Source: Rhizobiales bacterium 62-17 (GTDB taxonomy: Bacteria > Pseudomonadota > Alphaproteobacteria > Rhizobiales > Beijerinckiaceae). Taken from it: a stretch of DNA of 64,000 bases. The translations under genes were made by a program, and so were the position numbers. Shown here in pieces: positions 1 through 64,000 of this stretch; the stretch's first letter is position 1, and each line of letters starts with the position of its first letter. The stretch lies in assembly GCA_001898965.1 (NCBI GenBank), contig MKVW01000006.1, positions 112,882 through 176,881 of the forward strand, given 5' to 3'. The notes beneath the pieces were generated by a model, which saw nothing but the letters and a program-made list of their open reading frames with translations, was not told the origin of the DNA and did no database searches.

Positions 1-178
1 GGGCGCTGGGCACGACGCGGCCTTTGTCGCGAAGATCGCGCCAAGTGCTATGCTGTTCATTCCTTGCCGCGATGGCAAAAGCCACGCGCCGGAGGAGTGG
101 ACCGAGCCGGAACAGATCGCGGCCGGAGCTACCGCTATTTTTGAAGCCGTGCGGCTTCTCGACGGACACAACAGCTAA
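1..178 (+). CDS. M20-family amidohydrolase (N-carbamoyl-amino-acid hydrolase / allantoate amidohydrolase type), C-terminal end only
   Basis: The first 58 readable codons (frame starting at base 2, stop TAA at 176-178) are the end of a gene that begins before the window. The peptide carries GAGHDA and SHAPEE, the C-terminal signatures of dinuclear-metal M20 amidohydrolases that open N-carbamoyl-L-amino acids, ureidoglycolate or allantoate; the His of SHAPEE is a metal ligand in the family. It lies 11 bases before the DUF917 gene on the same strand, so they are probably cotranscribed. In known thiohydantoin/ergothioneine catabolism the equivalent enzyme hydrolyses N-carbamoyl-glutamate. The substrate here cannot be fixed from the fragment. 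Confidence 0.85.
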   Translation, partial: GAGHDAAFVAKIAPSAMLFIPCRDGKSHAPEEWTEPEQIAAGATAIFEAVRLLDGHNS

Positions 179-189
179 CGGAGCCGGAT

Positions 190-1278
190 ATGGGACGCAT
201 TCTGACGGCGCGCGATGTAGATTGCGCAGGCAAGGGCGGTGCGGTGTTTGCGGCGGGCGGTGGCGGCTGGGCCGATCATGGCCGTATGCTTGGCACGGCC
301 GCGGTCAATGCCGGCCAGCCAGAATTGGTGTCCATGGACGAAGTGCCCGATGATGCCTGGATCGCCACCGCCGCGGCCATTGGCGCACCGGCCAGCACCA
401 CCGAATGGCAGATGCTCGGCGTCGATTATGTCAAAGCCGTGCAGCTCGTACAGAAGGAACTCGGCGCACCGATCCACGGCCTGATCATCGGTCAGAACGG
501 CAAGTCCAGCACGATGAACGCCTGGCTTCCATCAGCCATTCTCGGCACCAAGGTGATCGATGCGGTCGGCGATATCCGCGCCCATCCCACAGGCGACATG
601 GGATCGATCGGCCTTGCCAATTCGCCGATCCCAATGATTCAGTCGGCGGTGGGCGGCAATCGCAGCAAGAATGCCTATATCGAGCTGGTGGTACGCGGCG
701 CGACGGCCAAGATTTCACCGATCCTGCGCACGGCCTCGGATATGTCGGGTGGGTTCATCGCCTCCTGCCGCAATCCGGTGCCAGCCTCCTATGTGAAGAA
801 ACATGCAGCGCTCGGCGGCATTTCCATCGCTTTGGCGTTGGGCGAAGCCATTTTGAAGGCTGAACCTAAGGGCGGGACGGCTGTCGTCGATGCCATCTGT
901 AAGGAAACCAAGGGCGAGATTATCGGCCAGGGCAAGGTGATGAAAAAGGCGGTGACCTACACCAATGAAGCCTTCGACATTGGCACGATCACGATCAACG
1001 AGGGCGCCAAGGCGATTACTTTGCACGTGATGAATGAGTATATGGCGGTGGAAGATGCGCAAGGCACGCGCCTCGCCACGTTCCCAGACGTCATCACCAC
1101 CCTGGACAAGAATGGCGTTCCGGCCAGCGTCGGTGAGATCAGGGAAGGTGACGAACTTCTGGTGCTGCGCATCGCCAAGAACGTCATTCCCCTGTCCTCT
1201 AGCGTCACCGATCCGTCTGTCTATCCGATCGTCGAAAAGGCGCTCGGTCTCAATCTGACCGACTATGCTCTGAGCTGA
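190..1278 (+). CDS. DUF917 family protein (S-methyl-thiohydantoin desulfurase-like)
   Basis: A 362-residue protein matching DUF917 over its full usual length. The N-terminal half (about residues 1-160) contains the family's Gly-rich start (FAAGGGGW) and the segment DMGSIGLANSP; the C-terminal half (about 165-362) contains the conserved GEIREGDELLVLR-like stretch. Members have been linked to removal of sulfur from thiohydantoins during ergothioneine and S-methyl-ergothioneine breakdown; others are annotated only as hydantoinase-associated proteins. It sits between an M20 amidohydrolase end and a urocanase-like gene with gaps of 11 and 10 bases, which supports a role in a (thio)hydantoin pathway. 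The family call is firm; the reaction is inferred from context. Confidence 0.88.
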   Translation: MGRILTARDVDCAGKGGAVFAAGGGGWADHGRMLGTAAVNAGQPELVSMDEVPDDAWIATAAAIGAPASTTEWQMLGVDYVKAVQLVQKELGAPIHGLIIGQNGKSSTMNAWLPSAILGTKVIDAVGDIRAHPTGDMGSIGLANSPIPMIQSAVGGNRSKNAYIELVVRGATAKISPILRTASDMSGGFIASCRNPVPASYVKKHAALGGISIALALGEAILKAEPKGGTAVVDAICKETKGEIIGQGKVMKKAVTYTNEAFDIGTITINEGAKAITLHVMNEYMAVEDAQGTRLATFPDVITTLDKNGVPASVGEIREGDELLVLRIAKNVIPLSSSVTDPSVYPIVEKALGLNLTDYALS

Positions 1279-1288
1279 GGTTTTAGAG

Positions 1289-2941
1289 ATGGCGCAGCGT
1301 GTATTTTCCGTAACGTCCGGCGACCAACTGCGATGCAAGGGCTGGCGCCAGGAAGCGCTATTGCGCCTCTTGGAGAACGTGCTGGCCGTCGGCGAGGATC
1401 CGAACAATCTCGTCGTCTATGCCGCGCTCGGCCGTGCCGCGCGCGACTGGCCTTCGCACGACAAGATCGTCGAGACATTAAAGACGATCGAGGATGGTGA
1501 AACCCTGCTCGTGCAATCGGGCAAGCCGATCGGTGTCATCAAGACCCACGCCAAGGCGCCGGTCATCATCATGGCCAATTGCAACATGGTTGGCCAATGG
1601 GCCAAGGCCGAGAATTTCTACGAACTGGCGAAGAAAAACCTAATCTGCTGGGGCGGTCTCACCGCCGGTGACTGGCAATATATCGGCTCGCAAGGCGTTA
1701 TTCAGGGTACCTACGAAATCTTTATGCGCATCGCGGCCAAACATTTCGGCGGCGATCTCGCTGGGCGCTTCGTACTCACCGCCGGCATGGGCGGCATGGG
1801 TGGGGCGCAGCCGCTGGCGGGCAAGATGGCTAAGGCGGCGATCCTTTGTGTCGACGTCGACGAATCTCGCATCGACAAGCGCATGACGATTGGTTTTGTC
1901 GATGTCAAAGCGAAGACATTGGATGAAGCGCTGGAGATGATCCGCAAGGCCCAGGCAGAAAAGAGGCCACTGTCCGTTGGTTTGTGCGCCAATGCGGCCG
2001 ATGTCTATCCGGAGATTGCCCGTCGCGGTATCATACCCGATGTGGTGACCGATCAGACCGCCGCGCACGATCTCGTCTATGGCTATGTGCCGGCCGGCCG
2101 GACGCTCGACGAAGTGCGGGAACTGCGCAAGGGCGATCCAAAGATCTTGATGGGCGAATCGATCCAGTCGATCGTTCGCCACGTCTCCGCGATGCTGGAC
2201 TTTCAAAAAAAGGGCGCGGTTGTTTTCGACAACGGCAATCTGATCCGCACTCATGCCAAGAATGGCGGTGTTGAAAACGCATTCGACATTCCGATCTTCA
2301 CCGAAGCATTCTTGCGTCCACTTTTCGCACGAGCCATTGGTCCGTTCCGCTGGGTGGCGCTCTCGAACGATCCAGACGACATCAAGAAGATCGATGATCT
2401 CGTGCTCGAAAAGTTTGGCGACAATCAGATCGTCTCGAACTGGATCAAACTGGCGCGTCAGCATGTGCCGTTCGAGGGGCTGCCGGCGCGCATCGCTTGG
2501 CTCGGCCACGGCGAGCGCACCGAACTGGGCCTTGCCGTCAACCAGATGGTGCGCGAGGGCAAGCTGGCGGGACCCATTGCCTTCACCCGCGATCATCTCG
2601 ATGCCGGCGCCATGGCCCATCCCAATATCATGACGGAGAACATGCGGGACGGCTCCGACGCGATCGCCGACTGGCCATTGCTTAACGCCATGGTGCATTG
2701 TGCCTCCCAGGCCGATCTGGTGGCCGTCCATTCCGGTGGCGGCGGCTATTCCGGCTACATGACCAGCGCTGGCGTCACTCTGGTGGCGGACGGGTCTGAG
2801 GCCGCCGACGAGCGTCTATCGTTGTCCTTGACCAACGACACGACCACGGGCGTGATGCGCTATGCCGATGCCGGATATGAGGAAGCCTTGGACGAAGCGC
2901 GCCAGAAGAACATCCGGCATTTCCGGCTTCCGCCCCAGTAG
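1289..2941 (+). CDS. Urocanate hydratase-like protein (possible thiourocanate or related heterocycle hydratase)
   Basis: A 550-residue protein of normal urocanase length. It keeps the family hallmarks DWQYIGSQGVIQGTYE, LTAGMGGMGGAQP with the NAD-binding Gly-rich turn, DVDESRIDKR, and GSDAIADWPLLNA. Two sites differ from true HutU. The conserved Cys in LFCRGIGPFRW is Ala347 here (LFARAIGPFRW), and the HHGGGVGMG loop reads HSGGGGYSG. In Pseudomonas urocanase that Cys is essential, so a substrate other than plain urocanate is likely. No hutH, hutI or hutG lies nearby. Neighbours (M20 hydrolase, DUF917) point to thiourocanate or a similar ring acrylate. The start at 1289 leaves a 10-base gap after DUF917. 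Confidence 0.9.
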   Translation: MAQRVFSVTSGDQLRCKGWRQEALLRLLENVLAVGEDPNNLVVYAALGRAARDWPSHDKIVETLKTIEDGETLLVQSGKPIGVIKTHAKAPVIIMANCNMVGQWAKAENFYELAKKNLICWGGLTAGDWQYIGSQGVIQGTYEIFMRIAAKHFGGDLAGRFVLTAGMGGMGGAQPLAGKMAKAAILCVDVDESRIDKRMTIGFVDVKAKTLDEALEMIRKAQAEKRPLSVGLCANAADVYPEIARRGIIPDVVTDQTAAHDLVYGYVPAGRTLDEVRELRKGDPKILMGESIQSIVRHVSAMLDFQKKGAVVFDNGNLIRTHAKNGGVENAFDIPIFTEAFLRPLFARAIGPFRWVALSNDPDDIKKIDDLVLEKFGDNQIVSNWIKLARQHVPFEGLPARIAWLGHGERTELGLAVNQMVREGKLAGPIAFTRDHLDAGAMAHPNIMTENMRDGSDAIADWPLLNAMVHCASQADLVAVHSGGGGYSGYMTSAGVTLVADGSEAADERLSLSLTNDTTTGVMRYADAGYEEALDEARQKNIRHFRLPPQ

Positions 2942-2957
2942 ACACAGGTTAGGACTG

Positions 2958-4319
2958 ATGACCGATCAAAGCATGCGCGGCTTTATGGGCGTTCTCGAAC
3001 AGACGGGTGAACTGCATCGTGTGAAGCGGTCTGTCGATCCGCGTTTCGAGCTTGGCGCGGTGCTGGCGCTGAAGGATCGCGGCCCAGGCCTGTTGTTCGA
3101 AAGGATCAATGGTCATTCCATGCCGGTCGTCGGCAATCTGCTGTCGATGCGCGCCCGTTTTGCTGCCGCACTCGGTGTCGAGCCAAGCGCACTGGACGCG
3201 ATCTTGCAGAAGGCGCTCGCTTATCCGATCGCGCCGGTCATGGTCGACGAGGGGCCGGTTCAAGAGATCGTGCATCAGGAAAAGATCGATCTTGGGAGAC
3301 TGCTGCCGGTGCCGACCTGGTTCGAGCGGGAGGCTGCGCCCTATGTCACCGCGGGCGTCATCATCGCCAAGGATCCGGAAACCGGCCGTCGTAATGTCTC
3401 CATCGCCCGTCTGCGGCTGGACGGTGGCGGAAAGATCATGGCTGGCATCGCCAAGAACCATCATCTCTATATTCTCGCTGACAAGGCGAAGGCACTTGGC
3501 CGCAAGCTCGAAATCGCCGTCGCTATCGGCAATCACACGGCCGTTCTGCTGGGGTCGCAGCTCTATCTCGGTCTCGGTGACGACGAATACGACACGGTTG
3601 GCGGTCTGCTTGGCGAAGCCCTGCAATTGGTACGTTGCAAGACGGTCGATCTGGAAGTTCCTGCCCACGCCGAAATCGTGCTGGAAGGGGAGCTTGATCC
3701 CAACGATCTGATCGACGAAGGTCCCGTCTCCGAATTTCACGGCTTCTATGTCAATTACGGAGCAGGTATCGGCGGCATCATTCGCTGCGTTACCCACCAG
3801 CGCGACGCGATCTATCAGGCTATTCTGCCCGGCTATGCCAGCGAACATTGTTTGCTCGGTGGCGTAGCCATTGGCGCGACCCTCTGCCAGGCATTGCAGC
3901 GCATGATTCCGGCGGTGCGCCGCGTCGTCATCACTGAAGGCGGCATGGGCCGTCTGCACGCGGTGATTTCCATGCATCAGCCGCGTCTGGGTGAGGGTGC
4001 CCGTGCGGTCATGCTCGCCATGGGCCAGGTCAATCTTTTGAAACTGGTGATCGTCGTCGAGGACGATGTCGATCCGGAAAATGCACGCGAAGTCGAATGG
4101 TCGCTCGCTGCGCGTTTCCGCGGCGGAGAGGATCTGATCGTCGTTCCGCACGTCAAGGCGGACCGTTGCGATCCGGTCCATGAAAATCTCACGGTAACAA
4201 AAATCGGTATGGTGGCTACCACGCGGCCGGGAGATGGGAGCACCGACAGCCGTTCAGAGTGGGCACGTGCTCCTCGCTCGGTTCTTGATGAAGTTCGCAA
4301 AAATCTGACTGAATATTAG
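2958..4319 (+). CDS. UbiD family decarboxylase
   Basis: A 453-residue protein, typical UbiD length, starting at the ATG at 2958 (MTDQSMRGF), 16 bases after the urocanase-like gene. UbiD enzymes use prenylated FMN to (de)carboxylate aromatic or alpha,beta-unsaturated acids; the cofactor is made by UbiX, which is not in this window. Recognisable parts are the N-terminal FMN-proximal region, the VSIARLRLD segment where the family has its active-site Arg, EIVLEGEL, the Glu of VSEFHGFY, and the C-terminal trimerisation half beginning near ITEGGMGRLH. It is last in the plus-strand cluster and faces a minus-strand ABC operon 60 bases on. A decarboxylase is not part of the known ergothioneine route, so its substrate is open. 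Confidence 0.9.
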   Translation: MTDQSMRGFMGVLEQTGELHRVKRSVDPRFELGAVLALKDRGPGLLFERINGHSMPVVGNLLSMRARFAAALGVEPSALDAILQKALAYPIAPVMVDEGPVQEIVHQEKIDLGRLLPVPTWFEREAAPYVTAGVIIAKDPETGRRNVSIARLRLDGGGKIMAGIAKNHHLYILADKAKALGRKLEIAVAIGNHTAVLLGSQLYLGLGDDEYDTVGGLLGEALQLVRCKTVDLEVPAHAEIVLEGELDPNDLIDEGPVSEFHGFYVNYGAGIGGIIRCVTHQRDAIYQAILPGYASEHCLLGGVAIGATLCQALQRMIPAVRRVVITEGGMGRLHAVISMHQPRLGEGARAVMLAMGQVNLLKLVIVVEDDVDPENAREVEWSLAARFRGGEDLIVVPHVKADRCDPVHENLTVTKIGMVATTRPGDGSTDSRSEWARAPRSVLDEVRKNLTEY

Positions 4320-4378
4320 CCAAAGCTAGTTTCTATCGACCTGGATGTAAGTAAGCGCGTAAACAGGTCATAGTGAAA

Positions 4379-5386
4379 TCAAATCTTATCCTCGTGCGGA
4401 GGCAGCCGGGTTGTCGGTAACAGAGACCAGCCAAAGCGTGCTTCCAAAAAACCCCAGATGCCGCGACGTGCAAAGATCATGGTGATGATGGCGATCGTCC
4501 CCAGAACGATCATGTAGACGGGGCCGAGATTGGCCAGGAATTCGCGCAATAAAAAGTAGACGGCGGTGCCGACGATGGCGCCTTCGAGGCGGCCAATTCC
4601 GCCGATGACGACGATGAAAATAATGGTCACTGTCCAGTCATTCAGACTGAAACCGCTGGCCGGCGAAATACGCAGCTTTTGTAAAAAGATGAGTGACGAC
4701 ACGGCGCTGACGGCAGCAGCGACGCCGACATAGGTCCAGAATTTCGCCCGCCAGATATCGATACCGAGCGAGGCGGCTGCTGTGGGATTATCGCGCAGGG
4801 CTGTCAGCGCGAGCCCCACCTTGGAACGCAGAAGAGCGTATGCACCAAACAGGGTGCCGGTGCCTGCGGCCAACAGCAGCCAGTAGATGATGAACTCGCG
4901 CGTCGACCGATCTTCGGCAATGCCTCGTACGACAGCGGCCGGTAGCGACATGCCAGCGCCGCCACCGAGCTGTGGGATCATTGTGAAGACAAGATAGATC
5001 GTTTCGGCGGCCACCCAGCTGCCGATGGCGAAATACGCGCCTTCGAGGCGAAACAGTAATGGCGCGAAGAGTGCGGCGGCCAGCGCAGCCAGCACAATGC
5101 CAAGCAGAATCGCGACATAGGGTGAGACACCAAGGAATATGGTGGCGGAAAACAGCGTATAGCCGCCAATGCCGACGAAAGCCTGCTGGCCAACCGACAG
5201 CAGGCCAGCATAGCCGGCCAGCAGATTCCACAAGAGCGCCAGGGTTAGCAGGCTGTACATTTCGCCGAGCAGACGCAGGCCTGCCCGGTCGGCCCAGAGC
5301 GGCGCGGCGGCAAGCCCGATGACTAAGAGCGCAGAGATCGCGATGAATCTGCGCCAATCGGAAGACGGGTGCGACGGTTCGCTCAT
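4379..5386 (-). CDS. Branched-chain amino acid-type ABC transporter permease (LivM family)
   Basis: A 335-residue, very hydrophobic protein with about nine predicted membrane spans, a cytoplasmic N-terminus (MSEPSHPSSDWRR) and the LivM signatures NLLAGYAGLLSVGQQAFVGIGGY and VIGGIGRLEGAIVGTA. It should form the inner-membrane channel together with the LivH-type protein encoded just upstream (3-base gap). This is the last gene of the operon transcribed leftwards from about 7713. The binding protein is probably the divergent gene at 9558. Liv-type importers often carry aromatic or heterocyclic acids rather than amino acids in catabolic clusters, which is likely here. Confidence 0.93.
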   Translation of the reverse strand: MSEPSHPSSDWRRFIAISALLVIGLAAAPLWADRAGLRLLGEMYSLLTLALLWNLLAGYAGLLSVGQQAFVGIGGYTLFSATIFLGVSPYVAILLGIVLAALAAALFAPLLFRLEGAYFAIGSWVAAETIYLVFTMIPQLGGGAGMSLPAAVVRGIAEDRSTREFIIYWLLLAAGTGTLFGAYALLRSKVGLALTALRDNPTAAASLGIDIWRAKFWTYVGVAAAVSAVSSLIFLQKLRISPASGFSLNDWTVTIIFIVVIGGIGRLEGAIVGTAVYFLLREFLANLGPVYMIVLGTIAIITMIFARRGIWGFLEARFGWSLLPTTRLPPHEDKI

Positions 5387-5389
5387 GGC

Positions 5390-6253
5390 CTACGGTGCCT
5401 TCGGGAATAGGCCACGCGGACGCAGCGCGAGAATGATGAAGAAAACCAGATGGCCGGAGAGGATCTGCATATTCGGCGAAATCTGCGCGCCGAACGACTG
5501 CGCTAATCCCAATACGAGGCCGCCGGCAAGAGTGCCGTAAAAACTGCCGAGGCCGCCAATGATGACGGCTTCAAAGCCGTAAATCAGTCGCGCCGGCCCT
5601 GAATACGGATCGAAGTTCGAACGCATGGCCAGGAAGACGCTGGCGATGGCAATGGTGGCAAAAGAGATGGCCATGGCCAAAGCATAGATGTGATCGGCAC
5701 GCACACCGATCGCTGAAGCGATCTGTGGATCGTCAGAGGTGGCACGAAAGGCGCGGCCGATCCGGGTACGGGCGAAGATAAACTCCAACACGATCACGAG
5801 GACAACAGCCATCAGCAAAGTGAAGAGCGGCAGCAAACCGATCTGGATCGAACCAAGTGGCAGACTGCTCGTCTGCAAGGAACCCGCGGACAAGCGCATA
5901 CTGTTGCTGGTGAAAGCCGCGAGCAATGCATTCTGGATAATGACGGCGAGCCCGAATGTCACCAGCAGCGGCGGCAAGACGTCGTCGTCCCCCATGGTGC
6001 GGTTGAGCACCCATTTTTGCAGGAGATAGCCGATCACTGCCATGATCGGGATGACGACGAGAAGCGCCACGAGTGGATGCAATCCGGTGGCGCCGATCAC
6101 CAGATAAGCAATATAGGCTGCTAGAACGATAAAATCGCCGTGCGCGATATTGACGAGGCGCATGACGCCGAAGATCAGCGACAGGCCGATGGCGAAAAGA
6201 GTGTACAGGCCGCCCAGAAGAAGACCGCCGATCAGGGTATCGATCACGTTCAC
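5390..6253 (-). CDS. Branched-chain amino acid-type ABC transporter permease (LivH family)
   Basis: A 287-residue integral membrane protein with the LivH motifs YTLFAIGLSLIFGVMRLVNIAHGDF near the N-terminus (residues about 17-42) and EAVIIGGLGSFYGTLAGG near the C-terminus. It starts at GTG 6253, preceded by GGGAGAG at a good distance on the minus strand. It pairs with the LivM-type permease downstream and the two ATPases upstream. The gene order livG-livF-livH-livM on the minus strand indicates a single transcript. Confidence 0.93.
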   Translation of the reverse strand: MNVIDTLIGGLLLGGLYTLFAIGLSLIFGVMRLVNIAHGDFIVLAAYIAYLVIGATGLHPLVALLVVIPIMAVIGYLLQKWVLNRTMGDDDVLPPLLVTFGLAVIIQNALLAAFTSNSMRLSAGSLQTSSLPLGSIQIGLLPLFTLLMAVVLVIVLEFIFARTRIGRAFRATSDDPQIASAIGVRADHIYALAMAISFATIAIASVFLAMRSNFDPYSGPARLIYGFEAVIIGGLGSFYGTLAGGLVLGLAQSFGAQISPNMQILSGHLVFFIILALRPRGLFPKAP

Positions 6254-6269
6254 GGTTGCTCTCCCACGG

Positions 6270-6974
6270 TCACTCTCCGAAATAGGTGACGGTGAGGTCG
6301 TGCAGCGTCAGCGTTTCCGCCGCGCCATCGAGGACGATGCGGCCTTCGCGGATGCACACGAGATGTCGAGCGATCTTGCGCACGCGAGCGATGTCCTGTT
6401 CGACGACGATGGCGCCGACACCGCTGGCGAGAATGGCTGGAAAGGCCGCATAGACCTCGTTGACGACGATCGGTGCGAGGCCGAGCGAAATTTCATCGAA
6501 AAGAATAAGGTCGGGATTGGCGATCAGTGCTCGGCCGATAGCCACCATCTGCTGTTGGCCGCCAGAAAGCGACAGCGCCGGCGCATGGCGCTTTTCGGCA
6601 AGAATGGGGAACAGCGCATAGATGCGCTCCAGGGTCCAATGGCCTTTGCGCCCATAGTCCCCTGCGATCCGCAGATTCTCCTCGACGCTCAACGAGCGAA
6701 ACAGGCGACGGCCTTCCGGCACCATGGCGATGCCAAGCGTCGCGAGATCGCTGGTCGGCAGGGCTCCGATGGGCTGGCCGCGAAATCGCACCATATCCTG
6801 CTGGCGCGGCAGGAGGCCCATGATGGCACGAAACAAGGTGGTCTTGCCGGCGCCATTGGCACCGACGAGGCCGAGCATTTCGCCTTGTTGCAGATCAAAA
6901 CTGAGCTCGAACAAGGCTTGGAAATCGCCATAACCCGACGACAGACGATCTATGGAGAGCAGCGGTTCAGCCAT
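6270..6974 (-). CDS. ABC transporter ATP-binding protein (LivF family)
   Basis: A 234-residue ATPase of LivF type. Walker A is GANGAGKTT (about residues 36-44), the signature is LSGGQQQM, and Walker B ends in LILFDE followed by the D-loop region ISLGLAP. Start ATG 6974 has GGAGAG seven bases before it and overlaps the end of the LivG-type gene by 8 bases, indicating translational coupling. It energises import by the two permeases downstream. Confidence 0.94.
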   Translation of the reverse strand: MAEPLLSIDRLSSGYGDFQALFELSFDLQQGEMLGLVGANGAGKTTLFRAIMGLLPRQQDMVRFRGQPIGALPTSDLATLGIAMVPEGRRLFRSLSVEENLRIAGDYGRKGHWTLERIYALFPILAEKRHAPALSLSGGQQQMVAIGRALIANPDLILFDEISLGLAPIVVNEVYAAFPAILASGVGAIVVEQDIARVRKIARHLVCIREGRIVLDGAAETLTLHDLTVTYFGE

Positions 6975-7713
6975 GGGCGCTCTCCGCTTCCAGACCGAGA
7001 TAAATCGAGGAGACTTCCGGGCTCTTCATGATGGTTGCGGGATCGCCTTCGGCGATCTTCTGGCCGAAATCGAGGACGATCACTCGATCGACGATGGAGA
7101 GCAGCGCGTGCAACACATGCTCGATCCAGATGATGGTGGTCCCTTCGGAATGGATCTTGCGGATGAGTGCCACCAGTTCTTGGCACTCCGACTCGGTCAG
7201 GCCGCCGGCGATCTCGTCGAGCAGAAGCAGGCGCGGCGCCGTCGCGATCGAGCGTGCCAATTCCAAACGCTTGCGGTCGAGCAGGGTGATCTCGCCGGCG
7301 CGCAATTGGGCCTTGGGCCACAGGCCCGTGCGCTGCAAAGCCTCGGCTGCGGGCGCGCGTGCCTCCCGCTGCGACAATTTCTGGCCGAAAGCTGCCGCGA
7401 CCAGCGTGTTCTCGAAAACCGTCATGCCGCCAAAAGGCTGCGGCACCTGGAATGATCGGGTGATGCCCATATGACAACGGCTGCGCGCACTTGCCGTGGT
7501 GATATCCTGGCCAAAAAAACTGATGCGTCCCGCATCGGCCCGAATAATGCCAGTGAAGAGATTGAACAGGGTCGTCTTGCCGGCGCCATTCGGCCCGATG
7601 ATGCCGATGGCTTCGCCGGCACGCACCGTCAGCGATACGTCTTTCGTCACCGACAAAGCGCCATAGGCCTTGCACAGCCCAACGACTTCCAGTGCGATCT
7701 CGTCCGACGACAT
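6967..7713 (-). CDS. ABC transporter ATP-binding protein (LivG family)
   Basis: A 248-residue LivG-type ATPase beginning MSSDEIALEV at 7713. This start is preferred over an in-frame one at 7734 because GGGAGGGGG lies directly before it on the minus strand. Walker A is GPNGAGKTT, with the LivG insert FQVPQPFGGMTVFEN. Walker B is LLLLDEIAGGL. The usual signature region is altered: the family's LSYGxQRxLEIARAL reads LLDRKRLELARSIA here, a deviation seen in several LivG paralogues. It is the first gene of the leftward operon; the promoter must lie in 7714-7886. Confidence 0.92.
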   Translation of the reverse strand: MSSDEIALEVVGLCKAYGALSVTKDVSLTVRAGEAIGIIGPNGAGKTTLFNLFTGIIRADAGRISFFGQDITTASARSRCHMGITRSFQVPQPFGGMTVFENTLVAAAFGQKLSQREARAPAAEALQRTGLWPKAQLRAGEITLLDRKRLELARSIATAPRLLLLDEIAGGLTESECQELVALIRKIHSEGTTIIWIEHVLHALLSIVDRVIVLDFGQKIAEGDPATIMKSPEVSSIYLGLEAESAHG

Positions 7714-7886
7714 GCCCCCTCCCGGCTCGCCCAAACGCTTTGGCCCAGCGTAAGGCTTGGCCTATCCACCCAGACAGAGCTAAGATAAAGATAGATTATA
7801 AGCAATAGAATATATTATTTATTGCCCGTCGCGCCCCACCGTGCCATTGTCCCGGATGTGGGAGCGGGCGATCTTGGGAGGACGCT
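7714..7886. promoter_or_regulatory. Divergent intergenic region with AT-rich imperfect dyad
   Basis: This 173-base stretch separates the leftward ABC operon from the rightward monooxygenase gene and must hold both promoters. Bases 7785-7824 are strikingly AT-rich in GC-rich surroundings. Within it GCAATA (7802-7807) and TATTGC (7820-7825) form an inverted repeat with 12 bases between the arms, a candidate operator. The monooxygenase has GGGAGGACGCT (7875-7885) as its ribosome-binding region. No dedicated regulator gene lies next to this region. Confidence 0.45.
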
Positions 7887-9515
7887 GTGAGCAAATCCGT
7901 CCAGCGGTACGATTATGATGTGATCCAGATCGGCTATGGTCCGGTGAGCAAGGCTTCGGCGCTCTTTCTGGATAGGGCGGGCTGGCGGGTCGGCATTTTC
8001 GAGCGCTTCCGGGAAGTATATCCGCTGCCGCGCGCGGTCTGCATCGATCATGAGATTTTTCGCGTTCTGCACGCCGCCGGGCTTGGCGACATTGTCGACC
8101 GCGTCACGTCGCCGGCGCCGGTGTATCGCTGGTTCAACGCCGAGTGGAAACAGCTCTTGGCGATCGATTGGACTATGGGCTCGACTTCCGGTGGCACGGA
8201 AGTGAATTTCGTCCATCAGCCGAGCTTCGAATGGGCGATGGATGAGGAGATCAAGGCGCGGCCCGGTCTCGACTTGCATTTGCACCACGAGGCGGTGGCG
8301 ATCGAACAGGATGATGACAAGGTCATCGTCACGGTGCGTGACACGGAGACAGGCGAAACCCGCCAGGTGACGGCGCGTTATGTGATCGGCATTGATGGTG
8401 CCAATAGCTTCGTGCGCCAAAGCCTGGGCATCACTCAGCAGGATCTTGGTTTCGAGGCCGACTGGCTAGTGATTGACTTCACGTTAAATAATGGCCTCAC
8501 GGCACGCGATCTCGGCATTCCTGAATGCGGTCAGTTCTGTAATCCCGTGCGTCCGACCACCATTGTGCCCGGCGGCATTGAGAATGGCCGTGTCTGCCGG
8601 CGCTGGGAATTCATGCGCCTGCCGCACGAGACCAAAGAGGAAATGGTCGTCGAAGCGAAGGTCTACAAATTGCTGGAGGACTGGATCAAGCCGGACCAGG
8701 GCGAGTTGGTTCGGCACACGCTTTATTCTTTCCGCTCGCTCGTCGCCGACAAATGGCGCGATGGCCGCATTCTGCTGGCCGGCGACGCCGCTCATGTGAT
8801 GCCGCCCTTCATGGGGCAAGGTATGTGCTCGGGCATGCGCGACGTATGGAACCTGACCTGGAAGCTCGATCGCGTCATGCGCGGTGCAGCGTCCGATACT
8901 TTACTTGATAGCTATCAGCCTGAACGGGCGCCGCATGTCACGGATGTGATCAAGACTTCGATCTTCCTGGGTTCCATCATCTGCATGCCCGATGAAAAGC
9001 AGGCAGCCGATCGCGATGCCATGTTCCTGAGCGGCAATGCGCCGGAGCCAGCCCCCTTTCCCATGCTCACAGACGGCTTTCTTGAGCGCGATGCAAGAGG
9101 CGCTGTCGTTGCGCCCGCTGGTCAGCTCTCGCCACATGGCACCGTGCGCCATCAAGGCCGTACGGAACGGTTCGATCGTTTCGTCGAAACCGGTTTCACC
9201 CTGATCCTGTCGAATGGGCTTGTCGCTACCGATCTCGGTGCCGGTGCTTGGACCATTCTGGAAAAGCAGGGTGTGCAGGTGGTTACCATCGCCGATCGCC
9301 GCAAGGCGAGCGACACGGAGATTGGTGACACGCAAGGACAGTTCCAGCGTTTCATGGAAGCGCATGGCATCAAAGCCATGCTGGTACGGCCCGATTTCTA
9401 TCTATTCGGCGGCGCCACCGATACTCAGCGACTGGAAACGATGATTTCCGCTTTCGGGGCGCAGGCGGCGGCCATGAATCTGACTTCGGTGAACCGCAAA
9501 GAAATCTCGGCCTGA
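7887..9515 (+). CDS. FAD-dependent aromatic monooxygenase (MhpA-like, class A flavoprotein hydroxylase)
   Basis: A 542-residue flavoprotein resembling 3-(3-hydroxyphenyl)propionate hydroxylase. The N-terminal FAD fold starts near residue 11; the GxGxxG motif reads GYGPVS (16-21), so the third Gly is Ser21. The second FAD motif GDAAH is at 299-303, followed by PPFMGQGMCSGMRD. The last 150 residues fit the thioredoxin-like domain of the family. It should insert one oxygen atom into a phenolic or heterocyclic substrate with NAD(P)H. It is divergent from the ABC operon and is followed after 42 bases by that system's likely binding protein. Exact substrate unknown. Confidence 0.88.
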   Translation: MSKSVQRYDYDVIQIGYGPVSKASALFLDRAGWRVGIFERFREVYPLPRAVCIDHEIFRVLHAAGLGDIVDRVTSPAPVYRWFNAEWKQLLAIDWTMGSTSGGTEVNFVHQPSFEWAMDEEIKARPGLDLHLHHEAVAIEQDDDKVIVTVRDTETGETRQVTARYVIGIDGANSFVRQSLGITQQDLGFEADWLVIDFTLNNGLTARDLGIPECGQFCNPVRPTTIVPGGIENGRVCRRWEFMRLPHETKEEMVVEAKVYKLLEDWIKPDQGELVRHTLYSFRSLVADKWRDGRILLAGDAAHVMPPFMGQGMCSGMRDVWNLTWKLDRVMRGAASDTLLDSYQPERAPHVTDVIKTSIFLGSIICMPDEKQAADRDAMFLSGNAPEPAPFPMLTDGFLERDARGAVVAPAGQLSPHGTVRHQGRTERFDRFVETGFTLILSNGLVATDLGAGAWTILEKQGVQVVTIADRRKASDTEIGDTQGQFQRFMEAHGIKAMLVRPDFYLFGGATDTQRLETMISAFGAQAAAMNLTSVNRKEISA

Positions 9516-9557
9516 ACGATATTCGGGCCTTCGTTTTTGCCTGACGGAGGGAACAGC

Positions 9558-10829
9558 ATGAGCAGACTAACACGAAGAGTCGTGCTGCGCGGTGGCACGA
9601 TCGCAACCGCGACACTCGCTATGCCGGCGGTTCTGCGTCCGGCTCTGGCGCAAGCCAAACCGATCAAGATCGGCTTCATCAGTCCGACGACCGGACCGAT
9701 CGCCGCTTTCGGTGCCTCCGATGACTATGTGCTGGCCGGCGTGCGCAAGGCGATCGCGGGTGGCATCACTATTGGCGGCAAGACCTATCCGGTGCAGATC
9801 ATCACCCGCGATAGCCAATCCAATCCAAATCGCGCGGCGGAAGTCGCTTCGCAGCTCATCCTCGACGACAAAGTCGATCTGATGCTGGCCTCGAGCACAG
9901 CGGACACGACGAACCCCGTGGCTGATCAGTGTGAGCTCAATGAAGTACCCTGTATCACCACTGATACGCCATGGGATGGCCATTTCTTCGGCCGAGGCGG
10001 CAATCCGGCGAAGGGATTCAATTGGACCTACCATTTCTTCTGGGGTGCCCAGCAAATCGTCGATTCCTATGCCTCGTTGTGGGACCAACTCTCGACCAAC
10101 AAGAAGGTCGGCGTGTTGTGGTCGAACGATAGCGACGGCGTGCCGCTCTCCAACGCCAAGACAGGTCTGCCGCCGCTCTTCACCAAGCGCGGCTACGAAT
10201 TGGTTGATGCCGGTTTCCATCAGCCGCTTTCGGATGACTTCTCAGCCCAGATCGGCAAACTGAAAGACGCTGGCGTCGATATCGTCACCGGCATCTTTTT
10301 ACCGCCGGATTTCACGACGTTCTGGACGCAGGCGGCCCAGAAGGGTTTTCGGCCGAAGGCCGCAACCGTCGCCAAGGCGCTTCTGTTCCCCAGCTCCGTG
10401 GAATCGCTCGGTGCCAACGGTAGTGGCGTTTCGAGCGAAGTCTGGTGGTCGCCCAATCATCCTTATGTCTCCGGCCTCACGGGCGAAAGTTCCAAGGTGT
10501 TGGCGGACGGCTATACAGCGGCGACCGGCCGGCAATGGGTGCAGCCGACGGGGTATAAGCACGCTCTGCTCGAAGTGGCGATCGATGTCTTGAAGCGCTG
10601 CGGCGATCCGACGAAGCCAACGGCGATCCGCGATGCCATCGTCGCAACAGACTATAAATCAGTTGTCGGGCCGATCAGTTGGAAGAACGGGCCCGTCAAA
10701 AACGCTTGTGCAACGCCGCTAGTGGGTGGGCAATGGCTCGCCAAAGGCGACGGAAAATTCGATCTCATTGTTTGCGAGAACAAAACGGCGCCTGAAATAC
10801 CGGTTCAGGCACCTTTCAAGGCTCTTTGA
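9558..10829 (+). CDS. ABC transporter substrate-binding protein (Liv/urea type, Peripla_BP_6), Tat-exported
   Basis: A 423-residue periplasmic binding protein beginning MSRLTRRVVLRGG at 9558, with GGAGGGA just upstream. The N-terminus has twin arginines (TRRVVLRG), a hydrophobic stretch and an ALAQA cleavage region near residue 34, so export by Tat is expected. The mature part starts with IKIGFISPTTGPIAAFG, the opening of Liv-type binding proteins. It probably feeds the LivGFHM-type importer encoded divergently at 4379-7713, which has no binding protein of its own in that operon. Confidence 0.92.
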   Translation: MSRLTRRVVLRGGTIATATLAMPAVLRPALAQAKPIKIGFISPTTGPIAAFGASDDYVLAGVRKAIAGGITIGGKTYPVQIITRDSQSNPNRAAEVASQLILDDKVDLMLASSTADTTNPVADQCELNEVPCITTDTPWDGHFFGRGGNPAKGFNWTYHFFWGAQQIVDSYASLWDQLSTNKKVGVLWSNDSDGVPLSNAKTGLPPLFTKRGYELVDAGFHQPLSDDFSAQIGKLKDAGVDIVTGIFLPPDFTTFWTQAAQKGFRPKAATVAKALLFPSSVESLGANGSGVSSEVWWSPNHPYVSGLTGESSKVLADGYTAATGRQWVQPTGYKHALLEVAIDVLKRCGDPTKPTAIRDAIVATDYKSVVGPISWKNGPVKNACATPLVGGQWLAKGDGKFDLIVCENKTAPEIPVQAPFKAL

Positions 10830-10845
10830 TCGGGACATTCTGTCA

Positions 10846-10875
10846 CCCCTCAGCGGCCTGATGGCTGCCGAGGGG
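10846..10875 (+). terminator. Hairpin downstream of the binding-protein gene
   Basis: CCCCTC (10846-10851) pairs with GAGGGG (10870-10875), with further pairing inwards through GC/GC and GCC/GGC around a TGAT loop. The hairpin is 17 bases after the stop codon. There is no T-run after it on either strand, so it may be a transcript-end stabiliser or a weak terminator rather than a classical intrinsic terminator. Confidence 0.4.
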
Positions 10876-10967
10876 GTCCCAGGCCGACGATGCGCGTTTC
10901 ATGGGATAGCCAGATTTGCGGTCCGCTCACGTCGCAAGCGGTTTGATGCGAAGTCGGCAAAGCAGGT

Positions 10968-11720
10968 TTAGTGCACCCGTCTGGTTGTCCATGGCAGCAA
11001 GCGGCGTTCGCTGATGAGCAGAAGCTGATTGATGAAGAACCCGATCATGCCGATGACAATCAGCCCGGCGTAAAGGTCCGCGCTGCGATACAGCCGTTGC
11101 GCCATGAAGATGTCATAACCGACACCGCGCAACGAAGCCTGCATTTCGGTGACCACCGTCAGGATAAGCGATAGCGCCAGGCCGATTCTCAGGCCCGGAA
11201 TGATATCGACCAAAGCCGATGGCAGCGAGATGGTGAAGAAGTAACGCAGGCGGCTCATTTCAAGCATGGTGCCGACTTCACGCAATTGTCGCGGAACCGA
11301 CTGGAAACCGTGGATTGTCGCGAGCAGGGCAGGCCAAAGCGAACCGAAAGCGATGACGACGATCGACATCGTGTCATTGAGGCCAAGGAGGAGAATTGCG
11401 ACAGGAATGACGGCCGATGCGGGCAGTGGCCGGAGGGCTTCCAAGGTCGGCATGAAGACTTGTTGCGCCAAGCGTGAACTGCCGATGCCCGCGCCGATAA
11501 GAATGCCCAGAAGCGAGGCGAGCAACCAGCCTGAGGCCATGCGCGCGATCGTGGCCAGGATGCTCTCGAACAAGGCGCCACTGCCGATTTGCCTGATGAT
11601 AACCGCGATGGCGTCGGCTGGATCGGCGACGAAGGTGCGATTGACCAGTTCGAAGCGGACGGCCAGATGCCAGAGGGCAAGCATCAGTGCTGTGAAGACC
11701 AACATCATCGCCACGCGCAT
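10968..11720 (-). CDS. NitT/TauT-type ABC transporter permease (SsuC-like), second copy
   Basis: A 250-residue permease starting MRVAMMLVF at 11720. An in-frame TTG at 11747 would add nine residues and overlap the previous gene by 8 bases, with AGGAAGG very close to it, so the start is uncertain. About six membrane spans are seen, with the binding-protein-dependent transport motif in SLPSALVDIIPGLRIGLALS (EAA loop region). It is the last gene of an operon with a second permease, a binding protein and an ATPase. The family imports sulfonates, nitrate, thiamine precursors, riboflavin or aromatic acids. Confidence 0.88.
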   Translation of the reverse strand: MRVAMMLVFTALMLALWHLAVRFELVNRTFVADPADAIAVIIRQIGSGALFESILATIARMASGWLLASLLGILIGAGIGSSRLAQQVFMPTLEALRPLPASAVIPVAILLLGLNDTMSIVVIAFGSLWPALLATIHGFQSVPRQLREVGTMLEMSRLRYFFTISLPSALVDIIPGLRIGLALSLILTVVTEMQASLRGVGYDIFMAQRLYRSADLYAGLIVIGMIGFFINQLLLISERRLLPWTTRRVH

Positions 11721-11739
11721 GTGCGTTCCGTCCGTGGCA

Positions 11740-12495
11740 TTAGGCAAGCCTTCCTATTCTGGTGTAATCGAGCAGCTTCGACAGGCCACCGAAGATAGCG
11801 CCCAGGATCGCCAGCCAAACGATGAGGGCATACATGAGGTCGGGACGAAAAGTCTGTTGTGCCACGATGAGCGCATAGCCGAGGCCCCGTGGATTGCTCA
11901 GAATTTCGACGGTGACGGCCACGACCAAAGCGAAAGCGATCGCCGTGCGCAAGCCGACGACGACACGGGCGAAGACCGCCGGCGCAATGATAGTGCGCAG
12001 ACGCCGCTGCGGGCTCATCTCCAATACGGAGGCGATTTCCAGTAAGCGGGGATCAATATTGCGGACTGCGGTCAAAGTGGCGATGAAAATCGGCCAGCAG
12101 CAGGCATAGGCGACGATGGCGACTTCCATCGACAGACCGAAGCCCAATAATAGCAGGGCCAGTGGCGTAAAAGCGATCGCTGGAATTGAACGCAACATTT
12201 CTGTGGTCGGTCGCGCCGCGACTTCGAGACCGGTTCGCAGCCCCAGAAGAATGCCGAGGGCAACGCCGAACACGAAACCCAGCACGAGACCGACGACCGC
12301 AGCCTCCAGCGTCTCGCGCGTGGCTTGGATTAGCGAGCCGTCTCTGGCCGCCTCGGCGATGGCCGCGACGATCGCCGTGGGCTGCGAGAATATGCGGGGA
12401 TCCAAGGTGCCGGTCCGCGTCGCCACTTCCCAACCGAGAAGCAGGCAGATCGGCACGATGGCGGAGAGGGGCGACGGGCGCATCGCGATTGTCAT
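11740..12495 (-). CDS. NitT/TauT-type ABC transporter permease (SsuC-like), first copy
   Basis: A 251-residue inner-membrane permease with six predicted spans and the EAA-like loop APAVFARVVVGLRTAIAFAL. It lies 7 bases downstream of the binding-protein gene. Two non-identical permeases in one operon suggest a heterodimeric channel, whereas SsuC and TauC normally act as homodimers. Confidence 0.9.
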   Translation of the reverse strand: MTIAMRPSPLSAIVPICLLLGWEVATRTGTLDPRIFSQPTAIVAAIAEAARDGSLIQATRETLEAAVVGLVLGFVFGVALGILLGLRTGLEVAARPTTEMLRSIPAIAFTPLALLLLGFGLSMEVAIVAYACCWPIFIATLTAVRNIDPRLLEIASVLEMSPQRRLRTIIAPAVFARVVVGLRTAIAFALVVAVTVEILSNPRGLGYALIVAQQTFRPDLMYALIVWLAILGAIFGGLSKLLDYTRIGRLA

Positions 12496-12502
12496 CCAAT
12501 GC

Positions 12503-13432
12503 CTAGTCCGGCAGAAAGACGAGTTTTTGGGTGTCGACGTTCGAACGGATCAGGCCGAATTCGCGCGAGACATCAACGAAGAAGCTGAAATCGTCAGGAA
12601 CGATCTCCACCTTCCAGTTGGGCGTGAAAGACGAGCTGACATTCAGATACTTCTTGCCCATCTCGGAGGCTTCTTCGCGGTTCGTCTTGATCCACGTGGC
12701 GCTCTCATTCAGACAGGCCCGGAATGCTCGGATCGCTTCGGGATTCTTGCGCGCCCATGCGCCCGTCGCGGCCCAGAAGGTGATCATCGCACCATCTGCG
12801 ACCGACGAATAATATTCTACCTCTGCCCGGCGGCCGAGACCTTGTGCGACAAGGCCGGACATCACGGGTTCAACGGTGACGACCCCGTCGAGGGTCTTCG
12901 ACTTCAGCATTTCCGCCATGCGCGGTAAGGCCACTTCCACGTAGACGACTTTGTTGGCGGGAACTCCACTCGTCGTCAGCCATTTGCGAAAGACCAGATC
13001 CGCTACGCTCATGAGGCCTGGCACGCCGATCTTCATCCCTTCGAGCTTGCTGGCAGCATCAACTTTCAGATCAGGCCGAGCCACGATGCTGACACCCTCG
13101 TTCCCCTTTGCCATCCAGGACATGCCCGCTATGGCGGCGACATCGAGCCCATTCTCGACCGCTGGCAGGAGAATTGTCGGTGTGCTCATGCCAATCTGGA
13201 GCGATCCAGAAAGCAGCGCTGGCGGAATATTCGTCGCGATAGGTACGACGGTCAGTTGCGCATCATATCCGGCCTTGGCGAGACAGCCGCGCTCCTTAGC
13301 GACGATGGCCGGCAGGAAATCCAAAGCCGGCGGATAGCCGATCGCGAGCTTCGTGAGGTTTTGCGCCTGAGTCGGTTGCAATGCCGAGGCTAGAGCAACT
13401 GCGGCGGTTAGAATCGCGAAACGAGATTTCAT
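12503..13432 (-). CDS. ABC transporter substrate-binding protein (NMT1/SsuA-like)
   Basis: A 309-residue protein starting MKSRFAILTAAVALASA at 13432, chosen because GGGGGGAAG lies just before that ATG; a longer frame to 13498 has no such site. The Sec signal peptide ends near PTQAQ (residue 24). The mature region begins LTKLAIGYPPALDFLPAIVAKERG, as in NMT1/SsuA-type proteins that bind sulfonates, pyrimidine precursors or aromatic acids. It is between the ATPase (62-base gap) and two permeases of the same operon. Confidence 0.9.
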   Translation of the reverse strand: MKSRFAILTAAVALASALQPTQAQNLTKLAIGYPPALDFLPAIVAKERGCLAKAGYDAQLTVVPIATNIPPALLSGSLQIGMSTPTILLPAVENGLDVAAIAGMSWMAKGNEGVSIVARPDLKVDAASKLEGMKIGVPGLMSVADLVFRKWLTTSGVPANKVVYVEVALPRMAEMLKSKTLDGVVTVEPVMSGLVAQGLGRRAEVEYYSSVADGAMITFWAATGAWARKNPEAIRAFRACLNESATWIKTNREEASEMGKKYLNVSSSFTPNWKVEIVPDDFSFFVDVSREFGLIRSNVDTQKLVFLPD

Positions 13433-13494
13433 ACTTCCCCCCTTTCTAGTAAAAATCGCTTGCCCTACGGTGTCGCGGGGCGCATTTCGGACAT

Positions 13495-14331
13495 TCAATG
13501 GCCGACGATGAGCTCGTGCAGCAGATGGCGCATGCGCAAGAATTCCGGCTCTTCTCGCGTCGCCAATTGATGGCGCGGCCGCGGCAGATCAATCGTCAGA
13601 TCGGCGAGCACGCGACCTGGATTTGCGCCGAGCGCGATCACCTTGTCGCCGAGATAGATCGCTTCTTCGAGATCGTGGGTGATGAAGACCACGGTAATTT
13701 TTTGCGCTGCGACGATGCTTAACAGCTCGTCTTGTAGCGATTGCCGTGTCAACGCATCGAGTGCGCCGAACGGTTCGTCCATCAGCAAAAGCTTCGGCTT
13801 CTGTGCGATACAGCGGGCAATCTGCACGCGCTGCTGCATGCCACCGGAAAGCTCCGAGGGATATTTACTGCTCGCGGCCGAAAGGCCTGTCATCGCCATC
13901 AGTCGCGTGACTGTCTCGGCAATTTCCTCCTTGGAGCGTCCTGTCCCTTCGAGACTTAACGCGATGTTGGAGCGTACCGATCGCCATGGCAGCAGGGCGC
14001 GGCCATAGTCCTGAAACACCATCGCGCGCTCGCGGGATGGTCCCGTGATGAGTGTTTCATCGAAGAGGATTTCGCCAGTCGTTGGTCGCTGCAACCCGGC
14101 AACCTGCCGCAGAAGGGTTGTCTTGCCGCAGCCGGATGCGCCGACTAGGCAAAGGATTTCACCCTTGGCCGCGTTAAAGGAAATATTCTCGAACACCACG
14201 TGACGCTTCTCGTCCACACCAAAGGTCATCGCCACGTTGCGAACGCTGACGGCCGGCGGGCGGTTTGGCGTTTCTATGACTTTGTGTTCGCTTCCCCTTG
14301 ATCCTGCAGCTTTGTGATCGACCGCAATCAT
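13495..14331 (-). CDS. ABC transporter ATP-binding protein (SsuB/TauB-like)
   Basis: A 278-residue ATPase with Walker A GASGCGKTT, Q-loop region VFQDYGRALLPWRSV, signature LSGGMQQR and Walker B LLLMDEPFGALD, all typical of nitrate/sulfonate/taurine importers. An N-terminal extension of about 25 residues precedes the domain. It is the first gene of the leftward importer operon, divergent from the AraC regulator at 14638. Confidence 0.94.
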   Translation of the reverse strand: MIAVDHKAAGSRGSEHKVIETPNRPPAVSVRNVAMTFGVDEKRHVVFENISFNAAKGEILCLVGASGCGKTTLLRQVAGLQRPTTGEILFDETLITGPSRERAMVFQDYGRALLPWRSVRSNIALSLEGTGRSKEEIAETVTRLMAMTGLSAASSKYPSELSGGMQQRVQIARCIAQKPKLLLMDEPFGALDALTRQSLQDELLSIVAAQKITVVFITHDLEEAIYLGDKVIALGANPGRVLADLTIDLPRPRHQLATREEPEFLRMRHLLHELIVGH

Positions 14332-14637
14332 CCAAACCCTTCCAATGGCGAAAGTTGGCGGTTTTGACCGCCTCTTTTGCCCGCAGGTTAGTGTGCGGCT
14401 GGATTTGGCTCTTGCTTAAAAGCGAGGGCGGTCTTGCTCGTGACCGCTAAGGCCGCCAAAAAGCCGATCTGCTTCGGGGTTCTGGCTGACGGCATACCTA
14501 CATGATCTACCTGGGTACTTATCTGGGCGCGATCTAAGACCTGTATCTCGACTGAGCAAAGCTTGGCTCTGGCCTTTCTCCAGTCGACGCCCTGACGCAA
14601 ACTTGTTACGGTTGTCGCGCGATTTCGAGGAAGGGAT
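14332..14637. promoter_or_regulatory. 306-base divergent control region with two related inverted repeats
   Basis: No gene is supported here; one open frame (14388-14672 minus) shows no family features and overlaps the AraC start. Two inverted repeats share half-sites: GGCGGT (14357-14362) with GACCGC (14366-14371; the perfect arm ACCGCC is 14367-14372), and GGCGGT (14427-14432) with GACCGC (14442-14447). The left halves begin exactly 70 bases apart, about seven helical turns. The near one lies 26-41 bases before the ATPase start and could also form an mRNA hairpin. The AraC gene has GAGGAAGGG (14627-14635) as its ribosome-binding site. Confidence 0.5.
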
Positions 14638-15612
14638 ATGAGTGCTCTCTCATTGACTGCGGAGCCGCCCATTCTGCGGGCCTCCGGGGCTCATTTTCAG
14701 AAGCAGATGAACGGGCTTCTCAAGACGCGTTTCGAGTTGACGTCGTCGGCGCGGCGCTCGTTTGATGGAGAGATTGCTCAAAGCTTCGTTTCCGAGCGGT
14801 TGCGTCTCGCCGATATCCGTTTCACGCCGCACTATACACGTCTGTTACCGGGCAAAGGGCGCAATCCCGCTCATAATGCGTTTCTAATTTCCTGGCAGAT
14901 CGAAGGTACCAGCCTGGTCCGACAGGGCGCCCGCGAGGCGCAGATCGGCGCGGGCGAGCTGTTTTTCATCGACACATCCGCTCCCTTCGCCATTGAGACG
15001 GACAATATTCGCACGCGCTCGATCTATCTCGACTCGCAACTCTGGCGGGATGTCTTTCCCGAGCGTCATCTCTACACCGCCACACCGATTCACGGCGACA
15101 GAGGGATGGGGCGTCTCTGTACTGATCTGGTCTCGCAACTCTTCGCGGCGGCAGCAACCCATCCGGCGGGCCTCGTATCGCGCATGGCGCTCAGCCTCGC
15201 CCATCTCGTCGCCGTGACGATGCTGAAGGAGAGGCCTGCACCTGCCGATGCCATGCTCGACAGACAGGGACATATCGGCCGCATTCGCAGCTTTGTCCTC
15301 GACAATCTTTCCGATCCGCAATTGGACGTCACTCTCATCAGCCGTCACATCGGCTTGTCGAAGAGACATATCCACCAGCTTTATGCCGCTAACGACATGT
15401 CGCTGATGCGCTGGATCTGGTCGGAACGACTGCATCGCGTGGCGCGCGATCTCGCCAATCCGGCACTTAAATTTAAGTCCGTTTCAGCCATCGCTTTCGA
15501 ATGGGGTTTCAGCGAAGCGGCACATTTCAGCCGTTCGTTCAAGGCACAGTTTGGCAAGAGCCCGACAGATTGGCGCAGCGAAGCGCTGGTGGACCTCGGC
15601 CACAAAATCTAA
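14638..15612 (+). CDS. AraC family transcriptional regulator
   Basis: A 324-residue regulator. Residues about 25-190 form an AraC-binding-like sensor domain (cupin-type beta segment around FLISWQIEGTSLVRQG and GELFFIDTSAPF). The last 100 residues are a two-helix-turn-helix AraC domain, with the signature around AIAFEWGFSEAAHFSRSFK and the closing FGKSPTDWR. It is transcribed away from the NitT-type importer and towards the molybdenum hydroxylase operon (convergent, 78-base gap), so it likely controls the importer and may control the ring-degrading operon too. Confidence 0.93.
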   Translation: MSALSLTAEPPILRASGAHFQKQMNGLLKTRFELTSSARRSFDGEIAQSFVSERLRLADIRFTPHYTRLLPGKGRNPAHNAFLISWQIEGTSLVRQGAREAQIGAGELFFIDTSAPFAIETDNIRTRSIYLDSQLWRDVFPERHLYTATPIHGDRGMGRLCTDLVSQLFAAAATHPAGLVSRMALSLAHLVAVTMLKERPAPADAMLDRQGHIGRIRSFVLDNLSDPQLDVTLISRHIGLSKRHIHQLYAANDMSLMRWIWSERLHRVARDLANPALKFKSVSAIAFEWGFSEAAHFSRSFKAQFGKSPTDWRSEALVDLGHKI

Positions 15613-15690
15613 GACAGTCGACAATCGGCGACAATCTTAGATCGGTTCTTCGAGCGACCCGCTGCCTGCTTCCTGCTATCTGCGAAATCG

Positions 15691-16503
15691 CTATATAGAC
15701 ACATCATCGATCGTCATCGCGACAGCCTGTTTGGCCATCAGTTTGATAAGATGGCGCCGATAGGCGATGGGAAAGGATGGGTCCTCGAGGATCGGCAGAT
15801 CGTCGATATCGACGCCATCGAGCCCGTCAGGAGTTGCGCCTTTCACGAGCTGCTTCTCGAATGCCATGAGCCTGATCGCGCCATAGGCGCTGCTACCCGT
15901 GAGCGTCAGTTGCCAATGCTGACCAAAGCGTGCCGCGAAGACGCCGACAATGGCATAACCCGAGGCGGGATGGCGATGTTTGGTATAGGCGGCGCGATCA
16001 GGCAGCGAAAAATCGACTGCTGTGATGATCTCGGCTTCCGTCAGTGCCGTCTCGAACAAGCCGGTGAAGAAGTCGGCGGCCGCGATGGTGCGTTCGGACG
16101 TGACGATCTGCGCATCAAGAGCCAGCGCTGCGGCAGGATAATCGGCCGCCGGATCGTTGTTGGCGAGCGATCCGCCCAATGTGCCGCGATTGCGTACATG
16201 GCGATCGGCGATGCCGCCCGCTAGGGTCGCCAGAGCCGGTAGCATCTGACGAACCACTGCGGAATTGGCGATGGTGGCGTGGGTTGTACTTGCGCCGATC
16301 CGGAGCCGACCCGATCGGGCTTCTATCCCCTGCAAGGCCTCAATCTTTGACAGATCGATGAGGTTTTCCGCATCCAGAAGGCGCGCTTTCATGGACGGTA
16401 AGACCGTCATGCCACCAGCAATGAAACGCGGGCTTTCAGCGTCGCGGAAAAGCATTTGGGCTTCGGCCAGCGTCTTCGGGCGATGATAGTGAAACGGATT
16501 CAT
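15691..16503 (-). CDS. Molybdenum hydroxylase FAD-binding subunit (CoxM/NdhF-type, xanthine dehydrogenase family subunit M)
   Basis: A 270-residue flavin subunit of the xanthine dehydrogenase family. It begins MNPFHYHRPKTLAEA and carries RFIAGGMTVLPSMK and ATIANSAVV, plus DRHVRNRGTLGGSLANNDPAADYPAAAL, the two FAD-binding segments of CO dehydrogenase-type medium subunits. It overlaps the iron-sulfur subunit gene by 4 bases (ATGA). Electrons pass from the Mo site through two [2Fe-2S] clusters to this FAD. Confidence 0.94.
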   Translation of the reverse strand: MNPFHYHRPKTLAEAQMLFRDAESPRFIAGGMTVLPSMKARLLDAENLIDLSKIEALQGIEARSGRLRIGASTTHATIANSAVVRQMLPALATLAGGIADRHVRNRGTLGGSLANNDPAADYPAAALALDAQIVTSERTIAAADFFTGLFETALTEAEIITAVDFSLPDRAAYTKHRHPASGYAIVGVFAARFGQHWQLTLTGSSAYGAIRLMAFEKQLVKGATPDGLDGVDIDDLPILEDPSFPIAYRRHLIKLMAKQAVAMTIDDVSI

Positions 16504-16997
16504 GAGCGTTCTCCCGTAGCCTGAACGGGAACACCCATCCGCTGCGCCGCGTCGAGAATGGCGGCGACGATATTGTTATATCCGGTGCAGCGGCAAATAT
16601 TGCCATGCAGCTCTTCACGCACCGTCTGCGCGTCGAGGCCTTGCGGGTTAGTCTCGATAATATCGATCGCGGTGATGACGAAGCCGGGTGTACAGTATCC
16701 GCATTGCAGGGCATGGTTTTCGCTGAAGGCTGCCTGGACCGGATGCAGTTCCTTGCCTTTGGCGATGCCTTCGATCGTCTCGATGCGCCCGCCCGCGCAT
16801 TGCATCGCCAGAATGGTGCAAGATTTTACGGTCGCGCCATCAACACGCACGACGCAGGCGCCACATTGTGAGGTGTCGCAGCCGATGTGAGTGCCGGTCA
16901 ATCCTGCTTGATCGCGCAGCAGATCGACGAGCAACGTTTCTCCAGGAACGTCGAAGCGTTTCGATTGGCCATTGATGGTCAGGTCGATGCGGCTCAT
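16500..16997 (-). CDS. Molybdenum hydroxylase [2Fe-2S] subunit (CoxS-type)
   Basis: A 165-residue small subunit with both cluster motifs. The plant-ferredoxin-like motif is GCDTSQCGACVV with a further Cys in VKSCT. The second motif is QCGYCTPG and, about 32 residues later, NICRCTGY. All eight cysteines of the family are present. It lies between the large and FAD subunit genes; order large-small-medium on the minus strand. Confidence 0.96.
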   Translation of the reverse strand: MSRIDLTINGQSKRFDVPGETLLVDLLRDQAGLTGTHIGCDTSQCGACVVRVDGATVKSCTILAMQCAGGRIETIEGIAKGKELHPVQAAFSENHALQCGYCTPGFVITAIDIIETNPQGLDAQTVREELHGNICRCTGYNNIVAAILDAAQRMGVPVQATGERS

Positions 16998-17034
16998 GCT
17001 GCTATCCTCCGAAAAGTCACGTTAAGCTCTGCGC

Positions 17035-19365
17035 TCATGCGCTTTTCTCTCTGGCTGCTTGGAGTGCCATCCAGAGTTTCGGTTGGGTGACCGGCATATC
17101 GATCGTCCCGACGCCCCTGGCGCGCACCGCATCGAGAACCGCGTTGACGATGGCGACCGGCGTACCGATCGCACCGGATTCGCCAATGCCCTTCACGCCC
17201 AACGGATTGGTCGTGCACGGCACTTCAAGCAGGCGGGATGTCACGTCCGGCATGTGATCGGCGCGGGGCAACGCGTAATCCATCAGACTGCCGCTCATGA
17301 GCTGGCCCTGCTGGTCGTAGACCATTTCCTCAAAAAGCGCCTGGCCTAATCCTTGCGCGATGCCGCCTTGAATCTGGCCTTCGCAGAGCACGTCGTTCAA
17401 GATACGGCCGACATCGTCGAACATGGTCATCGTGTTGATATGGACCGCACCAGTCTCCGGATTCACCTCGACTTCGCAGACCTGGCAGCCGTTCGGATAG
17501 TTCGGCGCGCCGCCGGGCTTGCCTGCGGCCGTTCCATCGCCCGCCAAACCGATGCCCAGAGCGTTTGCCGGTCCGGCTGGTAGATAGAACATCTTCGCCA
17601 CTTCGGTGAGCGGGATGCTCTGATTGCTCTGCGTGGCGCGAAACAGGCCATCCGCGAAAACAATATGGTCTTCCGGCGCCTGTAGCAGAATGGCCGCCAT
17701 TTTTGCGGCCCGTGCAAGCAGGCGCTCCTTAGCCTGGAGAAGCGCCGAACCACCGAGCATGGAACTGCGCGCGGCGAATGTGCCACGGCCGATCAGCACC
17801 TGATCCGTATCGCCTTGGATGTAGCGAATGCGCTCGATAGGAAAGGATAGCCAGTCCGCCACCATCTGCGAGAACACGGTGGCATGGCCCTGGCCGTGCG
17901 AATGGGTGCCCGCGATGATGCACAAAGATCCGTCCGGCTCGAAGCGCAACTCCATACGCTCGTTCATAACGCCGGCGATCTCGATATAGGGCGTGATCGA
18001 CCGCCCCCGCAACAAGCCAGACGCTCTGGAGCGTGCGGCACGCTCGGCGAAACCGTTCCAATCCGCCGCGTGGAGCGTCTGCTCCATCATGTCAGCAAAG
18101 CGACCGCTGTCGTAGGTCATGCCAGTGGCGGTGGTGTAGGGCATAGCCTCAGCGGCGATTAGATTGCGGCGGCGCAACTCGGCCGGATCGATGTTCAATT
18201 GTGCCGCGGCCGCATCCATCAACCGCTCGATCACGTAGATCGCTTCGGGACGGCCGGCGCCACGATAGACCGACATCGGCGGCATATTGGTGAAGACCGC
18301 ATGGGTACTGAGGTCGACAGCAGGAATGGCGTAGACGCTCGGGATTAATTGCAACGAGAAATATAGAGGCGGCGTCGCTGTGCCCCAGAAGTAAGCGCCG
18401 AGATTGTGCCAGGCGGTGGCGCGAAGGCCGAGCACCCGGCCGTCATTTGCCAAGGCCATTTCCGCTTCGACCGTCTGGCCGCGTCCTTGCGTGTCGGTGA
18501 GGAAGGCTTCCGAGCGGGTCGATATCCATTTGACCGGCCGACCGGCGCGCCGCGCCGCCCACAGCACCAAGGCATCTTCCGGATGCATGTGGGATTTCAG
18601 ACCGAAGCCGCCACCGACATCGGGCGAGACGACGCGCAGGCGGTTCTCGTCGATCTTGAGAACATTGGACGCGATCACCTTGCGGAAGCCGTGCGGATCC
18701 TGCGAACTGGTCCACAACGTATAGCGATCTTCCGCCTCGTCGAAGGCGCCAATGCAGCCGCGCGGCTCCAGCGATGTGGGCGCCACGCGCGGCGTCACCA
18801 TGCGCAGGCGAACCGTATGCACGGCTGCGACGAAAGCCGCTGCCGTCTTCTCCTTATCCCCCATCGGTAACAAGACGGAGAGATTTCCGGTCGGGCAATC
18901 GGGCCAGACGCGCGGCGCTTGTGCCGTCAATGCCTGTTCCGGATCGGTCACCGCCTCTAGTGGTTTGTAGTCGATGGCGACGGCCTCGGCGGCGCGGCGC
19001 GCGGCCTGAGCTGTCTCGGCAATGACGATGGCGACGCGTTCACCGACGCAGCGCACGCGATCCGAAATCAGGATCGGCCGTAGCGTCGCATGGCCATTGG
19101 GACCACCCCATAAGGACGGCATGAAAAAGGGCGGCACGGAACCAAGGCCATCGGCTACAAGATCGGCCCCGGTGAGCGCGGCGATGACGCCCGGCATGGC
19201 AATCGCCGCCGTCGTGTCGATGGATTTGATGTCGGCATGAGCATGGGGCGACAGGACCAGCGCCATATAGGCCTGACGCGGGAGCGTGATATCTCCCACA
19301 TATTTCCCGGCTCCCGTCAGAAAACGGCGATCCTCCAGCCGCCCCTTGAAGGCCTTCGTGGTCAT
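17035..19365 (-). CDS. Molybdenum hydroxylase large subunit (xanthine dehydrogenase family, molybdopterin-binding)
   Basis: A 776-residue catalytic subunit. ATG 19365 is preferred over GTG 19368 because GGGAGG lies at normal spacing. It has the N-terminal a/b hammerhead domain (RRFLTGAGKYVGDI), the cofactor segments GGGFGLKSH and YRGAGRPEA, and the C-terminal GIGESGAIGTP whose Glu is the likely catalytic base. The CO dehydrogenase loop AYxCSFR is absent, so this is not a CO oxidiser. Such enzymes hydroxylate carbon next to ring nitrogen in nicotinate, picolinate, quinoline or purines. The ring-opening genes upstream in the same operon support an N-heteroaromatic substrate. Confidence 0.93.
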   Translation of the reverse strand: MTTKAFKGRLEDRRFLTGAGKYVGDITLPRQAYMALVLSPHAHADIKSIDTTAAIAMPGVIAALTGADLVADGLGSVPPFFMPSLWGGPNGHATLRPILISDRVRCVGERVAIVIAETAQAARRAAEAVAIDYKPLEAVTDPEQALTAQAPRVWPDCPTGNLSVLLPMGDKEKTAAAFVAAVHTVRLRMVTPRVAPTSLEPRGCIGAFDEAEDRYTLWTSSQDPHGFRKVIASNVLKIDENRLRVVSPDVGGGFGLKSHMHPEDALVLWAARRAGRPVKWISTRSEAFLTDTQGRGQTVEAEMALANDGRVLGLRATAWHNLGAYFWGTATPPLYFSLQLIPSVYAIPAVDLSTHAVFTNMPPMSVYRGAGRPEAIYVIERLMDAAAAQLNIDPAELRRRNLIAAEAMPYTTATGMTYDSGRFADMMEQTLHAADWNGFAERAARSRASGLLRGRSITPYIEIAGVMNERMELRFEPDGSLCIIAGTHSHGQGHATVFSQMVADWLSFPIERIRYIQGDTDQVLIGRGTFAARSSMLGGSALLQAKERLLARAAKMAAILLQAPEDHIVFADGLFRATQSNQSIPLTEVAKMFYLPAGPANALGIGLAGDGTAAGKPGGAPNYPNGCQVCEVEVNPETGAVHINTMTMFDDVGRILNDVLCEGQIQGGIAQGLGQALFEEMVYDQQGQLMSGSLMDYALPRADHMPDVTSRLLEVPCTTNPLGVKGIGESGAIGTPVAIVNAVLDAVRARGVGTIDMPVTQPKLWMALQAAREKSA

Positions 19366-19386
19366 CACTCCCTCCCGATACCTCTC

Positions 19387-20505
19387 TCAGAATGCTTGGT
19401 TCAGTTCGCGCAACGCTGTTTCGACGATCCGCACCTGATCGATCGGCGACGCGCCGGAACGCTCCAGCTCGCCGAGCTTCAGGGAACTGTTGACGACGAG
19501 CGCGCAACGTGCCCAGCGCCGCGCCATGAAGGTTGCAAAGGCCTCATCGAGCGTTCTTGCCTGCGCGATGCATTCAGCAAGGACAACGCCATCTTCCATC
19601 GCCATGCCGGCACCCGAGGCGAGCTGCGGCGTCGTCGCATGCGCCGCATCGCCGATCAGCAGGGTGCCATCCCGATACCACGGCGACGGCAGAAAGATCG
19701 TCTCCAAAGGCCGGGCGACGATATTGGAGTTCGGGCCGAGTTCGGCGCGCGCATCGGCGATCGGACCGCCGAACGGTCCCATCAGCTCGGCAAGGCGAAC
19801 ATGGAGCAGCGCGTCGGGCAGTCGCTGGAATGCCGTCATCGGTTCAAGCAAAAACATATACATAAGATCGGCCGAGACAGGGTTCATGCCGACCTTGCAC
19901 GGACCGCCAAGGAAATAGGTACGGCGATTGATCTGCTTGTGCTTGATGGTCATCAGGCGCCAACAGACCTGGCCGACATACTGCGGCGCTAGCGCATCGC
20001 CGAACAGAGTAGTGCGCGTGGTCGAGAAAATGCCGTCGGCGCCGATAACAAGATCGTAGATGCCGGAGGCGCCATCGGAGAATTGTACGACCTTCGGCGA
20101 GCCTGGCGAGATGCTTTTAGCTTGGACACCGAGCGACACTTCCGGTGCTAGCGCCATCAGGCGATCGCGCAGGATGCGATGCAGCGCCGGCCGCAGAATG
20201 CCACCAGCACCCGGTATTTCGTTGTCATCGACGCCGGTTTCGATTTCGGCGATGAGACCACCTTGTGGATCCAGTGCAAGAACACCGTCGGCGACAAAAC
20301 CGTCCTTGAGGATGCTGTCGAGAATGCCGAGCCGTTTCATCACCCGCAAGGTCGGGCCGGTGATGGTGATGCCGGCGCCATAGACTTTCCATTCAGGGTC
20401 GATATCGATGAGATGAACGTCAACGCCGATCTCGCGCAGGCAGATCGCCGCCGACATGCCGGCGATGCCGCCACCGATGATCAGAGCTGAGGAAATTGCA
20501 GGCAT
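19387..20505 (-). CDS. FAD-dependent monooxygenase (salicylate / 6-hydroxynicotinate hydroxylase-like)
   Basis: A 372-residue class A flavin hydroxylase. GGGIAG (residues 11-16) and the acidic end DIDP mark the FAD Rossmann fold, DLVIGADGI (about 151-159) is the middle DG motif, and GDAAH is at 285-289. Relatives hydroxylate salicylate, 6-hydroxynicotinate or urate. In this operon, between the dioxygenase and the molybdenum hydroxylase, it would place a second hydroxyl on the ring hydroxylated by CoxLMS, giving a vicinal diol or hydroxypyridone for the LigAB-type enzyme. Confidence 0.88.
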   Translation of the reverse strand: MPAISSALIIGGGIAGMSAAICLREIGVDVHLIDIDPEWKVYGAGITITGPTLRVMKRLGILDSILKDGFVADGVLALDPQGGLIAEIETGVDDNEIPGAGGILRPALHRILRDRLMALAPEVSLGVQAKSISPGSPKVVQFSDGASGIYDLVIGADGIFSTTRTTLFGDALAPQYVGQVCWRLMTIKHKQINRRTYFLGGPCKVGMNPVSADLMYMFLLEPMTAFQRLPDALLHVRLAELMGPFGGPIADARAELGPNSNIVARPLETIFLPSPWYRDGTLLIGDAAHATTPQLASGAGMAMEDGVVLAECIAQARTLDEAFATFMARRWARCALVVNSSLKLGELERSGASPIDQVRIVETALRELNQAF

Positions 20506-20523
20506 GCCGATTTTATCTCGTCG

Positions 20524-21345
20524 TTATAGGGCGAACCGGCCGATACCGATGCCGGTGTACCAATCGTTGATGGCGCGATAATAGGTGCGCTCATACTTCG
20601 CGCCGTTCGCCGCGCCCAGAGCCGCCAGCCACATGCGAATTTCCTCGCAACCATTGCCGGCCGTGTGAACGAAATCCGTCGCATAGGCTAGCGTGGCATC
20701 GATGTCGCCGGATTCCATTAGATCGATGAACCTGCGATCGAATTCCTCGTTCACCATGCCCATGCGAGGCGTAGCGATGTCATGGCTGATGCCGCCAGTC
20801 GCCAGGATCGCGATGCGATCGATGCCGTCATAGGCGCGAAGCGCTTCACCCAAATAGCGGCCGAGCTGATAACTGCGGCGCATGGTCGGCATCGGCGGTT
20901 GGACGCAATTGATCAGTACCGGCACGATCGGCAGATTGGGATCGAGACCGGAGAGTTCCAGCGGCGTCAATGAGCCATGATCGAGCACCATCTCCATGGA
21001 GAAGGAGGGGTCGAAATCGGCTTCGTAGGCCTGTTGTAACAGATAGGCGCCGAGTTTCTGATCGCCCTCGAAGGTGCGGCGTTTGGCATGGAGCCAATGT
21101 TCGGCCGGGCTTTCGTAGCTTTCCGCGCAGCCAATGCAGAAGGCGGGAAAGTTGTTGAGGAAGAAATTGTGCAGGTGATCGTTGGACAGAACGATCAGGG
21201 CCTGGGGTTTTCCGGCGGCGAAATCCGCACCCATCGTCTTATAGGCATCGAAGACTTCCATGCGTAGCGATGCTGGAATCCGATCCGGAAAATTGAGCAT
21301 GACTGGCGTGTGGCTGGCCGTATAGATGCCGGTGATCTCAGCCAT
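20524..21345 (-). CDS. Class III extradiol ring-cleavage dioxygenase, catalytic (LigB-like) subunit
   Basis: A 273-residue LigB-family protein starting MAEITGIYTASHTPVML at 21345; the longer frame to 21387 runs through the LigA gene. His12, His57 (SNDHLH) and a Glu in NGCEEIRMWL (about 234-235) fit the Fe(II) ligands, and LDHGS (His123) and GGISHD (His188) fit the second-sphere histidines. It should open a ring between two oxygens at an Fe(II) site. It overlaps the LigA-like gene by 8 bases, so both subunits are made together. The substrate is more likely a dihydroxypyridine or hydroxypyridone than protocatechuate, judging by the molybdenum hydroxylase neighbours. Confidence 0.92.
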   Translation of the reverse strand: MAEITGIYTASHTPVMLNFPDRIPASLRMEVFDAYKTMGADFAAGKPQALIVLSNDHLHNFFLNNFPAFCIGCAESYESPAEHWLHAKRRTFEGDQKLGAYLLQQAYEADFDPSFSMEMVLDHGSLTPLELSGLDPNLPIVPVLINCVQPPMPTMRRSYQLGRYLGEALRAYDGIDRIAILATGGISHDIATPRMGMVNEEFDRRFIDLMESGDIDATLAYATDFVHTAGNGCEEIRMWLAALGAANGAKYERTYYRAINDWYTGIGIGRFAL

Positions 21346-21646
21346 TGTTATATTCCTTGCGCGTGAGAAGGCTGCGCAATGCGGCAAGCGACACGTCTTC
21401 CGGTATTTTCATGCCAATGCAATGGGCGCGCAGCAGATAGGGATTGACGCCGCTGAGATACATTTTAGCCACGTCATTCCCCTTGATACAGCGCACGAGA
21501 TCGGCGGGCAGGTTGAAGCGCGCCAGATAGGCGTCGGCATCGACCTTGTAGGCTTCCAGATGATCGTCATTGTGATGCAGCTGATAGAGCACCTTATCCA
21601 TGAGATAGGCGCGGGTGCTGGGTATCAGCTCCTGCCAGTTGGCCAT
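21338..21646 (-). CDS. Extradiol dioxygenase small (LigA-like, alpha) subunit
   Basis: A 102-residue helical protein of the LigA family, which caps the active site of class III extradiol dioxygenases. Typical features are YQLHHNDDHLEAYKVD, FNLPADLVRCIKGNDV and GVNPYLLRAHCIGM. GGAGG stands at good spacing before its ATG at 21646. It is translationally coupled to the LigB-like gene. Confidence 0.92.
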   Translation of the reverse strand: MANWQELIPSTRAYLMDKVLYQLHHNDDHLEAYKVDADAYLARFNLPADLVRCIKGNDVAKMYLSGVNPYLLRAHCIGMKIPEDVSLAALRSLLTRKEYNNG

Positions 21647-21659
21647 GTTGGTCCTCCAC

Positions 21660-22808
21660 TCAGCGCGCGAATTGCCGGGCTATCCAATCGGTGATCGTCG
21701 GCACCGTTTTTGGGCCAAAGCCCATATGTCCACCGGGAAAGAGCCGCACCGATTTCGGGTCGCCATGATCGAGCAGGAGGTCGATGTCGGCATTTGGGCA
21801 TTGGGTATCGTTGCGGCCGTTGACCAAGAGCAGCGGCGCCGAGCGGCGATCGAGAAGGCCCTGATCAAGCAGGGACAACCGCTTGAAGCCGTCGCGATAC
21901 TCCGTGTCGTTGGTGGCGCCCAGCATGCGGCAGCGGGTTTCCACCAGCTCCATCAGATAGCTGTCGGGATAGCGGGATTTCTCAATCCAATCTGGCTGGA
22001 ACATATAGTGTATGCCGCCGCCCCAGTTCACCGCAGCGCGGAAGCGCTCGGGCATCAAATGCGCGAGTTTCGTCGCCCAGTGACCACCAAACGACCGACC
22101 GACGATGGCCATGCGGCTTGCATCGAAGCGGCCGCTCTGTTCAACCCAATCGAAGACCGGCAAGAACTGCCGCTCGCCATCCTGCCCAGCTTTGATCGGC
22201 GATTCGCCTGTGCCGACATTGTCGAGAGCGACGGTGGCAAAGCCTTGGCGCGCGATATCCTCGGTGAGGATGGTCATCTCCTCCTTCCAGGCATCGACAC
22301 CGCCCCACATGACGATGACAGGAGGACGTTCGATGTGTCGGGGCATGCGTAGATAGGCAACGATCTCGTTACCTTCGCCGGACCGCCCGAGAAACGGTAG
22401 GCGGATGGTCTCGATCAGCGGATCGGCGAGAGCGCCGAAACGTCGGTAAGCACTGGCGGCGCGGCGATAGCTTTCTTCCTTGGCGGGATGATTGGGGCAA
22501 GGAAAACGCCCCATGAAATAGAAAGAATAGGCCTGATAGAACAGCCTTGCGGCCTTCGCTTGATCACCTGCTTTCTCGGCTATTTCCGCATCGGCAATAT
22601 AGTGATCGCCTTGGTTCATCCAGGCCCGTGCCCAGCGCTCGCCGTCCAATCCGTCGAGTTTTTCGATGACGGTTTTCGTCGCCCCGACATCCGTCAGGCC
22701 CATTGGATGAATACGTTTGTCCAGCCGATCGAGCATCCATTGCTTGGCATCGGCGAGCGAGCGCGGCCCCATTAATTCGGTGTTCAAGAGCGTTTCTCCA
22801 CCCCTCAT
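21660..22808 (-). CDS. Alpha/beta hydrolase (2,6-dihydroxypseudooxynicotine hydrolase / FrsA-like C-C hydrolase family)
   Basis: A 382-residue protein with a helical N-terminal domain (1-130) and an alpha/beta hydrolase fold. The nucleophile Ser239 lies in VGRSFGG, the acid Asp in NGRNDTQCP, and the base His in FPGGHMGFG. Its size and layout match the DHPON hydrolase group, which cuts C-C bonds in heterocyclic diketones. It is the first gene of the leftward operon; the 209 bases upstream (22809-23017) presumably hold the promoter, but no clear -35/-10 was found. The start at 22808 has no good ribosome site; TTG at 22787, seven codons in, follows GGTGGAG and is an alternative. Confidence 0.88.
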   Translation of the reverse strand: MRGGETLLNTELMGPRSLADAKQWMLDRLDKRIHPMGLTDVGATKTVIEKLDGLDGERWARAWMNQGDHYIADAEIAEKAGDQAKAARLFYQAYSFYFMGRFPCPNHPAKEESYRRAASAYRRFGALADPLIETIRLPFLGRSGEGNEIVAYLRMPRHIERPPVIVMWGGVDAWKEEMTILTEDIARQGFATVALDNVGTGESPIKAGQDGERQFLPVFDWVEQSGRFDASRMAIVGRSFGGHWATKLAHLMPERFRAAVNWGGGIHYMFQPDWIEKSRYPDSYLMELVETRCRMLGATNDTEYRDGFKRLSLLDQGLLDRRSAPLLLVNGRNDTQCPNADIDLLLDHGDPKSVRLFPGGHMGFGPKTVPTITDWIARQFAR

Positions 22809-23017
22809 GGGGAAGAGTTTTAGGTTAGGGTGGCAGGGCCCTCTTGCCTAAAAATGCCAGCCTGCTTGACCGGGAGTGAGAGAGGCGAATTTTGACGTGG
22901 AGCGGATCACTGTCGGGACACTATGGCTGGGATACGAAGTACCAATAGTCGGTTTTCCGCCTGCCGGTTCAAATCAGCGAGCCATCTTTAAACGCCGCAA
23001 ACGCGCGATTATGGCCG

Positions 23018-23500
23018 TCACCGCATGCGGGTCAGATCCATCGGGCGATTGTCGATGATGGCTTCCATGGAGAAAAAGCCTGTTACCGTGGCGAGATCGA
23101 AATTGGTGATGAGCTTTTGGTAAAAGGCGTCATAGCCGGCCATGCCTTTCGTGACGACCTTGATTAGATAGTCCCAATCTCCGCCGATCCGATAGAAATC
23201 GATAACCTCTGGGAGGCGCTCGACATGCGCACGAAAGCTGTCGGCCCATTCCTTCGAATGATGGCGCGTGCGGATCATCACGAAGACCGTCAGGTCGAGG
23301 CCGAGGCCTTTAAGATCGATATTGACCTGGCTGTTGCCGATGATGCCTTGGGCCGTCAGCCTTTGCATCCGCCGCCAACAGGCGTTTTGGGATAGGCCGA
23401 CTCGCTCGGCGAGATCGCGTTGCGACATCGCTCCGTCTTTTTGCAGCCAAGTCAGGATCTTCAGATCAATAGCGTCTATTTTTTCCATTTTATCGATCAT
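23018..23500 (-). CDS. Lrp/AsnC family transcriptional regulator
   Basis: A 160-residue regulator starting at ATG 23500 (MIDKMEKIDAIDLKIL); ATG 23488 is also possible. Residues 5-65 form the winged helix-turn-helix (MSQRDLAERVGLSQNACWRR), and the rest is the RAM ligand domain (GGDWDYLIKVVTKGMAGYDAFYQ split by its usual Gly-rich turn). It diverges from the class V PLP enzyme at 23593 across 92 bases, a layout in which Lrp-type proteins commonly activate the neighbouring amino-acid gene. It could also affect the ring-degrading operon downstream. Confidence 0.92.
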   Translation of the reverse strand: MIDKMEKIDAIDLKILTWLQKDGAMSQRDLAERVGLSQNACWRRMQRLTAQGIIGNSQVNIDLKGLGLDLTVFVMIRTRHHSKEWADSFRAHVERLPEVIDFYRIGGDWDYLIKVVTKGMAGYDAFYQKLITNFDLATVTGFFSMEAIIDNRPMDLTRMR

Positions 23501-23592
23501 ATGACACAATACTGGTCGACAATTCCAAATTTTATGCGACTTTTCAACCCCTTTATGGGTCTATCTTCCGGCGTTCCCGAAGGAGACTTGGA

Positions 23593-25086
23593 ATGCAGGA
23601 TAAGCGGCCGCCGACCGGATCAGCAGCTTTGCTGGGGGCGTTCAGGCACATGTTGGCGCAGCCAGACCTTATCGGCAGGCTGCAATCAGGCCTGATTGGC
23701 AATGACGCTGTGGTTGATGGGCCTTTCGGCGAAAAGCTGCTCGTCTACGCGGACTATGTCGCTTCCGGCCGCGCGCTCCTGCAGATCGAAACCTTCGTTC
23801 TCCAGCACGTCCTGCCCTATTACGCCAACAGCCATACGGAAGCCTCCTATTGCGGGGGACGTATGACGCAAATGCGCCGGGAAGCGCGGGGCATCATCGG
23901 CGAATGTTGCGGGGCGACTGACGAACATGCGGTGATTTTCGCCGGCTCAGGGGCAACAGCCGGCATCAATCGGCTCGTCACGTTGCTGGGTGTCCATCAG
24001 GCGGTGGCCGCAGGCGAGCGGGTGCATGTCATTATCGGCCCCTATGAACACCACTCGAACATCTTGCCTTGGCGTGAAAGTGGCGCGCGGATGACCGAAA
24101 TCGCCGAGAGCCCCGATGGAGGTCCGGATCTGGACGCGCTTGATGCCGCGCTCCACGATGCGGCGCCAAACGATCTCGTCATTTGCGCCTTCTCCGCCGC
24201 TTCCAACGTGACCGGGATCGTCACTGACGTCGCTGCCGTCACGCGTCGGGTCAAGGCGGCGGGTGCCCGAATGGTTTGGGACTATGCGGGAGCTGGTCCC
24301 TATCTGCCGATCGCCATGTCGCCGGCTGGTGCTGCGGAGATCGATGCGATCGTCGTTTCGCCGCACAAGTTTATTGGTGGTCCAGGAGCGTCGGGCATCT
24401 TGATCGTCCGCCGAGATGCCGTCGTCGTGAAGAAGCCAAGCTGGCCGGGCGGGGGAACCGTGCGTTTTGTGTCGCCTTCGAGCCATGATTACAGCGACAG
24501 TCTCGAGGCGCGAGAAGAAGCGGGTACGCCGAACGTCATCGGGGACATTCGCGCTGCGTTGGCTTTCATGGTGAAGGCGGCAATCGGTGATGACGTCATG
24601 CGTCAACGAAACACCGAGCTGACCCGGCGAGCCATTGCGGCCTGGCAAGATCAACCTTGTATCGAACTTCTGGGGCCGCTTGATGTGCCCAGACTGCCCA
24701 TCTTTTCATTCCGCGTACGGGATGGAAAGGAGGGCTTTCTTCATCAGCAACTGGTGACGCGGCTGCTCAGTGATCGCTTCGGCATTCAAGCTCGCGGCGG
24801 CTGTGCTTGTGCCGGGCCATATGTCCATCGGCTTTTGTCGATCGACGAGGTGGAATCCGAAAAGCTTCGGCAAGATATCTTAGCTGGCCGCGAAATAGAA
24901 AAGCCGGGCTTCATCCGCTTGAATTTCAGCGTTCTCTTGCCCGATGAGAAGGTGGAATTCATCCTCCAGTCCGTTCTCGAACTGGCTCGCAGCGCACCGC
25001 AGTATGTGTCGATGTATGCCTGCGACACGCGGCGAGCGATATTCTCGCCGAAAGAAGATGTGCCGCTCGTCAGTTTGGCGTCTTGA
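23593..25086 (+). CDS. Aminotransferase class V-fold PLP enzyme (cysteine desulfurase / selenocysteine lyase-like)
   Basis: A 497-residue fold-type I PLP enzyme. The Schiff-base Lys is in VVSPHKFIGG, substrate/PLP contacts in AGSGATAGINR and PYEHHSN, and a mobile-loop Cys pair in RGGCACAGPY resembles the catalytic Cys region of SufS-like desulfurases. It is about 90 residues longer than SufS/IscS, with an N-terminal extension and a C-terminal tail. No suf or isc genes are near, so housekeeping Fe-S work is unlikely. Sulfur or amino-group removal from a specific amino acid is plausible under control of the divergent Lrp regulator. AGGAGA at 23581-23586 is the ribosome site. Confidence 0.85.
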   Translation: MQDKRPPTGSAALLGAFRHMLAQPDLIGRLQSGLIGNDAVVDGPFGEKLLVYADYVASGRALLQIETFVLQHVLPYYANSHTEASYCGGRMTQMRREARGIIGECCGATDEHAVIFAGSGATAGINRLVTLLGVHQAVAAGERVHVIIGPYEHHSNILPWRESGARMTEIAESPDGGPDLDALDAALHDAAPNDLVICAFSAASNVTGIVTDVAAVTRRVKAAGARMVWDYAGAGPYLPIAMSPAGAAEIDAIVVSPHKFIGGPGASGILIVRRDAVVVKKPSWPGGGTVRFVSPSSHDYSDSLEAREEAGTPNVIGDIRAALAFMVKAAIGDDVMRQRNTELTRRAIAAWQDQPCIELLGPLDVPRLPIFSFRVRDGKEGFLHQQLVTRLLSDRFGIQARGGCACAGPYVHRLLSIDEVESEKLRQDILAGREIEKPGFIRLNFSVLLPDEKVEFILQSVLELARSAPQYVSMYACDTRRAIFSPKEDVPLVSLAS

Positions 25087-25107
25087 GCGAGGAGCTGGAG
25101 CAACTTC

Positions 25108-27153
25108 TTACATTGGCTCTATGATGATGTTTCCGAGTGCGTCGACGCGTGCTTGAAGGTCGGGCTCGACGAAGATGGTCGTATCCTGCTGTTCGAGGAT
25201 CGCCGGGCCTGACAAGATAGCGCCGACGGGAAGTCGATGGCGCGCATAGACCGTCGCGTCGTGCCACCGGCCATCCACGTAGATCGGACGCTCGCCCTGT
25301 TTGGCGTCGTCGATACTGCCACCTGAGGGTGCCAACACGGCCAGATCGAGCTTGGGGCGGCGACCGATCAGGGCGACGTGCAGATTGAGGACGCGGATCG
25401 CAATGCCGTCGAGCAGCCGGCCGTAGATTTCACGATACTTTTGCTCGAATGCCTGGCGGATGGCGGTTCGATCGAGGGCGCGGCCTTTTATCCAATGAAT
25501 CGGGACTGCCACGGTATGCGTCTGGCCGAGATAGAGCATGTCGCAGGCGACATGAATATCGCGGCCCGTGAAGGCCACGTTCGAGCGATCCAATAGGCGT
25601 TCGCCGTCTTCGACCATGCGCGCGATCTCGCTATTGAACGCGGAAAGATCGATGTCTTCGAGGGTACGGTTCACTGTCTGCACGAAATCATGACGCATGT
25701 CGGCGATGACGCAGCCGAGGGCCGATGTGACGCCAGGGTAGGGGGGGATAAGCGCGGCCTTCAATCCGACTTCCTTGACGAGCGCGCCGGCATGCAAAGC
25801 GCCACCGCCGCCGAAGGGCATCAAAGCGAAATCGCGCGGGTTGTGCCCGCGCTCGATTGAGACGAGGCGGATCGCACCGGCCATGCGGCTATTGGCGACG
25901 CGAACGATCGCTTCGGCGGCGGCAACCGGATCGAGACCAAGTGGATCGCCGATATGTTTGGCGATGGCTGCTTTTGCGGCTTCGACATCAAGCCGGGCGA
26001 GACCGCCGCCGATCGGCCGCTCGGCATTGATGCGGCCGAGCACCACATTGGCATCGGTCAATGTTGGTCGATCGTTGCCCTGGCCATAGCAAACCGGTCC
26101 TGGAACGGCACCGGCCGATTCTGGGCCGACTTGCAGCAAGCCGCCGCGATCGACGGAGGCGATGGAGCCACCACCCGCGCCAATGGTCGTGATTTCAATC
26201 ATTGGCGTGCGCACGACGAGGCCGAAATCGATGGCGGTTTGTGCGGCGAGCGCTGTCTGTCCGCTGGCAATCAACGATACGTCGAAGCTCGTGCCGCCGA
26301 TATCGCCCGTCACGACATTGGGAAAGCCAGCGGTTTCGGCGATATGGGCGGCAGCGATCACGCCGGCGGCAGGGCCGGAAAGAGCGGTGCGGACAGGGCG
26401 GGCCTTGGCCGTTTCGATCGTCATCACGCCGCCATTTGACTGCACGATCAACAACTGGCCGGTAAAGCCTTGCGCGTTGAGGTCCGCTTCCAGGCGATCG
26501 AGATAATCCGCCACCACGGGTTGCAGATAGGCATTGAGGACGGTGGTGGAGGTTCGCTCGAACTCGCGAATCTCAGGCAGGATCTCGCTCGATATGTTCA
26601 CATAGGCGTTCGGCCAGACGCTCTTCAGGGCTTCCGCGGCAATACGTTCATTCTGCCCGTTCGCATATGAATTGATGAAAGTCACCGCTACGGCTTGAGC
26701 ACCCAAGGCGAGCAGGTCACGGGCGCGAACCTTCACCTCTTCCGGGTCGATGGCTTGATGAACGGTGCCGTCGGCCAACACGCGCTCGGCCACCTCGACC
26801 CTTCGCTCGCGTGGGACGACAGGCTCGAACTGGCCCCACAGGCCCCAGGTTTGAGGGCGGTCGCGCCGACGCATCTCCAGCACGTCGCGAAAGCCCTCCG
26901 TGGCGATGACGCCGGCCTTGCCACCCTTGCGTTCCAGCAAGGCGTTGGTGCCAACTGTGGTGCCGTGGACGACGGTCGCGACCTGGGACAGGTCATCAGT
27001 GCCCTGACGTACACCGTTGAGAAAGCCGATCGCCTCGCGCCCACGCGTGGAAGGCACCTTGCCTATCCAGCTACGCCCGCTGGCTTCGTCGAGGAAGAAA
27101 AGATCCGTAAATGTGCCCCCAACGTCGACACCGATGACCAGACGTCCACTCAT
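25108..27153 (-). CDS. hyuA: Hydantoinase/oxoprolinase subunit A (HyuA, ATP-dependent N-methylhydantoinase type)
   Basis: A 681-residue protein starting MSGRLVIGVDVGGTFTDLF at 27153; the 4-base overlap with hyuB fixes this start, although the frame is open further upstream. The N-terminal Hydant_A_N domain (about 1-180) is followed by the hydantoinase A domain with DIGGTSFDVSLI and GGGGALHAG. These proteins use ATP to open hydantoins, 5-oxoproline, or to carboxylate ketones as in acetone and acetophenone carboxylases. The partner is HyuB just upstream. It is the last gene of the gntR-liv-hyu operon. Confidence 0.93.
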   Translation of the reverse strand: MSGRLVIGVDVGGTFTDLFFLDEASGRSWIGKVPSTRGREAIGFLNGVRQGTDDLSQVATVVHGTTVGTNALLERKGGKAGVIATEGFRDVLEMRRRDRPQTWGLWGQFEPVVPRERRVEVAERVLADGTVHQAIDPEEVKVRARDLLALGAQAVAVTFINSYANGQNERIAAEALKSVWPNAYVNISSEILPEIREFERTSTTVLNAYLQPVVADYLDRLEADLNAQGFTGQLLIVQSNGGVMTIETAKARPVRTALSGPAAGVIAAAHIAETAGFPNVVTGDIGGTSFDVSLIASGQTALAAQTAIDFGLVVRTPMIEITTIGAGGGSIASVDRGGLLQVGPESAGAVPGPVCYGQGNDRPTLTDANVVLGRINAERPIGGGLARLDVEAAKAAIAKHIGDPLGLDPVAAAEAIVRVANSRMAGAIRLVSIERGHNPRDFALMPFGGGGALHAGALVKEVGLKAALIPPYPGVTSALGCVIADMRHDFVQTVNRTLEDIDLSAFNSEIARMVEDGERLLDRSNVAFTGRDIHVACDMLYLGQTHTVAVPIHWIKGRALDRTAIRQAFEQKYREIYGRLLDGIAIRVLNLHVALIGRRPKLDLAVLAPSGGSIDDAKQGERPIYVDGRWHDATVYARHRLPVGAILSGPAILEQQDTTIFVEPDLQARVDALGNIIIEPM

Positions 27154-28853
27154 GCCGCGCCCTTTACGCCATAGACGGCCTGCGCAGCATCTTTGCTCAC
27201 GTAGCCGTTTTCGATATCCCGCTTCACGGCGGCAGCCGGCCGTTCGCTCACCGGTCCGTAGCCGCCGCCGCCCGGCGTTTCCAGCCGCACGCGTTCGCCT
27301 TTGGCCAGTTTGATCCCGACCCATTTGGATGCCATGGGCGGGGTCTCTTCCTCGCCGTCATTGCGTTGAACGGTAAAACGGTTGAGCGCCGCCGCGCCGC
27401 CGCCCAGCACGCCCGGCGGGGCGAAACGCCCTCGTTCGCCAAAGAGGAAGACATCAGCCTGCTCCTCAAGGAGCTCGATTTCATAGATGGCGCCGAGGCC
27501 GCCTCGGCTGCGACCCGGGCCGCCGCTGTCGGGCCGCAGCGCCCAACGGGTGAACATCACGGGATAGGCCGCTTCAAGAATTTCGACGGGCGGAATTGTC
27601 GCCGTTGAAATAGGGGCATTGCCGTGATTGAGGCCGTCGCCGTTGGGGTGGCCGCCATGGCCGCCCCCGAAGAAGGAGAACATCACCCAGCGCCGGCCAT
27701 CCTTGCGATGCCCGGCCAATGAGAGGGCATTGATCGTTCCGTAGGCGCAACCGTTGACACGATCGGGGCAGGCCTGCGCCAAAGCGACGAATACGGTGTC
27801 GATCATGCGCAGGATAGTTTCGGTATAACCGCCAACCGGTTTGGGCGCAGTCGCTGCGAGCAGGGTGCCTTCGGGAATAATGAAACTGATGGGATCAAGC
27901 ACGCCGGCATTGGCCGGCACATCCTGGAAAATATGTTTCAACGCCACATAGCACGCGGCGATCGTGGTCGAGCGAGCGATGTTGAGCGGTCCGGCGCAGG
28001 CTGGCGAGCAGCGTGAGAAGTCGAACGTCATCGTCCCACCCTCGATCTTAAGGTCGAGGGCAAGCTTCAGCGGCTCGTCTTTGATGCCATCGTTGTCGAG
28101 AAAGTCTTCCGCCGAATAGGTTCCGTCTTTCAATTCGGCGATATTGGCGCGCATGAGTTGTGCGGCGCGTAGGCGCAGTTGTGTGAGCGCGGCGTCGATG
28201 GTGTCGTCGCCATATTCGTCGAGCAAGGCTGAAAGGCGACGCACACCAAGATCGAGCGCATTGATCTGGCCGTTGAGATCGCCATAGGCGCTATTCGGCA
28301 GACGCGAGTTGGCGGTGACGATATCGATCACGTCGGTGCGTATCTCGCCTTTGGCGAAGAGTTTGACCGGTGGGATCAACATGCCTTCTTGAAAACATTC
28401 GGTCGCGATCGGGTTGTAGTTGCCCGGTACATTGCCGCCGACGTCATGCCAGTGGCCAACGGAGGCGAGCCAGCAAAAAACCTGTCCGTTGCGGAAAAAT
28501 GGTCGTACCAGTTTGAAATCGGATAGATGCGTGCCCCCATCATAGGGGTCATTGAAAATGTAGACGTCACCATCGGCAAGGTCGCCTTGCCGCTTCGATT
28601 TCTCGATGACAGCACGGACGGCGAAAGCCATGGCACCGACGAAGATCGGTAAACCGGCTTTGCCTTGGACCAGAGTGTCGCCAGTGCCCGCGTGATAGAG
28701 ACCATGGCTGGCGTCGCGTGCTTCCGCGATGATCGGATTGAAAGCGGAGCGGAACAGCGTCGCATCCATTTCGTCCGCGATCTGTTCGAGCCGTCCTTTG
28801 AGGACGGCGAGCGTAACAGGATCGAGATCGGTCATTTTAGAACTCCAGCTCAT
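27150..28853 (-). CDS. hyuB: Hydantoinase/oxoprolinase subunit B (HyuB)
   Basis: A 567-residue hydantoinase B-family protein. It shows DEMDATLFRSAFNPIIAEARD at the N-terminus in family style, NDPYDGGTHLSD, and the Gly-rich C-terminus PGGGGYGP. ATG 28853 overlaps the TGA of the preceding ATPase gene (ATGA); a second ATG at 28835 is possible. With HyuA it should form the ATP-dependent ring-opening or carboxylating enzyme acting on whatever the Liv-type importer brings in. Confidence 0.93.
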   Translation of the reverse strand: MSWSSKMTDLDPVTLAVLKGRLEQIADEMDATLFRSAFNPIIAEARDASHGLYHAGTGDTLVQGKAGLPIFVGAMAFAVRAVIEKSKRQGDLADGDVYIFNDPYDGGTHLSDFKLVRPFFRNGQVFCWLASVGHWHDVGGNVPGNYNPIATECFQEGMLIPPVKLFAKGEIRTDVIDIVTANSRLPNSAYGDLNGQINALDLGVRRLSALLDEYGDDTIDAALTQLRLRAAQLMRANIAELKDGTYSAEDFLDNDGIKDEPLKLALDLKIEGGTMTFDFSRCSPACAGPLNIARSTTIAACYVALKHIFQDVPANAGVLDPISFIIPEGTLLAATAPKPVGGYTETILRMIDTVFVALAQACPDRVNGCAYGTINALSLAGHRKDGRRWVMFSFFGGGHGGHPNGDGLNHGNAPISTATIPPVEILEAAYPVMFTRWALRPDSGGPGRSRGGLGAIYEIELLEEQADVFLFGERGRFAPPGVLGGGAAALNRFTVQRNDGEEETPPMASKWVGIKLAKGERVRLETPGGGGYGPVSERPAAAVKRDIENGYVSKDAAQAVYGVKGAA

Positions 28854-29554
28854 AAGCCCAGATAAGCTTTTTTGAGTTGCGGATTCTCAAGCAGGGCGGC
28901 GGCCGGGCCTTCCAGCGTGAAAGCGCCATTTTCCAGCATGTAGGCGCGCGAGGCGATGGCCAGGGATTGCATCACGTTCTGTTCGACAAGCAGGATGCCG
29001 AGGCCATCCGCGCAGATACGTTGCACCAGGCCAAACATTTCTTCGACCAAGAGGGGTGACAAGCCAAGCGACGGTTCATCTAGAATCAAAAGTTTCGGCT
29101 CGGCCATCAGACCGCGAGCAATGGAGAGCATTTGCTGCTCGCCGCCGGACAATGTGCCGGCGGCCTGGCTGGTTCGCTCCTTCAACCGCGGGAAGATTTC
29201 GAAGGCGCGCTCCAAATTCTGCCTGCGGCGCGGGCGTCCACGCCGATAACTTCCTAATTCCAGATTCTCTCGCACGTTGAGATTGGGAAAAATGCGGCGG
29301 CCTTCCGGCACATGCACGAGGCCCGCTTCGACCATGGCCGCGGCATCTTGCCCTGTGGTCTCGATACCCTCGAAACGCACGTGGCCGCTCCAAGGCGGCA
29401 TCAATCCGCTCAGCACGCGGTTGAGTGTGGACTTGCCGGCGCCATTGGCGCCCAAGACGGCGATCACCTCGCCCGAGGCGACATGGAGGCTGAGGCCACG
29501 GAGCACTGGCACCACGCCATAGCCAGCTTCCAGCCGGTCCACCTCAAGGAGCAT
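28850..29554 (-). CDS. ABC transporter ATP-binding protein (LivF family)
   Basis: A 234-residue LivF-type ATPase beginning MLLEVDRLEAGYG at 29554, selected because GGAGG lies at normal spacing before it; the frame extends to 29593 without a site. Walker A is GANGAGKST, signature LSGGEQQM, Walker B LLILDEPSLGLSP. It overlaps livG by 11 bases and hyuB by 4, showing strong coupling inside the operon. Confidence 0.94.
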   Translation of the reverse strand: MLLEVDRLEAGYGVVPVLRGLSLHVASGEVIAVLGANGAGKSTLNRVLSGLMPPWSGHVRFEGIETTGQDAAAMVEAGLVHVPEGRRIFPNLNVRENLELGSYRRGRPRRRQNLERAFEIFPRLKERTSQAAGTLSGGEQQMLSIARGLMAEPKLLILDEPSLGLSPLLVEEMFGLVQRICADGLGILLVEQNVMQSLAIASRAYMLENGAFTLEGPAAALLENPQLKKAYLGL

Positions 29555-30296
29555 GGCGCGCCTCCAGCCGGCTTTGCACACGCGCCGCAGCACCGTGGCC
29601 GAGATAGGCCTCGATCACCTGGGGATCGCTGGCGACTTCGGCGGTGGTGCCTGAAGCGATGATGCGGCCGTTGTTGAGAACGTAGGCGCGTTCCGCGAGG
29701 CTGACGACGGCCTGCATCACATGTTCGATCAGCAGAATGGTCACGCCGCTGCCACGGATCGCCTGAATGACCGGTACGATTTCGGATACTTCCGTGGGGT
29801 TGAGACCGGCCATCACTTCGTCAAGCAAAAGCAGTTTGGGATCGGTGGCCAGAGCCCGGGCCAGTTCAAGGCGCTTGCGTCCTGCCACGGTCAATGTGGC
29901 GGCTGGCTGATCGAGGCGTGGGGCGAGTCCAACCTGTTCGGCTACCTCTTCTGCTCGAGTGAGTGCTTGGCGCCGCGACGCATGGTGGAGATGCGCGCCG
30001 ACAGCGATGTTCTCGCGTACGGTCAAGGCGCCGAAGGGTTGTACGATTTGGAATGTCCGTACCAGCCCGCGCGCGCAGATGACATGAGGCGGCAGGCCGG
30101 TAATATCGCTGCCGATCAATCGCACGCTGCCGGCGTCCGGCCGCACGAAACCGGCGATGGCTGCAAACAAGGTCGTCTTACCGGCGCCGTTGGGGCCGAG
30201 CAGTGCGACGATCTCGCCTTCGTTTATGTCAAGCGAAGCGGAGTCCACGGCTCGAATACCGCCAAATCGTTTGCTGAGCTCGCGCACTTCAAGCAT
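29544..30296 (-). CDS. ABC transporter ATP-binding protein (LivG family)
   Basis: A 250-residue LivG-type ATPase with Walker A GPNGAGKTT, the LivG-specific FQIVQPFGALTVREN and Walker B LLLLDEVMAGLNP. The signature region reads LTVAGRKRLELARAL, again without the textbook LSGGQ, as common in LivG. It overlaps livM by 8 bases. Confidence 0.94.
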   Translation of the reverse strand: MLEVRELSKRFGGIRAVDSASLDINEGEIVALLGPNGAGKTTLFAAIAGFVRPDAGSVRLIGSDITGLPPHVICARGLVRTFQIVQPFGALTVRENIAVGAHLHHASRRQALTRAEEVAEQVGLAPRLDQPAATLTVAGRKRLELARALATDPKLLLLDEVMAGLNPTEVSEIVPVIQAIRGSGVTILLIEHVMQAVVSLAERAYVLNNGRIIASGTTAEVASDPQVIEAYLGHGAAARVQSRLEARHAP

Positions 30297-31254
30297 GGGT
30301 GCTCTCCGGAGAACGGCGAGCCGGGTGGCGCGACAACAGGCCCGTTATACCGTTTGGCAGGAAGCGCAAAGCTAGAATGAGCAAGAGACCGTAAAAGGCG
30401 AGGTTGAGTCCCGGGGCGTTGCCGGTGATTTGTTTGGCAGCTTCACCCAGAGCATGCAGAACCACGGCACCAAACAGCGGGCCGAACATCGTTCCCATGC
30501 CGCCGATGATGGAGACCAGGAGCGCTTCGATCGACATGGCAGGACCGAACGCCAGATGGCTATCGACGAAGAGGAAATTTTGCACATAGAAGACGCCGAC
30601 GGTGGCCGCCATCGCGCCAGACAGGGTTATGGCGCACACCTTGGTGCGAATGAGATCGATGCCAAGGGCCTGGGCCGCATCTTCATTTTCGCGGACGGCC
30701 ATCAGCCGTGCGCCAAAGCGAGAGTTTTCAAGCCACCAAGCGACTAAGGCGCCGATTACCACGAGGACCCAGGCGATGACATAGAAAACTCGCCGGTCCT
30801 CGAACTGAAAATTGGCAACTCCCCGCGCTAGTGGGACCAGCATGCCGAAGCCGCTGCCGGTATAGTCAAATGAGGAAATGAGGATGCGGGCGACTTCAGC
30901 GAAAGCGAGCGTGACGAGAGCGAAATAGGCGCCGCGCAGCCGATAGCGAAAGACGAGGAGGCCCACCGCGCCGCCGACGATGGCGCCGAGTGCGATGGCG
31001 ATGGCTCCCGCCGCATAGGCGTTGACGCCATGACGGACTTGCAGGATGGCCGTGCCGAAGGCGCCGATACCGAAAAACAGCGCATGACCGAAAGAGAATT
31101 GGCCGCCATAGCCACCCAGCACGTTCCAGGATTGACCGAGAAAGGCATACATCAAGACCAAGAGCCAGAACGATAGCCAAAACTCGGATTGAACCGCAAA
31201 GGGCACGCAGAAAAGCAGAGCCAGCAAGACCGCGCCGGCGATTTTGGCGGTCAT
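30289..31254 (-). CDS. Branched-chain amino acid-type ABC transporter permease (LivM family)
   Basis: A 321-residue permease with about nine membrane spans and the LivM motifs NVLGGYGGQFSFGHALFFGIGAF and IGGMGTMFGPLFGAV. It overlaps livH by 4 bases and livG by 8. It forms the transmembrane pore with the LivH-type subunit. Confidence 0.93.
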   Translation of the reverse strand: MTAKIAGAVLLALLFCVPFAVQSEFWLSFWLLVLMYAFLGQSWNVLGGYGGQFSFGHALFFGIGAFGTAILQVRHGVNAYAAGAIAIALGAIVGGAVGLLVFRYRLRGAYFALVTLAFAEVARILISSFDYTGSGFGMLVPLARGVANFQFEDRRVFYVIAWVLVVIGALVAWWLENSRFGARLMAVRENEDAAQALGIDLIRTKVCAITLSGAMAATVGVFYVQNFLFVDSHLAFGPAMSIEALLVSIIGGMGTMFGPLFGAVVLHALGEAAKQITGNAPGLNLAFYGLLLILALRFLPNGITGLLSRHPARRSPESTHA

Positions 31255-32126
31255 GCGCGGGCTCCAAACAACCCCATTGGGCGAAACAGCAGGATGAGGA
31301 TGAAAATGACGAAAATGCCAAGTTGGCCCAGACTTTCGCCAAGGTAGAGCCCGCCGAGGGATTCGACGATGCCAAGCAGAAGTCCGGCGCTGAGCGCGCC
31401 GACGAAACTGCCCATGCCGCCAAGGACGACTGTCGTGAAGGCGACCAGCACGAAAGCATAACCGACCTGGGGTGTGACATAGAAAGTCGGCAGTAGAAAG
31501 CAGGCGGCCGCAGCCACGGCCGCCGTGCCGATACCAAATGTCATGGCGTAAACATGCTCGACGCGGATACCGACCAGGCGCGCGCCATCTCGTTCGCGTG
31601 CCACGGCTCGAATAGCCCGACCGAGATCGGTGAAGGTGATCAAGGCCCAGAGGAGAGCGGCGAAAGCGAGGGCGCCAAAAAAAGCTATGATCTTCGGCAG
31701 CGGGATGAAGGCAAAACCCAGATCGATCACCTCAAAGGCATACGAAGTGTCGATCGTCCGTGTGGTTGATGTCCATAGCCAGAGCGCCAGATTGTCGATG
31801 ATGATGGCAAGGCCCAGAGTGACGAGGAGAATATTTTCGTCACGTCCATGACTTGTCGGCTGGATGACGAAGCGTTGCAGGCCATAACCGAGAACGAAAA
31901 AAGCGGGCACCAAGATCAGTACCGCCACATAAGGATCGATGCCAGCCAGGGTATAAAGAAAGAAAGCCGCATAGAGCGCCAGCATCAGCAGGCTGCCATG
32001 CGCAAAATTGATGATGTGCAACACGCCATAGATCAGCGTCAGTCCGAGCGCGATGAGGGCGTAAATCGCCCCCGTCGTCACTCCATTCAGCACGGCGGGT
32101 AGAAGCAGACTGAAGTTGACCATCAT
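31251..32126 (-). CDS. Branched-chain amino acid-type ABC transporter permease (LivH family)
   Basis: A 291-residue permease with YALIALGLTLIYGVLHIINFAHG near the N-terminus and VVLGGMGSFVGALSAG near the C-terminus, both LivH signatures. It follows the binding protein gene after 23 bases and overlaps livM by 4. Confidence 0.93.
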   Translation of the reverse strand: MMVNFSLLLPAVLNGVTTGAIYALIALGLTLIYGVLHIINFAHGSLLMLALYAAFFLYTLAGIDPYVAVLILVPAFFVLGYGLQRFVIQPTSHGRDENILLVTLGLAIIIDNLALWLWTSTTRTIDTSYAFEVIDLGFAFIPLPKIIAFFGALAFAALLWALITFTDLGRAIRAVARERDGARLVGIRVEHVYAMTFGIGTAAVAAAACFLLPTFYVTPQVGYAFVLVAFTTVVLGGMGSFVGALSAGLLLGIVESLGGLYLGESLGQLGIFVIFILILLFRPMGLFGARA

Positions 32127-32149
32127 TGAACGCCGCGCGAAACGCCCGA

Positions 32150-33391
32150 TCAGCCGTTTTGCGGGATCGGAAAAACGGTCTTCGCCGAAGCGAATTCGTT
32201 GGGGTAGATCACCTCGATATTGCCTTTGAGGATCTGCGTGTTGGCTGGTTGGGCGCCCTCATTCTGGCCGTTGACGAACTTTGTCGGGCCATAAGGCATG
32301 ATGTGGTCGTTATAAGTCGAGGAGGCCAGCGCGCTGGTGATCTTGGCACGATCAGGCGCCGCCGCACGCTCAAGGGCGTCGGCGAGTACGCGCATGCAGG
32401 AGTAATTCAGCATCACTTCATAGGTCAGATCCCAGCCCTTCTCGGCAACTTTCTTCGCAAAGGCCTTCGACAGCTCCTTGGTCGGATTGTACCAGTGGTT
32501 GCAGTCCATCATATATTCGGCGGCATCGGGATATTGCTTGGCAAAAGCAACGTTCGATGCGGCGCCACCGAGTAGAGCGTAATTGGCCACTTTCGGCCGC
32601 ACACGCTGTTGCCGCAGTGTGCGGGCCATCAGGATGAAGTCGTTCTTGTAATTCGACGGTATGATCAGGTCAGGATTGGCCTGCCGGATCTGCAAGGCGA
32701 TATTGGTGAAATCGCGTTGCGGGGTGGGGTGGCTCAGCGTCTGGAGCACCTGAATGCCAAGCCCGGGCAGCTTTTCGTTGAGAAGTTTCGCCATGCCGGC
32801 ACCGAAAGCACCGTCTTCATGGACGATGACGGCCGTTTTGGCAGGATTGCCCGCCGCCGCATTGATCTTTTGGAGCGCTTCGAGGGCGAAGGATGTGACC
32901 TTGCCGAAGCCTGGTGCGAAACGGAATGTATTTGGTAGGCCGCGCGTCACGATCTGGTCGACGACGCCAACGTCGACCAGATGGGGCAGGTTGTGTTTCG
33001 CCGCCGCCTGGGTCGTCGCGAGCGCGATGCCGGATGCATAAGGTCCTTGGATGGCGAGTACGCCGGCCTCGGCAAGCCGATCGACTTCGGCCGCGCCGAC
33101 TTCGGGTTTCGACTGCGCGTCCGCCAGAATGGCTTCGAGCTTCGCGCCACCCATCGATTTGATGCCGCCGGCGGCGTTGATTTCTTCCAACGCCAGCAGC
33201 GCACCCTTGCGGCTTTGTTCGCCCTCATAGGCCAGGCCGCCGGTTACCGGATGCAAAATGCCGATTTTCAAAGTTTGGTTCTGTGCGCGCAGGACGGTCG
33301 GCATGGCGACGCTGGCGAGGCCGAGACCGGCCGTGCCCGCCATCATGCGGCGCCGCGTGATCCGAAGGTTGTTGCCTGTGCTTCTGCTCAT
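32150..33391 (-). CDS. ABC transporter substrate-binding protein (LivK type), Tat-exported
   Basis: A 413-residue periplasmic binding protein. The N-terminus has ITRRRMMAG, a twin-arginine motif, followed by a hydrophobic stretch and cleavage near VLRAQN (about residue 37). The mature part opens LKIGILHPVTGGLAYEG, a Liv-type ligand-binding start. Its ATG overlaps the stop of gntR by 4 bases, so importer and regulator are co-expressed. The ligand is likely a hydantoin, oxoproline-like or ketone compound for HyuAB. Confidence 0.93.
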   Translation of the reverse strand: MSRSTGNNLRITRRRMMAGTAGLGLASVAMPTVLRAQNQTLKIGILHPVTGGLAYEGEQSRKGALLALEEINAAGGIKSMGGAKLEAILADAQSKPEVGAAEVDRLAEAGVLAIQGPYASGIALATTQAAAKHNLPHLVDVGVVDQIVTRGLPNTFRFAPGFGKVTSFALEALQKINAAAGNPAKTAVIVHEDGAFGAGMAKLLNEKLPGLGIQVLQTLSHPTPQRDFTNIALQIRQANPDLIIPSNYKNDFILMARTLRQQRVRPKVANYALLGGAASNVAFAKQYPDAAEYMMDCNHWYNPTKELSKAFAKKVAEKGWDLTYEVMLNYSCMRVLADALERAAAPDRAKITSALASSTYNDHIMPYGPTKFVNGQNEGAQPANTQILKGNIEVIYPNEFASAKTVFPIPQNG

Positions 33392-34296
33392 CGCCTTTTC
33401 CCCTTCTGCTTCTGCGTTTTTGATTGCGTCGATCGCGGTTTTGGTTTCTTGCGCTTCACGCCTGTGATTGAGGGCTCGGCCTCGAACCGACCATGGCCGG
33501 CAGTCTGGTCGCGGGTTAGCGACATGCGATATTCGAAGCGATCTGGACGATAAAGGATTTCGATATATTGGACCGGCTTATCGTCCGTGTCCTTGACACA
33601 GCGCTTCATCAGAAGGAGCGGGGCGCCGACGCCGACTTTGAGGCGAGATGCCGTCAGAGTGTCGGCCAAGGTCGCGGTAATCGATTGTTCGGCCGTGCCG
33701 ACCACCAAGCCGGCTCGCTCCAAAAGATCGATGAGCGCAGTTCTCTCCAAATCTTTCGCGCCGTAAGCGCGGCCGATCCGTTCGGGAACGTAAGTGGTCG
33801 ATTGCGACAGCGGGGCGCCGTCGATGCTGCGCACGCGGACTGCCCGTTGCACCAAAGCGCCGGGATCGAGCGTCAAGGGCACGCGGGCGAAATCGGGTGG
33901 CTGGACATAGCCGAACTCGATCACGTCGACGGAGGTCTCGCGGCCAATAGCGTTCAGGCTCTCCAGCAGGCCGTCGATACTGGCACTGATGGGCCGGGCG
34001 CCGATAAGTGCTGCGGCCTGGCCGGTCACCGTCGTGCCGCGTCCGCGTACCCGCTCGACCAGGCTTTCGGTCGCCAATTCGTCCAAGGCGCGCTTGGCGG
34101 TGATGCGGCTGACGCCAAAAGCTTCGGCCAGCTCGTTTTCGCTGGGCAAAACCGATCCGGCCGGGTGGGTGCCGCTGGCGATCCGGTCGCGCAAAATGAC
34201 GTAAAGCCGGTGATAGAGTGGCATCGGCGAACGCTCGGCGAGAAAAGCCGAAGCGGCGGGAGATGCGATCGACGTGTCCAACTCACGGGGCTTCAT
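33388..34296 (-). CDS. GntR family transcriptional regulator (HutC subfamily, UTRA domain)
   Basis: A 302-residue regulator starting MKPRELD at 34296; GGAG lies about nine bases before this ATG, while a GTG at 34302 would sit too close. Residues about 25-95 hold the GntR winged helix (LPSENELAEAFGVSRITAKRALDEL), and about 115-260 the UTRA ligand domain. The last ~24 residues (from about 279) form an odd Lys/Arg/Gln-rich tail not typical of the family. It heads the liv-hyu operon, so it is expected to repress its own transcription until the imported substrate binds. Confidence 0.93.
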   Translation of the reverse strand: MKPRELDTSIASPAASAFLAERSPMPLYHRLYVILRDRIASGTHPAGSVLPSENELAEAFGVSRITAKRALDELATESLVERVRGRGTTVTGQAAALIGARPISASIDGLLESLNAIGRETSVDVIEFGYVQPPDFARVPLTLDPGALVQRAVRVRSIDGAPLSQSTTYVPERIGRAYGAKDLERTALIDLLERAGLVVGTAEQSITATLADTLTASRLKVGVGAPLLLMKRCVKDTDDKPVQYIEILYRPDRFEYRMSLTRDQTAGHGRFEAEPSITGVKRKKPKPRSTQSKTQKQKGKRR

Positions 34297-34343
34297 ACGC
34301 ACTCCAGGAGAGCTATGATGGAGTGTAGCATGAGAAACGCTTA

Positions 34344-34363
34344 TTGCTATAGCTTTATAGCAA
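34344..34363. promoter_or_regulatory. Inverted repeat upstream of gntR, likely GntR operator
   Basis: TTGCTATA (34344-34351) and TATAGCAA (34356-34363) form a perfect 8-base inverted repeat around GCTT. It lies 48-67 bases before the gntR start in the only gap between the efflux genes and the gntR operon. HutC-type regulators bind such short AT-rich dyads with a small centre. No GC-rich stem or T-run follows, so it does not look like a terminator of the efflux operon. Confidence 0.55.
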
Positions 34364-34386
34364 CTTTAAACTAGACGTGCTGGCGA

Positions 34387-35277
34387 TTACTGCCTGTCTT
34401 TACGCTCGCTCGTCTGCTCGGTCACGACGATGGTCGCCGTCATGCCGGCGCTCAGTGTAATGCCAGGCGGAATTTGGTCGATCGCAATGCGAACGGGAAT
34501 GCGTTGTGCCAGGCGTACCCAGCTAAACGTCGGATTGACGTTGGCCACCAGATCGCTGCCCAGGGCATTATCACGATCGGTGATGGCGCGCGCCACGCTC
34601 TCGACATGGCCACTTATCGCTGGCTCATAGGCCATCAGCCGGATGGACACCTTGTCGCCAGCGCGGATGCGGCGCAGCTTGGTTTCTTCGAAATAGCCGG
34701 CGACGTAATAGGAGTCGCTGTCGACGATCGCCAACATCGCACGGCCGGCGGTGGCATAGTCGCCTCGGCTCATCAGGAGATTGGTCACGTAGCCGTTGAC
34801 CGGCGCGCGGACCTCCGTACGAGCCAGATTGAGTTTGGCAACTCGATAGGAGGCGACGGCCTGGTCGTAAGCGGCCTGCGCCGCGAGTGCCGCGGTGCGC
34901 GCCTGGTTTAGGGCTTCGGCCGAAATGGAGGCGGAACTCAGCTTTTCGCGCCGTTCAAGCTCCTCCTGCTTTTGGTCGAGCTGGCTTTTCGCGCCGGCCT
35001 GCGCCGCTTCGGCCTCGGAAAGAGCAAGCTGGTAGCGAGCGGGATCGATAGTGAAGAGAACATCGCCGATTTTGATTTCTTGATTGTCCTTGACGCGGAT
35101 ATCGACCACCGCGCCGTTCACGTCGGGCGCTACCATGACGACATTGGCCCGGATGCGACCGTCTCGGGTCCATGGGCTTTCCTCGTATGTGCGCCACAGA
35201 TACCAGCCCGCGATAACCGCGGCGAGAACGATCACCACAGTGACCGGAACACGGATCCATGAACTGATACCGGGCAT
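34387..35277 (-). CDS. HlyD/EmrA-type membrane fusion protein (AaeA-like aromatic acid efflux)
   Basis: A 296-residue periplasmic adaptor with one N-terminal membrane anchor (residues about 10-28), the TRDGRIRANVVMVAPDVNG biotinyl-lipoyl-like half, a helical hairpin (about 80-150, rich in Ala, Gln, Glu and Leu) and the second lipoyl half (APVNGYV). It matches AaeA, the adaptor of p-hydroxybenzoate efflux pumps. It lies 20 bases downstream of a DUF1656 gene and the FUSC-type pump gene in one operon. Confidence 0.92.
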   Translation of the reverse strand: MPGISSWIRVPVTVVIVLAAVIAGWYLWRTYEESPWTRDGRIRANVVMVAPDVNGAVVDIRVKDNQEIKIGDVLFTIDPARYQLALSEAEAAQAGAKSQLDQKQEELERREKLSSASISAEALNQARTAALAAQAAYDQAVASYRVAKLNLARTEVRAPVNGYVTNLLMSRGDYATAGRAMLAIVDSDSYYVAGYFEETKLRRIRAGDKVSIRLMAYEPAISGHVESVARAITDRDNALGSDLVANVNPTFSWVRLAQRIPVRIAIDQIPPGITLSAGMTATIVVTEQTSERKDRQ

Positions 35278-35297
35278 GGGGTGATCTCTTGTCGATC

Positions 35298-35495
35298 TTA
35301 AAGTGTCGCGCCGACGAAGACGCTAAGGAGAATGACGTATAGGGCGGTGTTGAACAGCGGCGGATGCCAGACAAAGCGATAGAAGCCAGACGCATCCAGC
35401 AGATAACGAATGATGTACCAGACGACGGCGGTGCCCAGGAGATAGCCGACCAGCGGCGGAAAATAGACGCCGTCCAGATTGATTTCCTTGATCAT
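35298..35495 (-). CDS. DUF1656 small membrane protein (AaeX-like)
   Basis: A 65-residue protein with two membrane spans, starting MIKEINLDGVYFPPLV, as in AaeX of E. coli. Its function is not known, but it is almost always encoded between the AaeA-type adaptor and AaeB-type pump, as here. It overlaps the pump gene by 4 bases. Confidence 0.92.
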   Translation of the reverse strand: MIKEINLDGVYFPPLVGYLLGTAVVWYIIRYLLDASGFYRFVWHPPLFNTALYVILLSVFVGATL

Positions 35496-37582
35496 GCCTC
35501 GACAGTCCCTGTTGATGCTACGAGGGGCGAGCGTTGCTCCGGTAGACCGAAGAATCCAATATGTTGTCTTAAAGTTGTCTCGATGCCGTAGAGCGCTTCG
35601 GCCGTTTGGGTCAGCAAGTCATTTTCTGGCTGGGCCAGGACATTTTTCCGCGCGGCGGCGAGGAGGGAGAGAGGCGATGGCATTTGTCCTTGCCGCGCGG
35701 CTTTGTCGAAACAGTTCGCCAGGGCAGTGAGGGCTCTGTCGACAGCTCGGGCAGCCTGCGTCGGCAACAGGAGGCGATTTCGCTTGAGCGCCAGGATATT
35801 CAGGCCGATCCTGAGGCTGGCCAGGCCGCCTTGCATGGCGGCTCTCTGATCGGCGATACGCGGATCGAGGCGCATCAGCAACGCATTGATCCGATCGAAC
35901 ATGCGACTTTCGAAATTGGTGCGCGTTTCCGGTATCTGCCGGTTCGCGACCCGCGCTAGATCGGCTCGTGTCCCGCGCATCAGACGCTGTACGATCCAGC
36001 CCGATCCCAGTGGGCGCAGAAGCGCCAAAGCCAAAGCGCCAATGCCGATGCCGGCCATATAGCCGAAGAAGTTGTTCAGGAATGCAGCGAAGTCATAACT
36101 CATCTGATTCGACACGCTCATCAGGCCGCCACCGATGAAGATCGCCGGGATGATGAAGGGAATGGCGGTCGGAGCGGTCAGGAAGATGCCGCAAATGAGA
36201 TAGAAGGGCGCCAGCGCGACGACCAGCGCCGGAAAGGTGCTGAGTGGCGGTAACAGGACAAAAAGATAGAAAGCGGCGATGATGGCCCCGACCACGCTAA
36301 CCTTCAGAAAGGTCAGGGCCGCTGCTGCCGGATCGTCGCGTGCGCCCATGATGGCGCACATGACGCCGGCAAAGGTGACGGCAGCCGGCCCATTTGGCCA
36401 GGCGGTTTGAATCCAGAATGCGCTGGCAATCAGGACGGTAACAGTGGAGATGGCGCCGCCGATCAAGGCGAACATCGCATCGCGATAAGGTTGAAAGGAT
36501 GGCGCTGCACCATCGCCGGGGAGGCGAATATTGGCGGCAATATGGGTTCTGATCCAGACGATCTCCTGCCACATCGCCACGACGTCGTTGAGGCGCAGAA
36601 GAATGCTGCGCGTCAGAAAGCTTTGCGGATCACTTCTCAGAGCATGGGCCGGTGGCAGATGGGATTTGATATCGGCGGCCAGGGAGACTTCCAGGTCGGT
36701 TTCCCGTTGGGATTGTTCCGGCGTTGCGGCATTGGCTGTTTCGGTGACGTGAGTGACCACGCGCTCCAGCAGCGGGCGAAGTTTTTCCGCCGCTGCCGGC
36801 TGGTCGCGCTGCAAGATGGCGAACCGATCATAGACCGCGACGAGCAAAGCGAGCAGCGACAGCAATTTGCCTTGAAACTGGCGAATGGCGGAATCGATCA
36901 CTCGGATTGCCGGTGTATCGAGCGCCGCGAATATGCGTAGCGAACCGAGCGCGAGGATCGACGATATGATCTGGCGCCGGTCGGCCAGGCCTTTGGTTTC
37001 GCCCTCCTGTCCGCGCAGGGCATCGGAAACCCATTGCGCCATCGTCGGGAGCGTGGTGGCGAGGGCTTTGCGCAATGCGTCGCCGGCGCGGCGAGGGAAG
37101 ACGACGTGGTGCATCAAGGCCGCGCAGGCGATACCGAGGATGATCTCAAGGCAGCGCGCGACGGCAAAGTCAAAGGCGGTCGCGGGCGCCAGTGCCGCGG
37201 GAAGGCCGATGATAGCGGCGGAATAGCCAGCCAGCATGCCCGTATAGGCTTGTGGCACGTCACGGAGATAAATGGAGACGAAAGTGCCGGCGCCGATCCA
37301 AAGAGCCAGCACCAGACAGAACAGTTCTGGTGCATTGGAAAAAAGTGCCACGAAAACCAGCGACATGATGGCGCCGATCAACGTGCCTAGAACTCGAAAG
37401 ATGGATTTGGCCAATACCATTCCGGCCAATGGCTGCGAGACGATATAGACCGTCGTCAGCGCCCAGCTTGGTTGGGAGAGATTGAGATGAAAGGCGAGGA
37501 ACAGGGCCAGCATCGCGGCGACGAACGTTTTGATGGAAAACAGGACGTCGCGCCACGTGAATTGCTGGATGATTTTCAGCAT
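35492..37582 (-). CDS. FUSC/AaeB family aromatic carboxylic acid efflux protein
   Basis: A 696-residue inner-membrane protein starting MLKIIQQFTWRDVLFSIKTF at 37582 (an upstream ATG at 37612 is also in frame). It shows the FUSC layout of two hydrophobic blocks of about six spans (residues 15-170 and 365-510), each followed by a cytoplasmic domain. Relatives export hydroxylated aromatic acids and relieve metabolic stress. In this island it may vent acids made by the neighbouring catabolic clusters. Confidence 0.91.
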   Translation of the reverse strand: MLKIIQQFTWRDVLFSIKTFVAAMLALFLAFHLNLSQPSWALTTVYIVSQPLAGMVLAKSIFRVLGTLIGAIMSLVFVALFSNAPELFCLVLALWIGAGTFVSIYLRDVPQAYTGMLAGYSAAIIGLPAALAPATAFDFAVARCLEIILGIACAALMHHVVFPRRAGDALRKALATTLPTMAQWVSDALRGQEGETKGLADRRQIISSILALGSLRIFAALDTPAIRVIDSAIRQFQGKLLSLLALLVAVYDRFAILQRDQPAAAEKLRPLLERVVTHVTETANAATPEQSQRETDLEVSLAADIKSHLPPAHALRSDPQSFLTRSILLRLNDVVAMWQEIVWIRTHIAANIRLPGDGAAPSFQPYRDAMFALIGGAISTVTVLIASAFWIQTAWPNGPAAVTFAGVMCAIMGARDDPAAAALTFLKVSVVGAIIAAFYLFVLLPPLSTFPALVVALAPFYLICGIFLTAPTAIPFIIPAIFIGGGLMSVSNQMSYDFAAFLNNFFGYMAGIGIGALALALLRPLGSGWIVQRLMRGTRADLARVANRQIPETRTNFESRMFDRINALLMRLDPRIADQRAAMQGGLASLRIGLNILALKRNRLLLPTQAARAVDRALTALANCFDKAARQGQMPSPLSLLAAARKNVLAQPENDLLTQTAEALYGIETTLRQHIGFFGLPEQRSPLVASTGTVEA

Positions 37583-37626
37583 GGTTGGCCGCCGCCTAAG
37601 TAGAGCGGCCATGAACAGTGTGTTAT

Positions 37627-37644
37627 GTGAATGAATGCATTCAC
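37627..37644. promoter_or_regulatory. Inverted repeat upstream of the AaeB-type gene
   Basis: GTGAATG (37627-37633) and CATTCAC (37638-37644) are inverted arms around AATG, with an inner 12-base perfect palindrome TGAATGCATTCA (37632-37643). It lies 45-62 bases before the pump start in the 96-base gap after the lysR stop. It is a candidate operator, possibly for the LysR protein or an unlinked repressor; the T-N11-A pattern of LysR sites is not evident. Confidence 0.4.
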
Positions 37645-37678
37645 GTCGATCATATTCCAGTTGGCAAAGCGCAGTATT

Positions 37679-38599
37679 TCAACCGCCCTTGCGTTTCATA
37701 AATTCGTTCGGCTCGCCACTTAGTGTCAGCAACCAATCGATAAAGCGCCGTGTCGGGATCGAGACGGACTTCAGGGTCGGCCAGACGAGGTAAAAGGACG
37801 AGCCGGTCTGCACGGGCCGCATGAAGGGGCGCACCAGCCGCCCCGAGGCCAGCTCATCCTGCAATATGTCGATTTGTCCGATTGCGAGCCCGAGACCATC
37901 GCGCGCAGCTCCATAGGCGAGCAGCGAGCTTTCAAAGCTCATGCCGGCACTATCTGGCACAGACACTCCGGCCGCGTCCGCCCAGAGGTCCCACTCCCGC
38001 CGCCGGTATTTGGCGTGGAGCAGCATGGCTCGGGAGAGATCCGACGGCTTGCGGAAGCCGTCGAAACGTTCCGCATATTCAGGACTGCAGACCACGTCGA
38101 TCGTTTCGTCGAAGAGTTTGCGGCAGCGTGTTTCGCTCCATGTACCCTGGCCGAGCTGGAAGGCGAGATCGAGATGGGTGCCGCGAAAGTCGAGCGGCTG
38201 GACGCTCGTGTCGAGCCGCACGGAATATCCCGGATAGCTGTCGTAGAACCCTTTCAGGCGTGGCAGCAGCCAATAATGCACCAGGGTCGGATAGATCCGC
38301 ATATGCACGATCGTCTCGCTCTCGTTGTGCAAAACGCGCTGGGTTGCCAGTTCCAGATCATGGAACAGGCCGACGATCTCCCGGCTGAATGAACGACCGA
38401 CGTCGGTCAGCTTCACCGAGCGGGCCCGGCGTTCGAAGAGTTTGACGCCCAGGTAATTCTCGAGGATCGAAATTTGGCGGCTGATGGCGACCTGGCTGAT
38501 GCCCATATGGTTCGCGGCGGCCGTGAACGTGTTGTATTGCGCTGCAATAGCAAAGGCCCTGAGCGGGTTCAGCGGCAGGTTCCTGTACTGTTCAGCCAT
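37679..38599 (-). CDS. LysR family transcriptional regulator (GcvA-like)
   Basis: A 306-residue regulator. Residues 10-70 form the winged helix (LRAFAIAAQYNTFTAAA, VAISRQISILENYLG, LFERRARSVKLTD), and the rest is the periplasmic-binding-like sensor. It diverges from the long CoA-catabolic operon starting at 38700 (100-base gap) and precedes the efflux genes on its own strand, so it could control either or both. A basic end (MKRKGG) is unremarkable. Confidence 0.94.
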   Translation of the reverse strand: MAEQYRNLPLNPLRAFAIAAQYNTFTAAANHMGISQVAISRQISILENYLGVKLFERRARSVKLTDVGRSFSREIVGLFHDLELATQRVLHNESETIVHMRIYPTLVHYWLLPRLKGFYDSYPGYSVRLDTSVQPLDFRGTHLDLAFQLGQGTWSETRCRKLFDETIDVVCSPEYAERFDGFRKPSDLSRAMLLHAKYRRREWDLWADAAGVSVPDSAGMSFESSLLAYGAARDGLGLAIGQIDILQDELASGRLVRPFMRPVQTGSSFYLVWPTLKSVSIPTRRFIDWLLTLSGEPNEFMKRKGG

Positions 38600-38699
38600 A
38601 ATTTTTTGTTTCCCATACGAGACTAGAGGCGGCGTTATCGTCCACGCGTTCTTCGGCCAGACTCAACCATAGACCAATCGGGAGCGAGCCGGGGAGCGG

Positions 38700-39866
38700 A
38701 TGGATTTCAAACTCACGCAAGAACAGCAGATTTTTTATGATTCCATCAGGAAATTTGCCTTGTCCGAATTGGCCGAGGGTGCGATAGCCCGGGCCAATGC
38801 TAAGGAATATCCCTGGGATGTGGCGCGGAAATTTGCCGGAATGGGCTTGCTCGGGATCGCATTTCCCGAAAAGGACGGCGGTGCCGGCGGGTCGTTGGTG
38901 GATTCGGTCCTGGCGATCCGTGCGGTGGCCGAGGTCTGTCCCAAGTCCGGCGATGTGATCCAGGCCGGTAATTTCGGTCCGATCCGTACCTTCGTGGAAT
39001 ATGCGACGGCTGAACAGAAGGCGCGGTTCCTGCCGGATATTCTGGCCGGAAAAGCGCTGATCTCGCTGGGCATGTCCGAGCCGGAAGCCGGTTCGGCGGT
39101 GACCGAACTGATGACGTCGCTGACCCCGGATGGCGACGGTTGGCGCCTCAACGGCACCAAGATTTTCGGCACCAATAGCGTCGAGGCCGGGGTGTATTTG
39201 GTTTATGCGCGTTTTGGCCCTGGCACGAATGGGATCGGCTCGGTTCTGGTCGAACGGGGCATGGAAGGCTTTACGATCGGCAAGGCGTCGGATTTCATGA
39301 ACGGCGAATCCTGGTCGACGCTCTTCTTCGACAATGTCTTCATTCCGAAGAAAAACGTCCTGCTTGGCGAGGGCGGTTTTAAGAAGCAGATCAGTGGATT
39401 CAATGTCGAACGCTTGGGCAATTCGGCGCGCGCCGTGGCGGTCGGTCGTCATGCGTTCAATCTGGCGCGCGAGCATGCTCTGGTGCGCAAGCAGTTTGGT
39501 CGCCCCTTGGCGGAGTTCCAGGGTCTGCAGTGGAAATTCGCCGATATGGAGCTGAAGCTGAGCGGTGCGGAACTGTTGCTGATGCGGGCCGCCGTGAATG
39601 CGCAGGATGCGCCGAACGGCTTGCCGTCCGCACAGGATACGGCCCTGGCCAAACTCGCTTGCAATGAGGCTGGCTTTTTCGCCGCCAACGAAGCCGTGCA
39701 GATCATGGGTGGGCTCGGCTTTTCGGAGGAAAGCACGGCGCAATATTGTCTGCGACGCACGCGTGGATGGATGATCGCCGGTGGCTCGCTCGAAATCCTG
39801 CGCAATCGGATTGCCGAAGGTATTTTCGAGCGTCGCTTTGACCAGCGGAGGCGCGGCGACAAGTGA
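38700..39866 (+). CDS. Acyl-CoA dehydrogenase
   Basis: A 388-residue flavoprotein of full length with an N-terminal helical domain, the mid beta-domain (SLGMSEPEAGSAVTEL and GTKIFGTNS), and the C-terminal helical domain with QIMGGLGFSEES. The usual YEGT(S) near the C-terminus reads MIAGGSLEILRN, so the classical catalytic Glu of medium-chain enzymes is not at that place, as in several branched or cyclic-acid dehydrogenases. It is the first gene of the operon and overlaps the acyl-CoA synthetase gene by 4 bases, so it probably oxidises the newly formed CoA ester. Confidence 0.93.
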   Translation: MDFKLTQEQQIFYDSIRKFALSELAEGAIARANAKEYPWDVARKFAGMGLLGIAFPEKDGGAGGSLVDSVLAIRAVAEVCPKSGDVIQAGNFGPIRTFVEYATAEQKARFLPDILAGKALISLGMSEPEAGSAVTELMTSLTPDGDGWRLNGTKIFGTNSVEAGVYLVYARFGPGTNGIGSVLVERGMEGFTIGKASDFMNGESWSTLFFDNVFIPKKNVLLGEGGFKKQISGFNVERLGNSARAVAVGRHAFNLAREHALVRKQFGRPLAEFQGLQWKFADMELKLSGAELLLMRAAVNAQDAPNGLPSAQDTALAKLACNEAGFFAANEAVQIMGGLGFSEESTAQYCLRRTRGWMIAGGSLEILRNRIAEGIFERRFDQRRRGDK

Positions 39867-41980
39867 CGCGCTACGACGATGCAACACTGCGCAAGGCGCT
39901 GATCGCACCAGACAGCGTGGCGCTGGTCGGCGTTTCGGGATCGGCGGGAAAGCTGACCGCGCGGCCGCTGGAGTTTTTGCAACGCAGTGGCTGGCAGGGA
40001 CAGATTTATCCGGTCAATCCAACACGGAATGAGATCGCCGGACTCAAAGCTTATAAGCGCGTCAGTGATATTCCCGGTGGCGTTGACCACGCCTATATCT
40101 TAGTGAATGCCGAGCCGGCGCTCGAAGCGCTGGAGGATTGCGCCAAAGCGGGTGTCAAAGTCGTTTCCATTCTCGCCGATGGTTTCGCCGAGTCTGGCGC
40201 GGAAGGCTTGGAGCGGCAAAAGCGCCTGATGCAGATCGCCGAAGCTACCGGTATTCTGATCGTGGGGCCGAATTCGACCGGCGTCGTCGCCACCACCCAG
40301 GATTTTATCTGCACGACGAATGCCGCTTTTGGCGCGCGCGATATCGCCAAAGGCCGGCTCGCTGTTCTGTCACAAAGTGGCAGCGTCATCGGCACGATGC
40401 TCTCACGCGGACAAGCGCATGGCACGGGCTTTTCTGTCCTGATCTCGACGGGAAACGAAGCCGGTGCCGGTGTCGGTCGTCTGGGCCAGTTGCTGCTGGA
40501 CGATCCGGAGACCGATGGCTTCATTCTCTTTCTCGAGACCCTTCGCGATCGGGCCGAACTCGTCGATTTTGCCCGTGGCGCCCATGCGAGGGGCAAGCCG
40601 ATCGTGGCTTATATGATTGGGCGCAGTGCCGAAGGGCAGGCGCTGTCGGTTTCCCATACCGGCGCACTGACTGGCTCGGCACGTTCAGTGTCGGCCTTTT
40701 TGCGTTCGATTGGGATTCGCGAGGTCGAAGCCTTCGAAACGCTGATTGCGGCGCCACGTACCTTGTCGCGTGTCACCCCTGTGCCGTCGCGTCCGCACGC
40801 GGTGACCGTGGTTTCGACGACTGGGGGCGGCGGTGCCATGGTGGTCGATCAATTGGCGTTGCGCGGCGTTCCCATCGCGGGAATTTCGGAAACATCGCGC
40901 GCTTCTTTGTCGGCACAAGGCATTCCGCTCGGACACGGCAAATTGGTGGACGTGACGCTGGCTGGCGCGCGCTACGACGCGATGAAGGCGGTGATTGCTA
41001 CGCTTTCGGCCGATCCGGACACGGGTATGTTGCTGGTGGTGATTGGATCGTCAGCGCAGTTCAATCCGGAATTGGCGGTGGCGCCGATCGTCGACGCCCG
41101 TTCGGAAGCCGGGCCCAATACAGCGCCGATTCTGGCTTTTCCGCTCCCACATGCGCCGGAAAGTCTCGCGATGCTAGATGCTGGCGGCGTGCCGGCCTTC
41201 CGCAGCGTCGAAACCTGCGCGGAAACGATCGCTATGTTGTTTGATGCGCCGCCCAAGACAGATACAAGCGTGGATATGACATTGCCGCGATCGGCTGCGA
41301 AGCTGATCGATACGCTCGGTGCTGGCATCCAAGATGAGGTTACATCCGCTCGTGTGATGCAGGAACTTGGCGTCACGGCGCCGGCGTCTGTCGTCCTCGA
41401 TCCGAAGATGTCCTTACCTGAGGACATCCCCGTGCCGTTTCCCGTCGTCGCCAAACTGGTTTCGTCCGATCTGCCGCACAAGACGGAAGCCGGTGCAATC
41501 CACGTCGGGATCAAGGATCGGGCCGAGTTGATCGCGGCAATCGCGGCGATGAAGACTGCGGCGCAGGCGCATCGACCCGGCTACCGTCTCGCGGGCATCC
41601 TCGTGCAACAGATGTGCACGGGATTGGGGGAAGCGCTCATCGGTATTACGCGTGATCCGGTGGCGGGCCCGATGATCACCGTCGCGATGGGCGGCGTGAT
41701 GACGGAAATCTATCGCGACAGCGCCGTTCGTCCGGCGCCCGTGGATCTTGCAGCGGCGCGTGCCATGATCGCCGAGGTCAAGGGCTTTGCTTTGCTTTCT
41801 GGCTATCGCAATCGGCCAAAGGGCGATCTCGACGCGCTCGCGCATGCTGTCACCGCGGTTTCGCGGCTCGCGAATTCAGGTCGTATCGAAGAAGCGGAAA
41901 TCAATCCGATCCTTGTGCGGCCCGAGGGGGAGGGCGTCGTCATGCTGGATGCCCTTCTGCATGTGGGAAGGGATTCCTGA
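39863..41980 (+). CDS. ADP-forming acetate-CoA ligase family protein (acyl-CoA synthetase)
   Basis: A 705-residue single-chain protein with an N-terminal CoA-binding domain (DSVALVGVSGSAGKL), a succinyl-CoA ligase-like centre holding the phospho-His loop SVSHTGALTGSA (around residue 260), and a C-terminal ATP-grasp domain (FPVVAKLVSSDLPHKTEAGAI and EINPILVRP). It activates carboxylic acids with CoA and ATP, giving ADP. A second homologue lies at the other end of the operon. ATGA-like overlap with the acyl-CoA dehydrogenase suggests coupled expression. Confidence 0.92.
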   Translation: MTRYDDATLRKALIAPDSVALVGVSGSAGKLTARPLEFLQRSGWQGQIYPVNPTRNEIAGLKAYKRVSDIPGGVDHAYILVNAEPALEALEDCAKAGVKVVSILADGFAESGAEGLERQKRLMQIAEATGILIVGPNSTGVVATTQDFICTTNAAFGARDIAKGRLAVLSQSGSVIGTMLSRGQAHGTGFSVLISTGNEAGAGVGRLGQLLLDDPETDGFILFLETLRDRAELVDFARGAHARGKPIVAYMIGRSAEGQALSVSHTGALTGSARSVSAFLRSIGIREVEAFETLIAAPRTLSRVTPVPSRPHAVTVVSTTGGGGAMVVDQLALRGVPIAGISETSRASLSAQGIPLGHGKLVDVTLAGARYDAMKAVIATLSADPDTGMLLVVIGSSAQFNPELAVAPIVDARSEAGPNTAPILAFPLPHAPESLAMLDAGGVPAFRSVETCAETIAMLFDAPPKTDTSVDMTLPRSAAKLIDTLGAGIQDEVTSARVMQELGVTAPASVVLDPKMSLPEDIPVPFPVVAKLVSSDLPHKTEAGAIHVGIKDRAELIAAIAAMKTAAQAHRPGYRLAGILVQQMCTGLGEALIGITRDPVAGPMITVAMGGVMTEIYRDSAVRPAPVDLAAARAMIAEVKGFALLSGYRNRPKGDLDALAHAVTAVSRLANSGRIEEAEINPILVRPEGEGVVMLDALLHVGRDS

Positions 41981-42046
41981 AGCGCGCGGCCGGCCCGAAG
42001 AAGCGGGCTGGACACATGAACGCGCAGCAGATGGAGGGAGGCGAAT

Positions 42047-42517
42047 ATGGTCGTAAAAGATATCCGAGATTTGCTCGGTGGAGGGGTGCTGATCGCCATA
42101 GGCATCATGGCCGGTCTGGCGGCCATGAGTTATGGGATTGGCAGCCCGACAGCTGCGGAGCCTGGCTTCTTTCCCGTCATTCTTTCAAGTCTTCTGACGT
42201 TGATCGGGCTTGGCGTGGCTGCCTCGAGTTTGGACTTTTCCGGCAAAGCCCCAAAGGGCGAGCCCCTGCGTTTTGATGCCTGGCATTTATGGTGTCTGGT
42301 GGTCATCGCTGGAGGCTTTGCTTTGTTCGGCCTGCTGTTGCCACTGGTCGGACTGTTCGTTTCCTGCGCTGTCACCATCACACTGGTGGGCTTTGGCTCG
42401 CGCTTGCTGAGCTTGCGGGGAGCCCTCGCGACAGCTTTCATCTTGTCGATCACGGCCGTGGTGCTGTTTCGTTATTTGCTGGACCTTCAGGTGCCGGCCT
42501 GGCCCTGGGGAGGCTAG
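42047..42517 (+). CDS. tctB: Tripartite tricarboxylate transporter small membrane subunit (TctB family)
   Basis: A 156-residue protein with four predicted membrane spans and the TctB opening (LLGGGVLIAIGIMAGLAAMSYGIGSPTAAEPGFFP broken by its Gly/Pro turns). GGAGGGAGG lies before its ATG. The gene precedes tctA by 4 bases. It forms the small membrane part of a secondary importer that works with a periplasmic Bug-type protein, here probably the one at 55656. Confidence 0.92.
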   Translation: MVVKDIRDLLGGGVLIAIGIMAGLAAMSYGIGSPTAAEPGFFPVILSSLLTLIGLGVAASSLDFSGKAPKGEPLRFDAWHLWCLVVIAGGFALFGLLLPLVGLFVSCAVTITLVGFGSRLLSLRGALATAFILSITAVVLFRYLLDLQVPAWPWGG

Positions 42518-42521
42518 GCCA

Positions 42522-44018
42522 ATGTGGGACAATATTGCTCTCGGTTTCGGTGCGGCCGGAACGCTCGTCAATCTCGGGTATGCGCTGATCGGAGCTCTAT
42601 TAGGCACGCTGATCGGCGTGCTGCCGGGTCTTGGTCCGCTGGCGACGATCGCGATCCTTCTGCCGTTCACCTATGGATTGGAGCCGCTTTCGGCGCTGAT
42701 CATGCTGGCGGGAATTTATTATGGCTCAGCCTATGGCGGCTCGACGACTGCCATTCTCATGAGCCTGCCAGGCGAGACCTCGTCGACCGTGACGGTTCTC
42801 GATGGCTATCAGATGGCGCGCAAGGGCCGGGCAGGCGTGGCGATCGCGACCGCCGCGATTGGCTCCTTCGTGGCCGGCAGTTTCGGTACGCTGCTTCTTG
42901 CCGCTTTCGCCGAACCGCTCACGCGCGTGGCGATCGGGTTTGGTCCGCGAGACTATTTCGCTTTGATGACGCTGGGGCTCATCGGCGCGGTATCGTTAGC
43001 ATCGGGATCGATGCTGAAAGCGGTGGGCATGGTGGTGCTCGGTCTTCTGCTGGGTCTGGCGGGTACAGACTCCAGCACCGGCACGCAACGGTTCACCCTT
43101 GGGCTGGTCCAATTATGGGATGGAATCGATTTTATCGTCCTGGCGGTGGGGCTTTTCGCTTTTGGTGAAATCTATTCGACCTTGGCGAGCCGCGAAGTGC
43201 CGGATGCCAAGACGAATCCGATCAACGGGTTGTGGCCGAGCCGGGAAGATTTCAAGCGGATGGCGGCGCCGATCCTGCGCGGCACGGGAATCGGATCGCT
43301 TCTGGGCGTGCTGCCTGGCGCCGGCATTTCGATGTCGTCCTTCATTGCCTATAGCGTCGAGAAACGTGTCTCTCGCCATCCGGAAGAATTCGGCAAGGGC
43401 GCCATCGAGGGCGTGGCAGGGCCGGAATCGGCTAATAATGCGGCGGCGCAGACAGCGTTCATTCCGACGCTGACCCTGGGTATCCCCGGAAGTCCCGTGA
43501 TGGCGTTGATTCTCGGTGCCTTGATGATCCACAACATCCAGCCGGGACCGAACGTGATGACCTCACGTCCCGAACTGTTTTGGGGGCTGATTGCATCCAT
43601 GTGGATCGGCAACTTGATGCTGGTGCTCTTGAACCTGCCGCTGGTGGGCATTTGGGTGAAGCTGCTCAGCGTGCCCTATCGTCTGTTGTTTCCCGGCATC
43701 GTGATGTTCAGTTGTATCGGTGTCTATGCCTCCGGTTTTGCTTCGTTCGATCTTTATCTGACGGCCGTTTTCGGCATCTTCGGTGTGCTTCTGAAAATCC
43801 TCAAATTCGAGCCGGCACCGCTCGTGTTGGGTTTCGTTCTGGGGCCGATGCTTGAGGAAAGTTTCAACCGGGCGCTCGTTCTGTCTGACGGCTCGTTGAT
43901 GACCTTCATCAACAGTCCGTTGCCGGCGATCATGCTGGGACTGGCCGTCGTACTGATGCTGCTGATGGTCCTGCCGCGCTTCCGCGCCAATCGTGAGGAA
44001 ATGTTCGCGGACGAATAG
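42522..44018 (+). CDS. tctA: Tripartite tricarboxylate transporter large permease (TctA family)
   Basis: A 498-residue protein with about 11-12 membrane spans and TctA signatures GVLPGLGPLATIAILLP, YYGSAYGGSTTAILM, GAGISMSSF and ESANNAAAQTAFIPTLTLGIPGS. It is the solute pathway of a TTT importer for carboxylates driven by ion gradient. Its presence inside a CoA-dependent degradation operon indicates that the operon's substrate is a carboxylic acid. Confidence 0.95.
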   Translation: MWDNIALGFGAAGTLVNLGYALIGALLGTLIGVLPGLGPLATIAILLPFTYGLEPLSALIMLAGIYYGSAYGGSTTAILMSLPGETSSTVTVLDGYQMARKGRAGVAIATAAIGSFVAGSFGTLLLAAFAEPLTRVAIGFGPRDYFALMTLGLIGAVSLASGSMLKAVGMVVLGLLLGLAGTDSSTGTQRFTLGLVQLWDGIDFIVLAVGLFAFGEIYSTLASREVPDAKTNPINGLWPSREDFKRMAAPILRGTGIGSLLGVLPGAGISMSSFIAYSVEKRVSRHPEEFGKGAIEGVAGPESANNAAAQTAFIPTLTLGIPGSPVMALILGALMIHNIQPGPNVMTSRPELFWGLIASMWIGNLMLVLLNLPLVGIWVKLLSVPYRLLFPGIVMFSCIGVYASGFASFDLYLTAVFGIFGVLLKILKFEPAPLVLGFVLGPMLEESFNRALVLSDGSLMTFINSPLPAIMLGLAVVLMLLMVLPRFRANREEMFADE

Positions 44019-44031
44019 CGAGGAGAGAGCC

Positions 44032-44169
44032 TTGTACAATGAAGGCGTGGCTTGGCTCGTCCTGGTCGCGCCGTTGCTGTTTAGAGCCATTCAGGACCAT
44101 GGGATGTATTTCCTCATGACTGCCGGCCTTCTCTTCGCCCGAAAATGTTCTAGGAAAAGGCATGCATAG
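44032..44169 (+). CDS. Possible small membrane protein between tctA and an alpha/beta hydrolase
   Basis: A 45-codon frame beginning TTG at 44032, directly after GAGGAGAGAG (44019-44028), and ending TAG at 44167-44169, inside the start region of the next gene. The product has a hydrophobic stretch WLVLVAPLLF, then HGMYFLMTAGLLF, and a basic end (RKCSRKRH), i.e. one or two membrane passes. No family is recognised. The good ribosome site, hydrophobic profile and overlap with the following ATG argue for a real gene; the TTG start and short length argue against. Confidence 0.35.
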   Translation: MYNEGVAWLVLVAPLLFRAIQDHGMYFLMTAGLLFARKCSRKRHA

Positions 44170-44941
44170 CACTGTCTCATATTCGGCGTCGGAAAAACCC
44201 TGGCTCATTCTGGTGCATGGAATGCTGACCAATGCTCGCCATTGGGCGCTCAACCGCGAGCGCTTGAGCCGTGCGTTCAATTTGGTTTTGATTGACCTGC
44301 CGGGCCATGGCCGCAGTGGAACGCCGGCCAATCTCGAGGATATCACCGTGGAGCGGCTTGTAGAACGGTTGGACGAGATACGCCGCGGGCTCGGCGTTGC
44401 GCGCTGGTATCTGTGCGGTCAAAGTTTTGGCGCAGGCCTGACGCTGCGTTATGCGCTGGATCATCCTGAGCGCGTGGTTGCTCAAGCCTTCACCAACGCG
44501 CGGACCGTCTATCGCGAAGCCGATGCGCCGCGGGAGGTGGAGGCGCGTGCCGAACGTCTGGCGCGGCTGCGCCGCGATGGGGCGCGGGCGCTGCGAGCCG
44601 AGCATTTCCATCCGCGCTTTGCTAGGCGCTTTCCGCCCGATCTACGGGAGGCGCTGAGTAGGGATGCCGACCGGATCGATCCGCCAAGCTATATCCGGCT
44701 GATCGGGGATATCGCACCGGCATTGTCCCTGAACGGTGTGCCCGGATCCGTCCCAAAAGTGCCCACTTTGCTGGTCAACGGCCGACACGAGAAGGCTTTC
44801 CAGGCTTGCCGCGACACGTTGGCTGAGGCTTGGCCGAGCTTGGAGATCGTCGATATCGATGGAGGACACTCGGTCAACATTGAAAATGCAGCGGGATTCG
44901 ATGCGGCCCTGCTGGGTTTTTTCACCCGGCACCCGGTGTAA
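44162..44941 (+). CDS. Alpha/beta hydrolase
   Basis: A 259-residue hydrolase with oxyanion-hole HGM (LVHGMLTNARHW), DLPGHGRSG, nucleophile Ser in CGQSFGAG (about residue 90), an acid Asp/Glu near VNGRHEKAF and the base His in GGHSVN near the C-terminus. It could be a lactonase, esterase or C-C hydrolase for the operon's substrate. It overlaps the small frame upstream. The 135 bases after it hold a small hairpin (45040-45062) before the next ribosome site. Confidence 0.9.
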   Translation: MHSTVSYSASEKPWLILVHGMLTNARHWALNRERLSRAFNLVLIDLPGHGRSGTPANLEDITVERLVERLDEIRRGLGVARWYLCGQSFGAGLTLRYALDHPERVVAQAFTNARTVYREADAPREVEARAERLARLRRDGARALRAEHFHPRFARRFPPDLREALSRDADRIDPPSYIRLIGDIAPALSLNGVPGSVPKVPTLLVNGRHEKAFQACRDTLAEAWPSLEIVDIDGGHSVNIENAAGFDAALLGFFTRHPV

Positions 44942-45076
44942 CCCTTCCCAGCCATAATCAAACGTTTGGCATGGGTGAGAGCAGCCAAGTTGAGACCGCC
45001 TAGTGGGCGCTTTAATTTTCACCATCAGAGGAAAGGGGAGGCGGGGCTTTGGATGCCCTGCCGATCAAGGAGGCCC

Positions 45077-45469
45077 ATGAACAAGATCGAGAGGTCGCCG
45101 CTTCAGGTGTGGCAAGACCATTTGCGTGCTGAGGAGCTTGCCTATCAATTCAGCCCCGATGCCAACAAGGCGGTTTTCTATCCACGTCTTGTCTGCCCCC
45201 ATGGCGGCAAAGCGCCACTGGAATGGCGCATCAGCGCCGGACGGGGCACGGTCTATTCGATCTCGCGTGTCTATCCGATCAAGGGTGAGTCTTATCCGGT
45301 CGCGTTGATCGATCTGGATGAAGGTTTCCGCATGATGTCGACCGTCGAAGGCGCGACAGGCGAGCCTGAGGAAATCGGCCGTCGTGTGCGTGTCACCTTC
45401 CGCGCCGTGGCGGGTGAAGCCGACAAACTGCCGCCGCCTCTCCCAGTCTTCGTTTGGGAGGACGCATGA
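45077..45469 (+). CDS. DUF35 / OB-fold acyl-CoA-associated protein with degenerate zinc ribbon
   Basis: A 130-residue DUF35 protein starting at ATG 45077 after AAGGAGG. The N-terminal rubredoxin-like zinc ribbon normally holds four cysteines; here the first pair reads FSPDAN and the second CPHGG, leaving only Cys40 in the whole protein, so zinc binding is unlikely. The OB fold (GRGTVYSISRVYP onwards) is intact. DUF35 proteins pair with thiolase-like enzymes, and here the two genes overlap by 4 bases. In steroid side-chain degradation such a pair is a retro-aldolase. Confidence 0.9.
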   Translation: MNKIERSPLQVWQDHLRAEELAYQFSPDANKAVFYPRLVCPHGGKAPLEWRISAGRGTVYSISRVYPIKGESYPVALIDLDEGFRMMSTVEGATGEPEEIGRRVRVTFRAVAGEADKLPPPLPVFVWEDA

Positions 45470-46626
45470 TGACGAATCTCCCGAAGCGTGGCGGCAGCGC
45501 CATTGTCGGCGTGGCGGAAAGCGATCTCGGTGTTGTCGCTCCGGGCACGACGCCGCTCGATCTGATGGGGCAGGCGATCCAGAGTGCACTCGCTGACTGC
45601 GGACTGACATTGGGCGACGTCGATGGGCTTTTTGCTGCGGCGAGCCAGTTGCGCATGCCGACATTGTCGCTGTGCGAATATCTCGGCATTCAACCGCGCT
45701 ACATGGACTCAAGTTATATCGGCGGTGCGTCGTTCCAGAGCCTCGCGGCACATGCGGCGCTGGCGCTGGAAGCGGGACTCTGTTCCGTCGCGGTCATTGC
45801 CTATGGCTCGACGCAACGAAGCGCACGCGGTTCCTTCGTGCCACAACGCGATATCAACGAATATGACGCGCCCTTCCGACCGCGCCTGCCTGTCACCGGT
45901 TATGCCTTGGCGGCGGCCCGTCATATGCATCTTTATGGTACGACCCGCTCCGATCTGGCGGACATCGCGGTGGCGGCCCGCAAGTGGGCGCGGCTCAATC
46001 CGCAGGCCTTCGATCGTCGGCCCTTGAGTGTTGACGACGTTCTCAATGCACCGATGGTGAGTTCGCCGCTTGGCGTCAAGGACTGCTGCCTGGTGACGGA
46101 CGGTGGCGCTGCGGTTGTCATGGTGCGTGCCGATCGGGCGCGGAGCTTTCGCAAGAAACCAGTCTATCTCTTGGGATATGGGGAGGCTCAGGAGCATCAC
46201 TCGATCTCGCAGATGGCTGATCTGACGGACACGGGTGCGGCCCGCTCCGGCGCGCAGGCCTATGCGATGGCAGGCCTCATGGCGCAAGATATCGACGTAG
46301 TGCAGGTCTATGATGCCTTCACCATCACGACGCTTCTGTTTCTCGAAGATCTTGGCTTCTGCCCCAAGGGCGAGGGCGGACGGTTTGTGCAAGGCGGTGC
46401 CATTGCGCCGGGTGGCAAGCTGCCAGTCAACACGTCGGGTGGCGGGCTGTCCTATTGCCACCCAGGCATGTTTGGCCTGTTCACCATGGTTGAAGCCGCG
46501 CGACAGTTGCGCGGCGAATGCGGTGATCGACAAGTCGTCAACGCACAAACGGCCATTGCTCACGGCAATGGCGGCGTTCTGGCCGGACAGGCGACACTGA
46601 TCCTTGGTACTTCATCAACACTCTGA
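45466..46626 (+). CDS. Thiolase-fold protein (SCP2-thiolase / Ltp2-like), lacking thiolase cysteines
   Basis: A 386-residue thiolase-fold protein starting at ATG 45466 after GGGAGGAC. The nucleophile position, in YIGGASFQS (residues 84-92), has Ala/Ser rather than Cys. The C-terminal CxG motif is replaced by AHGNGGVLAGQ. The His of SYCHPGMFG is kept. Ltp2-type proteins with the same losses are retro-aldolases that need a DUF35 partner, which is encoded just upstream. A true thiolytic role is doubtful. Confidence 0.88.
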   Translation: MMTNLPKRGGSAIVGVAESDLGVVAPGTTPLDLMGQAIQSALADCGLTLGDVDGLFAAASQLRMPTLSLCEYLGIQPRYMDSSYIGGASFQSLAAHAALALEAGLCSVAVIAYGSTQRSARGSFVPQRDINEYDAPFRPRLPVTGYALAAARHMHLYGTTRSDLADIAVAARKWARLNPQAFDRRPLSVDDVLNAPMVSSPLGVKDCCLVTDGGAAVVMVRADRARSFRKKPVYLLGYGEAQEHHSISQMADLTDTGAARSGAQAYAMAGLMAQDIDVVQVYDAFTITTLLFLEDLGFCPKGEGGRFVQGGAIAPGGKLPVNTSGGGLSYCHPGMFGLFTMVEAARQLRGECGDRQVVNAQTAIAHGNGGVLAGQATLILGTSSTL

Positions 46627-46642
46627 CGGAACGAAAAGCAAA

Positions 46643-47566
46643 ATGACCGTGAAACTCTTGCAAGGCAAAGTTATCCTCATCACCGGCGCTGGACGTGGTG
46701 TTGGCCGCGAGATCGCCCTATGTGCCGCGCGCGAAGGCGCCAAGGTTGTCGTCAATGATCTCGGTGCTTCGCTGAATGGCGAAGGGCGGGATGCGAGCCC
46801 GGCCCAGGAAGTCGTCGATCTCATCAAGGCGCAGGGCGGTGAAGCAATTATCAACGGTGACAGCGTTGCCAGCGCCGAGGGCGCGCTGAGCATGGTCAAA
46901 GCTGCCGTTTCAAATTTTGGCCGTATCGATGGTGCCGTACACAGTGCCGGCATTCTGCGCGACGTGATCTTTCATCGCATGACGCCAGATGATTTCGAAG
47001 CGGTGTTACGCGTGCATCTCTTCGGAGCGTTCAACCTGTCCCATGCCTGTGCACCGCACTTCAAGGCACAAGAAGGTGGCGCCTTCGTTTATATGACGTC
47101 GACTTCTGGTCTGATTGGTTCGTTCGGCCAGGCCAATTATGCCGCTGCCAAAATGGGTATCGTCGGTTTGTCCCGCGCGATCTCCTTTGACATGGCAAAA
47201 TTCAAGGTGCGTTCGAATTGCATCGCGCCGCACGCCTTCAGCCGGATGATTGAAACGATTCCTGGCAAGGACCCTGCAGCGATGGAACGCGAGATGGAAA
47301 AGCGCCGCACGAAGACGCGTGCCGATCAGATCGCGCCGCTGGCGGCCTTCCTTTGTTCGGATGCTGCGTCCGGGATCACCGGCCAGATCTTTGGCGCTCG
47401 CGGCAACGAAGTTTATCTCTATAGCCAGCCGCGCCCGGTCCGTACCATGCACAAGGACGACGGATGGACAGTCGAAGCACTGGCCGAGCGGCTGCCCAAT
47501 GCCTGGGCTTCGGCCTTTACGCCGGCGGAGCGCACCCGGGACGTGATCGGCTGGGATCCGATCTGA
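46643..47566 (+). CDS. SDR family 3-hydroxyacyl-CoA dehydrogenase (multifunctional enzyme type 2-like)
   Basis: A 307-residue short-chain dehydrogenase starting at ATG 46643. The NAD motif is GAGRGVGRE, and the catalytic Ser, Tyr and Lys are in MTSTSGLIGSF and QANYAAAKMG. Its length (about 50 residues more than a basic SDR) and the NDLGASLNGEG insert match the dehydrogenase domain of peroxisomal multifunctional enzyme 2. It should oxidise a (3R)-hydroxyacyl-CoA made by the MaoC hydratase encoded next. Confidence 0.92.
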   Translation: MTVKLLQGKVILITGAGRGVGREIALCAAREGAKVVVNDLGASLNGEGRDASPAQEVVDLIKAQGGEAIINGDSVASAEGALSMVKAAVSNFGRIDGAVHSAGILRDVIFHRMTPDDFEAVLRVHLFGAFNLSHACAPHFKAQEGGAFVYMTSTSGLIGSFGQANYAAAKMGIVGLSRAISFDMAKFKVRSNCIAPHAFSRMIETIPGKDPAAMEREMEKRRTKTRADQIAPLAAFLCSDAASGITGQIFGARGNEVYLYSQPRPVRTMHKDDGWTVEALAERLPNAWASAFTPAERTRDVIGWDPI

Positions 47567-47579
47567 GGAGAAGAAGCCG

Positions 47580-48482
47580 ATGGCATTGAATGTCGATGCG
47601 CTTGAAGACTGGACGTTTCCCCGGCTGGCGCAAGACTATACCGTCAAGGACAGTCTGCTCTATGCGGTCTCGCTCGGCTTCGGCCAAGATCCGATGGATC
47701 CCGCACAACTGCCTTTCGTATATGAGCGCGATCTCAAAGCGGTGCCGACCATGGCGGCGATCCTTTGCCATCCAGGCCGTTGGACCGCAGACCCGAAATT
47801 GGGCGTGACTCTGAACAAGGTGGTGCATGGCGAGCAGCGCGTGTTCCTGCACAGCTCTTTGGCCCCTGCAGGCGAGCTGTATGCGCGCGCTCGCGTGACT
47901 GCGGTTGAGGACAAGGGTGAAAAGGGTGCGGTGATTCATGCGGCGCGCACCATGTTCGATGCGAAGACGCATGAACCGATTGCCTCCGTCCTGCATTCAA
48001 CCTTCTGTCGGATCGATGGCGGGTTTGGGCGCAGCTTCGGTCCTACGCCAGAGGCGACACCTTGTCCGAACCGTGACCCCGATCTCATCGTCGACGTGGT
48101 CACGCGGCCGGAACAAGCCTTGCTCTATCGGTTGAACATCGATCGCAATCCGCTTCATGCCGATCCGGCCTATGCGGCCAGGGCGGGCTTCGATCGACCC
48201 ATCCTGCATGGTCTCTGCACCTATGGGCTCGCAGTGCGGGCGCTGCTGCCAACGGTGGCGAGCAATGATCCTGCCGCGATCCGTTCCGTCGAATGCCGCT
48301 TCTCGCGACCTGTTTTCCCAGGCGAAACGGTGCGCTTTCAAATCTGGAACGAAGGCTCACGCGCCCATTTCCGCGCTCGTGTCGAGGGCCGCGACGTAAC
48401 GGTACTGGATGCAGGCCGCGCACTTTTAGGCAGGGGGCATGTGAACCCCGATTACGCTTTGCTTGCCGAGGAAACACCATGA
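47580..48482 (+). CDS. MaoC-like enoyl-CoA hydratase (hydratase 2 / MFE-2 type)
   Basis: A 300-residue double-hotdog protein. The C-terminal half has the hydratase 2 motif: Asp/His in DRNPLHADPAYA followed by GFDRPILHGLCTYG. The N-terminal half is the non-catalytic hotdog repeat. It follows the SDR gene by 13 bases, so the two rebuild an MFE-2 pathway (hydration then (3R)-specific oxidation) as separate proteins. It overlaps the next gene by 4 bases. Confidence 0.92.
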   Translation: MALNVDALEDWTFPRLAQDYTVKDSLLYAVSLGFGQDPMDPAQLPFVYERDLKAVPTMAAILCHPGRWTADPKLGVTLNKVVHGEQRVFLHSSLAPAGELYARARVTAVEDKGEKGAVIHAARTMFDAKTHEPIASVLHSTFCRIDGGFGRSFGPTPEATPCPNRDPDLIVDVVTRPEQALLYRLNIDRNPLHADPAYAARAGFDRPILHGLCTYGLAVRALLPTVASNDPAAIRSVECRFSRPVFPGETVRFQIWNEGSRAHFRARVEGRDVTVLDAGRALLGRGHVNPDYALLAEETP

Positions 48483-49483
48483 GCCTACCCGACAGTTTCC
48501 GCGGCCGCTTGCGACTTCCCATCGTCGCTTCGCCCATGTTCCTCGTGTCGGGACATGAATTGGTGATTGCTCAGTGCAAAGCGGGCATTATCGGCTCGTT
48601 TCCCTCGCTCAATGCGCGGCCAGAGGCGGAATTGCAGGTCTGGCTGTCGACCATCCAAGAGGCTCTGGCGGCGCATGACGCCAGCCATCCGCGAGCTCCC
48701 GCAGCGCCCTATGCAGTGAACATGATCTCAAACAAATCCAACGCGCGCTTCGAGCATGATGCGACGGTTTGCGTTGAAAACAAGGTGCCATTGCTACTGA
48801 CATCGCTATCACCACCAGGCGATCTGGTTCGTGCGGTGCATGGATACGGCGGATCGGTCTTCCACGATGTAACCACCGTACGCCATGCGGAGAAGGCTCT
48901 CGAGCAGGGCGTTGATGGATTGATCCTTGTCTGCAATGGCGCAGGCGGTCATGCGGGCACGGCCAATCCGTTCGCCTTCTATTCGGAGGTACGACGCTTC
49001 TACGGCGGTACTATCGTTTTGGCCGGCGCGATCGGTACCGGCGGCAGCATTCATGCGGCGCTTAGCCTCGGTGCCGACTTGGTCTATATGGGCAGCCGCT
49101 TCATACCGGCACAAGAAAGCCGCGCGCCCGACGACTATCGAGAGATGATCGTCGAAGCATCGCTGAAGGACGTGGTCTATACACCATTCTTCAGCGGTCT
49201 TCCGGCCAATTATCTGCGACAGAGCATTGTCGCCTCCGGGCTCGATCCGGAAGAAGTGGCGAGCGCCAACAAGGACAAAAGCCGCTATCAAGCCGGCGCT
49301 CGCACTTCTGCCAAGGCCTGGCGCGATATTCGGGGCGCGGGGCAAGGCATTGGACTGATCGAAAAGGTCCAGCCTTTGGCCGAGATCGCCGATCAACTTG
49401 AACGTGAATGGGTTGAGGCACGGGTCGCTGACGACGCTGCACGCGCTGCGCGGGCTGCCTGGTTGCGGCAGGGAGGATACTAA
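48479..49483 (+). CDS. Nitronate monooxygenase family protein (2-nitropropane dioxygenase-like)
   Basis: A 334-residue FMN TIM-barrel starting at ATG 48479, which overlaps the MaoC stop (ATGA). Family marks are PIVASPMFLVSG at the start, VCNGAGGHAG (with the His used as base in true enzymes), and AGAIGTGGSIHAALSLGADLVYMGS for phosphate binding. In CoA operons members of this family may act as enoyl-thioester or flavin-dependent redox enzymes rather than on nitronates. No other nitro-compound gene is nearby. Confidence 0.9.
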   Translation: MSLPDSFRGRLRLPIVASPMFLVSGHELVIAQCKAGIIGSFPSLNARPEAELQVWLSTIQEALAAHDASHPRAPAAPYAVNMISNKSNARFEHDATVCVENKVPLLLTSLSPPGDLVRAVHGYGGSVFHDVTTVRHAEKALEQGVDGLILVCNGAGGHAGTANPFAFYSEVRRFYGGTIVLAGAIGTGGSIHAALSLGADLVYMGSRFIPAQESRAPDDYREMIVEASLKDVVYTPFFSGLPANYLRQSIVASGLDPEEVASANKDKSRYQAGARTSAKAWRDIRGAGQGIGLIEKVQPLAEIADQLEREWVEARVADDAARAARAAWLRQGGY

Positions 49484-50256
49484 TGGGCATTCATCTCGAC
49501 AAGTCGAACGGCGTCGGTCGTATCACGTTCGAAACGGCAGGGCGCCGCAACGCGCTGTCACCGGAGGAACGCTATGAAATGGCGAATATGCTGCGCGATC
49601 TGCGCTTTGATCCTGACGTGCGCGTGGTGTTGTTGCAGGGGGCGGGCGAGGATTTTTGTGCGGGCGCCGATGTCTCTCGCATGGGCAAGGATACGCAGAG
49701 CGGCGCGCGTGCCCGCATGCAACGTGGCGTTGGTGGCGTAGCGCGCGAGCTGGCGGCGATGGAAAAGCCTTGCATTGCCGCGGTGCGCGGCGTTGCGGTT
49801 GGCTTCGGCTGGTCGGTGGCGCTGGGCTGCGACGTCGTAATTGCCTCGGAGACCGCGCGTTTTTCGATGATTTTCGCCAAGCGTGGACTAGCGCCCGATG
49901 GTGGGGCGATTCATTTTCTGATCCGGCATCTTGGTCAGCTGCGTGCTAAGGATCTGGCCTTCTCCGCGCGTATCGTTGGGGCGGCAGAAGCCTATGATCT
50001 CGGCCTCGTCAGCCGTGTGGTGGCCAATGACCGCCTCGAGGCAGAGGTTGAGGACTATTGCAAGCAACTTCTCTCCATGCCGACCTTGGCGCTGGGCATG
50101 ACGCGGCATCTGTTTGAAGTGGCCACCGCCACCGATCTCGACACCTATCTCGATGCCGAGGCTTATACCCAGTCTTTCCTCAACCAGAGCGAAGACTACA
50201 AAGAAGCGGTCAAGGCGTTCATGGAAAAGCGCCCCGGCGTTTATCACGGGCGTTGA
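49483..50256 (+). CDS. Enoyl-CoA hydratase/isomerase family protein (PaaG-like)
   Basis: A 257-residue crotonase. The oxyanion hole is formed by CAGADVS and VRGVAVGFGW. Both catalytic glutamates of classical hydratase are absent (GFGWSVALGCD and ARFSMIFAKRGL), but the Asp of GLAPDGG is kept, as in PaaG isomerases. It is therefore more likely an isomerase or ring-opening crotonase than a simple hydratase. It starts in a TAATG overlap with the previous gene. Confidence 0.9.
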   Translation: MGIHLDKSNGVGRITFETAGRRNALSPEERYEMANMLRDLRFDPDVRVVLLQGAGEDFCAGADVSRMGKDTQSGARARMQRGVGGVARELAAMEKPCIAAVRGVAVGFGWSVALGCDVVIASETARFSMIFAKRGLAPDGGAIHFLIRHLGQLRAKDLAFSARIVGAAEAYDLGLVSRVVANDRLEAEVEDYCKQLLSMPTLALGMTRHLFEVATATDLDTYLDAEAYTQSFLNQSEDYKEAVKAFMEKRPGVYHGR

Positions 50257-50261
50257 GACAC

Positions 50262-51416
50262 ATGCCGGCCGACACGATCGTTGATTGGAACGAGATGGCG
50301 GAAACAGATTTCCGCCGAACGCTGCGCGATTTCATCGAGGCGGAATGTCCGCCAGACCTGCGTGGCTATCCGCACCGCTTTCCGGCTCAAGTTTCCATGC
50401 CCTGGTATAAAGCCTTGCATCGACAGTGCTTCATCGCGCCGGGCTGGCCCGTGGAATACGGCGGTATGGGCCTTCGGCCCGAGCGGCATCTGATCTTTAT
50501 TGAGGAAATGGAGGCAGCGGGAACGCCCTGGCTGCATGATGCGGGTGTACGCAATCTTGGGCCTGCCATCATTGCCTGGGGCAACGAAGCGCAGAAAGCC
50601 TTCTATCTGCCCAAAATGCATGCCGGCGAACATATCTGGTGCCAAGGCTATTCCGAGCCATCAGCGGGTTCGGACCTCGCCAGTTTGCAATGCGATGGCC
50701 GCTTCGAAGGCGAAAACCTGATCATCAATGGGCAGAAAATCTGGACCACGTCGGCTCATGTCGCCACCCATATCTTCGCTTTGATCCGCACGGATCGTTC
50801 GGGGAAGAAGCAGGAGGGGATCAGCTTCGTCCTGATCGACATGAGTTTGCCCGGCATTACCGTGCGGCCAATCGAAAACCTCTCAGGCCATCCGGATTTC
50901 TGTGAGGTTTTCTTCGACAATGTGACGGTTGGCGCAACGTGCATCCTCGGCGAGCCAAACAAGGGATGGACCGTGGCGCGTTCGCTTCTCGGTTTTGAAC
51001 GTATTTGGGCTGGCTCGCCGAAGCGTGCCTTCAAGGTGCTCCTGTCCCTGCGTCAGCAGATGGAAGAGCGTGGGTTGCTAACCAGCGACTATTGGCGCGA
51101 TCGGTTGGCGCAAGCGATTTTCGATACGCAAGACGCGCAGGACATGTATGCCGGCTTCGCCGATCTGGTGCGCACGGATGGTGCGGTCGGGATCGAAATT
51201 TCGGCTTTGAAAATCTGGTCCACGGCCACGTTTCAGCGTCTGTCGGAACTGTTGCTTGAGGTGGCCGGAACCGATGCCACTTTGGCGGGGGAAGGCGCGG
51301 CGGATCTGCTGGCGCCTTATTACGAAAGTCGCGCGCCGACGATCTTTGCCGGCACCAACGAGGTTCATCGCAACATCCTGGCGCGTTCCGTGCTGGGCCT
51401 TCCGAAATCCGCGTAG
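50262..51416 (+). CDS. Acyl-CoA dehydrogenase (first of an adjacent pair)
   Basis: A 384-residue dehydrogenase starting MPADTIVDW at ATG 50262. It shows CQGYSEPSAGSDLASL, GQKIWTTSAHVA, and TIFAGTNEVHRNILAR at the C-terminus. It is followed after 9 bases by a different, more diverged dehydrogenase. Such unlike neighbours often form alpha2beta2 heterotetramers for bulky cyclic or steroid-type CoA esters. Confidence 0.93.
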   Translation: MPADTIVDWNEMAETDFRRTLRDFIEAECPPDLRGYPHRFPAQVSMPWYKALHRQCFIAPGWPVEYGGMGLRPERHLIFIEEMEAAGTPWLHDAGVRNLGPAIIAWGNEAQKAFYLPKMHAGEHIWCQGYSEPSAGSDLASLQCDGRFEGENLIINGQKIWTTSAHVATHIFALIRTDRSGKKQEGISFVLIDMSLPGITVRPIENLSGHPDFCEVFFDNVTVGATCILGEPNKGWTVARSLLGFERIWAGSPKRAFKVLLSLRQQMEERGLLTSDYWRDRLAQAIFDTQDAQDMYAGFADLVRTDGAVGIEISALKIWSTATFQRLSELLLEVAGTDATLAGEGAADLLAPYYESRAPTIFAGTNEVHRNILARSVLGLPKSA

Positions 51417-51425
51417 GGGGCTGCC

Positions 51426-52550
51426 ATGACGTCGGTCGATGCCGATACCCTTGTTCTCTTGCGTGATGCGGTTGGCAAACACGCGGCACGTACGGCGGAT
51501 GGCCGCGCTGTTCGGGCACGACGGAGCAGTCTACCGGGCTATACGCCGGCGGAACTGACAATCATGGCCGAGCAGGGTTGGCTTGCCATCGGATTGCCGG
51601 AGGCGGCTGGCGGCCTCGGTTTAGGCACGGTGGCTGCCGGGATTGTCGCCGAAGGTCTAGCCGGGTGTTTTAGCGCCGATCCTTTTCACGGATTGTTTCT
51701 CGCTGGGCGCGTCCTCGCTCATGCAAAGGCTGATACCGATATGTTGGCAGCGCTTGCCGGAGGCGAGATTTTGCCGGCTCTTGCCTGGCAGGAACAACCG
51801 CAGAATTTCCGTTTTCCGTTTTCCCCGATAACGATGCTATCGGCTGACGGCACGTTGAATGGGAAGAAGGCTTATGTTGCTGGTGCTGCCGGTGCCACCC
51901 ATTTCATCGTCAGCGCAACAAGTTCTTCCGGGCTTGCGCTGGTTCTGACAAAAGCTGACGCATTCGGCCTTTCAATCCATCACGATTTCCGCGCCGATGG
52001 CACGCCCATGGGGCAACTTGCCTTGGCTGCCACTCCAGGTGTCATTCTGTGCGAAGGCGAGATTGTGGAGACTGCCCTACGCGCCGCGCTCGATGAGACC
52101 TCTGTGCTGATCGCAGCCGAACTCATGGGGCATGTCGATCGTATGATGGCGCTGGTCATCGAGCATTTGAAGACACGGCATCAATTCGGCAAGCCGATCG
52201 GCGCGTTTCAAGCGCTGCAACATCGGGCCGTCGACATGTTCGTGCAACAGCGTCTGGCGCGCGCCGTTCTCGACACGACTCTTGCGCGCATCGACGGGCT
52301 CAATGATGCCACCACTCGGGGCATGCTTGCGGCGCGTGTGCGCGCACGGCTCAACGACACCGCTCAGTACATCATCCGCGAAAGCATTCAGCTTTTTGGC
52401 GCGATGGGCATTACGGATGAAAACGACCTCAGCCTGCATGTAAAGCGCTGTCTCAGCTTGGTTGGCTGGTTGGGCAACAGCGTTGAGCAGCGCGGTTACT
52501 ACATGGATATGGCCGCTCCTCTAGGGGCAGTGCCAAATGGGAGAGATTGA
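51426..52550 (+). CDS. Acyl-CoA dehydrogenase-like protein (second of an adjacent pair)
   Basis: A 374-residue diverged dehydrogenase. The N-terminal fold keeps GWLAIGLPEAAGGLGLG, and the C-terminal domain keeps RHQFGKPIGAFQALQHRAVD and ESIQLFGAMGITDENDL. The FAD/substrate loop of the mid domain is shortened and lacks the xSEPxAGSD motif seen in its neighbour, which suits a partner subunit rather than a free-standing enzyme. Confidence 0.9.
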   Translation: MTSVDADTLVLLRDAVGKHAARTADGRAVRARRSSLPGYTPAELTIMAEQGWLAIGLPEAAGGLGLGTVAAGIVAEGLAGCFSADPFHGLFLAGRVLAHAKADTDMLAALAGGEILPALAWQEQPQNFRFPFSPITMLSADGTLNGKKAYVAGAAGATHFIVSATSSSGLALVLTKADAFGLSIHHDFRADGTPMGQLALAATPGVILCEGEIVETALRAALDETSVLIAAELMGHVDRMMALVIEHLKTRHQFGKPIGAFQALQHRAVDMFVQQRLARAVLDTTLARIDGLNDATTRGMLAARVRARLNDTAQYIIRESIQLFGAMGITDENDLSLHVKRCLSLVGWLGNSVEQRGYYMDMAAPLGAVPNGRD

Positions 52551-52551
52551 G

Positions 52552-54666
52552 ATGAACGCACAAACCAATCGCATCGCCAATCCTGGCGGCCTCGATGCGC
52601 TGTTTCGGCCGCGCAGCATCGCGGTCATCGGAGCTTCCGATGATTCACGCAAGATTGGTGGCCGCCCCATTCGATACATGCAGGAAGCGCAATCGACTGT
52701 GAAGGTCTATCCGGTCAATCCGACGCGCCCTCAGGTGCAGGGATTGAAAGCCTACCCGAGCGCCGCGGCAATTGGCGAACCGGTGGACCAGGCAATTATC
52801 GCCGTGCCTGCGCGTCAAGCGGAGGAGGCGGTCGCCGACGCTTGTGCGGCGGGTGTTCGTTCTATCGTCATGTTCACCGCTGGCTTTGCCGAGGCCGGTG
52901 AAGAAGGGGCGGCGGCGCAGGCGCGCATTCTCAAGATGATCCGGGACTCGGGCGCGCGGCTTCTAGGTCCGAATGCAATGGGCTCGTTCAACACGGCCGA
53001 TCGAATTTTTTCGACTTTCTCCACGGCGATGGATCGCGGCACTCCGGCGGTTGGCCGCGTTGGCATGGTCAGCCAGAGCGGCGCGGTGGGTTCTTACTTG
53101 CAAAACCTTGTCATCAGCCGTGGCATGGCGATCTCGAAATTCGTCGCGACGGGCAACGAAGCCGATGTTCAAGCTGCTGAATGTCTGGAGTGGATGGCGC
53201 AGGATCCTGATACTGATGTTTTGATGCTCTACATGGAGGGCTGCCGCAACGGGCCGGCGCTGGTTCGAGCTTTGCGGACAGCTCGCCGCATGAAAAAGCC
53301 GGTCATCGTTTTTAAAGCTGGGCGGACGGAAGCTGGACAAACGGTTGCGGCCTCGCACACGGGGGCGCTCGCGGGCTCCGTGCAGGTATTCGATACGGTG
53401 TTGCGGGAAGCTGGTGCCTGGTCCTGCCAGACGCTGACCGAAATGGTTGATGTCACCTATGCATGCGCTCAAGGTCGCTTACCGGTGGACAAGACCCTGG
53501 CGATCATCACGGTCTCGGGCGGTGTCGGGGTCATGTCGACCGACGCGGCGATGGAAGCGGGAATGGAACTACCGCCGGTCTCGCAGGCAACTTTGACCGC
53601 CATCCAAGCCGAACTGCCGCTGGCCGTTGGGCTTAATCCGGTGGATACGACAGCGCAGACCGTGGGGGATCGCACCATATTGACTCGCACGGTCGAGCGC
53701 GTGCTGCGCGACCGGCCTTTCGGTTCGGCCATGTTGTTTTTTTCCAACGTCGGTCGCAATGCGAAGGATATGGCGATTTTGGCGGAGCCCTTGAAAGCTC
53801 TGCGAGCCGAATTCTCGCAGATGCAGCTCGCGCTTTGCGTGCAGACGACGCCTGAGTTCAAACAACAGCTTGAAGGTTTGGGTTATCTGATCTTCGAGGA
53901 CCCGGCCTTTTGTGTGAAAGCGCTTGCGGCCGTTGCCGAGCTTTCGCTGGTGCGCAGGCAGCCTTTAGTGTTGCCGGATGTTCGAGAGATCGAACTCATT
54001 TCATTGCGGGAAAGCCCGGATGAGGCGCAATCGAAAGCGATTCTCGCCAAGGCTCGCCTGCCGTTCGCCGAGGAGCGTGTCGCCGCGACTGCCGCCGAAG
54101 CGGTTGCTGCCGCCGAAGCGGTCGGTTATCCGGCGGTGATCAAGGTGTTGTCCGCGCAGATTGCGCATAAGTCGGAAGTCGGCGGGGTCGCTCTGAATCT
54201 GAAAGATGCAGCGGCGGTGCGCGAGGCTTTTGCCCGGGTCATCGACAATGCAAGGCAGGCTGAACCGGATGCCGACATTCGTGGCGTGACCGTGGCACCC
54301 ATGATCGCCGGCGGCGTTCAGACCATTATCGGAGCGCATCGAGACTCGACCTTTGGACCCGTGGTGATGTTCGGTCTCGGCGGTATCTATACAGAGATCC
54401 TCAAGGATACTGTCCTGCGCTCAGCCCCTGTCACGCGCGATGCGGCGCTCGAGATGATCCGCTCGATCCGGACATTCTCCATTCTTGACGGGGCGCGTGG
54501 GCAGGAAAAGGCCGATCTGAATGCGATTGCCGATGCCATCGTGGCCGTGTCGCATTTCATCGCGGCACAGGGCCCTGAGGTCGAGAGCGTCGAGATCAAT
54601 CCGTTCATCGCGCTGCCCAAGGGCGGCATCGGCGTCGATGCGCTTATCCATGTCGGCAAGCCTTAA
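52552..54666 (+). CDS. ADP-forming acetate-CoA ligase family protein (acyl-CoA synthetase), second copy
   Basis: A 704-residue homologue of the synthetase at 39863. ATG 52552 (MNAQTNRIANPGG) has GGGAGAG at good spacing; ATG 52537 would overlap the previous stop. CoA-binding (SIAVIGASDDSRKIGG), phospho-His loop AASHTGALAGSV, and ATP-grasp (YPAVIKVLSAQIAHKSEVGGV) are all present. It may activate a downstream acid, such as a ring-opened product, or a different chain length from its paralogue. Confidence 0.92.
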   Translation: MNAQTNRIANPGGLDALFRPRSIAVIGASDDSRKIGGRPIRYMQEAQSTVKVYPVNPTRPQVQGLKAYPSAAAIGEPVDQAIIAVPARQAEEAVADACAAGVRSIVMFTAGFAEAGEEGAAAQARILKMIRDSGARLLGPNAMGSFNTADRIFSTFSTAMDRGTPAVGRVGMVSQSGAVGSYLQNLVISRGMAISKFVATGNEADVQAAECLEWMAQDPDTDVLMLYMEGCRNGPALVRALRTARRMKKPVIVFKAGRTEAGQTVAASHTGALAGSVQVFDTVLREAGAWSCQTLTEMVDVTYACAQGRLPVDKTLAIITVSGGVGVMSTDAAMEAGMELPPVSQATLTAIQAELPLAVGLNPVDTTAQTVGDRTILTRTVERVLRDRPFGSAMLFFSNVGRNAKDMAILAEPLKALRAEFSQMQLALCVQTTPEFKQQLEGLGYLIFEDPAFCVKALAAVAELSLVRRQPLVLPDVREIELISLRESPDEAQSKAILAKARLPFAEERVAATAAEAVAAAEAVGYPAVIKVLSAQIAHKSEVGGVALNLKDAAAVREAFARVIDNARQAEPDADIRGVTVAPMIAGGVQTIIGAHRDSTFGPVVMFGLGGIYTEILKDTVLRSAPVTRDAALEMIRSIRTFSILDGARGQEKADLNAIADAIVAVSHFIAAQGPEVESVEINPFIALPKGGIGVDALIHVGKP

Positions 54667-54710
54667 CGCTCCGCCATAACCTGAAATCACCTATTGGCAA
54701 TTTCAGATCA

Positions 54711-54769
54711 GTTGCCCGGTTGGTTCGACCATGTACCAAATCGGGCAACAAGCCCGCTTTTGCGGGTTT
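54711..54769 (+). terminator. Nested hairpins with intrinsic-terminator-like stem (possible attenuator)
   Basis: GTTGCCCG (54711-54718) pairs with CGGGCAAC (54742-54749). Inside, TGGT (54721-54724) can pair with ACCA (54728-54731), or TTGGT (54720-54724) with ACCAA (54735-54739), but not both. It is followed by CCCGC-TTTT-GCGGG-TTT (54753-54769), a compact terminator shape with only three Ts. It lies between the second synthetase gene and the Tat-exported hydrolase, so it may partly uncouple tctC from the genes before it. Confidence 0.5.
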
Positions 54770-54801
54770 AGGCTCAATCGGCTTTGGGAGGAAGAGCTGA
54801 G

Positions 54802-55623
54802 ATGGCTTCTGGCTTCAGAAGTACAACGGCAACGGGCCGGCGCCTGTTCCTCAAATCGGCTTTGGCATCAGCTTTGCCATTGACGATGGCTGCATCGTCT
54901 GTCGCGAAGGCTCAAGTAGCGCGGCGTACTTATGTGCTGGTTCATGGTGCTTGGCATGGCGGCTGGTGCTGGAAGCCGGTGCGCGAGCGTCTGGAGGCCC
55001 AGGGTCATCGTGTTCTCACGCCAACGCTGACTGGGCTGGCGGATCGGTCACATCTCTTGAGCGACCGGATTGTGCTGCAGACCCATATCGACGACATCGT
55101 CAATCTCTATCGGTGGGAAGATCTTACCAACGTGGTTCTGGTTGGTCATTCCTATGGCGGCTGGCCGGTTTCGGGCGCCTTGGAGAGCGTACATGATCGC
55201 ACCGCGGCGGTAGTGTTCGTCGACGCGTTCGTCCCCGAAAATGGTCAAGCGGGGCGCGATCTGACGTCGCCAGGCATTCGCAAGATTCTGGATGAATCGC
55301 TGGCCAAGGGCGAGATTGCGCGTCCGGCGCCCGATGCCTCGGTATTCAATCTGGCGAACGCGAAAGACGTTCCTTGGCTGAACGAGCGAATGACGCCGCA
55401 GCCAAATGGTGTGGCGGTCGCGCCGATCCAGTTGCGTGGTGGACGTGAGAAGGTTGCCCGCAAGATCTACGTGCGCGGCACCCGTTACGCCAATGCTAGT
55501 TTTGATGGCTACCTCGCTCGGGCGCAGCAGACGTCGGGTTGGCAAGCTCATGCCTTGGACTGCGGTCATCACGTCATGCTCGATCAGTCGGAACAGCTGA
55601 CGGCGATACTAACGGAGGCGTGA
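54802..55623 (+). CDS. Alpha/beta hydrolase, Tat-exported esterase-like
   Basis: A 273-residue hydrolase starting at ATG 54802 after GGGAGGAAGAG. The N-terminus has RRLFLKSALASALPL, a Tat-type signal ending near AKAQ (about residue 37), so it acts outside the cytoplasm. YVLVHGAWHGGWCW is the oxyanion region of plant methylesterase-like hydrolases; Ser is in VGHSYGGWP, and His in DCGHHVMLDQ. It may release the carboxylic acid from an ester in the periplasm for uptake by the TctABC importer. Confidence 0.9.
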   Translation: MASGFRSTTATGRRLFLKSALASALPLTMAASSVAKAQVARRTYVLVHGAWHGGWCWKPVRERLEAQGHRVLTPTLTGLADRSHLLSDRIVLQTHIDDIVNLYRWEDLTNVVLVGHSYGGWPVSGALESVHDRTAAVVFVDAFVPENGQAGRDLTSPGIRKILDESLAKGEIARPAPDASVFNLANAKDVPWLNERMTPQPNGVAVAPIQLRGGREKVARKIYVRGTRYANASFDGYLARAQQTSGWQAHALDCGHHVMLDQSEQLTAILTEA

Positions 55624-55655
55624 TCCGCAGGGTCGCGCCGAATGGGAGGGATAAG

Positions 55656-56612
55656 ATGAGGTTTGGATTTAAGGCATTATTGCTGGCGTGCGGGCTGGCC
55701 ATAGCGTGCGCGGGCTCGGTGCGCGCGGATATTGCTTCACAGTCGACGATCCAGATCGTCGTCCCGTTCAATCCAGGCGGCTCCACCGATCCCTTCGTGC
55801 GTTTCCTGGCCGAGGAATTGCAACGCAAGCTTGGAAAGCCTGTCATCGTCGTCAATAAGCCCGGCGCAGGGGGGATCGTCGGTACGGCGGAGGTGGCAAG
55901 AGGGCCAGCCAACGGTTCGACGCTGCTCTTTTCCAGCTCATCCTTCCTGACGGGTGCCGCCTACAACCCCAAGGCCGCCTATAATCCGGTCAAGGACTTC
56001 AAAACAATCTCGGTGTTGGGCTTCAACGAGTTCATGATCATAGGCTCTCCCGTTGCCGGCGTGAACACGCTCGATGATCTGTTCGCGAAGAACAAGGCGG
56101 GGCGCGTGGTCATGTCGACGGCCGGCGTTGGCTCGTCCACTCACTTCGTCGGCCAGATGGTGTCCAAGGAATTGGGGCTGAAGCCGCGCATTCTGCACAT
56201 GAAGTCTTCTGGCGAGGCGATGCTGGAAGTCATCGCGGGACGGGCCGACTATTATGTAGGCTCAGTTGGGTCCTCGGCGCCTTATCTGAAAGGTGGGCGT
56301 GGTAAGGCCGTGCTCTATTTGGGCGAAGGGCGTCGGCCGGAGTTTCCGGACGTACCTTCGGCGGCTGAGAAAGGATTTCCAGAGGTCGAGGCCTCTCAAT
56401 GGTTCGGCTTCTTTGCGCCGGCGGGCATGAGCGATGCGGATGTCAATATGTTGAACCGGGCCGTGTCCGAGATCATGACATCCGGGCGCGGCAAGCAAGT
56501 CGTCGCCGATCAAAGCGTGCGGTTTGAGGATTGGGACGCGAAGCGTTTTCAGGCTTATATGGATCGTGAATTTGCCACTTGGCAAAAACTCTATGCTGCC
56601 GGCATGCAATGA
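55656..56612 (+). CDS. tctC: Tripartite tricarboxylate transporter substrate-binding protein (TctC/Bug family)
   Basis: A 318-residue periplasmic protein starting at ATG 55656 after GGGAGGG. The Sec signal peptide MRFGFKALLLACGL is cleaved near VRADI (residue 25). IQIVVPFNPGGSTDPFVRFLAEEL and KPGAGGIVGTAEVARG are the Bug-family carboxylate-binding loops. It is the only such protein in the window and would serve the TctB/TctA pair 12 kb upstream in the same run of genes. Confidence 0.94.
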   Translation: MRFGFKALLLACGLAIACAGSVRADIASQSTIQIVVPFNPGGSTDPFVRFLAEELQRKLGKPVIVVNKPGAGGIVGTAEVARGPANGSTLLFSSSSFLTGAAYNPKAAYNPVKDFKTISVLGFNEFMIIGSPVAGVNTLDDLFAKNKAGRVVMSTAGVGSSTHFVGQMVSKELGLKPRILHMKSSGEAMLEVIAGRADYYVGSVGSSAPYLKGGRGKAVLYLGEGRRPEFPDVPSAAEKGFPEVEASQWFGFFAPAGMSDADVNMLNRAVSEIMTSGRGKQVVADQSVRFEDWDAKRFQAYMDREFATWQKLYAAGMQ

Positions 56613-56666
56613 AGGTTGGTGGCGCCGAGCCGCTTCGCTCAATCACGACAGGAATGAGAAAGCCAA

Positions 56667-56698
56667 CCGAATCTCGCTTCTAGAAGCGCGGGATTCGG
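56667..56698 (+). terminator. Strong hairpin downstream of tctC
   Basis: CCGAATC (56667-56673) pairs with GATTCGG (56692-56698), and CGCTTC (56675-56680) with GAAGCG (56683-56688) around TA, making a 13-pair stem 54 bases after the tctC stop. No T-run follows directly, though T-rich sequence occurs about 25 bases on. It probably marks the end of the long operon. A second stem, CCCCTCC (56803-56809) with GGAGGGG (56823-56829), lies before the next gene. The rest of 56613-56855 holds no gene. Confidence 0.45.
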
Positions 56699-56855
56699 TC
56701 GCGTGGCGTCTTTGATCTGTTTTCGTTTTTCACAAGCCACTGACGGCGCTTGCCATTCGCCGCTGCAACTCGATGATGTATTATCGGCGCAGATGATCAG
56801 AACCCCTCCCTTGCTCTGGTGAGGAGGGGCTAGATCTCGGCGCCGGGAGCAGGCA

Positions 56856-57152
56856 GTGAGCTTGAGCACGAGTCTATCTATCAAACTACGCGTCATTCTT
56901 TGGTCGGTCATCGCGGTCAGCTCAGCGGTTCTCTTGAGCCTGTATGGCGAGGCCGTGGGAGTTTCGCGCACGATCGGGACTTATGCCTGGGCCGCTTTGA
57001 TGATTGTTTTGATCGGTCTTTTGCTAGGACCGATCTTGGCGCGCCATGTTGGCGCGAGGAAAACGGTGATTTTCTTTCTCTTATTATTGGCCGCGGCTGC
57101 CGGTATATATGCCTATGTATTGGTCATGACGGAGTTTGTTCTCAAACATTGA
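56856..57152 (+). CDS. Hypothetical small membrane protein
   Basis: A 98-residue protein starting at GTG 56856 after GGGAGCAGG. It has three predicted membrane spans (about residues 10-30, 42-62 and 68-92) and few charged residues. No family is recognised. It is followed after 14 bases by a small secreted protein on the same strand, and both precede the convergent tetR gene. Confidence 0.6.
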   Translation: MSLSTSLSIKLRVILWSVIAVSSAVLLSLYGEAVGVSRTIGTYAWAALMIVLIGLLLGPILARHVGARKTVIFFLLLLAAAAGIYAYVLVMTEFVLKH

Positions 57153-57166
57153 TCAGAAGGTTACTC

Positions 57167-57397
57167 ATGGAGCGACTGTTCTTCGTTCTGCCGGTTGTTG
57201 TGATGTGCACATTGGCTGGTGAGGGGGTGGCTGCACCCAGGATCGGTGGCGGTGCCGATGCCCACGGCTGTTATGCCACGGCAGGGTATCTGTGGTGCGC
57301 GAGGACGAAGCAGTGCGAGCGGCCTTGGGAGCTGGCGCGCGCTCGTGGCTTTAAAAATTCGATGACGGCATTCCGAAGATTCTGCGGCGCGAGATAG
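57167..57397 (+). CDS. Hypothetical small secreted Cys-containing protein
   Basis: A 76-residue protein from ATG 57167. The N-terminal signal MERLFFVLPVVVMCTLAGEG is cleaved near VAAP (about residue 23). The mature part has four cysteines: GCYATAGYLWCARTKQCERPWE and a last one in RRFCGAR-type end (motif quoted in parts: GCYATAGYLWC, TKQCERPWE, RFCGAR). The spacing C-x9-C-x5-C-x27-C suggests two disulfides in a periplasmic miniprotein. Function unknown; it resembles small secreted proteins with a GYxWC...C-x-R-x-W-E core seen in other proteobacteria. Confidence 0.6.
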   Translation: MERLFFVLPVVVMCTLAGEGVAAPRIGGGADAHGCYATAGYLWCARTKQCERPWELARARGFKNSMTAFRRFCGAR

Positions 57398-57412
57398 ATC
57401 AAGCTGCGGTCT

Positions 57413-58114
57413 TCAGTCCGGCACCTTGCGTTGTCCTCGCGCTTTGAGGCCGGCGACGAACAGATCCACCGCCACTTTGCGGCGGCGTTCCTCAAACTCG
57501 GGGTCCAGAGGAATGCCATATAGAACATTGCGCTTGGTGCTGCCGACGATGAGGTCGAGGAAAAGGCCGGCCGCCAGTTCTGGCTCGTCGATATGAATAC
57601 CGCATCGGTCGGCTGAGCGTTGGAACAGGGCGGCCAGGGCTTGCACGGCTCGCGCCCAGGCTTCCTGATGGGCGAGTTTGGCGAGTTCGGGAAACTGCTT
57701 GGCCTGGGCCGCCAGCATCCGTTGCACCAAAGCCGACTGTGGTTTCAAAGAGTGTGCCAGCAGGTGTCGGCTGATCATATGCAGCGTCGCGCAGAGATCC
57801 TCGGGATCATGCTCATGCGAGGGCGCGGCGGCTGCGGCCATGGGCGCGAGCCAGGTCTCGATACGCTCCCTCATAACCGCGGTGAAGAGTTCGGACTTGT
57901 CACGGTAGCGCGCATAGATGGTCGGCTTGCCGACACCGGCCTTTTCGGCCACGGCGTCGATCGATGTGCCTTCGAACCCTCGCTCCATGAACATGGCGGC
58001 CGCGACCTCCAGCAAGCGCGCATCGCGGCGTGCCGCTTCCTCCCGGGTCGGTCGGCCACCGCTGCCTCGTCGAGCCTGCTCGGGGGGCGGTCTGGTCAGT
58101 GTCATCTCTTTCAT
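57413..58114 (-). CDS. TetR family transcriptional regulator
   Basis: A 233-residue regulator. An Arg-rich lead (about 1-30) precedes the TetR helix-turn-helix (FEGTSIDAVAEKAGVGKPTIYARYRDKSELF split over residues about 47-78), and the C-terminal ligand domain fits the AefR-like group. It is the last gene of the emrA-emrB-tetR run (30-base gap to emrB) and probably represses that operon through the palindrome at 61055-61075, being released by a pump substrate. Confidence 0.92.
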   Translation of the reverse strand: MKEMTLTRPPPEQARRGSGGRPTREEAARRDARLLEVAAAMFMERGFEGTSIDAVAEKAGVGKPTIYARYRDKSELFTAVMRERIETWLAPMAAAAAPSHEHDPEDLCATLHMISRHLLAHSLKPQSALVQRMLAAQAKQFPELAKLAHQEAWARAVQALAALFQRSADRCGIHIDEPELAAGLFLDLIVGSTKRNVLYGIPLDPEFEERRRKVAVDLFVAGLKARGQRKVPD

Positions 58115-58144
58115 TGGTCTAATCCGTTTCTTTGTGCCGACAGC

Positions 58145-59686
58145 CTAGTCCATCACAGCCGCGTGGTCACTTCCACCAGCATTCTGTGCTGTGCGCAGCA
58201 GCAAGAGCAAGGGCGCAACGGCCAGGGTTAAGAGCATCATCAGTTTGAAATCATCAATATAGCTGATGATGGAGGCTTGCTGCTGCACGAGTTGGTTGAG
58301 GGCCGCCCGCCCACCTGCCGTCCACGGGCTCAGATAGTGCAGGATTGTGCTGTTGTGAAACGCCGGATTGGTCGCGGTGATATGGGCGCTGATGGTCGCG
58401 TGATTGATTTGGCCGTTACGCACCAGCAGATAGGATAGAACCGATATGCCGATGCTGGAGCCGATATTGCGCGATAGGTTGTAGAGACCGGTGGCGTCGC
58501 CGCGCTGCTCCGGCGAGATCGTGGCGAACGTCACGACCGAAAGCGGGACGAACAGAAAGCCTAGGCCAGCGCCTTGCACGAAACCGGTCACGATCACTGT
58601 CCATTGCGAGACCGCCGGTGTCCACCCACTCATATCATACATGGCCCAGGCGGTGAGAAGAAGGCCAGTCAGGAGCAAAAGCCTGACGTCGACTTTGCCG
58701 ACGAGCCGCCCGACCAAGAACATGCAGAACATGGTGCCCAGGCCACGAGGACCCATCACGAGGCCCGCGGTCACGACGGGGTAGCCCATGAGCGTTTGCA
58801 AATAGGGCGTCATAAGCGACATCGAGGCGTAATAGGTGAGACCGACGATGAAGATGTAGAGCATGCCCAACGTGAAGTTACGGTCGAGAAAGAGGCGCGG
58901 ATTGACGAATGAGCCGCTCTTCATCGTAAAAGTATGAACGAGGAAGACGTAGAATGCGGCCGCGCAGATTGTCGCTTCCAGAATGATTTCGAAGGACGAG
59001 AACCAGTCGAGTTGCGAGCCGCGATCGAGAAAGACCTGCAAGGCAGCAATGGCGATGCTCAGACTGCCGAAACCGATCCAGTCGAGCTTGGTCTGCGCAT
59101 TTGCCTTGGTTTCGCTGATGAAGAACCAGACGCCGGCCAGTGCCAGAATGCCGATCGGCAGATTGATATAAAATACCCAGCGCCAGCTTATGTTTTCCGT
59201 CAGCCAGCCACCGATCACCGGGCCGAGGACGGGGCCGACCATGACCGAGACGCCGAATAGCGCCATGGCCGAGCCGCGCTCTTCCGCCGAATAGATGTCG
59301 AGCAAGATCGATTGCGACAGGGGAACGAGGGCCGCGCCAAAAAAGCCTTGCAGCAGGCGGGCACCGACGATCTGAAACAAAGATTGCGACATGCCGCACA
59401 GCATGGAGGCGATGACGAAGCCGGCGATGGCCACCATCAAAACGTATTTGCGGCCGAACCGACTGGCGAGGAAGCCCGACGGCGGGGTCATGATCGCTGC
59501 CGCAACGATATAGGAGGTCAACACCCAGTTGATCTGGTCGGCGCTCGCCGACACGCTACCTTGCATATAGGGTAGGGCGACGTTGGCAATTGTCGTGTCC
59601 AACGCCTGCATGACCACCGAGAGGATCAAACACGCCGTGATCGCCGCGCGGTTGGCAATGGGCGCGCTGGCGGCGGCGCTAGCCAT
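58145..59686 (-). CDS. DHA2 family MFS drug efflux transporter (EmrB-like)
   Basis: A 513-residue transporter with 14 predicted membrane spans. DHA2 motifs include LDTTIANVALPYMQGS, VLTSYIVAAAIMTPPSGFLASRFGRK and GPVLGPVIGGWLTENISWRW. With the EmrA-type adaptor it forms a pump across both membranes, exporting hydrophobic or phenolic compounds with protons. The gene overlaps emrA by 8 bases. Confidence 0.94.
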   Translation of the reverse strand: MASAAASAPIANRAAITACLILSVVMQALDTTIANVALPYMQGSVSASADQINWVLTSYIVAAAIMTPPSGFLASRFGRKYVLMVAIAGFVIASMLCGMSQSLFQIVGARLLQGFFGAALVPLSQSILLDIYSAEERGSAMALFGVSVMVGPVLGPVIGGWLTENISWRWVFYINLPIGILALAGVWFFISETKANAQTKLDWIGFGSLSIAIAALQVFLDRGSQLDWFSSFEIILEATICAAAFYVFLVHTFTMKSGSFVNPRLFLDRNFTLGMLYIFIVGLTYYASMSLMTPYLQTLMGYPVVTAGLVMGPRGLGTMFCMFLVGRLVGKVDVRLLLLTGLLLTAWAMYDMSGWTPAVSQWTVIVTGFVQGAGLGFLFVPLSVVTFATISPEQRGDATGLYNLSRNIGSSIGISVLSYLLVRNGQINHATISAHITATNPAFHNSTILHYLSPWTAGGRAALNQLVQQQASIISYIDDFKLMMLLTLAVAPLLLLLRTAQNAGGSDHAAVMD

Positions 59687-60929
59687 TGCTCGCTCCTGTG
59701 TGGAACCAGCCGGTGAGGAAGCTCGGCAAGCCGCGGCTGTGACCGGTTTCGATGTTAACTTCGACGCTCATGCCCACGCGCAGCGGTGGCGCATCGGCTG
59801 GGGTTTCGACGCGGACGCGCATGGGAATGCGCTGGACGACCTTGACCCAGTTGCCGCTGGTGTTTTCGGCCGGCAGCAGAGAGAAGCTCGAGGCCGAAGC
59901 CGGGCTGATGCTGTCGACTGTGCCGGTCCAGGTCTTGCCGGGATAGGTATCGACGCCGATTGTCACTTTCTGACCAGGTTCAACATAGGTCAGTTCGGTT
60001 TCCTTCGGATTGGCCTGCACCCAGACATGGTCGGTGGAGACGATGTTGAAAGCGGTGGTCGCGGCCGTGAGGTATTGGCCTGGCTGCAGCGCCGGAACAT
60101 TGGTGACAATGCCATTGTAGGGGGCATGAACGACCGTGTGGGCCAATTCCCGGGCGGCTTCGTCACGCGCGGCTAGCGCATTCTTATAGCTTGGCAATGT
60201 TTCGACAGGCGCGTTCGGCGTGTCGTTCAAATTGGCGGAAACGCCAGCGAGTTGCTGCTTTAAGGAAGCGAGCTTCTGCTGTGAAGTCTGCAGCGTATTG
60301 CGCGACGCGTCATAGGTCGCGCGCGGCGTAAAACTATTGGTGAGGAGCTGCTGCTGACGATTGAAGTTGGCGGTGTTGAACTCGACGTCCTTCTGCGCCT
60401 GCTCCACCTGCGCTTGCAAATCGAGATAATTGGTCTGTTGCGCGCGAAGTGTGTTGCGCGTCATGTCGAGTTGCGCTTGAGCGCGATCGAGCGCCAGTTT
60501 GAACTGTTGGTCGTCGAGCTTAAAGAGTACGTCGCCCTTGGCGACCTTTTGATTGTCATGCACAGTCACTTGGCTGACGATGCCCGAGACGTCGGTGGAA
60601 AGGCCAACCGTATCGGCCTGCACATAGGCATTATCGGTCGACATCACGGCGCCGCCAGTGACGTAGAAATAACCGCCGGCGACAAGCATCACAGGCAGAA
60701 GAGCAAACAAGACGCGCCGCGTCGTCGAGCCTTTGGGCGCTTGTTTCGCTGGGGATTCTTCGGCAGGAGGCGGGGTAGCCGGCATCAAGTCATCGGGCCG
60801 CGCCTTGGCTTCTGGCTGCACAACCTCGTCTATTGCCGGCAGATGGGCTGGTTGCGAGGCGCGCAGGTGGCGAACATTGCTGATCTCGGCCGTGGGTTGG
60901 TCGTCGGAATCGAGGCCCGTCGTAGACAT
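59679..60929 (-). CDS. HlyD family secretion protein (EmrA-like adaptor)
   Basis: A 416-residue adaptor starting MSTTGLDSDDQ at ATG 60929, preceded by AGGGA. A cytoplasmic lead of about 75 residues rich in Pro, Ala and Glu precedes a single membrane anchor (about 80-100), longer than in E. coli EmrA. Then come the lipoyl halves (VSGIVSQVTVHDNQKVAKG and VHAPYNGIVTNV) flanking a long coiled-coil hairpin (about 165-255, rich in Gln). It links EmrB to an outer-membrane channel. Confidence 0.93.
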   Translation of the reverse strand: MSTTGLDSDDQPTAEISNVRHLRASQPAHLPAIDEVVQPEAKARPDDLMPATPPPAEESPAKQAPKGSTTRRVLFALLPVMLVAGGYFYVTGGAVMSTDNAYVQADTVGLSTDVSGIVSQVTVHDNQKVAKGDVLFKLDDQQFKLALDRAQAQLDMTRNTLRAQQTNYLDLQAQVEQAQKDVEFNTANFNRQQQLLTNSFTPRATYDASRNTLQTSQQKLASLKQQLAGVSANLNDTPNAPVETLPSYKNALAARDEAARELAHTVVHAPYNGIVTNVPALQPGQYLTAATTAFNIVSTDHVWVQANPKETELTYVEPGQKVTIGVDTYPGKTWTGTVDSISPASASSFSLLPAENTSGNWVKVVQRIPMRVRVETPADAPPLRVGMSVEVNIETGHSRGLPSFLTGWFHTGASNG

Positions 60930-61054
60930 GGAAAGTCCCTTTATTGCTCTTTCCGTCGATCGTTCAGCAGCCCATGCCAAATCGACCGGCGCCCATCCTG
61001 CGAAGGCGTGGACATGGCCCGGTGGCGCAATGACTCGTCTCGTAGAACTATTTT

Positions 61055-61086
61055 AAAACGATACTGTATCGTTTTGTTTTTTTCAA
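61055..61086 (-). promoter_or_regulatory. emrA promoter with perfect palindromic operator (probable TetR site)
   Basis: AAAACGATAC (61055-61064) and GTATCGTTTT (61066-61075) form a perfect 21-base palindrome around a central T. On the minus strand TTGAAA (61086-61081) and TATCGT (61063-61058) stand 17 bases apart as -35 and -10, so the palindrome covers the -10 and most of the spacer. It is 126 bases before the emrA start. The layout is classical TetR-type autorepression by the gene at 57413-58114. Confidence 0.65.
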
Positions 61087-61182
61087 GGCAGGAGCTAGGC
61101 TGTTATAACCCAACAGATAAGGTATATTGGCTATATTTATCAGCGCTTTATGTAGGAAGTATCCGTCCGCTTGACAGATGCC

Positions 61183-61211
61183 AATCTGATATTTCACTAT
61201 AATTTCAGATT
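61183..61211 (+). promoter_or_regulatory. Promoter-like region with inverted repeat upstream of the flavin reductase gene
   Basis: AATCTGA (61183-61189) and TCAGATT (61205-61211) are inverted arms 15 bases apart; the flanks CCA/TGG extend the match with one extra base. TATAAT (61198-61203) lies between them and TTGACA at 61171-61176, but the spacing of 21 is longer than ideal; TCACTA at 61194 would give 17. The remaining part of 60930-61280 between the emrA control region and this site holds no gene. Confidence 0.4.
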
Positions 61212-61280
61212 TGGCTCGGAACGGCAGGGCGCGGAATAGCCACTTCTTAGCTTTGCCAAGACTGTATTCAGGAGCATCGG

Positions 61281-61805
61281 ATGAGTTTCTCGGACCGTGA
61301 TTTTCGCAACGCCCTCGGTCTGTTCGGCACGGGTGTCGCCATCGTCACCGCGGAGGTTGATGGGACATTGCTGGGCACGACGGTGAGCTCGTTCAATTCG
61401 GTGTCCCTGGCGCCGCCTTTGGTTTTGTTCAGCCTGGCGCGCTCTGCCTTGGCGTACGGCCAATGGATCAAGGCTGAAACTTTTGCCGTGACGGTGCTGC
61501 GTGAAGAGCAGAACGAATTGTCCAATCGTTTCGCACGCGCGGGCTCCGATAAGTGGGCGGGTTTGACGCCGGCGCGTAGCGATACGGGAACGCCCTATAT
61601 TGCGGGCGGTCTGGTGAGCTTCTTCTGTGACACCTACGCCATTCACGAGGGCGGCGATCACGACATTGTCGTTGGTCGTGTGACGTCCTTTCGCCGAGAC
61701 GAAGGGGCGCCACTTCTATTTTTCAGCGGCCGATATCGTCGGCTGCAATCCGATCAGCCGATCGAGACTCCAGCTGATGCAGATCTCTGGCTTCATGGGT
61801 GGTGA
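61281..61805 (+). CDS. Flavin reductase domain protein (HpaC-like)
   Basis: A 174-residue flavin reductase-like protein starting MSFSDRDFRNALGLFGTG, with the FMN-binding motifs VTAEVDGTLLGTTVSSFNSVS and PPLVLFSLARSA in the standard places and HDIVVGRV near the end. HpaC-type proteins supply reduced FMN or FAD to HpaB-type monooxygenases; such a gene starts at 62622. The two are separated by a marR gene on the other strand, so they would be expressed from separate promoters. CAGGAG (61270-61275) is the ribosome site. Confidence 0.92.
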   Translation: MSFSDRDFRNALGLFGTGVAIVTAEVDGTLLGTTVSSFNSVSLAPPLVLFSLARSALAYGQWIKAETFAVTVLREEQNELSNRFARAGSDKWAGLTPARSDTGTPYIAGGLVSFFCDTYAIHEGGDHDIVVGRVTSFRRDEGAPLLFFSGRYRRLQSDQPIETPADADLWLHGW

Positions 61806-61834
61806 AATCGCCAGAAGTTATGTCAAACACGTTA

Positions 61835-62383
61835 TTACGCAGCGCTGCCGCGCGCTTCGCGTCGGCGCCGGCGGACTTTAGCCAGAGCTTCATCGGAATT
61901 GAGAATGAGCTGCCGCGCGACTTGCCGCGCTGTTTCAAGGGCCTCCGGATCGATGCCTTCAAACAGCGTATCATTCACCATGCGCACCAAAGGCGACACA
62001 TGCGCAATCGCTTCCTCGCCTTTTGTCGAAAGCGAAACGTGAACGCTACGCCGGTCGGCTGCGTTCTGCCGCTTGAGCAGCAATCCCTTCCGCTCCAGGC
62101 GACCCACTTCGGTGGTAACATGGGTTGAAGCGAGGGCCACATGCTCCGCCAGTTCCTTGATCGTGACGCCTTCGGAATTCTGCCGATAGGCGACGCCCAT
62201 CAGCACGGCGAACTGACTTGCCGTGAGTGACAGATCGTTTCCAAAAGCATCGCGACAGGCGAGTAGGCGGCTGGTGCATTGGACCATTGCATAGATGCTC
62301 TCGCGAAAGAGCCTGTCGGAGCCGTTACGCAAATAGTCGCTACGGGAAATTGTGAGCGGCGGCTTGTAGGCTTTGGCGGACAT
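61835..62383 (-). CDS. MarR family transcriptional regulator
   Basis: A 182-residue MarR-type regulator with winged helix ASQFAVLMGVAYRQ, VTIKELAEHVALASTHVTTEVGRLERKGLL (in family order) and the wing NAADRRSVHVSLSTKG. The last residues are Arg-rich (RRRRREARG). It converges with the flavin reductase gene and diverges from the HpaB-family gene, whose promoter carries a perfect inverted repeat, so it very likely represses that monooxygenase until a phenolic ligand binds. Confidence 0.93.
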   Translation of the reverse strand: MSAKAYKPPLTISRSDYLRNGSDRLFRESIYAMVQCTSRLLACRDAFGNDLSLTASQFAVLMGVAYRQNSEGVTIKELAEHVALASTHVTTEVGRLERKGLLLKRQNAADRRSVHVSLSTKGEEAIAHVSPLVRMVNDTLFEGIDPEALETARQVARQLILNSDEALAKVRRRRREARGSAA

Positions 62384-62497
62384 TTCTTCTCATTCCAGCA
62401 CGGCGCAACCGAATCCGGCGGCAATCGATCATATCCTCGCATAGAGCAAGGTACGTCGTGATCAATGGCTGAGTTCTGGGGAAACGTACAACAGCGA

Positions 62498-62533
62498 TTG
62501 ACAGCTACAAAATGTAGCTATATTTTGTAGCTA
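62498..62533 (+). promoter_or_regulatory. Promoter of the HpaB-family gene overlapped by a perfect inverted repeat (probable MarR operator)
   Basis: TTGACA (62498-62503) and TATTTT (62521-62526) stand 17 bases apart, a near-consensus promoter. AGCTACAAAAT (62503-62513) and ATTTTGTAGCT (62522-62532) are perfect 11-base inverted arms 8 bases apart that span the spacer and the -10. GTAGCTA also repeats directly at 62514-62520 and 62527-62533. Transcription would start near 62533, leaving a leader of about 90 bases. The site fits repression by the divergent MarR protein, possibly covering both promoters. Confidence 0.65.
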
Positions 62534-62621
62534 TTATGACGCAGCCAAAGCTCAAGAGACGACCGACACGGTCTCTCTTGAGACAGACGCCAACGAACAA
62601 CAAGCTACATGGAGACGAGAC

Positions 62622-64000
62622 ATGAATGCGAACGCCGCCGGGCAGCTTAAAGAGTCGGCCAAGCTCGCCCCCGCCACGCCGCTGCGTAGCGGTGAAAGTT
62701 TCCTCTCGGATCTGAAGGCGAGCAAACGTACCATTTTCGTTGAAGGCGAACGCGTCAGCGATCCGGCCAATCATCCGGCTTTCCGCAATGGCGCCCGCAC
62801 CGTCGCCCGTCTCTTCGATTACGCTGCCGCACCCGAAAATCACGAGCGCATGACCTTCAATTCGCCGGATACCGGCGGTTCGGTTTGGCGTTGCTACCAA
62901 ATTCCCAAAACCCATGCTGACTTGCGCGCCAAGCGTTTGGCGGCGGAAGGTTGGGCTGAACAGACCTTCGGCTTGATGGGTCGCACGCCCGATCATGTCG
63001 CCAACTTCTTCGCTGGATATGCCGCGAAGCCGGCCTTCTTCGCACGCGGAGGTCAGCAATTTGCCGACAATGTGGTGAATTTCTACAAGCATATTCGCGA
63101 CGAGCACAAATACGTGGCTTATGCGATCGTGCCGCCGCAGATCGATCGCAGCAAGCCGGCGCATCAACAGAGCGATCCGACGCTTTATGCCGGTGTAGTC
63201 AAGGAAACCGATGCGGGCATCATCGTTCGTGGCGGCCAACAGCTCGCCACCGGCGCTGTCTTTGCCGACTATCTGCAATTGAGCTGCATTCATCCGCTGC
63301 GGGCGGGTGACGAGAATTATGCAATCAGCGTGGCGTTGCCTCTTGATGCACCGGGCGTGAAATTGTTTTCGCGTCGTGCGTTCCCATTGCAGGCGACGAG
63401 CGCGGAAGACTATCCACTGACCAGCCGCTTTGATGAGACCGATTGTTTCGTTGTGCTCGATGACGTGTTCATCCCCTGGGAGCGTGTGTTCATATACCGC
63501 AACACAGAACTCTGCTTTGCTCAGTGGTGGCAGACACCATCGCATTCGTATGGCAATCATCAGGCGCAAGCGCGCTATGCAACGAAATTGCGTTTCCTGC
63601 TGGGGCTTGCCAAGCGCATGAACGAGGCGACGGGCAACGACGCCGCGCCACCGGTTCAAGCGGAGATGGGTGAGCTCGCAGCCTATGCCTCAATCGTCGA
63701 TCACATGTTGCATTCGCATGAAACCGATGCGCCGATCGATGAAGATGGGATTTTGTGGCCGTCGAAGACAGCACTTTATGCGGTGATGGCGCTGCAATCG
63801 CAGATCAATCCGCACATGATCGACATCGTCCGAGAGCTGACTGGTGCGGCGATGATCACGTTGCCGTCTTCCGCGAAGGATTTTGACAATCCGGAAGCGC
63901 GCCCGGATCTCGAACGTTACTTCGTTTCGGGCAAGATGAGTGCGCGCGAACGTGTTCGTCTGATGCGATTGGCTTGGGACTTCATTGGTTCCGAATTCGG
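62622..64000 (+). CDS. 4-hydroxyphenylacetate 3-monooxygenase family oxygenase (HpaB-like), 3'-truncated by the window end
   Basis: A frame open from ATG 62622 (GGAGACGAGAC just before it) to the end of the window, 459 codons without a stop. It reads MNANAAGQLKESAKLAP, then FVEGERVSDPANHPAF, LMGRTPDHVANFF, and VFIPWERVFIY, all HpaB-family marks; the family is usually 480-520 residues, so only the last 20-60 are missing. HpaB enzymes use reduced flavin from a separate reductase (candidate at 61281) to hydroxylate phenols, pyrroles or related rings. A long open frame on the opposite strand (62505-63659) is a shadow of this gene. Confidence 0.92.
   Translation, partial: MNANAAGQLKESAKLAPATPLRSGESFLSDLKASKRTIFVEGERVSDPANHPAFRNGARTVARLFDYAAAPENHERMTFNSPDTGGSVWRCYQIPKTHADLRAKRLAAEGWAEQTFGLMGRTPDHVANFFAGYAAKPAFFARGGQQFADNVVNFYKHIRDEHKYVAYAIVPPQIDRSKPAHQQSDPTLYAGVVKETDAGIIVRGGQQLATGAVFADYLQLSCIHPLRAGDENYAISVALPLDAPGVKLFSRRAFPLQATSAEDYPLTSRFDETDCFVVLDDVFIPWERVFIYRNTELCFAQWWQTPSHSYGNHQAQARYATKLRFLLGLAKRMNEATGNDAAPPVQAEMGELAAYASIVDHMLHSHETDAPIDEDGILWPSKTALYAVMALQSQINPHMIDIVRELTGAAMITLPSSAKDFDNPEARPDLERYFVSGKMSARERVRLMRLAWDFIGSEF

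Follow-up and report, generated by a model that had tools for sequence, protein, structure and literature searches.

Bacterial catabolism of ergothioneine (Ert) reportedly proceeds in five steps, as reconstituted by Beliaeva, Leisinger and Seebeck in 2021. Ergothionase is structurally close to histidine ammonia-lyases (HAL) and lacks the MIO cofactor, according to PMC13405746. The locus described here encodes enzymes assignable to the later steps of this route, to which a UbiD-family gene is added.

Gene organization of the cluster

The window, i.e. the whole stretch of 64,000 nucleotides analysed (G000:C6:112882-176881), belongs to an unclosed genome of 5.66 Mb in 9 contigs, 99.31% complete. 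It opens with a plus-strand run formed by the end of an M20 hydrolase gene, a DUF917 gene, a urocanase homologue and a UbiD gene, separated by 11, 10 and 16 bases, respectively (Table 1). This run, with gaps of 10-16 bases, had been recognised in the original prediction; the frames are all present, and the domains score above cut-off. The genome contains the full M20 gene, at L002:13798-15060. A hydantoinase gene, looked for upstream as the prediction had suggested, is found there, preceded by genes for an ABC importer. All the genes of the cluster are on the plus strand except that of a LysR-type regulator. The UbiD coding sequence starts at the ATG at 2958; the same frame opens earlier, at 2862, and close relatives share in the alignment an MTDQSM start matching the former position.

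Table 1. Features of the cluster and adjoining gene (positions in the window, or in locus L002 where marked)
Feature	Position	Strand	Evidence or context
LysR-type regulator, 607 residues, two HTH_1 stretches	L002:6010-7833	minus	faces ABC importer
Branched-chain-type ABC importer, five genes	L002:8007-12413	+	upstream of ErtD; binding protein at L002:8007-9179
ErtD hydantoinase	L002:12410-13801	+	just upstream of ErtE (NCBIfam)
ertE-like M20 hydrolase (N-carbamoyl-L-glutamate amidohydrolase), 3' end	1..178	+	NF058540, PF01546
DUF917 / thiohydantoin desulfurase	190..1278	+	NF058529
Thiourocanate hydratase (urocanase homologue)	1289..2941	+	NF058530
UbiD-family prFMN decarboxylase (predicted)	2958..4319	+	PF01977/PF20695/PF20696, TIGR00148, 6h6v, motif
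Gene directly after UbiD	4379-5386	other strand	

Scores over the NCBIfam equivalog cut-offs were obtained for all four enzymes of the downstream route. The urocanase homologue scores 1032 bits on the thiourocanate hydratase profile (cut-off 930), DUF917 613 bits on that of thiohydantoin desulfurase (cut-off 440), ErtD 773 bits on the hydantoin-5-propionate amidohydrolase profile NF058538 (cut-off 600), and ErtE, which also matches PF01546, 593 bits on its own (cut-off 520). The solved chain nearest to the urocanase homologue is 7ned (839 bits; runner-up 632). As judged from these profiles, hydratase, desulfurase, ErtD and ErtE are the enzymes of the known Ert route from thiourocanate to glutamate, and the ergothioneine-like character attributed to the run in the original prediction is upheld. 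An S-methyl-thio route is ruled out in the window by the corresponding cut-offs: the urocanase homologue reaches 761 bits on the S-methyl-type profile (cut-off 880), and DUF917 274 bits on NF058532 (cut-off 450). Nor is the cluster a standard hut operon, the finding that according to the prediction would have contradicted it. The cluster includes no hut gene, and a urocanase-family search, which detects such enzymes in 5 of 14 control genomes, matches in this genome the window's gene alone, no HutU being detected besides it.

The LysR-type regulator looks like two fused LysR genes, and a similar LysR sequence adjoins the cluster in L012 (62%), L013 (47%) and L015 (58%). The genes at 4379-10829 were considered as cluster parts and discarded: those at 4379-7734 are on the opposite strand, and the genes following UbiD in L013 and L015 group elsewhere. 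This region, which looks like a separate aromatic-acid cluster, encodes a second branched-chain-type ABC transporter (minus strand), a substrate-binding protein and an MhpA-like FAD hydroxylase (NF004829, 524 bits, cut-off 390). The interval 10968-16503 hosts an ABC transporter whose binding protein resembles TauA, and a molybdenum-hydroxylase-like FAD subunit, both recognised by eye, as well as an AraC-type regulator whose best NCBIfam match, FeaR, is under cut-off.

Distribution of UbiD and ergothionase

A PF00221 (Lyase_aromatic) search and an ergothionase profile built from 11 ergothionase-like rows detected no ergothionase, the other gene that the prediction had proposed to look for upstream, in the cluster or in the rest of the window's genome. 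The single PF00221 protein of the genome carries the MIO-site motif GASGD, which ergothionases lack; it reaches 251 bits on the profile of the latter and 471 bits on hutH, under the hutH cut-off of 539. Applied to 35 of the 80 genomes described below, the ergothionase profile gave at least 560 bits in 12 of the 35, eight of which had supplied profile rows and four had not; other lyases scored at most 318 bits, G310 being ambiguous at 361. Seven matches to PF00206 lyases were set aside, given the structural likeness of ergothionase to HAL reported in PMC13405746. The PF00221 gene of the genome (G000:C1:458870-460348; L010, L210) encodes a relative of MIO-type histidine ammonia-lyases. It adjoins an allantoate-amidohydrolase-like M20 gene and a permease-like gene, and its product is 54% identical to the lyase found beside UbiD in L195.

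Gene neighbourhoods were compared in the best 80 of 370 hydratase relatives, up to 10 kb per side; these loci form neither a random sample nor an independent one, and contig ends interrupt many of them. The order M20-DUF917-urocanase-UbiD recurs on a single strand in 5 of the 80 (L012, L013, L015, L016, L019), which argues that the run is not due to chance. Counting UbiDs of at least 41% identity, UbiD lies near the hydratase in 12 loci and a non-MIO HAL-family lyase in 53, no locus having both and 15 having neither. The lack of the MIO site was checked by alignment for 52 of the 53 lyases, the one in L067 being too short. One UbiD locus, L039, features an MIO-type lyase.

A similar picture emerges from whole genomes. 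The set comprised the window's genome and those of 79 of the 80 loci (that of L013 was left out). All 80 genomes were searched with the UbiD profile, 9 of the 17 positive ones having supplied profile rows; in the 45 genomes outside the ergothionase search, a lyase beside the hydratase was counted as ergothionase. The UbiD subfamily is found in 17 genomes (in G301 and G326 as pieces only), ergothionase in 57, and neither in 7, G310 among them. Both are present only in G372, at separate loci. The nominal hypergeometric p for exclusion is 1.4e-10, a figure that takes no account of kinship or of the selection of the 80 closest relatives. The UbiD and ergothionase labels need 5 changes on the hydratase tree, at least 3 of which are forced by well-supported branches. 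Seven of the 80 genomes lack both UbiD and a clear ergothionase, so UbiD is not a constant feature of such clusters. Of 297 genomes sampled evenly across the order, 6 carry UbiD and 17 a hydratase over cut-off; the two are found together in the window's genome alone, which limits the association to certain lineages.

By these gene counts, UbiD is a recurrent, subfamily-specific partner of such clusters, nearly excluding ergothionase among the relatives examined. That it is a chance neighbour is rejected as main reading by its recurrence across loci and genomes. Because ergothionase was not found in the searches of cluster and genome, and UbiD recurs as a partner, the earlier suggestion of a branch, or of a related but different substrate, gains support.

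The UbiD subfamily and its neighbours

The window UbiD matches above cut-off three UbiD domains (PF01977, PF20695, PF20696) and TIGR00148 (304 bits, cut-off 245). The nearest solved chain is 6h6v (HmfF, E 1.9e-86), followed by E. coli UbiD when a single sequence is used, and by AnInD when a profile is used. Its subfamily is marked by the motif G-[IL]-A-x-N-H-H-L, found in the members covering the region except those of L195 and L196 (GIAPSHHL), and absent from the other UbiD-like frames found in the examined loci. Profile scores, broken copies aside, split into at least 549 and at most 370 bits. The subfamily forms one supported clade (25 rows, against 10 other UbiDs); on its tree, 3 switches from one context to the other, hydratase or lyase, are needed, and supported branches force each of them. 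One member from a Burkholderiales MAG (L018:1388-2790) is split over two reading frames, by a frameshift or an assembly error.

The phylum sample (398 genomes) yielded 2 genomes with a member, the class sample (385) 4 and the order sample (297) 6, the window's own genome always included; counts may be low, because at most 5 first-look candidates per genome were scored. UbiX, which supplies prFMN, is encoded in the window's genome at C3:286889 (TIGR00421, 245 bits, cut-off 109), and adjoins UbiD in L016, L019 and L192. The window UbiD is plausibly a prFMN decarboxylase of a rare, motif-marked subfamily linked to imidazole-acid catabolism.

UbiD genes of the subfamily are found also in other contexts. 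They accompany non-MIO lyases plus ErtD, UbiX or ErtE in L193, L194, L206 and L207, with no hydratase beside UbiD in the first three; an MIO lyase, ErtD, ErtE and UbiX in L195 and L196; another lyase in L198 and L209; UbiX and ErtD in L197 and L208. In L185 the partners are HutU and an S-methyl-thiourocanate hydratase (945 bits, cut-off 880), in L187 and L189 ABC importers, in L186 an enoyl-CoA hydratase and a TRAP transporter. Most of these gene contents point to imidazole-acid catabolism.

The binding protein of the window-type ABC importer, SBP1, was found at more than 60% identity in 7 loci, each with a subfamily UbiD in the locus or in the genome. No thiourocanate hydratase is alongside SBP1 in L187 and L189, and one is found elsewhere in those genomes. 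Importers next to UbiD vary (branched-chain amino acid-type, oligopeptide-type and sugar-type ABC, TRAP, MFS); hence no single transporter class follows, and the type of transporter was discarded as a clue to the substrate. Genes for CoA-transferase III and acyl-CoA dehydrogenases join the UbiD cluster in L016, L021 and L079/L086. They do not qualify as a fixed UbiD partner, ACADa being found in 5 of 12 UbiD loci and 4 of 68 others (nominal p 0.003). CoA-transferase III and acyl-CoA dehydrogenase genes lie near the hydratase also in L020, L023, L053 and L056, loci lacking UbiD, the last of which has a non-MIO lyase; in these, the module is possibly a further entry, from dihydro-thiourocanate.

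Proposed route and alternative explanations

The lack of a recognisable first enzyme and the added decarboxylase suggest a different starting compound. In the reading that we prefer, and to which we attach slightly less than even confidence, the cluster is a variant of the Ert operon devoid of ergothionase, in which the pathway would be entered by way of UbiD, from a carboxylated imidazole acid and not from ergothioneine. Weighing against it are the seven genomes with neither UbiD nor a clear ergothionase, the scarcity of UbiD together with hydratase in the order sample, the co-occurrence of UbiD and ergothionase in G372, the biased choice of the 80 loci, and the UbiDs with no hydratase beside them (L193, L194, L206). 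The ABC importer would take up an imidazole acid, on the assumption that it carries the UbiD substrate; UbiD would decarboxylate this acid, probably at a position on the imidazole ring, to give thiourocanate. The hydratase would then act on thiourocanate, the desulfurase would release sulfide, and ErtD and then ErtE would lead to glutamate. UbiD most likely acts before thiourocanate, at the place taken elsewhere by ergothionase, since no column, at the cut used, separates the two cluster types in hydratase (13 vs 53 rows), DUF917 (12 vs 53) and ErtD (11 vs 52). In ErtE (12 vs 50 rows), one weak column does. Had UbiD altered what these shared enzymes process, differences in their residues would be expected from one cluster type to the other.

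By analogy, we propose a ring-carboxylated (thio)imidazole acid as substrate, because the nearest UbiD relatives remove carboxylates from aromatic rings. To our knowledge no known compound fits, and no description of such a metabolite class was found in the literature searched. HudA, a pyrrole-2-carboxylate decarboxylase, converts a little imidazole-4-carboxylate (1.3%), according to PMC7976604. A link between UbiD and the Ert pathway is not mentioned in the titles and abstract openings of the matches listed, which leave out most subscription journals.

The original prediction also pointed to (thio)urocanate as the kind of acid that UbiD may decarboxylate. This part is not supported: it is possible but disfavoured. 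In its explicit form UbiD would turn thiourocanate into 4-vinylimidazole-2-thione, as a branch or overflow. Enzymes that form or consume urocanate-like acrylates are indeed among the neighbours of the subfamily (HAL-like lyases; hydratases of thiourocanate, S-methyl-thiourocanate and urocanate), and acrylic acids are also UbiD substrates, as stated in PMC8379154. Yet the reaction would drain the substrate that the hydratase of the same operon already uses, and no enzyme for a vinyl product is found among the annotated neighbours. The nearest solved relative, moreover, is the ring-acid decarboxylase HmfF (294 bits with the window UbiD as query), chains named as ferulic acid decarboxylases reaching 86-113 bits. 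All this makes the explanation improbable. We similarly give little credit to the idea that UbiD attacks not a ring carboxylate but a side-chain dicarboxylate, such as a thioimidazolyl fumarate or malonate, a saturated analogue being desaturated in some clusters by CoA-transferase and acyl-CoA dehydrogenases. DctP/DctM-type TRAP systems often carry dicarboxylates, and TRAP (DctP/DctM) or MFS genes cluster with UbiD and the CoA-transferase III and dehydrogenase genes in L016, L021, L079 and L086; but the latter module, missing in the window cluster, is also found in the UbiD-less loci mentioned above, and may therefore be a separate entry.

That the cluster salvages thiourocanate which other microbes release, UbiD being a helper of marginal or unrelated function, is unlikely. 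Cross-feeding of thiourocanate among gut bacteria is cited in PMC13405746, and the seven genomes with hydratase, devoid of both UbiD and a clear ergothionase, fit this view. The linkage to UbiD, however, is repeated in Alpha- and Betaproteobacteria, UbiX lies beside UbiD in some operons, and the subfamily is rare elsewhere, as in the phylum sample. It is even harder to believe that the pathway is ordinary ergothioneine catabolism, initiated by an unrecognised non-homologous lyase encoded elsewhere. The genome is unclosed and the search covered the HAL/ergothionase family, but the profile negative here is clearly positive in 12 of the same 35 genomes, and the presence of UbiD would be left unexplained.

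Our preferred reading, decarboxylation upstream of thiourocanate, may be extended, though we consider the extension doubtful. The NHH-motif UbiDs could be general imidazole-ring decarboxylases, passing ring-carboxylated relatives of histidine, thiohistidine or (thio)urocanate, a new metabolite class, on to lyase, hydratase and hydantoin steps. Thiourocanate would then be a hub with interchangeable entry modules, namely ergothionase, MIO lyase, CoA-transferase with acyl-CoA dehydrogenase, and UbiD. Were the preferred reading true, thiourocanate would have sources besides ergothioneine, prFMN decarboxylases would gain a role in imidazole catabolism, and the UbiD cluster would be a genome-based lead to a new natural metabolite.

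Comparison with known systems

The window UbiD can be aligned over its full length with HmfF (furan-2,5-dicarboxylate decarboxylase, 6h6v/6h6x) and AnInD (indole-3-carboxylate decarboxylase, 7p9q). In HmfF, the arginine for the second carboxylate is R304; the corresponding column, invariant in 10 alignment rows, is occupied in the window UbiD by Ile (I305). The residues of the E(D)-R-E network are kept: AnInD R155 and E266, as given in PMC8988006, align with R151 and E259, and the second acid, E254, is also conserved. AnInD D169 contacts the substrate nitrogen in docking, and its variants lose activity (PMC8988006); in the window subfamily, the place of D169 is occupied by the G-[IL]-A-x-N-H-H-L motif.

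The hut pathway has in common with the window cluster the urocanase fold and glutamate as end product, and differs for the hut genes, which the cluster lacks. The S-methyl-thiourocanate route (NF058531, NF058532) features homologous hydratase and DUF917 steps, but the window proteins are under its cut-offs and over the thio ones. With the Ert pathway the cluster shares, by scores over equivalog cut-offs, thiourocanate hydratase, thiohydantoin desulfurase, ErtD and ErtE; it differs in that the searches of cluster and genome revealed no ergothionase, and in the addition of UbiD and of a branched-chain-type ABC importer. The downstream route is already known, and what is new is the variant of it, with UbiD and, plausibly, another entry substrate.
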